Shown here: positions 1 through 64,000 of the stretch, piece after piece
How positions within the stretch are numbered: position 1 is the first letter of the stretch
Layout: each line of letters starts with the position of its first letter
Origin: Sinohyriopsis cumingii
Lineage: Eukaryota; Mollusca; Bivalvia; Unionida; Unionidae
Length of the DNA stretch: 64,000 nucleotides
Direction: 5' to 3'
Assembly (NCBI GenBank): GCA_028554795.2
Contig: JAPYKE020000537.1
Location: 62,001 to 126,000 of the forward strand
Position numbers and translations under genes: made by a program
Notes under the pieces: model-generated
Databases searched by the model: none
What the model saw: only the letters and a program-made list of their open reading frames with translations
Told to the model about the DNA's origin: nothing

Positions 1-1
1 T

Positions 2-3000
2 CATCACGATGACCATTTCGATACCATTACCAGTATCACTGGATTCCTGAGATATGTTTATTATTGTGAGAAATGTGACTATGGTTATAATAATCGAGAG
101 CAACACAAACATTGTGGATGGAAATGCTCAGGATGTTTGGCCTCTCCACCCTGTCTGAGCGAAGAACCAGTGCCTTGTTCCACTTGTCTGCGCACGTTTG
201 TCAGCCCTAAATGTTACCAACAACATTTGAAGACGCAAGGTTCACAGAAGAAATGTGCTTGTCAACTGCTGAGATTGTGCTCTACGTGTGAACAAGTCAT
301 ACGTACCAATAATACCAAGGCACACGTATGTTCAGGAAAGAAAAAATGTCACATTTGTCACCACATCGTGGACTTGGAACACCAATGTTACGTGCAAAAA
401 TACCAACCCCAACCAGAGAAAGAGGACGGTCACAAGAAGAAAGGCAATTTCATCTTTTTCGATTTCGAATGCATGCAAGAGACTGGCATTCACATCCCTA
501 ATTTCTGCGTGGCTCATCGAGCGTGCGAGAAGTGCATTCAAGAACCTATCTTCAGTCATTGCCCTCACTGCAGCAAGATTCCTGGAGGGCGTGAAAAAAT
601 CTTTCGAGGATCAAAGACGTTAGCCGATTTTGCCCAATGGGTCTTAGACCCCGTCGACAAGACGTGGAGCCAAGAGGACATCGAACGTTACGGAGATTGT
701 CATCGTCATGCCACGGTGATGGCTCACAATTTTTCCGGATACGATGGACAGTTTCTTTTGAGGTACTATACGGAACAAGGCACCGAACGTCCTAAAGTGA
801 CTTTGAACGGGGCCAAAATCATTTTCATGCAAGTGGGACAAGTACAGTTTAAAGATTCGATGAGCTATTTGGCCATGCCTTTGAGTCGAATGCCTAAAAC
901 GTTTGGAATGACAGAAATGGCTAAAGGGTACTTTCCACACTTTTTCAATACGGAAGCCAATCAACATGCCGTTCTACCCCATTTACCTGAGGCTCACTAT
1001 TACGACCCCGACAACATGCGTACCGAACAACGAGAAGCTTTCTACGCTTGGTACCAGGCTCACGCCTCGGACCCTTTCGACTTTCAGGAAGAAATGCTAA
1101 AGTATTGTCGTTCCGACGTGGACATTTTACGGCGTTGCTGTGGAAAATTTCGAGAACTGTTCATGGAAAACGGAGGGGTCGATCCTTTGAAAGAAGCTTG
1201 CACCATTGCCAAAGCGTGTTCCTTAGTGTATCGACAACGATTCATGCCTGAAAACACCGTGGCTGTCATCAGCCCTCAAACGACCAACTTTGTCAAACGT
1301 CAATACTCGATCAAAGCCCTACGTTGGTTACATTACTTGTGCGACAAGGAAAACAAATGGATTCAGCATGCCCGCAACGGAGGGGGTGAAAAGACCATCG
1401 GAACGTATTCGGTAGATGGCTGGGACTTAGAAAACCCCAAGATCGTGTACGAGTTTAACGGTTGCTTATTTCACGGATGTCCCGTCTGTTACCCTGACCG
1501 TGGCACTAAAAATCAGTTTTTGCAACGAACCATGGAAGACTTGTACCAGGACACTTGTCAGCGACGCCTAAAGTTAGAACAGGAAGGATACCAAGTGGTG
1601 GAAATGTGGGAACACGAGTACGATCACCGTATGAAAACCGATCCCGAGTTTAAACGCCTCGTGGAAAGTTACCAGTTCATGGACCCGCTGAACCCGAGGG
1701 ATAGTTTGTACGGAGGAAGGACCAATGCCACCTGTTTGCTGTACCAAGCCGACGAAGAGAAAGGAGAAGAAATCAAATACTTGGACGTGTGTTCGCTGTA
1801 TCCCTACGTGTGCAAATATTGTCGCTTTCCTGTAGGGCACCCGCAATTGTTGACGGAACACATCGACCTGAAAAACATTCGACAATACGAAGGCTTGATC
1901 AAGTGCAAAGTTTTGCCTCCCACGAACCTATACCATCCCGTCTTACCTCACCATTGTCAAGGCAAACTGATGTTTCCCTTGTGCCGTACTTGTGCCGAAA
2001 CGTGCAACCAAGACCAGCCTTGTCAGCACAGCCAGGAAGAACGGGCCTTGACGGGAACCTGGGTCAGCGTGGAATTGTTCAAAGCTCTGGACATGGGATA
2101 CCAACTGTTAGAAGTGTACGAAATTTGCCACTTTCCCAAGACACAACAGTATCGCAAGGGTGACCCCACGCAGAAAGGCATTTTCGCAGACTACGTGGAT
2201 GCCTTTTTGAAACTGAAGCAAGAAGCTAGCGGCTATCCTTCCTGGTGTCACACTCCCGAAGACCAAATACAATTCAAAGAGAAATATTACGAACAAGAAG
2301 GTATCACTTTAGACCACATCGAGAAAAACGAAGGCAGGCGATCGTTTGCCAAAGTGATGTTAAATTGCTTGTGGGGTAAAATGGCATAACGACCGTGTTT
2401 ACCCAAGACGGAATATTTGACAGAACCTTCCCGCTACTTCCAGATGATTCACGACAAAACCAAATACATGAAACACGTGGACGTCGTTCGAGAGAATTTG
2501 ATCTTGGTCAATTACGAAGAAGATCTGGACTTTGTACAAGACGACCCTTTTGGAAATGTCATCATTGCGGCTTACGTGACAGCCCATGCTCGCTTAAAAT
2601 TGTACGAAGCTTTAGAACTGTTAGAAGAACGCGTCCTGTACTTTGACACGGACAGTTGCATCTACATCCATCACCCGATTCAACATCACCCTAGCATCGA
2701 AGGAGACCGTTTAGGAGCCTGGACAGACGAGCATCCCGACGACAAGATTCTAAGTTTTGTCAGTGGCGGTCCCAAAAATTACGGCTACCAATACCGGGAC
2801 AAACAAGGAGAAGTGCACACAACGTGCAAAGTGAAAGGACTGACTCTGAATTATCGTACCAGTCGAGTGGTCAACTTTGGGGTATTGAAAGAAGCCTTGC
2901 AATCGGGAGAGGATGGAAACTTTAAAGTGACCACTCACCAACCGAACAAGATTGTACGTTTACCCACTCATCACATCGTCAGTCGACCCCTGGAAAAAAT

Positions 3001-3100
3001 CTATCAAATCGTGTACCAGAAGCGAGTGAGACTTCCCAATCATTTCACCTTACCGTACGGTCACGTCGGTATTGGTCTGTATATAAAAAAGGAACCCTAG
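2..3100 (+). pseudogene. Protein-primed family B DNA polymerase (Polinton pPolB), 5'-truncated by window, one in-frame stop
   Basis: The frame is open from base 2, so the gene begins upstream of the window. The N-terminal part (to about base 400) is rich in Cys/His pairs, typical of the zinc-binding extension of Polinton polymerases. Exonuclease motifs follow: DFE at 461-469, HNFSGYD at 725-745, YCRSD at 1103-1117. Polymerase motif A (DVCSLYP) starts at 1784, motif B (KVMLNCLWGK) lies at about 2351-2380, and motif C (YFDTDS) at 2639-2656. Between exo and pol sits a GCLFHGCPVCY segment, often seen in this polymerase class. A TAA at 2387-2389, just after motif B, interrupts an otherwise unchanged frame that stays open to the TAG at 3098. 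The protein would be cut before motif C, so this copy should not make active polymerase. Family role: replication of the element from terminal-protein-primed ends. The polymerase call is secure; the decay reading is direct from sequence unless it is a base error. Confidence 0.95.
3080..3092 (+). promoter_or_regulatory. TATA box (TATATAAAAAAGG) for the BIR gene
   Basis: A strong TATA box lies inside the last codons of the polymerase gene (it encodes Tyr-Ile-Lys-Lys) and 66 nt before the ATG of the BIR gene. The same TATAAAAA(A)GG form recurs before other genes of the element, which supports a real promoter. Confidence 0.6.
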
Positions 3101-3145
3101 GCAAGATCGATAGTTCATTGTGACTACCAAGACCGAGCGAACAAG

Positions 3146-3883
3146 ATGAATACTTTGAAAAAGACATCGTTCCAGTTTGGGGATTGTAAAAAAGTTGTAT
3201 CTTCCTCTAGTGTGACTAATACTGGATGGATAAGACCCATGCATTGCGACGGAAAATGTCCGGAAGGAAACTGCGATTGTCCATGTGGTTACCATTGTAA
3301 TTGCGTAACGGAGTTTGCAGACGAGTGCGATTGTGAGCCTTGCGATGGGACCGATGGTGCACGTTGTGACCTGAGTGATGCCGTAAAGCATCATGGGAAC
3401 TTTGTTTTCACTGCCCCTGTCATGGAAAGTGATGCTGTGCGTGTCAAACCTGAGGGATGCGAAAGCGATGCCGCTCGTCCTCTTAGACATTTTACCGGGT
3501 TTAAAGGGGAATGTTCACCTTCACGTCTACCCCCCTACGGATGTCATCCAGCCCTGAGCAAACTCCTGTTCATGTCACCCAACCCTTATCGAAACGAACC
3601 TGTGAAAGACGAATATTCGTTTCCTGTGCGTTTGTCGGAATACTGCGACTTTGAAAATCGTCTTCAATCGTTCAAAGGAAAATGGCCAAAGTATCTGGGA
3701 GGACCGACCCCCGAAGAATTAGCCAGAGCCGGATTTTTCTACTTGGGCGAAGGAGATAAAGTCAAGTGCTTCAGTTGCGGTGTGTCACTTCACCACTGGG
3801 AACCGCAAGATTCGGCCTACGTAGAACATGCTCGATGGTCACCGAATTGTCATTACTTACCCTTAGTGGGACCGAGACATTGA
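3146..3883 (+). CDS. BIR-domain protein, inhibitor-of-apoptosis type
   Basis: This 245-aa protein has a C-terminal BIR domain, residues about 170-240. It shows the zinc ligands of the family: CFSCG, then 16 residues on His, then Cys six residues later (EHARWSPNC). The N-terminal third is unusually rich in cysteine (about residues 30-75, many CxC and CxxC pairs) and may bind metal separately. No RING is present. BIR proteins bind caspases or their activators and block apoptosis; carriage by a virus-like element suggests protection of the host cell during replication, which is inference. The ATG at 3146 follows a TATA box by about 60 nt and has an A at -3 (caagATGa). The gene is intact, in contrast to polymerase and capsid. 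BIR genes are abundant in bivalves and known in some invertebrate DNA viruses, so capture from a host is plausible. Confidence 0.88.
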   Translation: MNTLKKTSFQFGDCKKVVSSSSVTNTGWIRPMHCDGKCPEGNCDCPCGYHCNCVTEFADECDCEPCDGTDGARCDLSDAVKHHGNFVFTAPVMESDAVRVKPEGCESDAARPLRHFTGFKGECSPSRLPPYGCHPALSKLLFMSPNPYRNEPVKDEYSFPVRLSEYCDFENRLQSFKGKWPKYLGGPTPEELARAGFFYLGEGDKVKCFSCGVSLHHWEPQDSAYVEHARWSPNCHYLPLVGPRH

Positions 3884-3911
3884 AGTAACTTTTTACCATA
3901 ATCATCTGTTC

Positions 3912-4367
3912 ATGGATACTTTACAAGAGAACATTCGTGCTTTGCCTGTGGAGTTGAGAGAACGCATTTATCGAGAGCTGGTCAAAATACAAGTGAAACG
4001 TAAAGAACAATTGCATCCGTTACGTCACCGGTGTTTGAACCACTGGTACCTGAAGGCTATACAAGGATTGATTCAATTGAAAGTGTTCCATTGGACAGAC
4101 ATTGATCAACGACCTCCTGGTTATAAAAAGGAATGGTTTGGTATTGACGATTCTATCTACTACATTGTAAACGTACTGCATCGAATTCCAGAGGAAGAGT
4201 TAACGAATTACCAACATCTTTCACGCAATGTCAACTTGGTGAAAGAGGAAACTTCTGAACGAATTGTAATGTGTAGATTAGTGACTCAACGATTTAAATT
4301 CGACACTGAAGTGAAACCATGTTTGTGCAAAGAGTACATTTCTTGTGTCAGACCAAAGAGGATTTAG
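3912..4367 (+). CDS. Hypothetical protein, F-box-like N-terminus, copy 1 of a tandem pair
   Basis: A 151-aa protein starting at the ATG in ttcATGg. Residues 9-27 (RALPVELRERIYRELVKIQ) resemble the start of an F-box (LPxEL...IY..L), a motif that recruits Skp1 to ubiquitin ligases. The match is by eye and short, so the function is only a suggestion. The remainder is helical and basic with several aromatic residues and no recognised domain. The next gene downstream (ATG at 4380) is a paralogue: the first ~37 residues are identical, after which the two diverge. It lies 28 nt after the BIR gene and has no clear TATA box of its own, so it may be co-transcribed with it. Confidence 0.7.
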   Translation: MDTLQENIRALPVELRERIYRELVKIQVKRKEQLHPLRHRCLNHWYLKAIQGLIQLKVFHWTDIDQRPPGYKKEWFGIDDSIYYIVNVLHRIPEEELTNYQHLSRNVNLVKEETSERIVMCRLVTQRFKFDTEVKPCLCKEYISCVRPKRI

Positions 4368-4379
4368 TATGACCTATTC

Positions 4380-4898
4380 ATGGATACTTTACAAGAGAAC
4401 ATTCGTGCTTTGCCTGTGGAGTTGAGAGAAAGGATTTACCGAGAGCTGGTCAAAATACAAGTGAAACGTAAAGAACAATTGCATCCGATACGTCACCAGA
4501 TCTTTAACCACTGGTACTTGAATGGTATAAGAGAACTGATTCGTCAGAAATTCTTTCAATGGTCAGACATTGTTCAAAACTTTGAGGTCGCTAATGATCG
4601 ACATGTTCATGATTATGGTTACTTCGAGATTCACCTAGTGCAATGCATTGAGGAAGACAAGTTAAAGGATTACCAACATATTATACGTGGAATCTACTTA
4701 GAGGAAGAGGAAACACCTAAACGAACTCTGACGTTTCGGTTACAGTATGCAAGATTTAGATTCCCTACTGGAGAACGAAGATCTCTGGCTAGAAAGTACG
4801 TCTATTGCATCCGAAAAAAAGAGAATATAAAAAGAGGCTGCCATGCCACGGTTTATGTCACATGTCATCCAACAGATTCCGTGGAAGGAACTCAATGA
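4380..4898 (+). CDS. Hypothetical protein, F-box-like N-terminus, copy 2 of a tandem pair
   Basis: A 172-aa paralogue of the gene just upstream, separated by 12 nt. The first ~37 residues match copy 1 exactly, including the LPVELRERIYREL segment, and the identity extends into the bases before both ATGs (ttcatgg). The C-terminal two thirds differ strongly (for instance HWYLNGIRELIR against HWYLKAIQGLIQ), so the shared start is either under strong constraint or has been homogenised by gene conversion. The 3' end overlaps the start of the next small ORF. Function unknown; an F-box-like adaptor role is a guess. Confidence 0.7.
   Translation: MDTLQENIRALPVELRERIYRELVKIQVKRKEQLHPIRHQIFNHWYLNGIRELIRQKFFQWSDIVQNFEVANDRHVHDYGYFEIHLVQCIEEDKLKDYQHIIRGIYLEEEETPKRTLTFRLQYARFRFPTGERRSLARKYVYCIRKKENIKRGCHATVYVTCHPTDSVEGTQ
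4826..4834 (+). promoter_or_regulatory. TATA-like box (TATAAAAAG)
   Basis: It matches the element's recurrent TATAAAAA form and lies within the 3' end of the preceding gene. It is only 17 nt before the ATG at 4843, too close for that ATG to sit downstream of a normal start site; the in-frame ATG at 4855 or the gene at 5058 are alternatives. Confidence 0.4.
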
Positions 4899-5067
4899 CC
4901 ATATTCAAACCGTGGATCATTACCATCAATTATTACAAGAACTATATCCATTCAATTTGGGACGACAAGTGGTGTGTGTCTTAGTGACTTGTTTTCTGGG
5001 ATTTCGTTTACCAGCCGATTCCTTGTGGACTCTTTACGATCAGTACTTACCACCTCCATGGCCTTAA
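4843..5067 (+). CDS. Small hypothetical protein
   Basis: A 74-aa ORF that overlaps the end of the preceding gene by 56 nt and the start of the next by 10 nt. A short hydrophobic run (VVCVLVTCFLGF, about residues 43-54) could be a membrane segment. An in-frame ATG at 4855 is an alternative start, better placed after the TATA-like box at 4826. I do not recognise the family. It is supported by compact gene packing rather than by homology. Confidence 0.4.
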   Translation: MPRFMSHVIQQIPWKELNDHIQTVDHYHQLLQELYPFNLGRQVVCVLVTCFLGFRLPADSLWTLYDQYLPPPWP

Positions 5068-5607
5068 ATGGTCACGAAAAACTCCTTTTGCTCAAAGCCT
5101 TGCGTTTTCATCTGGATACTTCTCGACCTCAACAGGAAAAAAAGATTCGTCAACTTTTAGCGACCCAAGACGTGTATGACGATGTGTGTGTAGCTTGTGA
5201 CTTACACCCTCATTGGACAGATGTTCGTGATTGGAAAAAGGGGGGTTTTGAGGCTTGGACCCAAGAAGTGGCCCAGTATGCACAAGAGTTGTTCAAGGAA
5301 AAAAGTTACTTTTCAACCCGTGTTAGTGACGGTGCCAGAAGAACCCGTCACCGAGAACAACCACTCGCTTCAGGACAGGACTGTCATGGACATGCCTGAA
5401 AGGTCATTCCGGGAGGACACTTGTGTGACAATACCTCATGTAGAGACTGTAAGAACATTACACACTGTCCCTAGGACATCTTGGTTACCCAAAACATGTT
5501 GTACAGACACTTGTTTATATTCCACTTTGATCGCTTTGCTGTGTTTTATATTCCTGTACATCACTATTTGGGTTGTATGTATTTTTGTCTTTCGTGTTCA
5601 TATTTGA
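5058..5607 (+). pseudogene. Hypothetical single-pass membrane protein, apparent frameshift near 5299-5304
   Basis: From the ATG at 5058 the frame runs to a TGA at 5397-5399 (113 aa) and ends in a low-quality Arg/Gly-rich tail. The +1-related frame becomes coding-like right after a six-A run at 5299-5304 (VTVPEEPVTENN and onward) and ends at 5605-5607. That second part carries a strong membrane helix (TLIALLCFIFLYITIWVV) near its C-terminus. The simplest reading is one gene with a soluble N-terminal region and a C-terminal anchor, broken by an indel in the A run. The alternative is two overlapping short genes. No family recognised. An AATAAA site lies 8 nt after the stop, so this is probably the last gene of its transcription unit. 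Confidence 0.55.
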
Positions 5608-5614
5608 AACATTC

Positions 5615-5620
5615 AATAAA
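5615..5620 (+). terminator. Polyadenylation signal AATAAA
   Basis: AATAAA eight nt after the stop of the membrane-protein frame and just before the TATA box at 5637. It would end transcripts covering the polymerase-BIR-paralogue block and separates it from the ATPase/capsid block. Confidence 0.6.
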
Positions 5621-5636
5621 CGTGTTCTGAAAAAAG

Positions 5637-5644
5637 TATATAAA
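5637..5644 (+). promoter_or_regulatory. TATA box (TATATAAA) for the packaging ATPase
   Basis: It lies 55 nt before the ATPase ATG and 17 nt after an AATAAA, an arrangement expected at the border of two transcription units. Confidence 0.6.
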
Positions 5645-5691
5645 CTCTTGTCTTGTTTGTTTTTCGTGTCACAAGTGACATTTCTCACACC

Positions 5692-6450
5692 ATGGCTACC
5701 TCTGCTGTCTCTGCTCCCTCTTCCTCTACTGTCAAAGTCATCGACGAACACTTAGATCGTGCCAGTTGGGAGGCTTTGTATCTTCGGCATCCCTTTAACA
5801 TGCTCATTGCTGGACCTAGCGGTTCAGGCAAAACCGAATTCGTCAAACGTTTGATCGAACATAAACATCATTTGATCGATCGGCCCCCTCAACGGATCGT
5901 GTGGTGTTACAAAGAGTGGCAATCGGCGTACAGCCTCTTGCGAGAAAGTCAAGGCGATTCCATCGTGTTTGTGGAAGGCATTCCTAAAGAAGACGATGGC
6001 ATCGTCTCTGACTCCCGTCTAACCCATTTGGTCATTTTCGACGACATGTTAGGAGAAGACGAAGAAGAAATTAAATTGTGGTTCACGCGCAAAGGGCATC
6101 ACCGTAATGCCAGTGTCGTTTACATCACCCAAAATTTGTTTCAACAAAGTAAAGCCCATCGCACCATCAGTCTCAATGCGCATTACGTGGTCTTGTTTAA
6201 AAGCCCTCGAGATAAATCGCAAGTGCAAGTCTTAGCCAAACAGTTAGGAACGCCTTGGCTGACTCAGGCGTACGACGATGCCACTCAAACTCCACACGCC
6301 TATTTACTCGTCGATTTGAAACCTACGACCCCCGAGGATTTGCGATTTCGTACCCACTTGTTTCACCACTGGTGCCAAGACGGAGGACCTGTCCTGTACA
6401 CGTCTCCGTCCTCGACTTCATTTCACTCCTCCCATGAAAAAAATCTATAA
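5692..6450 (+). CDS. Genome-packaging ATPase (FtsK/HerA, A32-like)
   Basis: A 252-aa P-loop ATPase. Walker A is GPSGSGKT at residues 41-48 and Walker B is LVIFDDM at 113-119, followed by a sensor-like TQNLF at 146-150 and a basic segment (SPRDKSQV). Order and size fit the DNA-packaging ATPase of Polintons, virophages and poxvirus A32. It would pump element DNA into preformed capsids. The ATG at 5692 is chosen because it has a good Kozak context (caccATGg) and sits 55 nt after a TATA box. The reading frame is intact. Its TAA stop (6448-6450) lies within the TATAAAAA box of the next gene. Confidence 0.93.
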   Translation: MATSAVSAPSSSTVKVIDEHLDRASWEALYLRHPFNMLIAGPSGSGKTEFVKRLIEHKHHLIDRPPQRIVWCYKEWQSAYSLLRESQGDSIVFVEGIPKEDDGIVSDSRLTHLVIFDDMLGEDEEEIKLWFTRKGHHRNASVVYITQNLFQQSKAHRTISLNAHYVVLFKSPRDKSQVQVLAKQLGTPWLTQAYDDATQTPHAYLLVDLKPTTPEDLRFRTHLFHHWCQDGGPVLYTSPSSTSFHSSHEKNL

Positions 6451-6453
6451 AAA
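6446..6453 (+). promoter_or_regulatory. TATA box overlapping the ATPase stop codon
   Basis: TATAAAAA in which bases 6448-6450 are also the TAA stop of the ATPase gene. It lies 46 nt before the next ATG (6492). Confidence 0.6.
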
Positions 6454-6491
6454 CCTCAGACCCTTTTTCGTCTGTCTCACACAGTGTGAAC

Positions 6492-7457
6492 ATGACGTCC
6501 CTTCAGTCGCATCTTCCCGTCAAATTGATTCGTGCCTTGTATGGCATCAGTCGAGAAAAAGATCCACAAACACGAGCCCGTGTCTTAGAAGCTAGTCTCA
6601 AAGAAGTCTTACGATGGTTCACGGTGACGGCACGTCAATTACTCCAAGGAATCATTCAGATTCCTCATCAAACCCAACGCTTTTTCGATCGAAACAAAGT
6701 CGCTTTGGTCCAACTGGCCGATCCCCGCATCGACACTCAAACCAAAAAACAAATCATTTTGAAACCTGGAGGGAGCGGTACTCTAGGAGGGGTCATCATT
6801 CGCTCACTCTTAAGATGGGATCCTAATGCCCCCAAAGTTATCCCCAAGACAAAAGTTCAACGAAGCCCCAAGAAGAAAAAGAAAAAGACCAAGTCCCCAA
6901 GAAGAATAACTTCTCCAGTGGCAGGACCCTCCTCTTACCAAACACCACCACCATCACCCCGGAAAAAGAAAAGAAGCCCCCAGAAAAAGAAACAGAGAAA
7001 AAGTCCTCAGAAAAAGAAAAGTCCACAGAAGAAGAAAACTAGTCGCAAGAGAGGCACTTCGGCCAGGACGCAACCTTACACTCGCAAGCCACGACCTGCC
7101 ACAGCGGTGACTGTGTCTCCGGCAGCCTCACGTTTGTCCACTTCTCCGTTGATGTCACCAGGAACTGAAGAGTACTTGGAGACGTTGATCACACCAAGAA
7201 CTTCTCCGTTGATGACCCCCAAAAGAACTTCCCCAGTGGCAGGACCTTCCCATTTAGCGGCAGTGGCTGCTGCTCACAAAGTACCTTCTCCCAAAATCAA
7301 AGTCCAAGAAAGATCGGGCATGTTACAAAGTTTACTGGATTTGTCCAAACAAGAACTGGCTCGATTTAGTCCGTTACGTACCCCTGCACGACGTGTCATG
7401 CCTGTCCTCAAACTGATAAAACGTAAAGACAATCAGTGGCGACGCGTTCCAGTATAA
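6492..7457 (+). CDS. Lysine-rich virion-core-like DNA-binding protein
   Basis: A 321-aa protein from the ATG at 6492. The N-terminal 100 residues are helical and end in a Gly-rich hydrophobic stretch (KPGGSGTLGGVIIRSLL). Residues about 120-195 consist of SPKK/SPQKKK repeats, like the SPKK minor-groove motifs of histone H1 tails and adenovirus core proteins. The C-terminal third is Ser/Pro-rich with the phrases TSPVAGPS and TSPLM(S/T)P each used twice. It most likely condenses DNA in the virion or binds chromatin; this rests on composition and gene neighbourhood. The stop TAA (7455-7457) falls within the next TATA box. The SP/TP sites would be kinase targets. Confidence 0.7.
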   Translation: MTSLQSHLPVKLIRALYGISREKDPQTRARVLEASLKEVLRWFTVTARQLLQGIIQIPHQTQRFFDRNKVALVQLADPRIDTQTKKQIILKPGGSGTLGGVIIRSLLRWDPNAPKVIPKTKVQRSPKKKKKKTKSPRRITSPVAGPSSYQTPPPSPRKKKRSPQKKKQRKSPQKKKSPQKKKTSRKRGTSARTQPYTRKPRPATAVTVSPAASRLSTSPLMSPGTEEYLETLITPRTSPLMTPKRTSPVAGPSHLAAVAAAHKVPSPKIKVQERSGMLQSLLDLSKQELARFSPLRTPARRVMPVLKLIKRKDNQWRRVPV

Positions 7458-7463
7458 AAAAGG
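7453..7463 (+). promoter_or_regulatory. TATA box overlapping the upstream stop codon
   Basis: TATAAAAAAGG whose bases 7455-7457 are the TAA stop of the preceding gene. The next ATG (7516) is 63 nt downstream. Confidence 0.6.
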
Positions 7464-7515
7464 CCTGTGACCGAGTAGGGTATCAGTGTTTTTAGGTGTT
7501 CCTAAAGACTCAAAG

Positions 7516-7902
7516 ATGTCACCCTCCAGAAAACCCCAAGGAAAGAAAAGGAAAGGACTACCACCACGTTTAGCCAAACATGGGGACCTGTTATCTGTCC
7601 TGTCCAAAGCTTCTCCACCCCTACGAAAAAAACTCATTCAAACGGCCTCCAAAGAGGTCATCGATACTGTGTGCGAATGTTGTTTGAACGTTTTGAAAGG
7701 CACGATCCCTTTGTCCAAACACCAGAAACAATGCTTAGGCAAACATCGTCACGTTCTTCGGAAAATGGTTCAAAAGAAAATTCCCATTCGTCAAAAAAAG
7801 AAGATGTTGGTCCAACGTGGAGGCATTTTACCTCTCTTGTTAGGCCCCATACTGAAAGGAGTCTTGGGAACCATGTTGGGAGGACTGGTGGGAGCAAGAT
7901 AA
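7516..7902 (+). CDS. Small basic protein with hydrophobic C-terminus (core protein X-like)
   Basis: A 128-aa protein. The ATG at 7516 is preferred over upstream non-ATG codons and lies 63 nt after a TATA box. A basic central region (SKHQKQCLGKHRHVLRKM, then RQKKKMLVQRGG) leads into a hydrophobic, Gly-rich C-terminus (ILPLLLGPILKGVLGTMLGG). This plan, a basic helix bundle followed by RGG and a hydrophobic tail, is common to a small late protein in Polintons and adintoviruses that has been compared with adenovirus pX. It may bind DNA and disrupt membranes during entry; that is inference from the family. The TAA stop (7900-7902) overlaps the next TATA-like box. Confidence 0.7.
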   Translation: MSPSRKPQGKKRKGLPPRLAKHGDLLSVLSKASPPLRKKLIQTASKEVIDTVCECCLNVLKGTIPLSKHQKQCLGKHRHVLRKMVQKKIPIRQKKKMLVQRGGILPLLLGPILKGVLGTMLGGLVGAR

Positions 7903-7907
7903 AAAGG
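7898..7907 (+). promoter_or_regulatory. TATA-like box (GATAAAAAGG) overlapping the upstream stop codon
   Basis: It has the same form as the other boxes with G in place of T at the first position. Bases 7900-7902 are the stop of the preceding gene, and the next ATG (7951) is 53 nt away. Confidence 0.5.
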
Positions 7908-7950
7908 CCTCGGAAGTTCCAAGATCTCAGAATCGACCCCTGACAACCCC

Positions 7951-8595
7951 ATGGAAGGACGAAAACTAGCTTTAGTGCCTTACAAACGATGGATGGAATA
8001 CCATCGGTGGCAAGAACAACGCACCCCGCATTTACCTCCCAATCCCCATTTGAGCGAGATGTCCCAGTTACAACACGAATTGCAATCCTTGATGGATCGC
8101 CAAGATTTGTCCGAAACAGAAAAATCGCAAAAGTACGGTCAACTCTTGCAACGACTGCAACTCTTTCACCAGAAAGCTTTAGACGAAACAGCTCTACCCA
8201 CTTTGAAAGATTTTAAGACCTTGATGAAAAGTCCAGCACCATCACCAGTACCAGTACCAGTACCGGTACCAGTGGTCAAGACAGAAAAAGGAAAAGAAGA
8301 AGAAGAAGAAGAAGGGTTTCAAACTCCACCAGAAAAAGTACGCAAGTTAACAACACCACCTACCTCCAGAATTGGATGGATTAAAAAGATGATGGCCACC
8401 CCTTCTTCCTCACAAGAGAAAAAGAAAGTGAAGACAGAAGTGAAGACAGAAGTGAAACAAGAACCGATATCCCCTGCTCAGACATCCTCCTCCTCTTCGA
8501 CACCTATTGCTGGCCGCACACGCAAAGCCTTGCAATCCAAGAAAATACCCCAAGAGAAAAAGAGTAGCCTCTTCCAAGAGTGGGTGCCTTATTAA
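7951..8595 (+). CDS. Charged late protein with an LVPYKRW-type N-terminus and SUMO-like motifs
   Basis: A 214-aa protein. The opening residues KLALVPYKRW match the pattern at the start of a minor virion protein in several Polintons and adintoviruses. Residues about 35-80 form a Gln/Leu-rich probable coiled coil. A run of PVPVPVPV follows, encoded by repeats of ccagta, then a poly-Glu stretch. Near residue 160 there are three VK(T/Q)E units in a row, which match the SUMO consensus. The C-terminus ends in FQEWVPY. Function is not established; position between the core-like genes and the integrase suggests a virion component. It stops 21 nt before the integrase ATG. Confidence 0.65.
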   Translation: MEGRKLALVPYKRWMEYHRWQEQRTPHLPPNPHLSEMSQLQHELQSLMDRQDLSETEKSQKYGQLLQRLQLFHQKALDETALPTLKDFKTLMKSPAPSPVPVPVPVPVVKTEKGKEEEEEEGFQTPPEKVRKLTTPPTSRIGWIKKMMATPSSSQEKKKVKTEVKTEVKQEPISPAQTSSSSSTPIAGRTRKALQSKKIPQEKKSSLFQEWVPY

Positions 8596-8616
8596 GACAT
8601 CAACCAACACAAAAAA

Positions 8617-9729
8617 ATGGAAAAAGTCTTAGCCAGCATTTACTACGATCCCTCGCATCCTGCAGGTTACGCAGGAGTTCAAAAATTGTATCGTGCTGCC
8701 AAAACGCGACTAAAAAGTCTCCGTTTACCTCAAGTGCAACGATGGTTACAAGAACAATCTACCTACACTTTACACAAACCCATTCGACGCAAGTTTGCCA
8801 GAAGTCGCACCCGAGTGGAAGGTATCGATCACCAATGGCAAGCCGATTTAGCCGATGTCTCTCATTTGGCCAGCTACAATCGTGGTTACAAATATTTGTT
8901 TTGTGTCATCGACGTCTTTTCCAAATTTGCCTGGGTCGTACCCTTGACTTCCAAATCCAGCAGCGAGTTAGTGCGAGCCCTGCAACGGGTGTTGAAACAA
9001 AGCGGTCGTCGCCCTCTTCGATGGCAAACGGACAAAGGCACCGAATTTCTGAACCAAGCTTTCCAAAAAGAATTAAAGAAACGTGACATTCATTTTTTTA
9101 CCACCGAGAATCCCGAAACCAAAGCCAGCATCGTGGAACGTTTTCAACGCACTTTGAAAGAACGCATGTGGAAATATTTTACGCATCACCACACTCTGAA
9201 GTACATCGACATCTTACCGCACCTGGTGCAAGCGTACAACCAATCTTACCATCGAAGCATCGGACGTGCCCCGCAAGACGTGACTCCCGACAACGAAGTG
9301 CTGGTGTTCGAGCGCCTGTTCGGTACGTCCCCGACGAGGGCTGTCCCCAAGAAAAGTGGAGAGTTGACCGTAGGAGATTGGGTGCGCATTGGCAAAACCA
9401 AACGCACTTTCGACAAAGGTTACTTACCTAACTGGACGACCGAATTGTTTCGCGTCACTGGACGAGTGCATGGCCGTCATCCTGCCGTCTATAAATTGGA
9501 AGACATGAACGGAGAAGTACTCAAAGGAACGTTTTATTTGCCCGAGTTACAACGTGTCACCAAAAAAGAAGACGACGTGTACGACATCGAAAGCATTCTC
9601 GAACGCAGAACCCGTAAAGTGGGCAAACGACGTGTCAAAGAAGTCAAAGTACGTTGGAAAGGATATCCACCCAGTTTCGATTCTTGGATCGACGCTTCGC
9701 AAGTCATCGACTATAAAAAGAAGAAGTGA
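8617..9729 (+). CDS. Retroviral-type integrase with C-terminal chromodomain (Polinton INT)
   Basis: A 370-aa, intact integrase. The N-terminal segment (YYDPSHPAGYAG, residues 9-20) is characteristic of Polinton integrases. The rve core carries the catalytic triad Asp77 (QADLADV), Asp139 (WQTDKGTEF) and Glu174 (SIVERFQ), giving exact D,D-35-E spacing. Residues about 320-368 form a chromodomain (VYDIESILERR, then VRWKGYPPSFDSWI), with the aromatic residues expected for methyl-lysine binding. It inserts element DNA into host chromatin, giving 6-bp target duplications. The chromodomain may steer insertion to heterochromatin, consistent with the satellite beside the element. A TATA box for the next gene overlaps its last codons. 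Confidence 0.95.
   Translation: MEKVLASIYYDPSHPAGYAGVQKLYRAAKTRLKSLRLPQVQRWLQEQSTYTLHKPIRRKFARSRTRVEGIDHQWQADLADVSHLASYNRGYKYLFCVIDVFSKFAWVVPLTSKSSSELVRALQRVLKQSGRRPLRWQTDKGTEFLNQAFQKELKKRDIHFFTTENPETKASIVERFQRTLKERMWKYFTHHHTLKYIDILPHLVQAYNQSYHRSIGRAPQDVTPDNEVLVFERLFGTSPTRAVPKKSGELTVGDWVRIGKTKRTFDKGYLPNWTTELFRVTGRVHGRHPAVYKLEDMNGEVLKGTFYLPELQRVTKKEDDVYDIESILERRTRKVGKRRVKEVKVRWKGYPPSFDSWIDASQVIDYKKKK
9712..9720 (+). promoter_or_regulatory. TATA-like box (TATAAAAAG) at the end of the integrase gene
   Basis: It matches the element's recurrent box and encodes Tyr-Lys-Lys of the integrase tail. The ATG at 9735 is only 23 nt away, so the start site would fall very near the initiation codon. Confidence 0.4.
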
Positions 9730-9734
9730 CCATC

Positions 9735-10154
9735 ATGCCCTTTCACACAGCAGCAGACGCAGCTACGTCGACCAGTCCTTCTTCCCCTAGTTCTTCTGTG
9801 CAAGATTTACAAAAACAACCCTTGTGGGTGTGGTGTGGAGAACGTGTGCCTAAAACGCAAATCGTCTTTTTCTGCCAAATCTTCGTGGTGTATTGTGTCA
9901 TCGGGGCAGCCATCGCCAATTTGAGTTTGCAACAAGGAGGCAAACAATTGTGGACCATTTTATTGAGCAGTTGCATCGGTTACCTGCTTCCCAATCCCTC
10001 CCTGAAATTCTCCTCGAACGGGAACGTTGTGTCCAGTGCCAGTGCCAGTCACCACTCCAACAACAACCACAACCAGAACCCCATTTTGGGCGGAGACACA
10101 CCTCTGACATCCAGTAATATCCCCTCGGACAGCCACAGAACTCTGGAATTATGA
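9735..10154 (+). CDS. Two-helix membrane protein conserved in Polintons
   Basis: A 139-aa protein with a Ser/Thr-rich N-terminus, the motif LWVWCGERVPKTQIVFFCQ, a first membrane helix (FVVYCVIGAAIANLSL) and a second (LWTILLSSCIGYLLPNPSL). A low-complexity Asn/His/Ser tail follows. The VWCG...Q..FF.Q and GYLLPNP phrases recur in small membrane proteins beside the capsid genes of related elements, as I recall; their role is unknown. The ATG at 9735 is preferred over the GTG upstream. The stop overlaps the penton start in ATGA (10151-10154), suggesting coupled expression. Confidence 0.7.
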   Translation: MPFHTAADAATSTSPSSPSSSVQDLQKQPLWVWCGERVPKTQIVFFCQIFVVYCVIGAAIANLSLQQGGKQLWTILLSSCIGYLLPNPSLKFSSNGNVVSSASASHHSNNNHNQNPILGGDTPLTSSNIPSDSHRTLEL

Positions 10155-11095
10155 GTCACCAAAACCAATTTTACTTAACCTTACCCAGTGACAGTTCCAT
10201 GGAGGTGTTTCCCCACAACACGTTGTGCTGTTACACGGCCAAATTACCTCAAGCCATCCCCTTAGATCACGAAGCCCATTGGGAAGTGGCTTTAGTAGAA
10301 ATGATTCACCCGACCCAAGTCCTCAATGTCGTTGCCAATCAAAATAAATTTGATGTGGAAGTTTATGACGAGTCATTGCAACAGTGGATGGATATCCATA
10401 GCAGATATAGGCATAAAACCCCTGGCACAAAAAATCGACATTACGCCACCTATCACTTGTTCATTCCCCCAGGTTATTATTTTAGTGGTCAACATTTGGT
10501 CAACACCATAGCCACCAGGTTTAATGGCGTGTTCGGGGAAGCTTTTAAGAATGTCAAGAACAAAACTGTCACCCTGGAATACCACAAAACAGCTCGTCGC
10601 TTCCTGATAAAATTTCCTGAGGATAAAATCATAGGTTTCTATTTTTGCGATGAATTGTTTGACATGTTGGGCGGTAACATGGAGCTGAGGAAGAGAGCAG
10701 AACAACAAAAAAAACCCCCCGAATTATCCATCATTTACGACAACGAGTCTTTTGGCCAGTATTTTCATACCCCGGTAGAACTGAACCAAGGACTGAATTT
10801 GATGTTCGTGTATTCCGATGTGGTGGAATATAACGTGGTGGGACACACCTCCGTGCCGTTACTGCGTGTCATTCCTTTCAAAGTGGATTCTGCCGCAAAC
10901 GCTGACGAGGAAGGTGGAAACACTTACCACGTCCACCGCGAATTTGTCCATCCTCACTATTTGCCGGTCAGCAAGTCGTATTTGGACACGGTCAACATTA
11001 CTATAAAAGGAGATTTGGGACAAGATATTCCATTCACCAAAGGAAAAGTCACGGTGAAACTCCATTTTCGAAAACGGTTCTCTCACGACTCGTAA
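10151..11095 (+). CDS. Penton / minor capsid protein (single jelly-roll type)
   Basis: A 314-aa intact protein. The opening (FYLTLPSDSSMEVFPHNTL) followed by KLPQ...WEVALVEMIHP is the hallmark N-terminus of the Polinton minor capsid/penton protein. The rest is a beta-rich fold ending in VTVKLHFRKRF. It forms the pentameric vertices of the icosahedral capsid. The start overlaps the previous stop by 4 nt, and the small pVI-like gene starts 8 nt after its end, so the structural genes form a tight block. No disruption is seen. Confidence 0.9.
   Translation: MSHQNQFYLTLPSDSSMEVFPHNTLCCYTAKLPQAIPLDHEAHWEVALVEMIHPTQVLNVVANQNKFDVEVYDESLQQWMDIHSRYRHKTPGTKNRHYATYHLFIPPGYYFSGQHLVNTIATRFNGVFGEAFKNVKNKTVTLEYHKTARRFLIKFPEDKIIGFYFCDELFDMLGGNMELRKRAEQQKKPPELSIIYDNESFGQYFHTPVELNQGLNLMFVYSDVVEYNVVGHTSVPLLRVIPFKVDSAANADEEGGNTYHVHREFVHPHYLPVSKSYLDTVNITIKGDLGQDIPFTKGKVTVKLHFRKRFSHDS
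11002..11010 (+). promoter_or_regulatory. TATA-like box (TATAAAAGG) within the penton gene
   Basis: It resembles the other boxes of the element and lies about 100 nt before the ATG at 11103. It may drive the pVI-like and hexon genes, but it is inside a coding region and could be chance. Confidence 0.35.
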
Positions 11096-11102
11096 GTAAG
11101 TC

Positions 11103-11519
11103 ATGTATCCAGTGTACCGAGGGGTGGCTCGACAGCGAGGACACGGTTTAGGAGATATGTTAAAATCGGCCTTTCGTTCGGTGGCTCCGGTGTTGAAACC
11201 GATGGTGACACGCGGATTGCACGCCTTGAAAGATGCGGCACTGACACAAGGCAAAGAATTTCTCCAAAATGTCATCATCGACAAACAAAACCCTAAAGAA
11301 GCCTTCATGAGGGCAGGCAAAAATGTCTTGCTGCAAACGGGCAAAGACATTTTAGGCCGACGAGACACACCTATAAATGCCCTGCAGGCTACCGAGTCAG
11401 GCATTCAGCAAGGACAAGGCAGAAAGAAACGACGAAGAAAACACCCTTTCACCAGACTTCAAGCGAGAAAGGCCAAGAAAAGAAGAACCGTTCGAGACTT
11501 AGACGTTTTCGATTATTGA
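11103..11519 (+). CDS. Small basic capsid-associated protein (pVI-like)
   Basis: A 138-aa protein. Its start (MYPVYRG...QRGHGLGDMLKSAFRSVAP) fits the pattern of the small protein encoded between penton and hexon in Polintons and adintoviruses, compared with adenovirus pVI: an amphipathic Gly/Leu-rich helix near the N-terminus. The C-terminus is strongly basic (GRKKRRRKHP, KAKKRRTV), suitable as a nuclear localisation or DNA-contact signal. Likely roles are capsid cement or membrane disruption. It lies between penton (8 nt) and hexon (17 nt) on the same strand and is intact. Confidence 0.75.
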   Translation: MYPVYRGVARQRGHGLGDMLKSAFRSVAPVLKPMVTRGLHALKDAALTQGKEFLQNVIIDKQNPKEAFMRAGKNVLLQTGKDILGRRDTPINALQATESGIQQGQGRKKRRRKHPFTRLQARKAKKRRTVRDLDVFDY

Positions 11520-11535
11520 GAAAAGAGACAAAAAA

Positions 11536-12848
11536 ATGATGCACCGAGAGTCTTGCGCTTGTTCCAAGACGGAACTGGATCTGTTTGCCATGCCCCCCAC
11601 CATGATGACCATGCAAGAATCTCAGTGGGTGGAATTTCACCCCGTCTCCTCATTGACCGATTCCGCTCCCATCGAGTTTGAAATCAAAGGACAGCCCGAA
11701 GATTACATCGATCTGAATAGCAGTTACTTGTACCTGAAAGTCAAAATTCTAGATAAGACTGGAGGTCCTATAGACACTGAAGCAATAGCTCCCGTCAACA
11801 ATTTCATGCATTCCTTGTTCAGTGGAGTGGACTTGTACTTGAATAACAAACTGGTCAGTAGCAGCATGGATACTTACCCTTATCGTGCCTACCTGGAAAA
11901 TCTCTTGACGTACGGAATAGATGCCAAGAACACTCATCTCAATTCCTGTGTAGTATGGGAAGCTGACGAAGTAGACGAGTTTGAAACATTCGAAACTGAT
12001 CCATCAGCCAAAAAAACCAATGCGGGATTTATAGAACGAAGAGACAGAATCAAAGGAGACAACAAAAGTTTAGAACTGATGGACCGTTTGCATTTGGACA
12101 TGTGGTTGCAAAAAAATATTTGCTAAACGGAGTGAATGTTCGCCTGAGACTGAATCGGAGCAGTGCCGCTTTCCATTTATTGGGTAATGCTGACGAGTAC
12201 AAAACCAAAATCCTAGAAGCCAGACTCTACGTACGCCGTGTGGAAGTGTTACCCAAAGTGGGAAACGACATCAGTCAAACGTTGAGCAGAACGACCGCCA
12301 AGTATCCCATCCGACGCGTGGAAGTGAAAACCTTCACCATTCCCGTTGGACATGCTTCTATGACCGAAGATCATCTGTTTCAAGGACAGTTACCCAAGCG
12401 TTTAATCCTTGGTATGGTCTCGAATTCAGCCTTCAACGGAGCCTTCGATCAAAATCCTTTCCACTTTCAACACTTCAAGGTGAAGAAAGTCGAAGTCAGT
12501 CGCGATGGCAAAACCTTGTGTACCCGACCTTTCGAACCTGACTTTGCCAGCAAAAATTACTTGAGATCGTACTTGTCCCTGTACGAAGCCACCGGTCAGT
12601 TAGGAACCAACACCAGTCACGGCATTACGTACGAAGATTATGCAGGAGGCTACGCTTTGTGGGCTTTCGATTTCACTCCAGACCAAGGCAGCGACTAGGG
12701 ACATTTCCACCCTATAAAATCCGGCCAGATGCGTGTGGAACTTCAGTTTGCAGATAAACTGACAGAGACAGTGAACGTCATCCTGTATGCAGAATTCGAT
12801 AATACCATAGAAATCAACAGTTTGAGAGAAGTCATTCTAGATTACTAG
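11536..12848 (+). pseudogene. Major capsid protein (double jelly-roll, hexon-type), frameshifted and with an in-frame stop
   Basis: The first frame starts at 11536 and shows the N-terminal signature of Polinton hexons (SQWVEFHPVSSL, PIEFEIKGQPEDYIDL, SYLYLKVKI, MHSLFSGVDLYLNNK). It ends at 12124-12126 after a seven-A run (12110-12116). Homologous coding resumes in the -1 frame at the same place (KYLLNGVNVRL) and runs to a TAG at 12696-12698. The same frame then stays open for 49 more codons with the expected C-terminal features (QMRVELQFADKL, NVILYAEFDN) to the TAG at 12846. Two separate lesions therefore break the gene, unless the first is a programmed -1 shift. A double jelly-roll trimer would form the capsid faces. 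The gene is recognised with high confidence; no product of full length is expected from this copy. Confidence 0.9.
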
Positions 12849-12853
12849 AAGTC

Positions 12854-13357
12854 ATGGAAGATTGTTATCCCTCTTTACCTAGTGGAGAAACTTTGGAGAT
12901 GAAATGTGAGGAGACCGTGGAAGGAGAAGAATCTCAAGACAAAGACGAAGAAGTTTTGATGAAGTCGAGATGGCCAGAACAAGAAGCCCATTTAGTCTGC
13001 TGTTTTGCCAAACACTTGGTGGACAAAATGACGGCATTGATCAAGAAAAATTGCTATGGATGTCAAAACGATCATCCCAGTCAAATTCAACACGATAAAT
13101 GCCTGATGTTAAGTCAAGAAGAAAAATTGGACGAGTATCTGGACGAAGCTTGGAGTCTCATCTCGAACGAAGACGTGTTGCACCAGTGGTATAAAGACTT
13201 GCGTGAACATTCTTGTCCACCATTAACCACTCAAGAGATCCATCGTATCGAAGCTCTCCTGAATCAGAGTGAGGAAACAGAACGAATAACCGTTTATTCG
13301 TCAGACATTTTCAAGCAAAAAGTCAGGATCGAATTGACGACGTATTATTACCTGTGA
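12854..13357 (+). CDS. Hypothetical Cys/His-motif protein conserved beside the protease
   Basis: A 167-aa acidic protein. The central motif NCYGCQNDHPSQIQHDKCLM carries four cysteines/histidines that could bind zinc, followed by a helical segment with paired tryptophans (EAWSLI, HQWYKDL). Proteins with this GC..DHPSQ..H..C pattern are found near the protease and capsid genes of related elements, as I recall, but have no assigned function. The ATG at 12854 lies 5 nt after the capsid stop at 12848. The frame is intact. Confidence 0.65.
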   Translation: MEDCYPSLPSGETLEMKCEETVEGEESQDKDEEVLMKSRWPEQEAHLVCCFAKHLVDKMTALIKKNCYGCQNDHPSQIQHDKCLMLSQEEKLDEYLDEAWSLISNEDVLHQWYKDLREHSCPPLTTQEIHRIEALLNQSEETERITVYSSDIFKQKVRIELTTYYYL

Positions 13358-13374
13358 AGAAAAAACACAAAACA

Positions 13375-13935
13375 ATGGATACCTGGGAACTTTATTACCT
13401 TTTGAACCACAGTTCGTACACTGCTTCTTGGAATCCCGTCGTCTGTGCTAAAGATGAACTCCCTCATCGCAAACCTAAAGACCATCAAGCTTACGTGATC
13501 AACACGGACGATAGTCATCTCCCAGGAACCCACTGGGTAGCCGTTTACTTTCCTCAAGAAGGATGTGTGGAATATTTCGATTCGTACGGATTGCCCCCTT
13601 TGGAAGACGATATCATCGACTTTATGAGAAGAAATGCTCAGACCACCCGATTCAATAATGTGAAATTACAAGGCACAGATTCGTTGGTGTGTGGACAGTA
13701 CTGTGTGTATTTTCTGCATCATCGCAGCCTGGGCTATTCCTTAGAACATTTAGTGACTCATTTTGATCCTCGTTCTTCTGCTAGAAACGATGTGAAAGTA
13801 GATCGATGGTTTTGTGACCATTATGCTTATCTTTTGTCTCAAGCTAGGAAACGTAGTGTCCATCAATGGCCTAATGATTTCCAACAGTGGAAATCACAAT
13901 TTCATTCACAACGTTGTCAGCCTTGTTTAAAGTAG
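13375..13935 (+). CDS. Adenain-like cysteine protease (maturation protease, PRO)
   Basis: A 186-aa protein with the Ulp1/adenain fold signature: His53 (GTHWVAVYF), Asp69 (EYFDSYGLPP), Gln99 (KLQGTDS) and catalytic Cys106 in VCGQYCVYFL. Order and spacing match adenovirus protease and Polinton PRO. It would cleave capsid precursors during maturation. The ATG at 13375 is chosen over upstream non-ATG codons; it follows the preceding stop by 17 nt. The frame is intact. An AATAAA site lies about 80 nt after the stop, so this is probably the last gene of the structural transcription unit. Confidence 0.93.
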   Translation: MDTWELYYLLNHSSYTASWNPVVCAKDELPHRKPKDHQAYVINTDDSHLPGTHWVAVYFPQEGCVEYFDSYGLPPLEDDIIDFMRRNAQTTRFNNVKLQGTDSLVCGQYCVYFLHHRSLGYSLEHLVTHFDPRSSARNDVKVDRWFCDHYAYLLSQARKRSVHQWPNDFQQWKSQFHSQRCQPCLK

Positions 13936-14018
13936 ATTGTATTTGAAAAAAATTGTTTGATGTTATCATGTTGAATTATTGTTAAAAATGTTGTTGTTTA
14001 GTGTTAAGTGATTTTTTG

Positions 14019-14024
14019 AATAAA
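14019..14024 (+). terminator. Polyadenylation signal AATAAA after the protease gene
   Basis: AATAAA in a T/A-rich region 84 nt after the protease stop, followed by GT-rich sequence (tgttgtgttttg). It would end the ATPase-to-protease transcripts. The rest of 13936-14142 is noncoding and otherwise featureless. Confidence 0.6.
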
Positions 14025-14142
14025 AAATGTTGTGTTTTGAAAAAAAATGCCTTTGTGGTTTGTTTAGCTAGAAGAATGTTGGATTGATGCTCTTTCATTT
14101 CTTACTATCCCTCTCATGAACGTTACGGCTCGAAAACCGTGT

Positions 14143-14181
14143 GGGGGATGTTTTCCTTCACGTCCGCGCTTTCACTTTAAG
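14143..14181 (+). promoter_or_regulatory. Cassette promoter block 1
   Basis: It contains the shared block gggggatgttttccttcacg followed by tccgcgctttc, then a TATA-like cTTTAAGa about 60 nt before the ATG at 14235. The same block precedes the two other small-gene cassettes. Confidence 0.6.
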
Positions 14182-14234
14182 AACCGGGTTGTTCCCAGTC
14201 TAGCCATCCATTGTCGACTCATCCTCCTAAGAAG

Positions 14235-14588
14235 ATGTGCTCCAAACTAGCTAAGCTCAACGAAGCCTACGTGAATTTGCATAGGGTCAGACACAGTCTG
14301 ATACCGAAGCCAGAAGAAATAGAGAATGTGAGAATGTTAAAAATCACTGAAGACCTGATAGAAGAGCTCTTCAGAGAAGAAATGAACAAGGAGAAAGAAG
14401 AATGGACAGAGAAGTACAGACTTCAGAGACAGCAGCAACAGCAGCAACAACAACAGCAGCAACCTGAAGCTGACAGAGGCTTTGTCGATTGTCGTATCGA
14501 CACCAAAGAATTCTTCTTCTCTTTCCGAAGAAGCAGACCTATCGCCAGAAAGTCTATCCTCAGAGGACATCGCATTCTTAGAAACTAA
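14235..14588 (+). CDS. Cassette gene 1: small Gln-rich helical protein with histone-type 3' end
   Basis: A 117-aa protein from the ATG at 14235 (aagATGt). Residues 1-60 are helical (KLAKLNEAYVNLHRVRHSLI, then LIEELFREEM), a run of about eleven glutamines follows (from CAG/CAA repeats), and the C-terminus is basic (RRSRPIARKSILRGHRIL). No known domain. Its pattern of leucines near the start resembles the two neighbouring cassette genes, so the three look like diverged paralogues. It stands out by having a shared promoter block upstream and a histone-mRNA-like stem-loop 33 nt after the stop, with no AATAAA between. Function unknown. Confidence 0.65.
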   Translation: MCSKLAKLNEAYVNLHRVRHSLIPKPEEIENVRMLKITEDLIEELFREEMNKEKEEWTEKYRLQRQQQQQQQQQQQPEADRGFVDCRIDTKEFFFSFRRSRPIARKSILRGHRILRN

Positions 14589-14620
14589 AAAAGAATGCCA
14601 TAGCAAAAAAAAAAAAAAAC

Positions 14621-14658
14621 AGCCCTTTTCAGGGCTACCCAATACTCTAGAAAAGAAA
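14621..14658 (+). terminator. Histone-type 3' stem-loop and downstream element, cassette 1
   Basis: AGCCCTTTTCAGGGCT (14621-14636) is a perfect 6-bp stem with a 4-nt TTTC loop, followed by ACCCA as in replication-dependent histone mRNAs. The purine-rich GAAAAGAAA (14650-14658) sits 14 nt after it, where the U7 snRNA target is expected. A run of 15 A residues (14605-14619) precedes it. Confidence 0.85.
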
Positions 14659-14659
14659 T

Positions 14660-15007
14660 AACGATCAATTTGCCAATGTGAGTAGATAGAGTAGTGTGAA
14701 AATAAATACTAACTCTCTCTTAAAAATGTGAGGGTATGTGTTTGTGTGTTAGTGTGTTAGTGTTAGTAAGAGCTAAAAGTAAGTTGGTGTGGATAGTAGA
14801 TTAAAATGATTTTTTTTTGGGTTATTGAGGTGTATATTTGGAGATAGATTGGATTGCTTTGCTTATGTGGATAGTCAATTGAAGTGATTTATAAAAAATT
14901 TTAAAATAGTGATGGGTAGCATAAAAAGTGAGTGAGTGTTTCTTTTAGGTCCGCGCGATGTTGTTTTTTTTGGTCATGATCTAGGTAAGATGAATTTTAT
15001 GTTATTA
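14660..15007 (+). other. AT-rich spacer between cassettes 1 and 2
   Basis: There is no gene. The first 90 bases match the sequence after cassette 2 (tttgccaatgtg, gagtagtgtgaaaataaa), so the spacer is part of the duplicated cassette. It then becomes GT-repeat rich (14730-14770). At 14948 a partial promoter block (gtccgcgcgatgtt, tggtcatgat, taggtaagat) repeats that at 15708. Confidence 0.6.
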
Positions 15008-15047
15008 GGGGGATGTTTTCCATCACGTCCGCGCTTTCAGTATAAAT
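15008..15047 (+). promoter_or_regulatory. Cassette promoter block 2 with TATA box
   Basis: The shared block gggggatgttttccatcacg plus tccgcgctttc, then TATAAATT at 15041, 59 nt before the ATG at 15100. Confidence 0.65.
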
Positions 15048-15099
15048 TGAAACTCGTTCGGCAGTCCAGCTACCCTTGTTGATTGATCAACACCAAAAA

Positions 15100-15438
15100 A
15101 TGAACACGAGACTTGAGAAACTGTTGGAGCTTCATGTGCATCTGGAATATGCCAGGCGCATATTAAATGAACTGGCCGCGGAAGCCATTGTCGAGGAGGG
15201 AAGGATAAGAGAGGAGGAAAGAAGAAACAAAGAAGAAGAAGAAAGAAGATATAAAGAGGAAAGAAGAAACAAAGAAGAGGAGGAGGAAAAGGAGAGAAGA
15301 AATTTCAAAATCCCAGAGAGTGAAAATTGGGATTCTGAAGCAACATATCCTGCCTCTGCTCTCTCCCCCCAAAAGGTAAAAAGTAACTGGGGGATAAGAT
15401 GTGTATGTGGCGCCAGGCCTGGAAGGTGCCACCATTAA
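15100..15438 (+). CDS. Cassette gene 2: small Glu/Arg-rich coiled-coil protein with histone-type 3' end
   Basis: A 112-aa protein from the ATG at 15100, which follows a TATA box by 59 nt. Residues 1-38 are helical with regular leucines (RLEKLLELHVHLEYARRIL). Residues 39-75 are an E/R/K/N repeat built on RRNKEEEE, a likely charged single helix. The C-terminus is Ser/Pro then Cys/Arg/His-containing. It shares layout, flanks and 3' end with cassette genes 1 and 3. I recognise no family. The repeat is purine-rich, so low-complexity expansion explains part of it. Confidence 0.6.
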   Translation: MNTRLEKLLELHVHLEYARRILNELAAEAIVEEGRIREEERRNKEEEERRYKEERRNKEEEEEKERRNFKIPESENWDSEATYPASALSPQKVKSNWGIRCVCGARPGRCHH

Positions 15439-15467
15439 CCAGGTGTCCATGAAGTTCCAAACAAAAC

Positions 15468-15505
15468 AGCCCTTTTCAGGGCTACCCAATACTCTAGAAA
15501 AGAAA
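15468..15505 (+). terminator. Histone-type 3' stem-loop and downstream element, cassette 2
   Basis: The stem-loop AGCCCTTTTCAGGGCT (15468-15483) followed by ACCCA and then GAAAAGAAA (15497-15505), identical to cassette 1. It begins 30 nt after the stop codon. Confidence 0.85.
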
Positions 15506-15688
15506 TAACTATTAATTTGCCAATGTGTGTAGGTAGAGTAGTGTGAAAATAAACACTAACTCTTAATTAATAGTGGAAGTGTATGTGTTTGTAAGAGCTC
15601 TGGTATGTTAGTGTGAATAGTAGATTATGGGTTTCTTAGCAAATGTGGAGAGTATAGTTAGGGTTATATTATATGAAATGAGAAAGTA
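15506..15688 (+). other. AT-rich spacer between cassettes 2 and 3
   Basis: Noncoding, and homologous to the spacer after cassette 1 in its first 90-100 bases. It ends at a duplicated promoter block. Confidence 0.55.
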
Positions 15689-15797
15689 GGGGGATGTTTT
15701 CCTTCACGTACGCGCGATGTTTGGTCATGATGTAGGTAAGATCCATTTTATGTTTTAGGGGGATGTTTTCCTTCACGTACGCGCTTTTCGTATAAGA
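15689..15797 (+). promoter_or_regulatory. Cassette promoter block 3 (doubled) with TATA box
   Basis: Two copies of the block gggggatgttttccttcacg start at 15689 and 15758, each followed by a tacgcgc core. Between them lies tggtcatgatgtaggtaag, also present at about 14970. TATAAG at 15791 is 55 nt before the ATG at 15846. Confidence 0.65.
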
Positions 15798-15845
15798 ACC
15801 CACAGTATTCGTTGTTCAAACCATTCTGCAAAGAATACAAAGAAG

Positions 15846-16223
15846 ATGGCGTCAAACCAAATGGACAAATTACAAACCTTGCAAGACGTTTTAGACAACT
15901 TAGGAATAATGGAACAGATGCTAATAAGACTGGTTGAAGACCATTATTCCTATAGTCCCCATCGTGTAAAGATGGAAATTAACAATTTAAGGAAAGCAAA
16001 GGACAAGATTAGTGGTGTTATGAAAGAGATCAAGGAGGAGAAGGAGGATGAAGAGGAAAAGATAAGAATAAGAACATGGAACGAAAAAATTGAAAAAGAA
16101 GAGGAAAATGAGAAGAGGAAGAAAGAAGAGGAGGAAGAGAAGAAAGAAGAGAAGGAGAAAAAAAAGAAGAGAAAGAGTGTTGGAGATAAAATAAGAAGTT
16201 GGTGGAGGAAAAGAAGAAATTAG
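15846..16223 (+). CDS. Cassette gene 3: small Lys/Glu-rich coiled-coil protein with histone-type 3' end
   Basis: A 125-aa protein. The ATG at 15846 has a strong Kozak context (aagATGg). Residues 5-60 form a probable coiled coil (KLQTLQDVLDNLGIMEQMLI), residues 60-110 are K/E-rich, and the C-terminus is basic with two tryptophans (KIRSWWRKRRN), which could bind nucleic acid or a membrane surface. The stop lies only 16 nt before the histone-type stem-loop. Same cassette architecture as genes 1 and 2; the sequence has diverged greatly outside the leucine pattern. Function unknown. Confidence 0.65.
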   Translation: MASNQMDKLQTLQDVLDNLGIMEQMLIRLVEDHYSYSPHRVKMEINNLRKAKDKISGVMKEIKEEKEDEEEKIRIRTWNEKIEKEEENEKRKKEEEEEKKEEKEKKKKRKSVGDKIRSWWRKRRN

Positions 16224-16239
16224 AAGAAGAAAACCCAAA

Positions 16240-16277
16240 GGCCCTTTTCAGGGCCAGCCATATTTCTCGAAAAGAGA
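16240..16277 (+). terminator. Histone-type 3' stem-loop and downstream element, cassette 3
   Basis: GGCCCTTTTCAGGGCC (16240-16255) matches the canonical metazoan histone stem-loop, with C-rich sequence before it (aacccaaa) and GAAAAGAGA at 16269-16277. The first stem pair differs from cassettes 1 and 2 (G-C in place of A-T), so the pairing is kept by a compensatory change. Confidence 0.87.
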
Positions 16278-16330
16278 TAGTCTTTGAATTGCCTACCCCT
16301 TTTTTAAAAAAATTTAAAAAAAAAAAATCC

Positions 16331-16540
16331 CATGTTAAATTCCCCTTGTCCGTAGAGTGACCCACGATTTATTGCCATGTTAAATTCCCCTTGTCCGTAG
16401 AGTGACCCACGATTTTCTCCATGTTAATTCCCCTTGTCCGTAGAGTGACCCACGATTTTTCGCCATGTTAAATTTCCCTTGTCCGTAGAGTGACCCAGGG
16501 GTCCCTGTAATGCTAATTCCCATTGTCCGTAGGGTGACCC
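16331..16540 (+). repeat. Five subterminal 44-46 bp tandem repeats
   Basis: Units start at 16331, 16376, 16420, 16464 and about 16510. Each has catgttaa followed by the core CTTGTCCGTAGAGTGACCC, the last unit with changes. Short repeats of this kind are common inside Polinton terminal inverted repeats. The A/T tract at 16300-16327 precedes them. Confidence 0.8.
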
Positions 16541-16557
16541 CTTTCACTACTGACTAA
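16541..16557 (+). mobile_element. Inferred right terminus of the Polinton and junction with the satellite
   Basis: The element appears to end at ...CACTACT (16551); read from the other strand this end begins AGTAGTG, matching the AG start usual for Polintons. From 16552 (GACTAATGGCTC) the sequence aligns to the middle of the satellite monomer. GACTAA (16552-16557) would be the 6-bp target duplication. The left end is outside the window, so neither TIR nor duplication can be confirmed here. Confidence 0.55.
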
Positions 16558-19500
16558 TGGCTCACATGTATATAATCTTACGGCTTGTGATCTTCACGAC
16601 TTCCTTTATTTAGTCGCACGTTTCTCGAAATCGGCTGGACCAATTTTCTTCAGATTCTTTCTGCTGTTAGAAAAGGGTCTTATTTGAAAACGATATAAGC
16701 GGCATCGAAATCAAAGTCCTCTAAGTAAGGATTCCATGAGTACAAACTATTAATACTGTTTGTTATCATTTGCGTGTTTTTCATAGCCAGTAAGCCCTAT
16801 GGCGCTCCTTATTTTGCTGTTTCGTCTGCAGGAAATTCGTCAGGACCTTCTTCCTAGGTGGACTCTATCTCCTAGAGATAAAATATTCATGGTGGACTCA
16901 TGTGAAGACTTATAAAGAGGGGACTATTGGCTCACATGTATATAATCTTACGGCATGTAATCTCCTCGACTTCCTTTATTTAGTCGCACTTTTGTCTAAA
17001 TCGGATGGACGAGTTTTCTTTAAATTTTTGCTGCTGTTAGAAAAGGGTCCTATTTCAAGAAGATATAAGCGGCATCGAAATCAAAATCCTCTAAGTAAGG
17101 TTTCCATGTCTACAAACTATTAATACCGTTTGTTAACCGTTGCGTGTTTTTCATAGCCGGTAAGCCCTATGGCGCCCCTTAGTTTCCTGTTTCATCTGCA
17201 GGAAATTCGTCAGGACTTTCTTCGTAGGTGGAGTCTAACTCCTAGAGATAAAAATATCCATGGTGGACTCATGTGAAGACTTATAAAGAGGGGACTAATG
17301 GCTCATATGTATATAATCTTACGGCATGTGATCTGCTCGACTTCCTTATTTAGTGGCACGTTTCTGGAAATCGGCTGACGAATTTTCTTTAAATTTTTGC
17401 TGCTGTTAGAAAAGGGTCTTGTTTCAAAACGATATAAGCGGCATCGTAATCAAAATCCTCTAAGTAAGGTTTCCATGAGTACAAACTATTAATACCGTTT
17501 GTTAACATTTGCGTGTTTTTCATAGCCGGTAAGCCCTATGGCGCCCCTTATTTTTCTGTTTCGTCGGCAGGAAATTCGTCAGGACTTTCCTCCTAGGTGG
17601 ACTCTATCTCCTAGAGATAAAAATATCGATGGTGGACTCATGTGAAGACTTATAAAGAGGGGATTAATGGCTCACATATATATAATCTTACGGCATGTGA
17701 TCTGATCGACTTCCTTTATTTAATCGCACCTTTCTCGAAATGGGCTGGACGAATTTTCTTTAAATTTTTGCTGCTGTTAGAAAAGGGTCGTATTTGAGAA
17801 CGATGTAAGCGACATCGAAATCAAAATCCTCTAAGTAAGGTTTCCATGAGTACAAAATATTAATACCGTTTGTTAACATTTTCGTGTTTTTAATAGCGAG
17901 TAAGCCCTATGGCGCCCCTTATTTTGCTGTTTCGTCTGAAGGAAATTCGTCAGGACCTTCTTCCTAGGTTGACCCTATCTCCTACAGATAAAAATATCCA
18001 TGGTGGACTCATGTGAAGACTTATAAAGAGGGGACCAATGCCTCACATGTATATAATCTTACGGAATGTTATCTACTCGACTTCCTTTATTTAGTCGCAC
18101 GTTTGTCGAAATCGGCTGGACGAATTTTCTTTAAATTTTTCCTGCTGTTAGAAAAGGGTCCTATTTCTAGAAGATATAAGCGGCATCGAAATCAAAATCC
18201 TCTAAGTATGGTTTCCATGTGTACAAACTATTAATACCGTTTGTTAACCTTTTCGTGTTTTTCATAGAAGGTAAGCCCTATGGCGCCCCTTATTTTGCTT
18301 TTTCGTCTGCAGGAAATTCGTCAGGACTTTCTTCCTAGGTGGACTCTATCTCCTAGAGATAAAAATATACATGGTGGAATCATGTGAAGACTTATAAAGA
18401 GGGGACTGATGTATCACATGTATATAATCTTACTGCATGTGATCTGCTCGACTTCCTTTATTTAGTCGCACGTTTCTCGATATCGGCTGGACGGGTTTTC
18501 TTCAAATTTTTGCTGCTGTTAGAAAAGGGTCCTATTTGAAGAAGATATTAGCGGCGTCGAAATCAAAATCCTCTAAGTAAGGTTTCCATGAGTACAAACT
18601 ATTAATACCGTTAGTTAACATTTGCGTGTTTTTCATAGGCGGTAAACCCTATGGCGCCCCTTATTTTGCTGTTTCGTCTGACGGATATTCGTCAGGACTT
18701 TTTTCGTAGGAGGACTCTATCTCCTAGAGATAAAATATCCATGGTGGACTCATGTGAAGACTTCTAAAGAGGATACTAATGCCTCACATATTTATAATCT
18801 TACGGCATGTGATCTGCTAGACTTCCTTTATTTAGTCGTGTGTGTGTCGAAATCGGCTGGACGAATTTTCTTCAAACTCTTGCTACTGTTAGAAAAGGGT
18901 CTTATTTGAAAACGATATAAGCTGCATCGAGATCAAAATCCTCTAAGTACGGTTTCCATGAGTACAAACTATTAATACCGTTTGTTAACATTTGCGTGTT
19001 TTTCATAGCCGGTTAGCCCTATGGCGCCCCTTATTTTGCTGTTTCGTCTGCAGGAAATTCGTCAGGACTTCCTTCCTAGGTGGACCCTATCTCCTAGAGA
19101 TAAAATATTCATGGTGGACACATGTGAAGACTTATAAAGAGGGGACTGATGGCTCACATGTATATAATCTTACGGCATGTGATCTGCTCTACTTCCTTTA
19201 TTTAGTCGCACGTTTCTCGAAATCGGCAGGACGAGTTTTCTTTAAATTTTTGCTGCTATTAGAAAAGGGTCCTATTTCAAGAAGATACAAGCGGCGTCGA
19301 AATCAAAATCCTCTAAGTAAGGTTTCCATGAGTACAAACTATTAATACCGTTTGTTAACATTTGCGTGTTTTTCATATCCGGTTAGCCCTATGGTGCCCC
19401 TTAGTTTGCTGTTTCGTCTCCAGGAAATTCGTCAGGACTTTCTTCCTAGGCGGACTCTATCTCCTAGAGATAAAAATATCCATGGTGGACTCATGTGAAG

Positions 19501-21199
19501 ACTTATAAAGAGGGGACTAATGGCTCACATGTATATAATCTTACGGCATGTGATCTGCTCGACTTCCTTTATTTAGTCGCACGTTTCTCGAAATCGGCTG
19601 GACGAATTTTCTTCAAATTTTTTCTGCTGTGAGAAAAGGGTCTTATTTCAAAACGATATAAGCGGCATCGAATTCAAAATCCTCCAAGTATGGTTTCCAT
19701 GAGTACAAGCTATTAATACCGTTTGTTAAGATTTGCGTGTTTTTCATGGCCAGTAAGCCCTATGGCGCCCCTTAATTTGCTGTTTCGTCTGCAGGAAATT
19801 AGTCAGGACTATCTTCCTAGGTGGACTCTATCTCCTAGAGATAAAATATTCATGGTGGACACATGTGAAGACTTATAAAGAGGGGATTAATGGCTCATAT
19901 GTATATAATCTTACGGCATGTGATCTGCTCGACTTCCTTTATTTATTCGCACGTTTCTCGAAATCGGCTGTCAAATTTTCTTTAAATATTTGCTGCTGTT
20001 AGAAAAGTGTCTTATTTCAAGACGATATAAGCGGCATCATAATCAAAATAATCTAAGTAAGGTTTCCATGAGTACAAACTATTAATACCGTTTGTTAACA
20101 TTTGCGTGTTTTTCATAGCCTGTAAGCCCTATGGCGCCCGTTATTTTGCTGTTTCGTCTGCAGGAAATTCGTCAGGACCTTCTTCCTAGGTGGACCCTAT
20201 CTCCTAGAGAGAAAATATTCATGGTGGACTCATGTGAGGACTTATAAAGAGGGGACTAATGGCTCACATATATATAATCTTACGGCATGTGATCTCCTCG
20301 ACTTCCTTTATTTAGTCGCACTTTTGTCTAAATCGGATGGACAAGTTTTCTTCAAATTTTTGCTGCTGTTAGAAAAGGGTCCTATTTCAAGAAGATATAA
20401 GCGGCATCGACATCAAAATCCTCTAAGTAAAGTTTCCATGTCTACAAACTATTAATACCGTTTGTAAACCTTTGCGTGTTTTTCATAGAAGGTAAGCCCT
20501 ATGGCGCTGCTTATTTTGCTGTTTCGTCTCCAGGAAATTCGTCAGGACTTTCCTCCTAGGAGGACTCTATCTCCTAGAGATAAAAATATCCATGGTGGAC
20601 TCATGTGAAGACTTATAAAGAGGAGATTAATGGCTCACATGTATATAATCTCACGGCATGTTATCTGCGCGACTTGCTTTATTTAGTCGCACGTTTCTCG
20701 AGATCTGCTGGACGAATTTTCTTTAAATTTCTTCTGCTGTTTGAAAAGGGTCTTATTTGAAAACGATATAAGCGGCATGGAAATCAAAATCCATTAAGTA
20801 AGGTTTCCATGAGTACAAGCTAATAATACCGTTTGTTAACATTTGCGTGTTTTTCATAGCCAGTAAGCCCTATAGCGCCCGTTATTATGCTGTTTCGTCT
20901 GCAGGAAATTCGTCAGGACTTTCTTCGTAGGTGGACTCTATCTCCTAGAGATAAAAATATCCATGGTGGACTCATGTGAAGACTTATAAAGAGGGGACTA
21001 ATGGCTCACATGTATGTAATCTTACGGCATGTGATCTGCTCGACTTCCGTTACTTAGTCGCACGTTTCTCGAGATCGGCTAGACGAATTTTCTTTAAATT
21101 TTATCTGCTGTTAGAAATGGGTCTTATTCGAAAACGATATAAGCGGCATGGAAAGCAAAATCCTTTAAGAAAGGCTTCCATGAGTACAAACTATTAATA

Positions 21200-24100
21200 C
21201 CGTTTGTTAACATTTGCGTGTTTTTCATAGCCAGTAAGCCCTATGGCGCCCCTTATTTTGCTGTTTCGTCTGCAGCAAATTAGTCAGGACCTTCTTCGTA
21301 GGTGGACTCTATCTCCTAGAGATGAAATATCCATGGTGGACTCATGTAAAGACTTATAAAGAGGTGACTAATGGCTCACATGTATATAATCTTACGGCAT
21401 GTGATCTCCTCGACTTCCTTTATTTAGTCGCACTTTTGTCTAAATCGGATGGACGAATTTTCTTCAAACTTTTTCTGCTGTTAGAAAACGGTCTTATTTC
21501 GAAACGATATAAGGGACATCGAGATCAAAATCCTCTAAGTAAGGTTTCCATGAGTACAAACTATTAATACCGTTTGTTTACATTTGCGTGTTTTTCATAG
21601 CCGGTAAGCCCTATGGCGCCCCTTATTTTGCTGTTTCGTCTGCAGGAAATTCGTCAGGACATTCCGCCTAGGTGGACTCTATCTCCTAGAGATAAAAATA
21701 TCCATGGTGGACTCATGTGAAGACTTATAAAGAGGGGACTAATCGCTCACATGTATATAATCTTACGGCATGTGGTCTGCTCGACTTCCTTTATTTAGTC
21801 GCACGTTTCTCGAAATGACCTGGACCAATTTTCTTCAAATTTTTTCTGCTGTGAGGAAAGGGTCTTATTTCAAAACGATATAAGCGGCATCAAAATCAAA
21901 ATCCTCTAAGTAAGGTTTCCATGAGTACAAACTATCAATATCGTTTGTTAACATTTGCGTGTTTTTCATAGCCGGTAAGCCCTATGCCGCCCCTTATTTT
22001 GCTGTTTCGTCTGCAGGAGATTCGTCAGGACTTCTTCCTAGGTGGACTCTATCTCATAGAGATAAAATATTCATGGTGGACTCATGTGAAGACTTATAAA
22101 GAGGGGACTAATGGCTCACATGTATATAATCTTACGGCATGTGATCTGCTCGCCTTCCGTTAGTTAGTCGCACGTTTCTCGAAATCGGCTGGACCAATTT
22201 TCTTTAAATTCTTTCTGCTGTTAGAAAAGGGTCTTATTTGAAAACGGTATAAGCGGCATCGAAATCAAAATCCTCTAAATAATGTTTCCATGAGTACAAA
22301 CTATTAATACCGTTTGTTAACATTTGCGTGTTTTTCATAGCCGGTAAGCCCTATGGCGCTCCTTATTTTGCTGTTTCGTCTGCAGGAAATTCGTCAGGAC
22401 CTTCTTCCTAGGTGGACTCTATCTCCTAGAGATAAAATATTCATGGTGGACTCATGTAAAGACTTATAAAGAGGGGACGAATGGCTCACATGTATATAAT
22501 CTTACGGCATGTGATCTCCTCGACTTCCTTTATTTAGTCGCACTTTTGTCTAAATCGGATGGACGAGTTTTCTTTAAATTTTTGCTGCTGTTAGAAAAGG
22601 GTCCTATTTCAAGAAGATATAAGCGGCATCGAAATCAAAATCCTCTAAGTAAGGTTTCCATGTCTACAAACTATTAATACCGTTTGTTAACCTTTGCGTG
22701 TTTTTCATAGAAGGTAAGCCCTATGGCGCCCCTTATTTTCCTGTTTCATCTGCAGGAAATTCGTCAGGACTTTCTTCGTAGGTGGAGTCTATCTCCTAGA
22801 GATAAAAATATATATGGTGGACTCATGTGAAGACTTGTAAAGAGGGGACTAATGGCTCATATGTATATAATCTTACGGCATGTGATCTGCTCGACTTCCT
22901 TATTTAGTGGCACGTTTCTCGAAATCGGCTGACGAATTTTCTTTAAATTTTTGCTGCTGTTAGAAACGGGTCTTATTTCAAAACGATATAGGCGGCATCG
23001 TAATCAAAATCCTCTAAGTAAGGTTTCCATGAGTACAAACTATTAATACCGTTTGTTAACATTTGCGTGTTTTTCATCGCCGTTAAGCCGTATGGTGCCC
23101 GTTATTTTGCTGTTTCTTCTGCAGGAAATTCGTCAGGACTTTCCTCCTAGGTGGACTCTATCTCCTAGAGATAAAAATATCGATGGTGGACTCATGTGAA
23201 GACTTATAAAGAGGGGATTAATGGCTCACATGTATATGATCTTACGGCATGTGATCTGCTCGACTTTCTTTATTTAGTCGCACCTTTCTCGAAATGGGCT
23301 GGACGAATTTTCTTTAAATTTTTGCTGCTGTTAGAAAAGGGTCGTATTTGAGAACGATGTAAGCGACATCGAAATCAAAATCCTCTAAGTAAGGTTTCCA
23401 TGAGTACAAAGTATTAATACCGTTTGTTAACATTTGCGTGTTTTTAATAGCGAGTAAGCCCTATGGCGCCCCTTATTTTGCTGTTTCGTCGGAAGGAAAT
23501 TCGTCAGGACCTTCTTCCTAGGTTGACCCTATCTCCTACAGATAAAAATATCCATGGTGGACTCATGTGAAGACTTATAAAGAGGGGACTAATGCCTCAC
23601 ATGTATATAATCTAACGGAATGTTATCTCCTCGACTTCCTTTATTTAGTCGCACGTTTGTCGAAATAGGCTGGTCGAATTTTCTTTAAATTTTTTCTGCT
23701 GTTAGAAAAGGGTCCTATTTCTAGAAGATATAAGCGGCATCGAAATCAAAATCCTCTAAGTATGGTTTCCATGTGTACAAACTATTAATACCGTGTGTTA
23801 ACCTTTTCGTGTTTTTCATAGAAGATAAGCCCTATATCTCCCCTTATTTTGCTTTTTCGTCTGCAGGAAATTCGTCAGGACTTTCTTCCTAGGTGGACTC
23901 TATCTCCTAGAGATAAAAATATACATGGTGGACTCATGTGAAGACTTATAAAGAGGGGACTGATGTATCACATGTATATAATCTTACGGCATGTGATCTG
24001 CTCGACTTCCTTTATTTAGTCGCACGTTTCTCGAAATCGGCTGGACGGGTTTTCTTCATATTTTTGCTGCTGTTAGAAAAGGGTCCTATTTGAAGAAGAT

Positions 24101-27100
24101 ATTAGCGGCGTCGAAATCAAAATCCTCTAAGTAAGGTTTCCATGAGTACAAACTATTAATACCGTTTGTTAACATTTGCGTGTTTTTCATAGCCGGTAAG
24201 CCCTATGGCGCCCCTTATTTTGCTGTTTCGTCTGACGGATATTCGTCAGGACTTTTTTCGTAGGAGGACTCTATCTCCTAGAGATAAAATATCCATGGTG
24301 GACTCAAGTGAAGACTTCTAAAGAGGGTACTAATGCCTCACATGTTTATAATCTTACTGCATCTGATCTGCTCGACTTCCTTTATTTAGTCGTGCTTGTC
24401 TCGAAATCGGCTGGACGAATTTTCTTCAAACTCTTGCTACTGTTAGAAAAGGGTCTTATTTGAAAACGATATAAGCTGCATCGAGATCAAAATCCTCTAA
24501 GTACGGTTTCCATGAGTACAAACTATTAATACCGTTTGTTAACATTTGCGTGTTTTTCATAGCCGGTTAGCCCTATGGCGCCCCTTATTTTGCTGTGTCG
24601 TCTGCAGGAAATTCGTCAGGACTTTCTTCCTAGGTGGACCCTATCTCCTAGAGATAAAATATCCATGGTGGACTCAAGTGAAGACTTCTAAAGAGGGTAC
24701 TAATGCCTCACATGTTTATAATCTTACTGCATCTGATCTGCTCGACTTCCTTTATTTAGTCGCACGTTTCTCGAAATCGGCAGGACGAGTTTTCTTTAAA
24801 TTTTTGCTGCTATTAGAAAAGGGTCCTATTTCAAGAAGATACAAGCGGCGTCGAAATCAAAATCCTCTAAGTAAGGTTTCCATGAGTACAAACTATTAAT
24901 ACCGTTTGTTAACATTTGCGTGTTTTTCATATCCGGTTAGCCCTATGGTGCCCCTTATTTTGCTGTTTCCTCCGTAGGAAATTCGTCAGGACTTTCCTCC
25001 TAGGAGGACTCTATCTCCTAGAGAGAAAAATATCCATGCTGGACTCATGTGAAGACTTATAAAGAGGGGATTAATGGCTCATATGTATATAATCTTACTG
25101 CATGTGATCTGCTCGACTTTCTTTATTTAGTCGCACCTTTCTCGAAATGGGCTGGACGAATTTTCTTTAAATTTTTGCTGCTGTTAGAAAAGGGTCGTAT
25201 TTGAGAACGATGTAAGCGACATCGAAATCAAAATCCTCTAAGTAAGGTTTCCATGAGTACAAAGTATTAATACCGTTTGTTAACATTTGCGTGTTTTTAA
25301 TAGCCAGTAAGCCCTATGGCGCCCCTTATTTTGCTGTTTCGTCGGAAGGAAATTCGTCAGGACCTTCTTCCTAGGTTGACCCTATCTCCTACAGATAAAA
25401 ATATCCATGGTGGACTCATGTGAAGACTTATAAAGAGGAGATTAATGGCTCACATGTATATAATCTCACGGCATGTTATCTGCTCGACTTGCTTTATTTA
25501 GTCGCACGTTTCTCGAGATCTGCTGGACGAATTTTCTTTAAATTTTTTTTGCTGTGAGAAAAGGGTCTTATTTGAAAACGATATAAGCGGCATGGAAATC
25601 AAAATCCATTAAGTAAGGTTTACATGAGTACAAGCTAATAATACCGTTTGTTAACATTTGCGTGTTTTTCATAGCCAGTAAGCCCTATAGCGCCCGTTAT
25701 TATGCTCTTTCGTCTGCAGGAAATTCGTCAGGACTTTCTTCGTAGGTGGACTCTATCTCCTAGAGATAAAAATATCCATGGTGGACTCATGTGAAGACTT
25801 ATAAAGAGGGGACTAATGGCTCACATGTATGTAATCTTACGGCATGTGATCTGCTCGACTTCCGTTACTTAGTCGCACGTTTCTCGAAATCGGCTGGACG
25901 AATTTTCTTTAAATTTTATCTGCTGTTAGAAATGGGTCTTATTTCAAAACGATATAAGCGGCATGGAAATCAAAATCCTTTAAGTAAGGCTTCCATGAGT
26001 GCAAACTATTAATACCGTTTGTTAACATTTGCGTGTTTTTCATAGCCAGTAAGCCCTATGGCGCCCCTTATTTTGCTGTTTCGTCTGCAGGAAATTAGTC
26101 AGGACCTTCTTCGTAGGTGGACTCTATCTCCTAGAGATGAAATATCCATGGTGGACTCATGTGAAGACTTATAAAGAAGGGACTAAAGGCTCACATGTAT
26201 ATAATCTTACAGCATGTGATCTGATCGACTTCCTTTATTTAGTCGCACGTTCCTCGAGATCTGCTGGACGAATTTTCTTCAAACCTTTTCTGCTGTTAGA
26301 AAACGGTCTTTTTTCAAAACCATATAAGGGACATCGAGATCAAAATCCTCTAAGTAAGGTTTCTATGAGTACAAACTATTAATACCGTTTGTTTACATTT
26401 GCGTGTTTTTCATAGCCGGTAAGCCCTATGGCGCCCCTTATTTTGCTGTTTCGTCTGCAGGAAATTCGTCAGGACATTCCGCGTAGGTGGACTCTATCTC
26501 CTAGAGATAAAAATATCCATGGTGGACTCATGTGAAGACTTATAAAGAGGGGACTAATCGCTCACATGTATATAATCTTACGGCATGTGATCTGCTCGAC
26601 TTCCTTTATTTAGTCGCACGTTTCTCGAAATGACCTGGACCAATTTTCTTCAAATTTTTTCTGCTGTAAGGAAAGGGTCTTATTTCAAAACGATAGAAGC
26701 GGCATCGAAATCAAAATCCTCTAAGTAAGGTTTCCATGAGTACAAACTATCAATATCGTTTGTTAACATTTGCGTGTTTTTCATAGCCGGTAAGCCCTAT
26801 GCCACCCCTTATTTTGCTGTTTCGTCTGCAGGAAATTCGTCAGGACTTCTTCCTAGGTGGACTCTATCTCCTAGAGATAAAATATTCATGGTGGACTCAT
26901 GTGAAGACTTATAAAGAGGGGACTAATGGCTCACATGTATATAATCTTACGAGATGTGATCTGCTCGACTTCCGTTAGTTAGTGGCACGTTTCTCGAAAT
27001 CGGCTGCACCAATTTTCTTTAAATTTTTTCTGCTGTTAGAAAAGGGTCTTATTTGAAAACGGTATAAGAGGCATCGAAATCAAAATCCTCTAAATAACGT

Positions 27101-28290
27101 TTCCATGAGTACAAACTATTAATACCGTTTGTTAACATTTGCGTGTTTTTCATAGCCGGTAAGCCCTATGGCGCTCCTTATTTTGCTGTTTCGTCTGCAG
27201 GAAATTCGTCAGGACCTTCTTCCTAGGTGGACTCTGTCTCCTAGAGATAAAATATTCATGGTGGACTCATGTAAAGACTTATAAAGAGGGGACTAATGGC
27301 TCACATGTATATAATCTTATGGCATGTGATCTGCTCGCCTGCCGTTAGTTAGTAGCACGTTTCTCGAAATCGGCTGCACCAATTTTCTTTAAATTCTTTC
27401 TGCTGTTAGAAAAGGGTCCTATTTGAAAACGGTATAAGCGGCATCGAAATCAAAATCCTCTGAATAATGTTTCCATGAGTACAAACTATTAATACCGTTT
27501 GTTAACCTTTGCGTGTTTTTAATTGCCGGTAAGCCCCATGGCGCTCCTTATTTTGCTGTTTCGTCTGCAGGAAATTCGTCAGGACCTTCTTCCTAGGTGG
27601 ACTCTATCTCCTAGAGATAAAATATTCATGGTGGACTCATGTGAAGACTTATAAAGAGGGGACTAATGGCTCACATGTATATAATCATACGGCATATGAT
27701 CTCCTCGACTTCCTTTATTTAGTCGCACTTTTGTCTAAATCGGATGGACGAGTTTTCTTTAAATTTTTGCTGCTGTTAGAAAAGGGTCCTATTTCAAGAA
27801 GATATAAGCGGCATCGAAATCAAAATCCTCTAAGTAAAGTTTCCATGTCTACAAACTATTAATACTGTTTGTTAACATTTGCGTGTTTTTCATAGCCGGT
27901 AAGCCCTATGGCGCTCCTTATTTTGCTGTTTCGTCTGCAGGAAATTCGTCAGGACCTTCTTCCTATGTGGACTCTATCTCCTAGAGATAAAATATTCATG
28001 GTGGACTCATGTAAAGACTTATAAAGAGGGGACTAATGGCTCACATGTATATAATCTTACGGCATGTGATCTCCTCGACTTCCTTTATTTAGTCGCACTT
28101 TTGTCTAAATCGGATGGACGAGTTTTCTTTAAATTTTTGCTGCTGTTAGAAAAGGGTCCTATTTCAAGAAGATATAAGCGGCATCGAAATCAAAATCCTC
28201 TAAGTAAGGTTTCCATGTCTACAAACTATTAATACCGTTTGTTAACCTTTGCGTGTTTTTCATAGAAGGTAAGCCCTATGGCGCCCCTTA
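21200..28290 (+). repeat. About 7.1-kb segmental duplication, copy 1
   Basis: It matches about 30820-37912 at an offset of 9,621-9,622 bp, close to 26 monomers. Shared rare variants include cagcaaattagtcagg, aagggacatcgagatc and the CAATTTTC tracts. Boundaries are by eye. Confidence 0.8.
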
Positions 28291-30819
28291 TTTTCCTGTT
28301 TCATCTGCAGGAAATTCGTCAGGACTTTCTTCGTAGGTGGAGTCTATCTCCTAGAGATAAAAATATATATGGTGGACTCATGTGAAGGCTTGTAAAGAGG
28401 GGACTAATGGCTCATATGTATATAATCTTACGGCATGTGATCTGCTCGACTTCCTTATTTAGTGGCACGTTTCTCGAAATCGGCTGACGAATTTTCTTTA
28501 AATTTTTGCTGTTGTTAGAAAAGGGTCTGATTTCAAAACGATATAAGCGGCATCGTAATCAAAATCCTCTAAGTAAGGTTTCCATGAGTACAAACTATTA
28601 ATACCGTTTGTGAACATTTGCGTGTTTTTCATAGCCGGTAAGCCCTATAACGCCCGTTATTTTGCTGTTTCGTCTGCAGGAAATTCGTCAGGACTTTCTT
28701 CCTAGGTGGACTCTATCTCCTAGAGATGAAATATCCATGGTGGACTCATGTGAAGACTTATAAAGAGGGGACTAATGGCTCACATGTATATAATCTTACG
28801 GCATGTTATCTCCTCGACTTCCTTTATTTAGTCGCCCTTTTCTCGAAATCGGCTTAACGAATTTTCTTTAAATTTTTGCTGCTGTTAGAAAAGGGTCTTA
28901 TTTCAAAACGATATAAGCGGCATCGTAATCAGAATCCTCTAAGTAAGGTTTCCATGAGTACAAACTATTAATACCGTTTGTTAACATTTGCGTGTTTTTC
29001 ATAGCCGGTAAGCCCTATAGCGCCCCTTACTTTGCTGTTTCGTCTGCAGGAAATTCGTAAGGACTTCTTCCTAGGTGGACTCTATCTCCTAGAGATAAAA
29101 TATCCATGGTGGACCCATGTGAAGACTTATAAAGAGGGGACTAATATCTCACATGTATATAATCTTACGCCATGTGATCTGCTCGACTTCCTTTATTTCG
29201 TCGCACGTTTCTCGAAATCGGTTGGACGAATTTTCTTCCAATTTTTCCTGCTGTTAGAAAAGGGTCTTATTTCAGATCGATATAAGCGACATCGATATCA
29301 AAATCCTCTATGTAAGGTTTCCATGAGTACAAACTATTAATACCGTTTGTTAACATTTACGTGTTTTTCATAGATGGTAAGCCCTTTGACGCATCTTATC
29401 TTGCTGTTTCGTCTGCAGGAAATTCGTCAGGACTCTCTTGCTAGGGGGACTCTATCTCCTAGAGATAAAATATCCATGGTGGACCCATGTGAAGACTTAT
29501 AAGGAGGGGACTAATGTCTCACATGTATATAATCTTACGGCATGTGATCTGCTCGAATTCCTTTATTTCGTCGCACGTGTCTCGAAATCAGCTGAAAAAT
29601 TTTCTTCAAATTTTTCCTTCTGTTAGAAAAGGGTCTTATTTCAGAACGATATAAGCGACATCGAAATTAAAATCCTCCAAGTAAGATTTCCATGAGTAGA
29701 AACTATTAATATCGTTTGTTAACATTTGCGTGTTTTTCATAGCCGGTAAGCCCTATGACGCCCCTTATTTTGCTGTTTCGTCTGAAGGAAATTCGTCAGG
29801 ACTTTCTTCCTAGGTGGACTCTTTCTAATAGAGATAAAATATCCATGGTGGACTCATGTGAAGACTTATAAAGAGGTGAGTAATGACTCACATGTATAGA
29901 ATCTTAGGCATGTGATCTGCTCGACTTCCTTTATTTAGACGCACGTTTCTCGAATTCGGGTGTTCGAATTTTCTTCAAATTTTTCCTGCTGTTAGAAAAG
30001 GGTCTTATTTCAGAACGATATAAGCGAGATCGAAATCAAAATCCTGTAAGTAAAGTTTCCATGAGTACAAACTATTAATACCATTTGTTAACATTTGCGT
30101 GTTTTTCATAGCCGGTAAGCCCTATGGCGCCCCTTAATTTGCTGTTTCGTCTGCAGGAAATTCGTCAGGACTATCTTCCTAGGTGGACTCTATCTTCTAG
30201 AGATAAAATATCGATGGTGGACACATGTGAAGACTTATAAAGAGGGGACTAATTTCTCACTTGTATATAATCTTACGGCATGTGATCTGCTCGAATTCCT
30301 TTATTTAGTCGTACGTGTCTCGAAATCGGCTGGACGAATTTTCTTTAAATTTTTACTGCTGTTAGAAAATGGTCTTATTTCAAAACGATACCAGCGGCAT
30401 CGAAATCAAAGTCCTCTAAGTATGGTTTCCATGAGTACAAACTATTAATACCGTTTGTTAACATTTGCGTGTTTTTCATAGCCGGTAAGCCCTATGGCGC
30501 CCCTTATTTTGCTGTTTCGTCTGAAGGAAATTCGTCAGGACTTTCTTCCTAGGTGGACTCTATCTCCTAGAGATAAAATATCCATGGTGGACCCATGTGA
30601 AGAATTTTAAGTAGGGGAGCAATGTCTCACATGTATATAATCTTACGGCATGTGATCTGCACGACTTCCTTTATTTCGTCGCACGTGTCTCGAAATCGGC
30701 TGAAGGAATTTTCTTCAAATTTTTCCTGCTGTTAGAAAATGGTCTTATTTCAGAACGATATAAGCGAGATCGAAATTATAATCCTCCAAGTAAGATTTCC
30801 ATGAGTACAAACTATTAAT

Positions 30820-33800
30820 ACCGTTTGTTAACATTTGCGTGTTTTTCATAGCCAGTAAGCCCTATGGCGCCAATTATTTTGCTGTTTCGTCTGCAGCAAA
30901 TTAGTCAGGACCTTCTTCGTAGGTGGACTCTATCTCCTAGAGATGAAATATCCATGGTGGACTCATGTAAAGACTTATAAAGAGGTGACTAATGGCTCAC
31001 ATGTATATAATCTTACGGAATGTGATCTCCTCGACTTCCTTTATTTAGTCGCACTTTTGTCTAAATCGGATGGACGAATTTTCTTCAAACTTTTTCTGCT
31101 GTTAGAAAACGGTCTTATTTCAAAACGATATAAGGGACATCGAGATCAAAATCCTCTAAGTAAGGTTTCCATGAGTACAAACTATTAATACCGTTTGTTT
31201 ACATTTGCGTGTTTTTCATAGCCGGTAAGCCCTATGGCGCCTCTTATTTTGCTGTTTCGTCTGCAGGAAATTCGTCAGGACATTCCGCCTAGGTGGACTC
31301 TATCTCCTAGAGATAAAAATATCCATGGTGGACTCATGTGAAGACTTATAAAGAGGGGACTAATCGCTCACATGTATATAATCTTACGGTATGTGATCTG
31401 CTCGACTTCCTTTATTTAGTCGCACGTTTCTCGAAATGACCTGGACCAATTTTCTTCAAATTTTTTCTGCTGTGAGGAAAGGGTCTTATTTCAAAACGAT
31501 ATAAGCGGCATCAAAATCAAAATCCTCTAAGTAAGGTTTCCATGAGTACAAACTATCAATATCGTTTGTTAACATTTGCGTGTTTTTCATAGCCGGTAAG
31601 CCCTATGCCGCCCCTTATTTTGCTGTTTCGTCTGCAGGAGATTCGTCAGGACTTCTTCCTAGGTGGACTCTATCTCATAGAGATAAAATATTCATGGTGG
31701 ACTCATGTGAAGACTTATAAAGAGGGGACTAATGGCTCACATGTATATAATCTTACGGCATGTGATCTGCTCGCCTTCCGTTAGTTAGTCGCACGTTTCT
31801 CGAAATCGGCTGGACCAATTTTCTTTAAATTCTTTCTGCTGTTAGAAAAGGGTCTTATTTGAAAACGGTATAAGCGGCATCGAAATCAAAATCCTCTAAA
31901 TAATGTTTCCATGAGTACAAACTATTAATACCGTTTGTTAACCTTTGCGTGTTTTTCATAGAAGGTAAGCCCTATGGAGCCCCTTATTTTCCTGTTTCAT
32001 CTGCAGGAAATTCGTCAGGACTTTCTTCGTAGGTGGAGTCTATCTCCTAGAGATAAAAATATATATGGTGGACTCATGTGAAGACTTGTAAAGAGGGGAC
32101 TAATGGGTCACTTGTATATAATCTTACGGCATGTGATCTCCTCGACTTCCTTTATTTAGTCGCACTTTTGTCTAAATCGGATGGACGAGTTTTCTTTAAA
32201 TTTTTGCTGCTGTTAGAAAAGGGTCCTATTTCAAGAAGATATAAGCGGCATCGAAATCAAAATCCTCTAAGTAAGGTTTCCATGTCTACAAACTATTAAT
32301 ACCGTTTGTTAACCTTTGCGTGTTTTTCATAGAAGGTAAGCCCTATGGCGCCCCTTATTTTCCTGTTTCATCTGCAGGAAATTCGTCAGGACTTTCTTCG
32401 TAGGTGGAGTCTATCTCCTAGAGATAAAAATATATATGGTGGACTCATGTGAAGACTTGTAAAGAGGGGACTAATGGCTCATATGTATATAATCTTACGG
32501 CATGTGATCTGCTCGACTTCCTTATTTAGTGGCACGTTTCTCGAAATCGGCTGACGAATTTTCTTTAAATTTTTGCTGCTGTTAGAAACGGGTCTTATTT
32601 CAAAATGATATAGGCGGCATCGTAATCAAAATCCTCTAAGTAAGGTTTCCATGAGTACAAACTATTAATACCGTTTGTTAACATTTGCGTGTTTTTCATC
32701 GCCGTTAAGCCGTATGGTGCCCGTTATTTTGCTGTTTCTTCTGCAGGAAATTCGTCAGGACTTTCCTCCTAGGTGGACTCTATCTCCTAGAGATAAAAAT
32801 ATCGATGGTGGACTCATGTGAAGACTTATAAAGAGGGGATTAATGGCTCACATGTATATGATCTTACGGCATGTGATCTGCTCGACTTTCTTTATTTAGT
32901 CGCACCTTTCTCGAAATGGGCTGGACGAATTTTCTTTAAATTTTTGCTGCTGTTAGAAAAGGGTCGTATTTGAGAACGATGTAAGCGACATCGAAATCAA
33001 AATCCTCTAAGTAAGGTTTCCATGAGTACAAAGTATTAATACCGTTTGTTAACATTTGCGTGTTTTTAATAGCGAGTAAGCCCTATGGCGCCCCTTATTT
33101 TGCTGTTTCGTCGGAAGGAAATTCGTCAGGACCTTCTTCCTAGGTTGACCCTATCTCCTACAGATAAAAATATCCATGGTGGACTCATGTGAAGACTTAT
33201 AAAGAGGGGACTAATGCCTCACATGTATATAATCTAACGGAATGTTATCTCCTCGACTTCCTTTATTTAGTCGCACGTTTGTCGAAATAGGCTGGTCGAA
33301 TTTTCTTTAAATTTTTTCTGCTGTTAGAAAAGGGTCCTATTTCTAGAAGATATAAGCGGCATCGAAATCAAAATCCTCTAAGTATGGTTTCCATGTGTAC
33401 AAACTATTAATACCGTGTGTTAACCTTTTCGTGTTTTTCATAGAAGATAAGCCCTATATCGCCCCTTATTTTGCTTTTTCGTCTGCAGGAAATTCGTCAG
33501 GACTTTCTTCCTAGGTGGACTCTATCTCCTAGAGATAAAAATATACATGGTGGACTCATGTGAAGACTTATAAAGAGGGGACTGATGTATCACATGTATA
33601 TAATCTTACGGCATGTGATCTGCTCGACTTCCTTTATTTAGTCGCACGTTTCTCGAAATCGGCTGGACGGGTTTTCTTCATATTTTTGCTGCTGTTAGAA
33701 AAGGGTCCTATTTGAAGAAGATATTAGCGGCGTCGAAATCAAAATCCTCTAAGTAAGGTTTCCATGAGTACAAACTATTAATACCGTTTGTTAACATTTG

Positions 33801-36800
33801 CGTGTTTTTCATAGCCGGTAAGCCCTATGGCGCCCCTTATTTTGCTGTTTCGTCTGACGGATATTCGTCAGGACTTTTTTAGTAGGAGGACTCTATCTCC
33901 TAGAGATAAAATATCCATGGTGGACTCAAGTGAAGACTTCTAAAGAGGGTACTAATGCCTCACATGTTTATAATCTTACTGCATCTGATCTGCTCGACTT
34001 CCTTTATTTAGTCGTGCGTGTCTCGAAATCGGCTGGACGAATTTTCTTCAAACTCTTGCTACTGTTAGAAAAGGGTCTTATTTGAAAACGATATAAGCTG
34101 CATCGAGATCAAAATCCTCTAAGTACGGTTTCCATGAGTACAAACTATTAATACCGTTTGTTAACATTTGCGTGTTTTTCATAGCCGGTTAGCCCTATGG
34201 CGCCCCTTATTTTGCTGTGTCGTCTGCAGGAAATTCGTCAGGACTTTCTTCCTAGGTGGACCCTATCTCCTAGAGATAAAATATTCATGGTGGACACATG
34301 TGAAGACTTATAAAGAGGGGACTGATGGCTCACATGTATATAATCTTACGGAATGTGATCTGCTCTACTTCCTTTATTTAGTCGCACGTTTCTCGAAATC
34401 GGCAGGACGAGTTTTCTTTAAATTTTTGCTGCTATTAGAAAAGGGTCCTATTTCAAGAAGATACAAGCGGCGTCGAAATCAAAATCCTCTAAGTAAGGTT
34501 TCCATGAGTACAAACTATTAATACCGTTTGTTAACATTTGCGTGTTTTTCATATCCGGTTAGCCCTATGGTGCCCCTTATTTTGCTGTTTCCTCCGTAGG
34601 AAATTCGTCAGGACTTTCCTCCTAGGAGGACTCTATCTCCTAGAGAGAAAAATATCCATGGTGGACTCATGTGAAGACTTATAAAGAGGGGATTAATGGC
34701 TCATATGTATATAATCTTACTGCATGTGATCTGCTCGACTTTCTTTATTTAGTCGCACCTTTCTCGAAATGGGCTGGACGAATTTTCTTTAAATTTTTGC
34801 TGCTGTTAGAAAAGGGTCGTATTTGAGAACGATGTAAGCGACATCGAAATCAAAATCCTCTAAGTAAGGTTTCCATGAGTACAAAGTATTAATACCGTTT
34901 GTTAACATTTTCGTGTTTTTAATAGCGAGTAAGCCCTATGGCGCCCCTTATTTTGCTGTTTCGTCTGAAGGAAATTCGTCAGGACCTTCTTCCTAGGTTG
35001 ACCCTATCTCCTACAGATAAAAATATCCATGGTGGACTCATGTGAAGACTTATAAAGAGGAGATTAATGGCTCACATGTATATAATCTCACGGCATGTTA
35101 TCTGCTCGACTTGCTTTATTTAGTCGCACGTTTCTCGAGATCTGCTGGACGAATTTTCTTTAAATTTTTTTTGCTGTGAGAAAAGGGTCTTATTTGAAAA
35201 CGATATAAGCGGCATGGAAATCAAAATCCATTAAGTAAGGTTTACATGAGTACAAGCTAATAATACCGTTTGTTAACATTTGCGTGTTTTTCATAGCCAG
35301 TAAGCCCTATAGCGCCCGTTATTATGCTCTTTCGTCTGCAGGAAATTCGTCAGGACTTTCTTCGTAGGTGGACTCTATCTCCTAGAGATAAAAATATCCA
35401 TGGTGGACTCATGTGAAGACTTATAAAGAGGGGACTAATGGCTCACATGTATGTAATCTTACGGCATGTGATCTGCTCGACTTCCGTTACTTAGTCGCAC
35501 GTTTCTCGAAATCGGCTGGACGAATTTTCTTTAAATTTTATCTGCTGTTAGAAATGGGTCTTATTTCAAAACGATATAAGCGGCATGGAAATCAAAATCC
35601 TTTAAGTAAGGCTTCCATGAGTACAAACTATTAATACCGTTTGTTAACATTTGCGTGTTTTTCATAGCCAGTAAGCCCTATGGCGCCCCTTATTTTGCTG
35701 TTTCGTCTGCAGGAAATTAGTCAGGACCTTCTTCGTAGGTGGACTCTATCTCCTAGAGATGAAATATCCATGGTGGACTCATGTGAAGACTTATAAAGAA
35801 GGGACTAAAGGCTCACATGTATATAATCTTACAGCATGTGATCTGATCGACTTCCTTTATTTAGTCGCACGTTCCTCGAGATCTGCTGGACGAATTTTCT
35901 TCAAACCTTTTCTGCTGTTAGAAAACGGTCTTTTTTCAAAACCATATAAGGGACATCGAGATCAAAATCCTCTAAGTAAGGTTTCTATGAGTACAAACTA
36001 TTAATACCGTTTGTTTACATTTGCGTGTTTTTCATAGCCGGTAAGCCCTATGGCGCCCCTTATTTTGCTGTTTCGTCTGCAGGAAATTCGTCAGGACATT
36101 CCGCGTAGGTGGACTCTATCTCCTAGAGATAAAAATATCCATGGTGGACTCATGTGAAGACTTATAAAGAGGGGACTAATCGCTCACATGTATATAATCT
36201 TACGGCATGTGATCTTCTCGACTTCCTTTATTTAGTCGCACGTTTCTCGAAATGACCTGGACCAATTTTCTTCAAATTTTTTCTGCTGTAAGGAAAGGGT
36301 CTTATTTCAAAACGATATAAGCGGCATCGAAATCAAAATCCTCTAAGTAAGGTTTCCATGAGTACAAACTATCAATATCGTTTGTTAACATTTGCGTGTT
36401 TTTCATAGCCGGTAAGCCCTATGCCACCCCTTATTTTGCTGTTTCGTCTGCAGGAAATTCGTCAGGACTTCTTCCTAGGTGGACTCTATCTCCTAGAGAT
36501 AAAATATTCATGGTGGACTCATGTGAAGACTTATAAAGAGGGGACTAATGGCTCACATGTATATAATCTTACGAGATGTGATCTGCTCGCCTTCCGTTAG
36601 TTAGTGGCACGTTTCTCGAAATCGGCTGCACCAATTTTCTTTAAATTTTTTCTGCTGTTAGAAAAGGGTCTTATTTGAAAACGGTATAAGAGGCATCGAA
36701 ATCAAAATCCTCTAAATAACGTTTCCATGAGTACAAACTATTAATACCGTTTGTTAACATTTGCGTGTTTTTCATAGCCGGTAAGCCCTATGGCGCTCCT

Positions 36801-37912
36801 TATTTTGCTGTTTCGTCTGCAGGAAATTCGTCAGGACCTTCTTCCTAGGTGGACTCTATCTCCTAGAGATAAAATATTCATGGTGGACTCATGTAAAGAC
36901 TTATAAAGAGGGGACTAATGGCTCACATGTATATAATCTTATGGCATGTGATCTGCTAGCCTGCCGTTAGTTAGTAGCACGTTTCTCGAAATCGGCTGCA
37001 CCAATTTTCTTTAAATTCTTTCTGCTGTTAGAAAAGGGTCCTATTTGAAAACGGTATAAGCGGCATCGAAATCAAAATCCTCTGAATAATGTTTCCATGA
37101 GTACAAACTATTAATACCGTTTGTTAACCTTTGCGTGTTTTTAATAGCCGGTAAGCCCCATGGCGCTCCTTATTTTGCTGTTTCGTCTGCAGGAAATTCG
37201 TCAGGACCTTCTTCCTAGGTGGACTCTATCTCCTAGAGATAAAATATTCATGGTGGACTCATGTGAAGACTTATAAAGAGGGGACTAATGGCTCACATGT
37301 ATATAATCTTACGGCATATGATCTCCTCGACTTCCTTTATTTAGTCGCACTTTTGTCTAAATCGGATGGACGAGTTTTCTTTAAATTTTTGCTGCTGTTA
37401 GAAAAGGGTCCTATTTCAAGAAGATATAAGCGGCATCGAAATCAAAATCCTCTAAGTAAAGTTTCCATGTCTACAAACTATTAATACTGTTTGTTAACAT
37501 TTGCGTGTTTTTCATAGCCGGTAAGCCCTATGGCGCTCCTTATTTTGCTGTTTCGTCTGCAGGAAATTCGTCAGGACCTTCTTCCTATGTGGACTCTATC
37601 TCCTAGAGATAAAATATTCATGGTGGACTCATGTAAAGACTTATAAAGAGGGGACTAATGGCTCACATGTATATAATCTTACGGCATGTGATCTCCTCGA
37701 CTTCCTTTATTTAGTCGCACTTTTGTCTAAATCGGATGGACGAGTTTTCTTTAAATTTTTGCTGCTGTTAGAAAAGGGTCCTATTTCAAGAAGATATAAG
37801 CGGCATCGAAATCAAAATCCTCTAAGTAAGGTTTCCATGTCTACAAACTATTAATACCGTTTGTTAACCTTTGCGTGTTTTTCATAGAAGGTAAGCCCTA
37901 TGGCGCCCCTTA
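30820..37912 (+). repeat. About 7.1-kb segmental duplication, copy 2
   Basis: The partner of about 21200-28290. A short island of the other monomer subfamily (28.7-30.8 kb) separates the two copies. They differ by scattered substitutions and one conversion tract near 24.65 kb. Confidence 0.8.
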
Positions 37913-40250
37913 TTTTGCTTTTTCATCTGCAGGAAATTCGTCAGGACTTTCTTCCTAGGTGGACTCTATCTAATAGAGATCAAATATCCATGGTGGACTC
38001 ATGTGAAGACTTATAAAGAGGGGACTAATGGCTCACATGTATATAATCTTACGGCATGTGATCTGCTCGACTTCCTTTATTTAGTCGTACGTGTCTCGAA
38101 ATCGGCTGGACGAATTTTCTCTAAATTTTTTCTGCTGTTAGAAATGGGTCTTATTTCAGAACGATATAAGCGGCATCGAAATCAAAGTCTTCTAAGTAAG
38201 GTTTCCATGAGTACAATCTATTAATACCGTTTGTTAACATTTGCGTGTTTTTCATAGCCTGTAAGCCCTATGGAGCCCCTTATTTTGTTGTTTCGTCTGC
38301 AGGAAATTCGTCAGGACTTTCTTCCTAGGTGGACTCTATCTCCTAGAGATAAAATATCCATGGTGGACCCATGTGAAGACTTATAAAGAGGGGACTAATA
38401 TCTCACATGTATATAATCTTACGGAATGTGATCTGCTCAATTTCCTTTATTTAGTCGCACGTTTCTCGAAATCGGCTGGACGAATTTTCTTCAAATTTTT
38501 CCTGCTGTTAGAAAAGGGTCTTATTTCAGATCGATATAAGCGACATCGAAATTAAAATCCTCTATGTAAGGTTTCCATGAGTACAAACTATTAATACCGT
38601 TTGCTAACATTTGCTTGTTATTCATAGCTGGTGAGCTCTATGACGCCCCTTATTTTGTTGTTTCGTCTGAAGGAAATTCCTAAGGACTTTCGTCCTAGGT
38701 GGACTCTATCTCCTAGAGATAAAATATCCATGGTGGACTCATGTGAAGACTTATAATAAGGGGACTAATGACTCACATGTATATAATCTTACGGCATGTG
38801 ATGTGCTCGACTTCCTTTATTTAGTCGCACGTTTCTCGAAATCGGCTGGACGAATTTTCTTCAAATTTTTCCTGCTGTTGGAAAAGGGTCTTATTTCAGA
38901 ACGATATAAGCGACATCGAAATCAAAGTCCTGTAAGTAAGGATTCCATGAGTACAAACTATTAATACCGTTTGTTAACATTTGCGTGTTTTTCATAGCCG
39001 GTAAGCCCTATGGCGCCCCTTAATTTGCTGTTTCGTCTGCAGGAAAGTCGTCAGGACTATCTTCCTAGGTGGACTCTATCTCCTAGAGATCAAATATCCA
39101 TGGTGGACTCATGTGAAGACTTATAATGAGGGGACTAATGGCTCACATGTATATAATCTTACGGCATGTGATCTGCTCGAATTCCTTTATTTAGTCGCGG
39201 GACCCCGAGTGGCCGAGTGGTCTAAAGCGCTCTTCCTTACGGATCACTGCCATCTCACCTCTGTCTGCGGCGGTTCGAGTCTAAGATTCAGCCAAGGTGA
39301 GCATGTGAGAAAGATTGCCAGTAGCTTCTCCTGTGTCGGTGGTTCTTTCCGGGGTTTTCCGGGTTCTTCCTCCACCATTAATTCTGGCCGCCATGTATGG
39401 CCAATCGTGCTGAAAAATGGCGTTAAACCCCACAACAACAACAACAACAATATTTAGTCGCACGTTTCTCGAAATCGGCTGGACGAATTTTCTTTACATT
39501 TTTTCTGCTGTTAGAAAAGGGTCTTATTTCAAAACGATATAAGCGGCATCGAAATCAAAATCCTCTAAGTAAGGTTTCCATGAGTACAAACTATTAATAC
39601 CGTTTGTTAACATTTGCGTGTTTTTCATAGCCGGTAAGCCCTATGGCGCCCCTTATTTTGCTGTTTCGTCTGCAGGAAATTCGTCAGGACTTTCTTCCTA
39701 GGTGGACTCTATCTCCTAGAGATAAAATATCCATGGCGCACCCATGTGAAGAGTTATAAGGAGGGGACTAATATCTCACATGTATATAATCTTACGGCAT
39801 GTGATCTGCTCGACTTCCTTTATTTCGTCGCACTTTTCTCGAAATCGCCTGGACGAATTTTCCTCAAATTTTTCCTGCTGTTAGAAAAGGGTCTTATTTC
39901 AGATCGATATAAGCGAGATCGAAATCAAAATCCTGTAAGTAAGGTTTCCATGAGTACAAACTATTAATACCATTTGTTAACATTTGCGTGTTTTTATAGC
40001 CGGAAAGCCCTATGGCGCCCTTTAATTTGCTGTTTCGTCTGCAGGAAATTCGTCAGGACTATCTTCCCAGGTGGACTCTATCTCCTAGAGATAAAATATC
40101 GATGGTGGACTCATTTGAAGACTTATAAAGAGAGGACTAATGGCTCACTTGTATATAATCTTACGGCATGTGATCTGCTCGACATCCTTTATTTAGTCGT
40201 ACGTGTCTCGAAATCGTCTGGACGAATTTTCTTCAAATTTTTTCCGCTGT
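37892..40250 (+). repeat. 2.3-kb duplication containing a SINE, copy 1
   Basis: It matches about 42963-45330 at an offset of 5,072 bp before the SINE and 5,078 bp after it, the difference being the SINE tail length. Shared variants include tctaatagagatcaaat and caatttcc/caacttcc. Confidence 0.8.
39199..39450 (+). mobile_element. tRNA-derived SINE, copy 1
   Basis: A 252-bp insertion with a tRNA-like head: A box TGGCCGAGTGG (39210-39220) and B box GGTTCGAGTCT (39272-39282). A conserved-looking body (ccggggttttccgggttctt) and a (CAA)n tail follow. It is flanked by the 11-bp target duplication TATTTAGTCGC (39188-39198 and 39451-39461). The head resembles tRNA-Leu/Ser. The body is reminiscent of SINE cores common in molluscs, which I cannot verify here. 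Confidence 0.9.
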
Positions 40251-42962
40251 TAGAAAAGGGTCTTATTTCAAAACGATATAAGCGGCATCGAAATCAATAT
40301 CCTCTAAGTAAGGTTTCCATGAGTACAAACTATTAATACCGTTTGTTAACATTTGCGTGTTTTTCATAGCCGGTAAACCCTATGGCGCCCCTTATTTTGC
40401 TGTTTCGGCTGCAGGAAATTCGTCAGGACTTTCTTCCTAGGTGGACTCTATCTCCTAGAGATAAAATATCCATGGTGGACCCATGTGAAGACTTATATGG
40501 AGGGGACTAATGTCTCACATGTATATAATCTTACGGCATGTGATCTGCACGACTTCCTTTATTTCGTCGCACGTGTCTCGAAATCGGCTGAAGGAATTTT
40601 CTTCAAATTTTTCCTGCTGTTAGAAAAGGGTCTTATTTCAGAGCGATATAAGCGACATCGAAATTGAAATCCTCCAAGTAAGATTTCCATGAGTACAAAC
40701 TGTTAATACCGTTTGTTAACATTTGCGTGTTTTTCATAGCCGGTAAGCCCTATGGCGCCCCTTATTTTGCTGTTTCGTGTGCAGGAAATACGTCAGGACT
40801 TTCTTCCTAGGTGGACTCTATGTCTTAGAGATAAAATATCCATGGTGGACCCATGTGAAGACTTATAAAGAGGGGACTAATGTCTCACATGTATATAATC
40901 TTACGGAATGTGATCTGCTCGACTTCCTTTATTTAGTCGCTTTTCTCGCGAAATCGCCTGGACGAATTTTCTTCAAATTTTTCCTGCTGTTAGAAAAGGG
41001 TCTTATTTAAGAACGATATAAGCGACATCGAAATCAAAATCCTCCAAGTAAGATTTCCATGAGTACAAACTATTAATACCGTTTGTTAACATTTGCGTGT
41101 TTTTCATAGCTGGTAAGCTCTATGACGCCCCTTATTTTGCTGTTTCGTCTGAAGGAAATTCGTCAGGACTTTCTTCCTAGGTGGACTCTATCGCCTAGAA
41201 TTAAAATATCCATGGTGGACTCATGTGAAGACTTATAAAGTGGGGACTAATGGCTCACTTGTATATAATCTTACGGCATGTGATCTGCTCGACTTCCTTT
41301 ATTTAGTCGTACGTGTCTCGAAATCGGCTGGACAAATTTTCTTTAAATTTTTTCTGCTGTTAGAAAAGGGTCTTATTTCAAAACGATATAAGCGGCATCG
41401 AAATCAAAATCCTCTAAGTAAGGTTTCCATGAGTATAAACTATTAATACCGTTTGTTAACATTTGCGTGTTTTTTATATCCTGTAAGCCTTATGGCCCCC
41501 CTTATTTTGCTGTTTCGTCTGCAGGAAATTCGTCAGGACTTTGTTCCTTGGTGGACTCTATCTCCTAGAGATAAAATATCCATGGTGGACCCATGTGAAG
41601 ACTTATCAAGAGGGGACTAATATCTCACATGTATATAATCTTACGCCATGTGATCTGCTCGACTTCCTTTATTTCGTCGCACGTTTCTCGAAATCGTCTG
41701 GACGAATTTTCTTCCAATTTTTCCTGCTGTTAGAAAAGGGTCTTATTTCAGATCGATATAAGCGACATCGACATCAAAATCCTCTATGTAAGGTTTCCAT
41801 GAGTACAAACTATTAATACCGTTTGTTAACATTTACGTGTTTTTCATAGATGGTAAGCCCTTTGACGCCCCTTATATTGCTGTTTCGTCTGCAGGAAATT
41901 CGTCAGGACTTTCTTGCTAGGTGGACTCTATCTCCTACAGATAAAATATCCATGGTGGACCCATGTGAAGACTTATAAGGAGGGGACTAATGTCTCACAT
42001 GTATATAATCTTACGGCATGTGATCTGCTCGACTTCCTTTATTTCGTCGCACGTTTCTCGAAATCGGCTGGACGAATTTTCTTCCAATTTTTCCTGCTGT
42101 TAGAAAAGGGTCTTATTTCAGAACGATATAAGCGAGATCGAAATCAAAATCCTGTAAGTAAGGTTTCCATGAGTACAAACTATTAATACCATTTGTTAAT
42201 ATTTGCGTGTTTTTCATAGCCGGTTAGCCCTATGGCGCCCCTTAATTTGCTGTTTCGTCTGCAGGAAATTCGTCAGGACTATCTTCCTAGGCGGACTCTA
42301 TCTTCTAGAGATAAAATATCGATGGTGGACACATGTGAAGACTTATAAAGAGGGGACTAATTTCTCACTTGTATATAATCTTACGGCATGTGATCTGCTC
42401 GAATTCCTTTATTTAGTCGTACGTGTCTCGAAATCGGCTGGACGAATTTTCTTTAAATTTTTACTGCTGTTAGAAAATGGTCTTATTTCAAAACGATACC
42501 AGCGGCATCGAAATCAAAGTCCTCTAAGTATGGTTTCCATGAGTACAAACTATTAATACCGTTTGTTAACATTTGCGTGTTTTTCATAGCCGGTAAGCCC
42601 TATGGCGCCCCTTATTTTGCTGTTTCGTCTGAAGGAAATTCGTCAGGACTTTCTTCCTAGGTGGACTCTATCTCCTAGAGATAAAATATCCATGGTGGAC
42701 CCATGTGAAGACTTATAAGTAGGGGAGCAATGTCTCACATGTATATAATCTTACGGCATGTGATCTGCACGACTTCCTTTATTTCGTCGCACGTGTCTCG
42801 AAATCGGCTGAAGGAATTTTCTTCAAATTTTTCCTGCTGTTAGAAAAGAGTCTTATGTAAGATCGATATAAGCGACATCAGAATCAAAATCCTCTATGTA
42901 AGGTTTCCATGAGTACAAACTATTAATACCGTTTGTTAACATTTGCGTGTTTTTCATAGCCG

Positions 42963-45330
42963 GTAAGCCCTATGGCGCCCCTTATTTTGCTTTTTCATCT
43001 GCAGGAAATTCGTCAGGACTTTCTTCCTAGGTGGACTCTATCTAATAGAGATCAAATATCCATGGTGGACTCATGTGAAGACTTATAAAGAGGGGACTAA
43101 TGGATCACATGTATATAATCTTACGGCATGTGATCTGCTCGACTTGCTTTATTTAGTCGTACGTGTCTCGAAATCGGCTGGACGAATTTTCTCTAAATTT
43201 CTTCTGCTGTTAGAAATGGGTCTTATTTCAGAACGATATAAGCGGCATCGAAATCAAAGTCTTCTAAGTAAGGTTTCCATGAGTACAATCTATTAATACC
43301 GTTTGTTAACATTTGCGTGTTTTTCATAGCCTGTAAGCCCTATGGAGCCCCTTATTTTGTTGTTTCGTCTGCAGGAAATTCGTCAGGACTTTCCTCCTAG
43401 GTGGACTCTATCTCATAGAGATAAAATATCCATGGTGGACCCATGTGAAGACTTATAAAGAGGGGACTAATATCTCACATGTATATAATCTTACGGAATG
43501 TGATCTGCTCAACTTCCTTTATTTAGTCGCACGTTTCTCGAAATCGCCTCGACGAATTTTCTTCAAATTTTTCCTGCTGTTAGAAAAGGGTCTTATTTCA
43601 GATCGATATAAGCGACATCGAAATTAAAATCCTCTATGTAAGGTTTCCATGAGTACAAACTATTAATACCGTTTGCTAACATTTGCGTGTTATTCATAGC
43701 TGGTAAGCTCTATGACGCCCCTTATTTTGCTGTTTCGTCTGAAGGAAATTCGTAAGGACTTTCTTCCTAGGTGGACTCTATCTCCTAGAGATAAAATATC
43801 CATGGTGGACTCATGTGAAGACTTATAATAAGGGGACTAATGACTCACATGTATATAATCTTACGGCATGTGATCTGCTGGACTTCCTTTATTTAGTCGC
43901 ACGTTTCTCGAAATCGGCTGGACGAATTTTCTTCAAATTTTTCCTGCTGTTGGAGAAGGGTCTTATTTCAGAACGATATAAGCGACATCGAAATCAAAGT
44001 CCGGTAAGTAAGGATTCCATGAGTACAAACTATTAATACCGTTTGTTAACATTTGCGTGTTTTTCATAGCCGGTAAGCCCTATGGCGCCCCTTAATTTGC
44101 TGTTTCGTCTGCAGGAAAGTCGTCAGGACTATCTTCCTAGGTGGACTCTATCTAATAGAGATCAAATATCCATGGTGGACTCATGTGAAGACTTATAAAG
44201 AGGGGACTAATGGCTCACATGTATATAATCTTACGGCATGTGATCTGCTCGAATTCCTTTATTTAGTCGCGGGACCCCGAGTGGCCGAGTGGTCTAAAGC
44301 GCTCTTCGTTACGGATCACTGCCATCTCACCTCTGTCTGCGGCGGTTCGAGTCTAAGATTCAGCCAAGGTGAGCATGTGAGAAAGCTTGCCAGTAGCTTC
44401 TCCTGTGTCGGTGGTTCTTTCCGGGGTTTTCCGGGTTCTTCCTCCACCATTAATTCTGGCCGCCATGTATAGCCAATCGTGCTGAAAAATGGCGTTAAAC
44501 CCCACAACAACAACAACAACAACAACAATATTTAGTCGCACGTTTCTCGAAATCGGCTGGACGAATTTTCTTTAAATTTTTTCTGCTGTTAGAAAAGGGT
44601 CTTATTTCAAAACGATATAAGCGGCATCGAAATCAAGATCCTCTAAGTAAGGTTTCCATGAGTACAAACTATTAATACCGTTTGTTAACATTTGCGTGTT
44701 TTTCATAGCCGGTAAGCCCTATGGCGCCCCTTATTTTGCTGTTTCGTCTGCAGGAAATCCGTCGGGACTTTCTTCCTAGGTGGACTCTATCTCCTAGAGA
44801 TAAAATATCCATGGTGCACCCATGTGAAGAGTTATAAGGAGGGGACTAATATCTCACATGTATATAATCTTACGCCATGTGATCTTCTCGACTTCCTTTA
44901 TTTCGTCGCACGTTTCTCGAAATCGCCTGGACGAATTTTCTTCCAATTTTTCCTGCTGTTAGAAAAGGGTCTTATTTCAGATCGATATAAGCGAGATTGA
45001 AATCAAAATCCTGTAAGTAAGGTTTCCATGAGTACAAACTATTAATACCATTTGTTAACATTTGCGTGTTTTTCATAGCCGGAAAGCCCTATGGCGCCCT
45101 TTAATTTGCTGTTTCGTCTGCAGGAAATTCGTCAGGACTATCTTCCCAGGTGGACTCTATCTCCTAGAGATAAAATATCGATGGTGGACTCATTTGAAGA
45201 CTTATAAAGAGGGGACTAATGGCTCACTTGTATATAATCTTACGGCATGTGATCTGCTCGACTTCCTTTATTTAGTCGTACGTGTCTCGATATCATCTGG
45301 ACGAATTTTCTTTAAATTTTTTATGCTGTT
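42963..45330 (+). repeat. 2.3-kb duplication containing a SINE, copy 2
   Basis: The partner of 37892-40250, with the SINE at the homologous place. Confidence 0.8.
44271..44528 (+). mobile_element. tRNA-derived SINE, copy 2 (by array duplication)
   Basis: At the same place in the monomer as copy 1 and with the same TATTTAGTCGC duplication. The CAA tail is two units longer, giving 258 bp. Confidence 0.9.
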
Positions 45331-48300
45331 AGAAAAGGGTCTTATTTGAAAACGATATAAGCGGCATCGAAATCAAAGTCCTCTAGGTATGGTTTCCATG
45401 AGTACAAACTATTAATACCGTTTGTTAACATTTGCGTGTTTTTCATAGCCGGTAACCCCTATGGCGCCCCTTATTTTGCTGTTTCGTCTGCAGGAAATTC
45501 GTCAGGACTTTCTTCCTAGGTGGACTCTATCTCCTAGAGATAAAATATCCATGGTGGACTCATGTGAAGACTTACAAAGAGGGGACTAATGGCTCACTTG
45601 TATATAATCTTACGGCATGTGATCTGCTCGACTTCCTTTATTTAGTCGTACGTGTCTCGAAATCGGCTCGACGAATTTTCTTCGAATTTTTTCTGCTGTT
45701 AGAAAAGGGTCTTATTTCAAAACGACATAAGCGGCATTGAGATCAATATCCTCTAAGTAAGGTTTCCATGAGTACAAACTATTAATACCGTTTGTTAACA
45801 TTTGCGTGTATTTCATAGCCGGTAAGCCCTATGACGCCCTTTATTTTGCTTTTTAATCTGCAGGAAATTCGTCAGGACTTTCTTCCTAGGTGGACTCTAT
45901 CTAATAGAGATAAAATATCCATGGTGGACTCATGTGAAGACTTATAAAGAGGGGAGTAATGACTCACATGTATAGAATCTTAGGCATGTGATCTGCTCGA
46001 CTTCCTTTATTTAGACGCACGTTTCTCGATTTCGGGTGTTCGAATTTTCTTCAAATTTTTCCTGCTGTTAGAAAAGGGTCTTATTTCAGAACGATATAAG
46101 CGAGATCGAAATCAAAATCCTGTAAGTAAGGTTTCCATGAGTACAAACTATTAATACTATTTGTTAACATTTGCGTGTTTTTCATAGCCGGTAAGCCCGA
46201 TGGCGCCCCTTAATTTGCTGTTTCGTCTGCAGGAAATTCGTCAGGACTTTCTTCCTAGGTGGACTCTATCTAATAGAGATAAAATATCCATGGTGGACCC
46301 ATGTGAAGACTTATAAAGAGGGGACTAATGTCTCACATGTATACAATCTTACGGAATGTGATCTGCTCGACTTCCTTTATTTAGTCGCTTTTTTCTCGAA
46401 ATCGCCTGGACGAATTTTCTTCAAATTTTTCCTGCTGTTAGAAAAGGGTCTTATTTCAGAACGATATAAGCGAGATCGAAATCAAAATCCTGTAAGGAAG
46501 GTTTCCATGAGTACAAACTATTAATACCATTTGTTAACATTTGCGTGTTTTTCATAGCCGGTAAGCCCTATGGCGCCCCTTATTTTGCTTTTTAATCTGC
46601 AGGAAATTCGTCAGGACTTTCTTCCTAGGTGGACTCTATCTAATAGAGATAAAATGTCCATGGTGGACTCATGTGAAGACTTATAAAGAGGGGACTAATG
46701 GCTCACATGTATATAATCTTACGGCATGTGATCTGCTCGACTTCCTTTATTTAGTCGCACTTTTCTCGAAATCGGCTGGACGAATTTTCTTCAAATTTTT
46801 CCTGCTGTTTGAAAAGGGTCTTATTTCAGAAGGATATAAGCGACATCGAAATCAAAATCCTGTAAGTAAGGTTTCCATGAGTACAAACTATTAATACCGT
46901 TTGTTAACATTTGCGTGTTTTTCATAGCCGGTAAGCCCTATGGCTCCCCTTAATTTGCTGTTTCGTCTGCAGGAAATTCGTCAGGACTATCTTCCTAGGT
47001 GGACTCTATCTCCTAGAGATAAAATATCCATGGTGGACCCATGTGAAGACTTATAAGGAGGGGACTAATGTCTCACATGTATATAATCTTACGGCATGTG
47101 ATCTGCTCGACTTCCATTATTTAGTCGCATGTTTCTCGAAATCGGCTGGACGGATTTTCTTCAAATTTTCCCTGCTGTTAGAAATGGGTCTTATTTCAGA
47201 ACGATATAAGCGGCATCGAAATCAAAATCCTGTAAGTAAGGTTTCCATGAGTACAAACTATTAATACCGTTTGTGAACATTTGCGTGTTTTTCATAGCCC
47301 CTTAATTTGCTGTTTTGTCTGCAGGAAATTCGTCAGGACTATCTTCCTAGGTGGACTCTATCTCCTAGGGATAAAATATCGATTGTGGACTCATGTGAAG
47401 GCTTATAAAGAGGGGACTAATGGCTCACTTGTACAGAATCTTGCGGCATGTGATCTGCTCGACTTCCTTTATTTGGTCGTGCGGGTCTCGAAATCGGCTG
47501 GACGAATTTTCTTAAAATTTTTTCTGCTGTCAGAAATGGGTCTAATTTCAAAATGATATAAGCGGCATCGAAATCAAGGTCTTCTAAGTAAGGTTTCCAT
47601 GAGTACAAACTATTAATACCGTTTGTTAACATTTGCGTGTTTTTCATAGCCGGTAAGCCCTATGGAGCCCCTTATTTTGCTGTTTCGTCTGCAGGAAATT
47701 CGTCAGGACTTTCGTCCTAGGTGGACTCTATCTCCTAGAGATAAAATATCCATGGTGCACGCATGTGAAGACTTATAAAGAGGGGACTAATTTCTCACAT
47801 GTATATAATCTTACGGAATGTGATCTGCTCGACTTCCTTTATTTCGTCGCACTTTTCTCGAAATCGCCTGGACGAATTTTCTTCAAATTTTTCCTGCTGT
47901 TAGAAAAGGGTCTTATTTCAGATCGATATAAGCGACATCGAAATCAAAATCCTCTATGTAAGGTTTCCATGAGTACAAACTATTAATACCGTTTGATAAC
48001 ATTTGCGTGTTTTTCATAGCCGGTAAGCCCTATGGCGCCCCTTATTTTGCTGTTTCGTCTGCAGGAGATTCGTCAGGACTTTCTTCCTAGGTGGACTCTA
48101 TCTCCTAGAGATAAAATATCCATGGTGGACTCATGTGAAGACTTATAAAGAGGGGACTAATGGTTCACATGTATATAATCTTACGGCATGTGATCTGCTC
48201 GACTTCCTTTATTTAGTCGCACGTTTCTCGAAATCGGCTGGACGAATTTTCTTCAAATTTTTCCTGCTGTTGGAAAAGGGTCTTATTTCAGAACGATATA

Positions 48301-51300
48301 AGCGAGATCGAAATCAAAATCCTCTAAGTAAGGTTTCCATGAGTACAAACTATTAATACCCCTTGTTAACATTTGCGTGTTTTTCATAGCCGGTAAGCCC
48401 TATGGCGCCCCTTAATTTGCTGTTTCGTCTGCAGGAAATTCGTCAGGACTATCTTCCTAGGTGGACTCTATCTCCTAGAGATCAAATATCCATGGTGGAC
48501 CCATGTGAAGACTTATAAAGAGGGGACTAATATCTCACATGTATATAATCTTACGGAATGTGATCTGCTCGACTTCCTTTATTTAGTCGTACGTGTCTCG
48601 AAATCGGCTGACGAATTTTCTTTAAATTTTTCCTGCTGTTAGAAAAGGGTCTTATTTCAAAACGATATAAGCGGCATCGAAATGAAAGTCCTCTAAGTAT
48701 GGTTTCGATGAGTACAAACTATTAATAGCGTTTGTTAACATTTGCGTGTTTTTCATAGCCTGTAAGCCCTATGGCGCCCATTATTTTGCTATTTCTTCTG
48801 CAGGAAATTCGTCAGGACTTTCTTCCTAGGTGGACTCTATCTCCTAGAGATAAAATATCCATGGTGGACCCATGTGAAGACTTATAAGGAGGGGACTAAT
48901 ATCTCACATGTATATAATCTTACGGAATGTGATCTTCTGGACTTCCTTGATTTCGTCGCACGTCTCTCGATGTCGGCTGGACGAATTTTCTTCAAATTTT
49001 TCCTGCTGTTTGAAAAGGGTCTTATTTCCGATCGATATAAGCGACATCGAAATCAAAATCCTCTATGTAAGGTTTCCATGAGTACAATCTATTAATACCG
49101 ATTGTTAACATTTGCGTTTTTTTCATAGCTGGTAAGCCCTTTGACCCCCCTTATCTTGCTGTTTCGTCTGCAGGTTATTCGTCAGGACTTTCTTCCTAGG
49201 TGGACTCTATCTCCTAGAGATAAAATATCCATGGTGGACTCATGTGAAGACTTATAAAGAGGGGACTAATGACTCACATGTATATAATCTTACGGCATGT
49301 GATCTGCTCGAATTCCTTTATTTCGTCGCACGTGTCTCGAAATCGGATGAAGGAATTTTCTTCAAATTTTTCCTGCTGTTAGAAAAGGGTCTTATTTCAG
49401 AACGATACAAGCGACATCGAAATTAAAATCCTCCAAGTAAGATTTCCATGAGTACAAACTAGTAATATCGTTTGTTAACATTTGCGTCTTTTTCATAGCC
49501 GGTAAGCCATATGGCGCCTCTTATTTTGCTGTTTCGTCTGAAGGAAATTCGTCAGGACTTTCTTCCTAGGTGGACTCTATCTAATAGAGATAAAATATCC
49601 ATATTGGACTCATGTGAATACTTATAAAGAGGGGACTAATTACTCACATGGATAAGATCTTAGGCATGTGATCCGCTCGACTTCCTTTATTTAGTCGCAC
49701 GTTTCTCGAGATCGGCTGGACGAATTTTCTTCAAATTTTTCCTGCTGTTAGAAAAGGGTCTTATTTCAGAACGATATAAGCGAGATCGAAATCAAAATCC
49801 TGTAAGTTATGTTTCCATGAGTACAAACTATTAATACTATTTGTTAACATTTGCGTGTTTTTCATAGCCGGTAAGCCCTATGGCGCCCCTTAATTTGCTG
49901 TTTCGTCTGCAGGAAATTCGTCAGGACTATCTTCCTTGGTGGACTCTATCTAATAGAGATAAAATATCGATGGTGGACTCATGTGAAGACTTATAAGGAG
50001 GGGACTAATTTCTCACTTGTATATAATCTTACGGCATGTGATCTGCTCGACCTCCTTTATTTAGTCGTACGTGTCTCTAAATAGGCTGGACGAATTTTCT
50101 TTAAATTTTTTCTGCTGTTAGAAAAGGGTCTTATTTCAAAACGATATAAGCGGCATCGAAATCAAAGTCCTCTAAGTATGGTTTCCATGAGTACAAACTA
50201 TTCATACCGTTTGTTAACATTTGCGTGTTTTTCATAGCCGGTAAGCCCTATGGCGCCCCTTATTTTGCTGTTTCGTCTGCAGGAAATTCGTCAGGACTTT
50301 CTTCCTAGGTGGACTCTATCTCGTAGAGATAAAATATCCATGGTGGACCCATGTGAAGACTTATAAAGAGGGGACCAATATCTCACTTGTATATAATCTT
50401 ACGGCATGTGATCTGCTCGACCTCCTTTATTTAGTCGTACGTGTCTCGAAATCGGCTGGACGAATTTTCTTTAAATTTTTTCTGCTGTTAGAAAAGGGTC
50501 TTATTTCAAAACGATATAAGCGGCATCGAAATCAAAGTCCTCTAAGTAACGTTTACATGAGTACAAACTATTAATACCGTTTGTTAACATTTGCGTGTTT
50601 TTCATAGCCGGTAAGCACTATGGCGCCTCTTATTTTGCGGTTTCCTCTGCAGGAAATTCGTCAGGACTTTCTTCCTAGGTGGACTCTATCTCCTAGAGAT
50701 AAAATATCGATGGTGGACTCATGTGAAGACTTATAAAGCGGGGACTAATTTCTCTCTTGTATATAATCTTACGGCATGTGATCTTCTCGACTTCCATTAT
50801 TTAGTCGCACGTTTCTCGAAATCGGCTGGACGAATTTTCTTCAAATTTTCCCTGCTGTTAGAAATGGGTCTTATTTCAGAACGATATAAGCGGCATCGAA
50901 ATCAAAATCCTGTAAGTAAGGTTTCCATGAGTACAAACTATTAATACCGTTTGTGAACATTTGCGTGTTTTTCATAGCCATTAAGCCCTATGGCGCCCCT
51001 TAATTTGCTGTTTCGTCTGCAGGAAATTCGTCAGGACTATCTTCCTAGGTGGACTCTATCTCCTAGGGATAAAATATCGATTGTGGACTCATGTGAAGGC
51101 TTATAAAGAGGGGACTAATGGCTCACTTGTACATTATCTTGCGGCATGTGATCTGCTCGACTTCCTTTATTTGGTCGTGCGGGTCTCGAAATCGGCTGGA
51201 CGAATTTTCTTTAAAGTTTTCCTGCTGTCAGAAATGGGTCTAATTTCAAAATGATATAAGCGGCATCGAAATCAAGGTCTTCTAAGTAAGGTTTCCATGA

Positions 51301-51649
51301 GTACAAACTATTAATACCGTTTGTTAACATTTGCGTGTTTTTCATAGCCTGTAAGCCCTATGGAGCCCCTTATTTTGCTGTTTCGTCTGCAGGAAATTCG
51401 TCAGGACTTTCTTCCTAGGTGGACTCTATCTCCTAGAGATAAAATATCCATGGCGCACCCATGTGAAGACTTATAAAGAGGGGACTAATATCTCACCTGT
51501 ATATAATCTTACGGAATGCGATCTGCTCGACTTCCTTTATTTCGTCGCACGTTTCTCGAAATCGCCTGGACGAATTTTCTTCAAATTTTTCCTGCTGTTA
51601 GAAAAGGGTCTTATTTCAGATCGATATAAGCGGCATCGAAAGCAAAATC

Positions 51650-53320
51650 CTCTAAGGAAGGTTGCCATGAGTACTAACTATTAATACCGTTTGTTAACAT
51701 TTGCGTGTTTTTCATAGCCGGTAAGCCCTATGGCGCCCCTTATTTTGCTGTTTCATCTGCAGGAAATTCGTCAGGACTTTCTTCGTAGGTGGACTCTATC
51801 TCCTAGAGACAAAATATCCATGGTGGACTCATGTGAAGACTTATAAAGAGGGGACTAATGGCTCACATGTATATAATTTTACGGTATGTGATCTGCTCGA
51901 CTTCCTTTATTTAGTCGCACGTTTCTCGAAATCGGATTGACGAATTTTCTTCAAATTTTTCCTGCTGTTAGAAAAGGGTCTTATTTCAGAACGATATAAG
52001 CGACATCGAAATCAAAATCCTCTAAGTAAGGTTTCCATGAGTACAAACTGTTAATACCGCTTGTTAACATTTGCGTGTTTTTCATAGACTGTAAGCCCTA
52101 TGGCGCCCCTTATTTTGCTGTTTCGTCTGCAGGAGATTCGTCAGGACTTTCTTCCTAGGTGGACTCTATCTAATAGAGATAAAATATCCATGGTGGACCC
52201 ATGTGAAGACTTATAAAGAGGGGACTAATGGCTCACATGTATATAATCTTACGGCATGTTACCTGCTCGACTTCCTTTATTTAGTCGGGCGTGTCTCGAA
52301 ATCGGCTGGACAAATTTTCTTTAAATTTTTTCTGCTGTTAGAAAAGGGTCTAATTTCAGAACGATATAAGTGACATCGAAATTAAAATCCTCCAAGTAAG
52401 ATTTCCATGAGTACAAACTATTAATACCGTTTGTTAACATTTGCGTGTTTTACATAGCCGGTAAGCCCTATGACGCCCCTTATTTTGCTGTTTCGTCTGA
52501 AGGAAATTCGTCAGGACTTTCCTCCTATTTGGACTCTATCTAATGGAGATAAAATATCCATGGTGGACTCATGTGAAGACTTATAAAGAGGGGACTAATG
52601 ACTCACATGTATAGAATCTTAGGCATGGGATCTTCTCGACTTCCTTTATTTAGTCGCACGTTTCTCGAAATCGTCTGTTCGAATTTTCTTCAAATTATTC
52701 CTGCTGTTAGAAAAGGGTCTTATTTCAGAACGATATAAGCGAGATCGAAATCAAAATCCTGTAAGTAAGGTTTCCATGAGTACAAACTATTAATACCATT
52801 TGTTTACATTTGCGTGTTTCTCATAGCCGGTAAGCCCTATGGCGCCCCTTAATTTGCTGTTTCGTCTGCAGGAAATTCGTCAGGACTATCTTCCTAGGTG
52901 GACTCTATCTCCTAGAGATAAAATATCCATGGTGGACCCATGTGAAGACTTATAAAGAGGGGACTAATATCTCACATGTATATAATCTTACGGCTTGTGA
53001 TCTGATCTACCTCCTTTATTTAGTCGTACGTGTCTCGAAATCGGCTCGACGAATTTTCTTTAAATTTTTTCTGCTGTTAGAAAAGGGTATTATTTCAAAA
53101 CGATATAAGCGGCATCGAAATCAAAGTCCTCTAAGTATGGTTTCCATGAGTACAAACAATTAATAGCGTTTGTTAACATTTGCGTGTTTTTCATAGCCGG
53201 TAAGCCCTATGACGCCCCTTGTGTTGCTGTTTCGTCTGCAGGAAATTCGTCAGTACTTTCTTCCAAGGTGGACTCTATCTCCTAGAAATAAAATATCCAT
53301 GGTGGACCCATGTGAAGACT
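51650..53320 (+). repeat. 1.65-kb duplication, copy 1
   Basis: It shares rare variants (aaggaaggttgccatgagta, cctatttggactc, ttgtgttgctg) with about 58628-60298 at an offset of 6,978 bp. Confidence 0.75.
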
Positions 53321-54054
53321 TATAAAGAGGGACTAATATCTCACATTTATATAATCTTACGGAATGTGATCTGCTCGACTTCCTTTATTTAGTCACACGT
53401 TTCTCGAAATCGCCTCGACGAATTTTCTTCAAATTTTTCCTGCTGTTAGAAAAGGGTCTTATTTCAGAGTGATATAAGCGACATCGAAATCAAAATCTTC
53501 TATGTAAGGTTTCCATGAGTACAAACTATTAATACCGTTTGCTAACATTTGCGTGTTTTTGATAGCCGGTAAGCCCTATGACGCACCTTATTTTGCTGTT
53601 TCGTCTGCAGGAAATTCGTCAGGACTTTCTTCCTAGGTGGACTCTATCTCCTAGAGATAAAATATCCATGGTGGACTCATGTGAAGACTTATAAAGAGGG
53701 GACTAATATCTCACATGTATATAATCTTACGGAATGTGATCTTCTCGACTTCCTTTATTTAGTCGCACGTTTCTCGAAATCGCCTCGACGAATTTTCTTC
53801 AAATTCTTGCTGCTGTTAGAAAAGGGTCTTATTTCAGATCGATATAAGCGACATTGAAATCAAAATCCTCTATGTAAGGTTTCCATGAGTACAAACTATT
53901 AATACCGTTTGTTAACATTTGCGTGTTATTCATAGCCGGTAAGCCCTATGACGCCCCATATTTTGCTGTTTCGTCTGCAGGAAATTCGTCAGGACTATCT
54001 TCCTAGGTGGACTCTATCTCCTAGAGATAAAATATCCATGGTGGACTCATGTGA

Positions 54055-56434
54055 AGACTTATAAAGAGGGGACTAATGACTCACATGTATAGAATCTTAG
54101 GCATGGGATCTTCTCGACTTCCTTTATTTAGTCGCACGTTTCTCGAAATCGTCTGTTCGAATTTTCTTCAAATTATTCCTGCTGTTAGAAAAGGGTCTTA
54201 TTTCAGATCGATATAAGCGACATCGAAATCAAAATCCTCTATGTAAGGTTTCCATGAGTACAAACTATTAATACCGTTTGTTAACATTTGCGTGTTTTTC
54301 ATAGCCGGTAAGCCCTATGACGCCCCTTATTTTGCTCTTTCGTCTGAAGGAAATTCGTCAGGACTTTCTTCCTAGGTGGACTCTATCTAACAGAGATAAA
54401 ATATCCATGGTGGACTCATGTGAAGACTTATAAATCGGGGACTAATGACTCACATGTATATAATCTTACGGCATGTGATGTGCTCGACTTCCTTTATTTA
54501 GTCGCACGTTTCTCGAAATCGGCTGGACGAATTTTCTTCAAATTTTTCCTGCTGTTAGAAAAGGGTCTTATTTCAGAACGATATAAGAGACATCGAAATC
54601 AAAGTCCTGTAAGTAAGGATTCCATGAGTACAAACTATTAATACCGTTTGTTAACATTTGCGTGTTTTTCATAGCCGGTAAGCCCACTGGCGCCCCTTAA
54701 TTTGCTGTTTCGTCTGCAGGAAAGTCGTCAGTACTTTCTTCCTAGGTGGACTCTATCTCCTAGAAATAAAATATCCATGGTGGACCCATGTGAAGACTTA
54801 TAAAGAGGGGACTAATGGCTCACATGTATATAATCTTACGGCATGTGATCTGCTCGAATTCCTTTATTTAATCGCGGGACCCCGAGTGGCCGAGTGGTCT
54901 AAAGTTCTCTTCGTTACGGATCACTGCCATCTCACCTCTGTCTGCAGCGGTTCGAGTCTAAGATTCAGCCAAGGTGGGCATGTGAGAAACCTTGCCAGTA
55001 GCTTCTCCTGGGTCGGTGGTTCTTACCGGGGTTTTCCGGGTTCTTCCTCCACCATTAATTCTGGCCGCCATGTATAGCCAATCGTGCTGAAAAATGGCGT
55101 TAAACCCCAAAACAACAACAACAACAACAACAATATTTAGTCGCACGTTTCTCGAAATCGGCTGGACGAATTTTCTTCAAATTTTTTCTGCTGTTAGAAA
55201 ATGGTCTTATCTCAAAACGATATAAGCGGCATCGAAATCAAAATCCTCTAAGTAAGGTTTCCATGAGTACAAACTATTAATACCGTTTGTTAACATTTGC
55301 GTGTTTTTCATAGCCGGTAAGCCCTATGCCGCCCCTTATTTTGCTGTTTTGTCTACAGGAAATTCGTCAGGACTTTCTTCCTAGGTGGACTCTATCTAAT
55401 AGAGATAAAATATCCATGGTGCACCCATGTGAAGACTTATAAGGAGGGGACTAATGTCTGACATGTATATAATCTTAGATCGATCTAATCGACATCGAAA
55501 TCAAAATCCTCTATGTAAGGTTTCCATGAGTACAAACTATTAATACCGTTTGATAATATTTGCGTGTTTTTCATAGCCCGTAAGCCCTATGGCGCCCCTT
55601 ATTTTGCTGTTTCGTCTGCAGGAAATTCGTCAGGACCTTCTTCCTAGGTGGACTCTATCTCCTAGAGATAAAATATCCATGATGGACTCATGTGAAGACT
55701 TATAAAGAGGTGACTAATGGCTCACATGTACATAATCTTACGGCATGTGATCTGCTCGACTTACTTTATTTAGTCGCACGTGTCTCGAAATCGGCTGGAC
55801 AACTTTCTTTAAATTCTTTCTGCTGTTAGAAAAGAGTCTTATGTCAAAACTGTATAAGCGGCATCGAGATCAAAATCCTCTAAGTAAGGTTTCCATGAGT
55901 ACAATCAATTAATACCGTTTGTTAACATTTGCGTGTTTTTCATAACCGGTAAGCCTTATGGCGCCCCTTATTTTGCTGTTTCGTCTGCAGGATATTCGTC
56001 AGGACTTTCTTCCTAGGTGGACTCTATCTCCTAGAGATAAAATATCCATGGTGGACTCATGTGAAGACTTATAAAGAGGGGACAAATGGCTCACATATAA
56101 ATAATCTTACGGCATGTGATCTGCTCGACTTCCTTTGTTTAGTTGCAGGTGTCTCGAATTCGGCTAGACGAATTTCGTTTAAATTTTCTCTGCTGTTAGA
56201 AAAGGGTCTTATGTCAGATCGACATAAGCGGCATCGAAAGCAAAATCCTCTAAGGAAGGTTGCCATGAGTACTAACTATTAATACCGTTTGTTAACATTT
56301 GCGTGTTTTTCATAGCCGGTAAGCCCTATGGCGCCCCTTATTTTGCTGTTTCATCTGCAGGAAATTCGTCAGGACTTTCTTCGTAGGTGGACTCTATCTC
56401 CTAGAGACAAAATATCCATGGTGGACTCATGTGA
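54055..56434 (+). repeat. 2,380-bp tandem duplication, copy 1
   Basis: Nearly identical to the next 2,380 bp. It includes a SINE at 54876 and a monomer with a 98-bp internal deletion at about 55477. The length equals six monomers plus the SINE minus 98 bp. Confidence 0.88.
54876..55133 (+). mobile_element. tRNA-derived SINE, copy 3 (by array duplication)
   Basis: The same insertion site, but the left target duplication reads TATTTAATCGC while the right remains TATTTAGTCGC. The tail begins ccccaaaacaac. Confidence 0.9.
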
Positions 56435-58814
56435 AGACTTATAAAGAGGGGACTAATGACTCACATGTATAGAATCTTAGGCATGGGATCTTCTCGACTT
56501 CCTTTATTTAGTCGCACGTTTCTCGAAATCGTCTGTTCGAATTTTCTTCAAATTATTCCTGCTATTAGAAAAGGGTCTTATTTCAGATCGATATAAGCGA
56601 CATCGAAATCAAAATCCTCTATGTAAGGTTTCCATGAGTACAAACTATTAATACCGTTTGTTAACATTTGCGTGTTTTTCATAGCCGGTAAGCCCTATGA
56701 CGCCCCTTATTTTGCTGTTTCGTCTGAAGGAAATTCGTCAGGACTTTCTTCCTAGGTGGACTCTATCTAACAGAGATAAAATATCCATGGTGGACTCATG
56801 TGAAGACTTATAAATCGGGGACTAATGACTCACATGTATATAATCTTACGGCATGTGATGTGCTCGACTTCCTTTATTTAGTCGCACGTTTCTCGAAATC
56901 GGCTGGACGAATTTTCTTCAAATTTTTCCTGCTGTTAGAAAAGGGTCTTATTTCAGAACGATATAAGAGACATCGAAATCAAAGTCCTGTAAGTAAGGAT
57001 TCCATGAGTACAAACTATTAATACCGTTTGTTAACATTTGCGTGTTTTTCATAGCCGGTAAGCCCACTGGCGCCCCTTAATTTGCTGTTTCGTCTGCAGG
57101 AAAGTCGTCAGTACTTTCTTCCTAGGTGGACTCTATCTCCTAGAAATAAAATATCCATGGTGGACCCATGTGAAGACTTATAAAGAGGGGACTAATGGCT
57201 CACATGTATATAATCTTACGGCATGTGATCTGCTCGAATTCCTTTATTTAATCGCGGGACCCCGAGTGGCCGAGTGGTCTAAAGTTCTCTTCGTTACGGA
57301 TCACTGCCATCTCACCTCTGTCTGCAGCGGTTCGAGTCTAAGATTCAGCCAAGGTGGGCATGTGAGAAACCTTGCCAGTAGCTTCTCCTGGGTCGGTGGT
57401 TCTTACCGGGGTTTTCCGGGTTCTTCCTCCACCATTAATTCTGGCCGCCATGTATAGCCAATCGTGCTGAAAAATGGCGTTAAACCCCAAAACAACAACA
57501 ACAACAACAACAATATTTAGTCGCACGTTTCTCGAAATCGGCTGGACGAATTTTCTTCAAATTTTTTCTGCTGTTAGAAAATGGTCTTATCTCAAAACGA
57601 TATAAGCGGCATCGAAATCAAAATCCTCTAAGTAAGGTTTCCATGAGTACAAACTATTAATACCGTTTGTTAACATTTGCGTGTTTTTCATAGCCGGTAA
57701 GCCCTATGCCGCCCCTTATTTTGCTGTTTTGTCTACAGGAAATTCGTCAGGACTTTCTTCCTAGGTGGACTCTATCTAATAGAGATAAAATATCCATGGT
57801 GCACCCATGTGAAGACTTATAAGGAGGGGACTAATGTCTGACATGTATATAATCTTAGATCGATCTAAGCGACATCGAAATCAAAATCCTCTATGTAAGG
57901 TTTCCATGAGTACAAACTATTAATACCGTTTGATAATATTTGCGTGTTTTTCATAGCCCGTAAGCCCTATGGCGCCCCTTATTTTGCTGTTTCGTCTGCA
58001 GGAAATTCGTCAGGACCTTCTTCCTAGGTGGACTCTATCTCCTAGAGATAAAATATCCATGATGGACTCATGTGAAGACTTATAAAGAGGTGACTAATGG
58101 CTCACATGTACATAATCTTACGGCATGTGATCTGCTCGACTTACTTTATTTAGTCGCACGTGTCTCGAAATCGGCTGGACAACTTTCTTTAAATTCTTTC
58201 TGCTGTTAGAAAAGAGTCTTATGTCAAAACTGTATAAGCGGCATCGAGATCAAAATCCTCTAAGTAAGGTTTCCATGAGTACAATCAATTAATACCGTTT
58301 GTTAACATTTGCGTGTTTTTCATAACCGGTAAGCCTTATGGCGCCCCTTATTTTGCTGTTTCGTCTGCAGGATATTCGTCAGGACTTTCTTCCTAGGTGG
58401 ACTCTATCTCCTAGAGATAAAATATCCATGGTGGACTCATGTGAAGACTTATAAAGAGGGGACAAATGGCTCACATATAAATAATCTTACGGCATGTGAT
58501 CTGCTCGACTTCCTTTGTTTAGTTGCAGGTGTCTCGAATTCGGCTAGACGAATTTCGTTTAAATTTTCTCTGCTGTTAGAAAAGGGTCTTATGTCAGATC
58601 GACATAAGCGGCATCGAAAGCAAAATCCTCTAAGGAAGGTTGCCATGAGTACTAACTATTAATACCGTTTGTTAACATTTGCGTGTTTTTCATAGCCGGT
58701 AAGCCCTATGGCGCCCCTTATTTTGCTGTTTCATCTGCAGGAAATTCGTCAGGACTTTCTTCGTAGGTGGACTCTATCTCCTAGAGACAAAATATCCATG
58801 GTGGACTCATGTGA
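56435..58814 (+). repeat. 2,380-bp tandem duplication, copy 2
   Basis: The second copy, with the SINE at 57256 and the same 98-bp deletion near 57857. I noticed only a few differences (for example tctaatcgac/tctaagcgac at the deletion junction), so it is the most recent event visible in the array. Confidence 0.88.
57256..57513 (+). mobile_element. tRNA-derived SINE, copy 4 (by array duplication)
   Basis: Apparently identical to copy 3, including the altered left target duplication, and carried by the 2,380-bp tandem duplication. Confidence 0.9.
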
Positions 58815-60298
58815 AGACTTATAAAGAGGGGACTAATGGCTCACATGTATATAATCTTACGGCATGTGATCTGCTCGACTTCCTTTATTTAGTCGCACGT
58901 TTCTCGAAATCGGATTGACGAATTTTCTTCAAATTTTTCCTGCTGATAGAAAAGGGTATTATTTCAGAACGATATAAGCGACATCGAAATCAAAATCCTC
59001 TAAGTAAGGTTTCCATGAGTACAAACTATTAATACCGCTTGTTAACATTTGCGTGTTTTTCATAGACTGAAAGCCCTATGGCGCCCCTTATTTTGCTGTT
59101 TCGTCTGCAGGAAATTCGTCAGGACTTTCTTCCTAGGTGGACTCAATCTAATAGAGATAAAATATCCATGGTGGACCCATGTGAAGACTTATAAAGAGGG
59201 GACTAATGGCTCACTTGTATATAATCTTACGGCATGTGACCTGCTCGACTTCCTTTATTTAGTCGTGCGTGTCTCGAAATCGGCTGGACAAATTTTCTTT
59301 AAATTTTTTCTGCTGTTAGAAAAGGGTCTAATTTCAGAACGATATAAGTGACATCGAAATTAAAATCCTCCAAGTAAGATTTCCATGAGTACAAACTATT
59401 AATACCGTTTGTTAACATTTGCGTGTTTTTCATAGCCGGTAAGCCCTATGACGCCCCTTATTTTGCTGTTTCGTCTGAAGGAAATTCGTCAGGACTTTCC
59501 TCCTATTTGGACTCTATCTAATAGAGATAAAATATCCATGGTGGACTCATGTGAAGACTTATAAAGAGGGGACTAATGACTCACATGTATAGAATCTTAG
59601 GCATGGGATCTGCTCGACTTCCTTTATTTAGTCGCACGTTTCTCGAAATCGTCTGTTCGAATTTTCTTCAAATTATTCCTGCTGTTAGAAAAGGGTCTTA
59701 TTTCAGAACGATATAAGCGAGATCGAAATCAAAATCCTGTAAGTAAGGTTTCCATGAGTACAAACTATTAATACCATTTGTTTACATTTGGGTGTTTCTC
59801 ATAGCCGGTAAGCCCTATGGCGCCCCTTAATTTGCTGTTTCGTCTGTAGGAAATTCGTCAAGACTATCTTCCTAGGTGGACTCTATCTCCTAGAGATAAA
59901 ATATCCATGGTGGACCCATGTGAAGACTTATAAAGAGGGGACTAATATCTCACATGTATATAATCTTACGGCATGTGATCTGCTCGACCTCCTTTATTTA
60001 CTCGTACGTGTCTCGAAATCGGCTGGACGAATTTTCTTTAAATTTTCTCGGATGTTAGAAAAGGGTCTTATTTCAAAACGATATAAGCGGCATCGAAATC
60101 AAAGTCCTCTAAGTATGGTTTCCATGAGTACAAGCTATTAATAGCGTTTGTTAACATTTGCGTGTTTTTCATAGCCGGTAAGCCCTATGACGCCCCTTGT
60201 GTTGCTGTTTCGTCTGCAGGAAATTCGTCAGGACTTTCTTCCAAGGTGGACTCTATCTCCTAGAAATAAAATATCCATGGTGGACCCATGTGAAGACT
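58628..60298 (+). repeat. 1.65-kb duplication, copy 2
   Basis: The partner of 51650-53320. Confidence 0.75.
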
Positions 60299-63200
60299 TA
60301 TAAGGAGGGGACTAATGTCTGACATGTATATAATCTTACGGCGTGTGATCTGCTCGACTTCCTTTATTTCGTCGCACGTTTCTCGAAATCGCCTGGACGA
60401 ATTTTCTTCAAATTTTTCCTGCTGTTAGAAAAGGGTCCTATTTCAGATCGATATAAGCCACATCGAAATCAAAGTCCTCTATGTAAGGCTTCCATGAGTA
60501 CAAACTATTAATACCGTCTGTTAATGTTTGCGTGTTTTTCATAGATGGTAAGCCCTTTGACTCCCTTATCTTGCTTTTTCGTCTGCAGGAAATTCGTCAG
60601 GACTTTCTTCCTAGGTGGACTCTATCTCCTAGAGATAAAATATCCATGGTGGACTCATGTGAAAACTTATAAATCGGGGACTAATGGCTCACTTGTATAT
60701 AATCTTACGGCATGTTATCTGCTCGACTTCCTTTATTTAGTCGTACGTGTCTCGAAATCGGCTGGACGAATTTTCTTTAAATTTTTTCTGCTGTTAGAAA
60801 AGGGTCTTATTTCAAAACGATATAAGAGGCATCGAAATCAAGATCATATAAGTAAGGTTTCCATGAGTACAAACTATTAATACCGTTTGTTAACATTTGC
60901 GTGTTTTTCATAGCAGGTAAGCCCTATGGCGCCCCTTATTTTGCTGTTTCGTCTGCAGGAAATTCGTCAGGACTATCTTCCTAGGTGGACTGTATCTCCT
61001 AGAGATAAAATATCCATGGTGGACCCATGTGAAGACTTATAAGGAGGGGACTAATGTCTCACATGTATATAATCTTACGGCATGTGATCTGCTCGACTTC
61101 CTTTATTTCGTCGCACGTGTCTCGAAATCGGCTGAAGGAATTTACTTCAAATTTTTCCTGCTGTTAGAAAAGGGTCTTATTTCAGAGCGATATAAGCGAC
61201 ATCGAAATCAAAATCCTCCAAGTAAGATTTCCATGAGTACAAACTATTAATACCGTTTGTTAACATTTGCGTGTTTTTCATAGCCGGTAAGCCCTATGGC
61301 GCACCTTATTTTGCTGTTTCGTCTGCAGGAAATTCGTCAGGACTTTCTTCCTAGGTGGACTCTATCTCCCAGAGATAAAATATCCATGGTGGACCCATGT
61401 GAAGACTTATAAAGAGGGGACAAATATCTCACATGTATATAATCTTACGGAATGTGATCTGCTCGACTTCTTTATTTAGTCGCACGTTCCTCTAAATCAC
61501 CTGGAGGAATTTTCTTCAAATTTTTCCTGCTGTTAGAAAAGGGTCTTATGTAAGATCGATATAAGTGACATCGAAATCAAAATCCTCTATGTAAGGTTTC
61601 GATGGGTACAAACTATTAATACCGTTTGTTAACATTTGCCTGTTTTTTTAGCCAGTAAGCCCTATGGCGCCCCTTATTTTGCTTTTCCGTCTGCAGGAAA
61701 TTCGTCAGGACTTTCTTCCTAGGTGGAATCTATCTAAGAGAGATAAAATATCCATGGTGCACTCATGTGAAAACTTATAAAGAGGGGACTAATGGCACAC
61801 TTGTATATAATCTTACGGCATGTGATCTGCTCGACTTCCTTTATTTAGTCGTCCGTGTCTCGAAAACGGCTGGACGAATTTTCTTTAAATTTTTTCTGCT
61901 GTTAGAAAAGGGTCTTATTTCAAAACGATATAAGCTGCATCGAAATCAAAATCCTCTAAGTAAGGTTTCCATGAGTACAAACTATTAATACCGTTTGTTA
62001 ACATTTGCGTGTTTTTTATAGCCGGAAATCCCTATGACGCCCCTTAATTTCCTGTTTCGTCTGCAGGAAATTCGTCAGGACTTTCTTCGTAGGTGGACTC
62101 TATCTCCTAGAGATAAAATATCCATGGTGGACTCATGTGAAGACTTATAAAGAGGAGACTAATGACTCACATGTATATAATCTTACGGCATGTGATCTGC
62201 TCGACTTCCTTTACTTAGTCGCATGTTTCTCGAAATCGGCTCGACGAATTTTCTTTAAATTTTTTCTGCTGTTAGAAAGGGGTCTTATTTCAAAACGATA
62301 TAAGGGGCATCGAAATGAAAGTCCTCTAAGTAAGGTTTCCATTAGTACAAACTATTAATACCGTTTGTTAACATTTTCGTGTTTTTCATAGCCGGTAAGC
62401 CCTCTGGCGCCCCTTATTTTGCTTTTTCGTCTGCAGGAAATTCGTCCGGACTTTCTTCCTAGGTGGACTCTATCTAATAGAGATAATATATCCATGGTGG
62501 ACTCATGTGAAGACTTATAAAGAGGGGACTAATGACTCACATGTATATAATCATACGGCATGTGATCTACTCGACTTCCTTTATTTAGTCGCACGTTGCT
62601 CGAAATCGGCTGGACGAATTTTCTTCAAATTTTTCCTGCTGTTAGAAAAGGATCTTATTTCAGAACGATATTAGAGATATCGAAATCAAAGTCCTCTAAG
62701 TAAGGTTTCCATGAGTACAAACTATTAATAACGTTTGTTAACATTTTCGTGTTTTTCATAGCCTGTAAGCCCTGTGGAGCCCCTTAATTTCCTGTTTCGT
62801 CTGCAGGAAATTCGTCAGGACTATCTTCCTAGGTGGACTCTATCTCCTAGAGATAAAATATCCATGGTGGACTCATGTGAAGACTTATATAGTGGGGACT
62901 AATGGCTCACTTGTATATATTCTTACGGTATGTGATCTGCTCGACTTCCTTTATTTAGTCGTGCGTGTCTCGAAATCGGCTGGACAAATTTTCTTTAAAT
63001 TTGTTCTGCTGTTAGAAAATTGTTTTATTTTAAAACGATATAAGCGGCATCGAAATCAAAGTCCTCTAAGTAAGGTTTCCATGAGTACAAACTATTAATT
63101 CCGTTTTTTAACATTTGCGTGTTTTACATAGCCGGTAAGCCCTATGGCGCCCCTTATTTTGCTGTTTTGTCTGCACGAAATTCGTCAGGACTTTCTTCCT

Positions 63201-64000
63201 AGGTGGACTCTATCTCCTAGAGATAAAATATCCATGGTGGACTCATGTGAAGACTTATAAAGAGGGGACTAATGACTCACATGTATATAATCTTACGGCA
63301 TGTGATCTGCTCGACTTCCTTTATTTAGTCGCACGTTTCTCGAAATCGCCTGGACGAAATTTGTTCAAATTTTTCCTGCTGTTAGAAAAGGGTCTGATTT
63401 CAGACCGATATAAGCGACATCGAAATCAAAATCCTGTAAGTAAGGTTTCCATGAGTACAAACTATTAATACCGTTTGTTAACATTTGCGTGTTTTTCATA
63501 GCCGGTAAGCCCTATGACGCCCCTTATTTTGCTGATTCGTGTGCAGGAAATTCGTCAGGACTTTCTTCCTAGGTGGACTCTATCTAATAGAGATAAAATA
63601 TCCATGGTGGACTCATGTGAAGACTGATAAAGAGGGGACTAATGACTCACATGTATATAAGCTTACGGCATGTGATGTGCTCGACTTCCTTTATTTAGTC
63701 GCACGTTTCTCGAAATCGTCTGGACGAATTTTCTTCAAATTTTTCCTGCTGTTTGAAAAGGGTCTTATTTCAGAAAGATATAAGCGACATCGAAATCAAA
63801 GTCCTGTAAGTAATGATTCCATGAGTACAAACTATTAATACCGTTTGTTAACATTTGCGTGTTTTTCATAGCCGGTAAGCCCTATGGCGCCCCTTAATTT
63901 GTTGTTTCGTCTGCAGGAAAGTCGTCAGGACTATCTTCCTAGGTGGACTCTATCTCCTAGAGATCAAATATCCATAGTGGACTCATGTGAAGACTTATAA

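Follow-up and report, generated by a model that had tools for sequence, protein, structure and literature searches.

In animals, a stem-loop and a purine-rich downstream element (HDE) at the 3' end of a transcript are bound by SLBP and U7 snRNP, which gives a non-polyadenylated, S-phase-limited mRNA, and such ends are taken as a hallmark of replication-dependent histone genes. In giant viruses and virophages, the end of the mRNA is set by a hairpin after the stop codon. Those hairpins are the viruses' own signals and go together with poly(A), whereas the signals described here, in a Polinton/Maverick (adintovirus-like) element of Sinohyriopsis cumingii, are those of the host's own histone genes. 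Among the papers listed by literature searches for histone-type promoters or 3' ends in Polintons, none reports either.

The element and its five small genes

The window, that is, the whole stretch of 64,000 nucleotides that was analysed, contains the right-hand part of the element (Table 1). Its left end is found 3,213 bp upstream of the window start (C537:52001-62000, here L044, position 6787), and a 6-bp target duplication, GACTAA, stands on both flanks, with its right copy at 16552-16557. Such a duplication and inverted repeats are shared with Polintons/Mavericks, as are a DNA polymerase B of the protein-primed type (PF03175, E = 7.4e-40; with an in-frame stop in the present copy), an integrase with rve and chromodomain, and an FtsK/A32-type ATPase (PF04665, E = 1.6e-7); a candidate adenovirus-type protease matches weakly, below the cut-off. 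ORFs 10118-11095 and 11503-12126 had no Pfam matches; by their position they are putative capsid genes (major/minor). The integrase protein has 2548 relatives, and the named ones among the 120 listed are from oysters and amphioxus. Scans of viral_contigs returned no DNA relative of the element, and the trait is therefore seen in one genome only.

A sequence-only reading of this DNA had described three adjacent small genes with histone-type 3' ends. These three, at the right end of the element, are real, but with a further pair at the left end, outside the window, the cassettes of this kind number five. None of the five ORFs has a Pfam histone match, and the RB-binding motif LxCxE is absent from six end-region proteins. 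Cassettes 1 and 2 and the MTETQ gene (20 protein relatives, identity 60–96%) are internal, outside the inverted repeats; of the stem-loops, the outermost one on either side sits at the inner border of its repeat. Some copies of the element have another gene at the position of cassette 3.

The stem-loops, said to begin 16–32 nt after the stop codon, were found 32, 29 and 16 nt downstream in cassettes 1, 2 and 3, each perfect with a 6-bp stem and a 4-nt loop, and the purine-rich element reported beyond them is present as GAAAAGA after a 13-nt spacer in each of the three. The cassette HDEs read CTAGAAAAGA or CTCGAAAAGA, at a spacing of 13 nt. In both left cassettes the stem-loop is perfect too. 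A hairpin by itself is not rare, because the first 16,550 bases of the + strand contain 10 that are perfect and of the 6/4 type, whatever their sequence; when both strands of the same interval were searched with the histone-type consensus, the three cassette hairpins were the only matches. The Rfam Histone3 model (RF00032), proposed as a check, accepted copy 3 at its gathering score of 34 but not copies 1 and 2 (E = 1e-5), and both left cassettes reached that score as well (41.2 and 34.7 bits). A score below threshold had been named in advance as speaking against the idea, and this applies in part, to copies 1 and 2. A compensatory A-T to G-C change had been put forward as a sign of selection on structure. 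Taken alone this is weak evidence, since there is only one difference, in the outermost pair, between near-identical duplicates (copies 1 and 2) and copy 3. Counts of another weak dyad, surrounding the HDE, are given no weight, because most of the sites had been fetched by their exact stem-loop.

AATAAA is missing between stop codon and stem-loop in all three right-hand cassettes, as originally stated. It occurs 59–64 nt beyond the stem-loop in all three internal cassettes, so polyadenylated forms are possible, and none follows the stem-loop of cassette 3 or of the outermost left gene on its own strand within the element. Some other genes of the element have AATAAA instead of a histone-type end (at L044:8359 on the minus strand for a zinc-knuckle gene, at 5615, and at 14019 for the protease ORF, our contrast gene), and these look to be conventionally polyadenylated.

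Table 1 Features of the element within the window
Feature	Position	Strand	Remark
Polinton, right-hand 16.5 kb	1..16551	.	element total 19,765 bp (~19.8 kb)
Integrase (rve + chromodomain; PF00665, PF00385)	8617..9729	+	frame intact
Adenovirus-type protease ORF	13375..14024	+	weak Pfam match PF00770, E = 0.0084, below cut-off
Cassette 1 promoter motif	14147..14169	+	1 mismatch to host H2B; then CTTTAA, without TATAA
Cassette 1 ORF, 117 aa (MCSKLAK...)	14235..14588	+	no Pfam match over cut-off
Cassette 1 stem-loop AGCCCT-TTTC-AGGGCT	14621..14636	+	31.0 bits RF00032, below gathering
Cassette 1 HDE, core CTAGAAAAGA	14647..14658	+	same in host H4, H2B, H3, H1
AATAAA, 64 nt beyond stem-loop 1	14701..14706	+	possible fallback poly(A) signal
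19 nt identical to host H4 upstream region, TTTCTTTTAGGTCCGCGCG	14939..14957	+	
Cassette 2 promoter motif	15012..15035	+	24 nt identical to host H2B; then TATAA
Cassette 2 ORF, 112 aa (MNTRLEK...)	15100..15438	+	
Cassette 2 stem-loop AGCCCT-TTTC-AGGGCT	15468..15483	+	31.0 bits RF00032, below gathering
Cassette 2 HDE, CTAGAAAAGA	15494..15505	+	
AATAAA, 64 nt beyond stem-loop 2	15548..15553	+	
Cassette 3 upper motif copy	15693..15715	+	2 mismatches
Cassette 3 promoter motif	15762..15784	+	2 mismatches; then TATAA
Cassette 3 ORF, 125 aa (MASNQMDK...)	15846..16223	+	
Right terminal inverted repeat (~316 bp)	16236..16551	.	
Cassette 3 stem-loop GGCCCT-TTTC-AGGGCC	16240..16255	+	35.6 bits; inner edge of right inverted repeat
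Cassette 3 HDE, CTCGAAAAGAGA	16266..16277	+	

Comparison with histone genes of the host

The host has a tandem histone repeat of H4, H2B, H2A, H1 and H3, each with the same kind of stem-loop (35.0–39.4 bits with RF00032 for the five genes) and GAAAAG(A/G) after 13–14 nt. The host HDE is CTAGAAAAGA, with a spacer of 13 nt in H4, H2B and H3 and of 14 nt in H1; in H2A it is CCCGAAAAGG, with a 14-nt spacer. In host H4, too, AATAAA occurs beyond the stem-loop, at distances of 21 and 76 nt. With replication-dependent animal histone genes in general, the cassettes have in common the 6-bp stem, a 4-nt loop of TTTC or TTTA, an ACCCA-type tail, the HDE at 13 nt, a short 3' UTR and a small uninterrupted ORF, and three of them also a histone promoter motif. 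They differ in that they encode no recognizable histone, belong to a mobile element and, in three cases, have AATAAA further on.

A 23-nt motif from the promoter of host H2B recurs with 0–2 mismatches in the promoters of the three right-hand cassettes (one mismatch for the host H1 version). Cassette 2 and host H2B share 24 nt exactly, whereas no match longer than 18 nt arose in 30 shuffles, and the local scores of the cassette 1–3 promoters against H2B, H1 and H2A lay above 200 of 200 shuffles. The divergent promoter of the left pair showed no clear match to a host histone promoter; its best, to H4, was equalled by 8 of 200 shuffles.

Searches for the processing factors of the host gave less. 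No PF15247 match to SLBP was obtained, and a typed human domain gave one match at E = 7; this non-detection does not mean absence, because the control genomes gave no PF15247 match anywhere. For U7, RF00066 gave one hit of 29.3 bits, below the cut-off, with controls positive in 6 of 14 genomes. A pattern search returned seven hits (two for the reversed control). By eye, neither the RF00066 hit nor any of these seven was a convincing U7 with a hairpin after it; two of the seven resemble the integrase region of the element.

Abundance and conservation among copies

Exact stem-loop plus HDE sites number 30,180 + 20,034 genome-wide, and promoter motifs 30,227; the reversed patterns gave 0 in both searches. 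The two kinds of signal are linked and oriented. Of the 97 promoter motifs along one stretch of chromosome, 74 had a stem-loop within 1 kb on the same strand, 0.4–0.9 kb downstream, compared with 0 on the opposite strand and a random mean of 1.23. With GGCC-type stem-loops only, the coupling was 23/97 within 1 kb and 60/97 within 3 kb, with 3 on the opposite strand and a mean of 2.29 at random. An ORF of at least 60 aa ended no more than 80 nt before 64 of 78 distinct stem-loop sites; at random positions this was so in 156 of 2480 cases, and on the antisense side in 2 of 84. Thirty Rfam Histone3 matches that were read (the best of 75 scored, from 589,472 first-look candidates) show element flanks by eye. 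An origin of the signals by chance is ruled out by the consensus, shuffle, ORF-placement and promoter/stem-loop linkage counts.

Conservation was assessed at sites that had not been selected by their own stem-loop. Among 19 distinct MTETQ-gene sites, diversity per site was 0.033 in the stem-loop and 0.000 in the HDE, compared with 0.149 in the spacer and 0.30/0.24 in the flanks, and 0 of 100,000 permutations were as low. At the MWTT-gene sites, stem-loop and HDE were likewise conserved (p = 0.00025). The HDE was the least variable part in such samples (0.000 and 0.032 per site); stem-loops were imperfect in 4 of 21 and 3 of 14. Copies of the element were also chosen by their integrase, irrespective of stem-loops. 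In the six chosen, cassettes 1 and 2 each retain the stem-loop and CTAGAAAAGA in 6/6, and the sole stem-loop change is TTTC to TTTA, the loop of host H2A, in both cassettes of copy L087. In these copies the promoter motif varies almost as much (0.046–0.050) as the intergenic sequence nearby (0.068–0.076).

Interpretation and meaning

We consider it probable (about 0.82) that the five small genes of this Polinton are built as imitation replication-dependent histone genes, with SLBP/U7 processing and coupling to replication. Host SLBP would bind the stem-loop of the cassette RNA and host U7 snRNP would pair with the HDE, and the RNA would be cleaved between the two and carry no poly(A) tail. Transcription of the right-hand three genes would be started by the factors that drive the host H2B and H1 promoters. 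Expression would be confined to DNA-replicating cells (S phase, cleavage embryos, germ line), when the DNA of the element could replicate, and this may benefit the element. Most sequence tests favour histone-type processing as first proposed. It is supported because the host histone genes have the same stem-loop, HDE and HDE spacing, because stem-loop and HDE are conserved at sites not selected by them, and because the right-hand promoters have the host H2B/H1 motif.

These signals might instead descend from a piece of a histone gene, comprising its promoter and its 3' end, that was captured once, spread by copying and gene conversion and is now unused. Around their ends, cassettes 1 and 2 show 90% similarity over 134 nt, the scored integrase copies are 99–100% identical (109 scored, best of 45,333 candidates), the loop change common to both L087 cassettes is what gene conversion would produce, and in the integrase-picked sample the spacer (0.0 and 0.048) is as conserved as the stem-loop (0.018). 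Yet at the more diverged sites stem-loop and HDE are far less variable than spacer and flanks, the MWTT ORF shows coding constraint (codon-position diversity 0.122/0.079/0.298), and unrelated ORFs retain the same 3' ends, so that we regard a disused relic as very unlikely. The coding-diversity figure for MTETQ (0.466) is disregarded, because it came from an ungapped comparison of sequences that differ in length. Slightly more doubtful still is that the hairpin is a part of the inverted repeat serving DNA replication, end recognition or packaging, with its likeness to histone genes secondary. The position of the outermost stem-loops would suit such a role, and the entire 3' region there is 99% identical; each internal cassette, however, has these signals downstream of an ORF of its own, and neither the HDE match to the host nor the coupling of promoters and stem-loops would be explained.

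Least probable, in our view, is that the stem-loop acts otherwise, in RNA stability, export or transcription stop, and that a poly(A) tail is added to the mRNAs at the AATAAA 59–64 nt further on. That signal is indeed available after the three internal cassettes, but it is missing, on the gene's strand and within the element, after cassette 3 and after the outermost left gene, and this explanation gives no role to the HDE, the part that varies least.

In this genome, non-histone genes of a mobile element have the host's own version of the histone 3' end, and three of them also its promoter motif; an Rfam Histone3 match is not necessarily a histone gene. About 50,000 such 3' ends are present in one genome, far above the number of histone genes, and they offer thousands of natural variants from which one may learn what governs SLBP/U7 processing and histone promoters in an animal genome. 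We see the chances as evenly balanced that the element took over the entire histone programme of its host, that is, promoter code, SLBP/U7 processing and cell-cycle timing, for one of its temporal gene classes, in which case the amplified 3' ends may compete for SLBP, U7 and factors of the histone locus body. The arrangement would provide a testable tie between transposition or virus-like replication and the S phase of the host.

The Polinton and its cassettes

The presence of a polymerase B, an integrase with a chromodomain, an A32-like ATPase and a weak match to an adenovirus-type protease identifies the element as a Polinton. It spans 19,765 bp and has inverted repeats of ~316 bp; its left end falls outside the window in L044 (the 10-kb stretch directly before it), and a duplicated GACTAA flanks the element on either side. 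The insertion site is a satellite array (window 16552-64000 and L044 1-6786) with a unit of ~370 bp that is open in one frame; another insertion recurs inside its units, with frames at 39005, 44077, 54682 and 57062. There are apparent signs of damage to this Polinton copy: an in-frame stop interrupts the polymerase near 2389, and after the ORF at 11503-12126 comes a frame overlapping it. Two tandem duplicate genes (window 3867-4367 and 4368-4898; 86% over 209 nt) lack a Pfam match, and a 45-nt minisatellite lies within the inverted repeat (window 16338-16542).

Stem-loops of the histone-mRNA type follow three small genes on the right (cassettes 1-3) and two at the left end, named MWTT (outermost) and MTETQ after their first residues. 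At each end of the Polinton, the outermost stem-loop sits on the inner edge of the inverted repeat, and its gene is transcribed outward. The protease gene and, towards the left end, a zinc-knuckle gene have AATAAA without a stem-loop; of the genes outside the cassettes, at least some look polyadenylated.

Stem-loops and a further domain of the Polinton
Feature	Location	Strand	Description
MWTT cassette	L044 7103-7058	minus	stem-loop after 77-aa ORF (MWTT...)
MTETQ cassette	L044 8165-8209	plus	stem-loop after 188-aa ORF (MTETQ...)
BIR (inhibitor of apoptosis) domain ORF	window 3101-3883		E=1.4e-23
Cassette 1 stem-loop	window 14621-14636	+	perfect 6-bp/4-nt hairpin, 32 nt past stop
Cassette 2 stem-loop	window 15468-15483	+	perfect 6-bp/4-nt hairpin, 29 nt past stop
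Cassette 3 stem-loop	window 16240-16255	+	perfect 6-bp/4-nt hairpin, 16 nt past stop

Comparison with the host's histone genes

The sequence-only reading had placed stem-loops 16-32 nt after the stops of three small genes, with a purine-rich GAAAAGA downstream. Both features were recovered, GAAAAGA lying 13 nt 3' of the stem-loop in all three right-hand cassettes. Between window positions 1 and 16,550, neither strand contained any other match to the histone-type hairpin consensus; perfect 6/4 hairpins irrespective of sequence occur 10 times on the + strand of that stretch. The proposed check against Rfam Histone3 (RF00032; gathering score 34) gave a divided answer, with cassette 3 above threshold (35.6 bits) and cassettes 1 and 2 below it (31.0 bits each); host histone genes scored 35.0 to 39.4 bits. 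A weak second dyad surrounds the histone downstream element (HDE) in cassette 3' regions (for example, window 16262-16278; ATTTCT...AGAAAT), its outer pairs kept in 40-45 of 61 sites and its inner pairs in 56-60.

The 2.9-Gb host genome has a tandem histone repeat of ~8.3 kb, with 114 H4 matches scored. In one such repeat, containing H4, H2B, H2A, H1 and H3, the same kind of stem-loop stands at the 3' end of all five genes, with GAAAAG(A/G) at a spacing of 13 nt (H4, H2B, H3) or 14 nt (H2A, H1). Host H4, H2B, H3 and H1 share the HDE CTAGAAAAGA, and cassettes 1 and 2 have exactly this sequence as their HDE core; in host H2A the HDE is CCCGAAAAGG. The cassettes also share a TCAATTT(T)GCC-like stretch past the HDE, whose clearest counterpart, by eye, is in host H2A.

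Upstream of each right-hand cassette lies GATGTTTTCC[AT]TCACGT[CA]CGCGC, followed by TATAA (cassettes 2 and 3) or CTTTAA (cassette 1). The 24-nt motif of cassette 2 is identical in the host H2B promoter and differs by one base in H1; the longest exact matches in 30 shuffles were 13-18 nt, and a 47.4-kb satellite control held no copy of the motif at ≤7 mismatches. In local alignments, the promoters of cassettes 1-3 scored above 200/200 shuffles each against H2B, H1 and H2A. Against H3 and H4 not all shuffles were beaten; cassette 1 with H4 came nearest (3/200 reached its score). For the promoter of the left-end pair, no host histone promoter gave a clear match by local alignment (H4, 8/200). 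A 19-nt identity with the host H4 upstream region at 14939 is barely over the shuffle range, and the satellite control likewise reached 19 nt, there in simple repeat.

Conservation and genome-wide occurrence

To avoid choosing sites by their own feature, we scored left-end stem-loops in loci fetched via another stem-loop, a sample mildly biased in that all elements kept at least one intact stem-loop. The stem-loop was perfect in 17/21 MTETQ and 11/14 MWTT genes, and GAAAAG was present in 21/21 and 13/14. Per-site diversity for MTETQ (19 distinct sequences) was 0.033 in the stem-loop, 0.149 in the spacer, 0.000 in GAAAAGA and 0.30/0.24 in the flanks (permutation, 0/100,000); for MWTT (9 distinct sequences; 11 in a second run) it was 0.066, 0.192, 0.032 and 0.18/0.28 (p = 0.00025).

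The search for the same signals in related copies used six Polintons chosen by integrase alone, of 109 scored, and found the stem-loop and CTAGAAAAGA retained in 6/6 for each of cassettes 1 and 2. This sample speaks for persistence rather than contrast, because the spacer was about as conserved as the rest (diversity 0.0 and 0.048 in the two cassettes) and the promoter motif (0.046-0.050) varied almost as much as intergenic sequence close by (0.068-0.076). One copy has the loop TTTA, that of host H2A, instead of TTTC in both cassettes, a pattern such as gene conversion would leave. The cassette 3 stem-loop was seen in 3/6 copies; one stretch ended early and two had another gene ending out of range. 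In some copies (L085 and L088), cassette 3 contains a gene other than the window's while the integrase is 99-100% identical, which looks like an exchange of cassettes at this end of the Polinton.

Exact genome-wide matches numbered 14,971 + 15,209 for the GGCC-type stem-loop with GAAAAG, 9,890 + 10,144 for the AGCC-type and 14,918 + 15,309 for the promoter motif; all three reversed patterns gave 0. Host H2B genes, which match the GGCC-type and promoter patterns, presumably supply about a hundred of each count, given the 114 H4 matches. Judging from the ~30,000 GGCC-type and ~20,000 AGCC-type ends, this single animal genome contains thousands of copies or remnants of the Polinton family. Along one contig (to ~6.7 Mb), a same-strand stem-loop of either type lay 421-862 nt downstream of 74/97 promoter motifs (opposite strand, 0; random positions, mean 1.23). 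An ORF of ≥60 aa ended ≤80 nt before the stem-loop at 64/78 distinct sites (random positions, 156/2480; antisense side, 2/84), and these ORFs form several families without evident mutual likeness.

Predicted expression of the cassettes

The stem-loop/HDE pair directs cleavage that depends on SLBP and U7 and adds no poly(A) (PMC9756948), and in metazoans it serves S-phase-linked histone expression (PMC5011920). Counting against histone-type processing of the cassettes are an AATAAA 59-64 nt beyond the internal stem-loops, the Rfam scores of cassettes 1 and 2, and a search of the genome for U7 and SLBP that found neither, the SLBP search being without matches in control genomes either. Among the open-access papers listed, none reported 3' ends or promoters of histone type in Polintons or any other mobile element; Polintons and histone-type signals are each known, and to our knowledge their combination is new. 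In favour of histone-type processing, the stem-loop/HDE pair of the cassettes is the host's own variant, with order, spacing and strand all correct, and three of the five also have the histone promoter motif. Their RNAs are therefore probably processed like those of histone genes and synthesised in replicating cells, and such histone-like expression may benefit the element.
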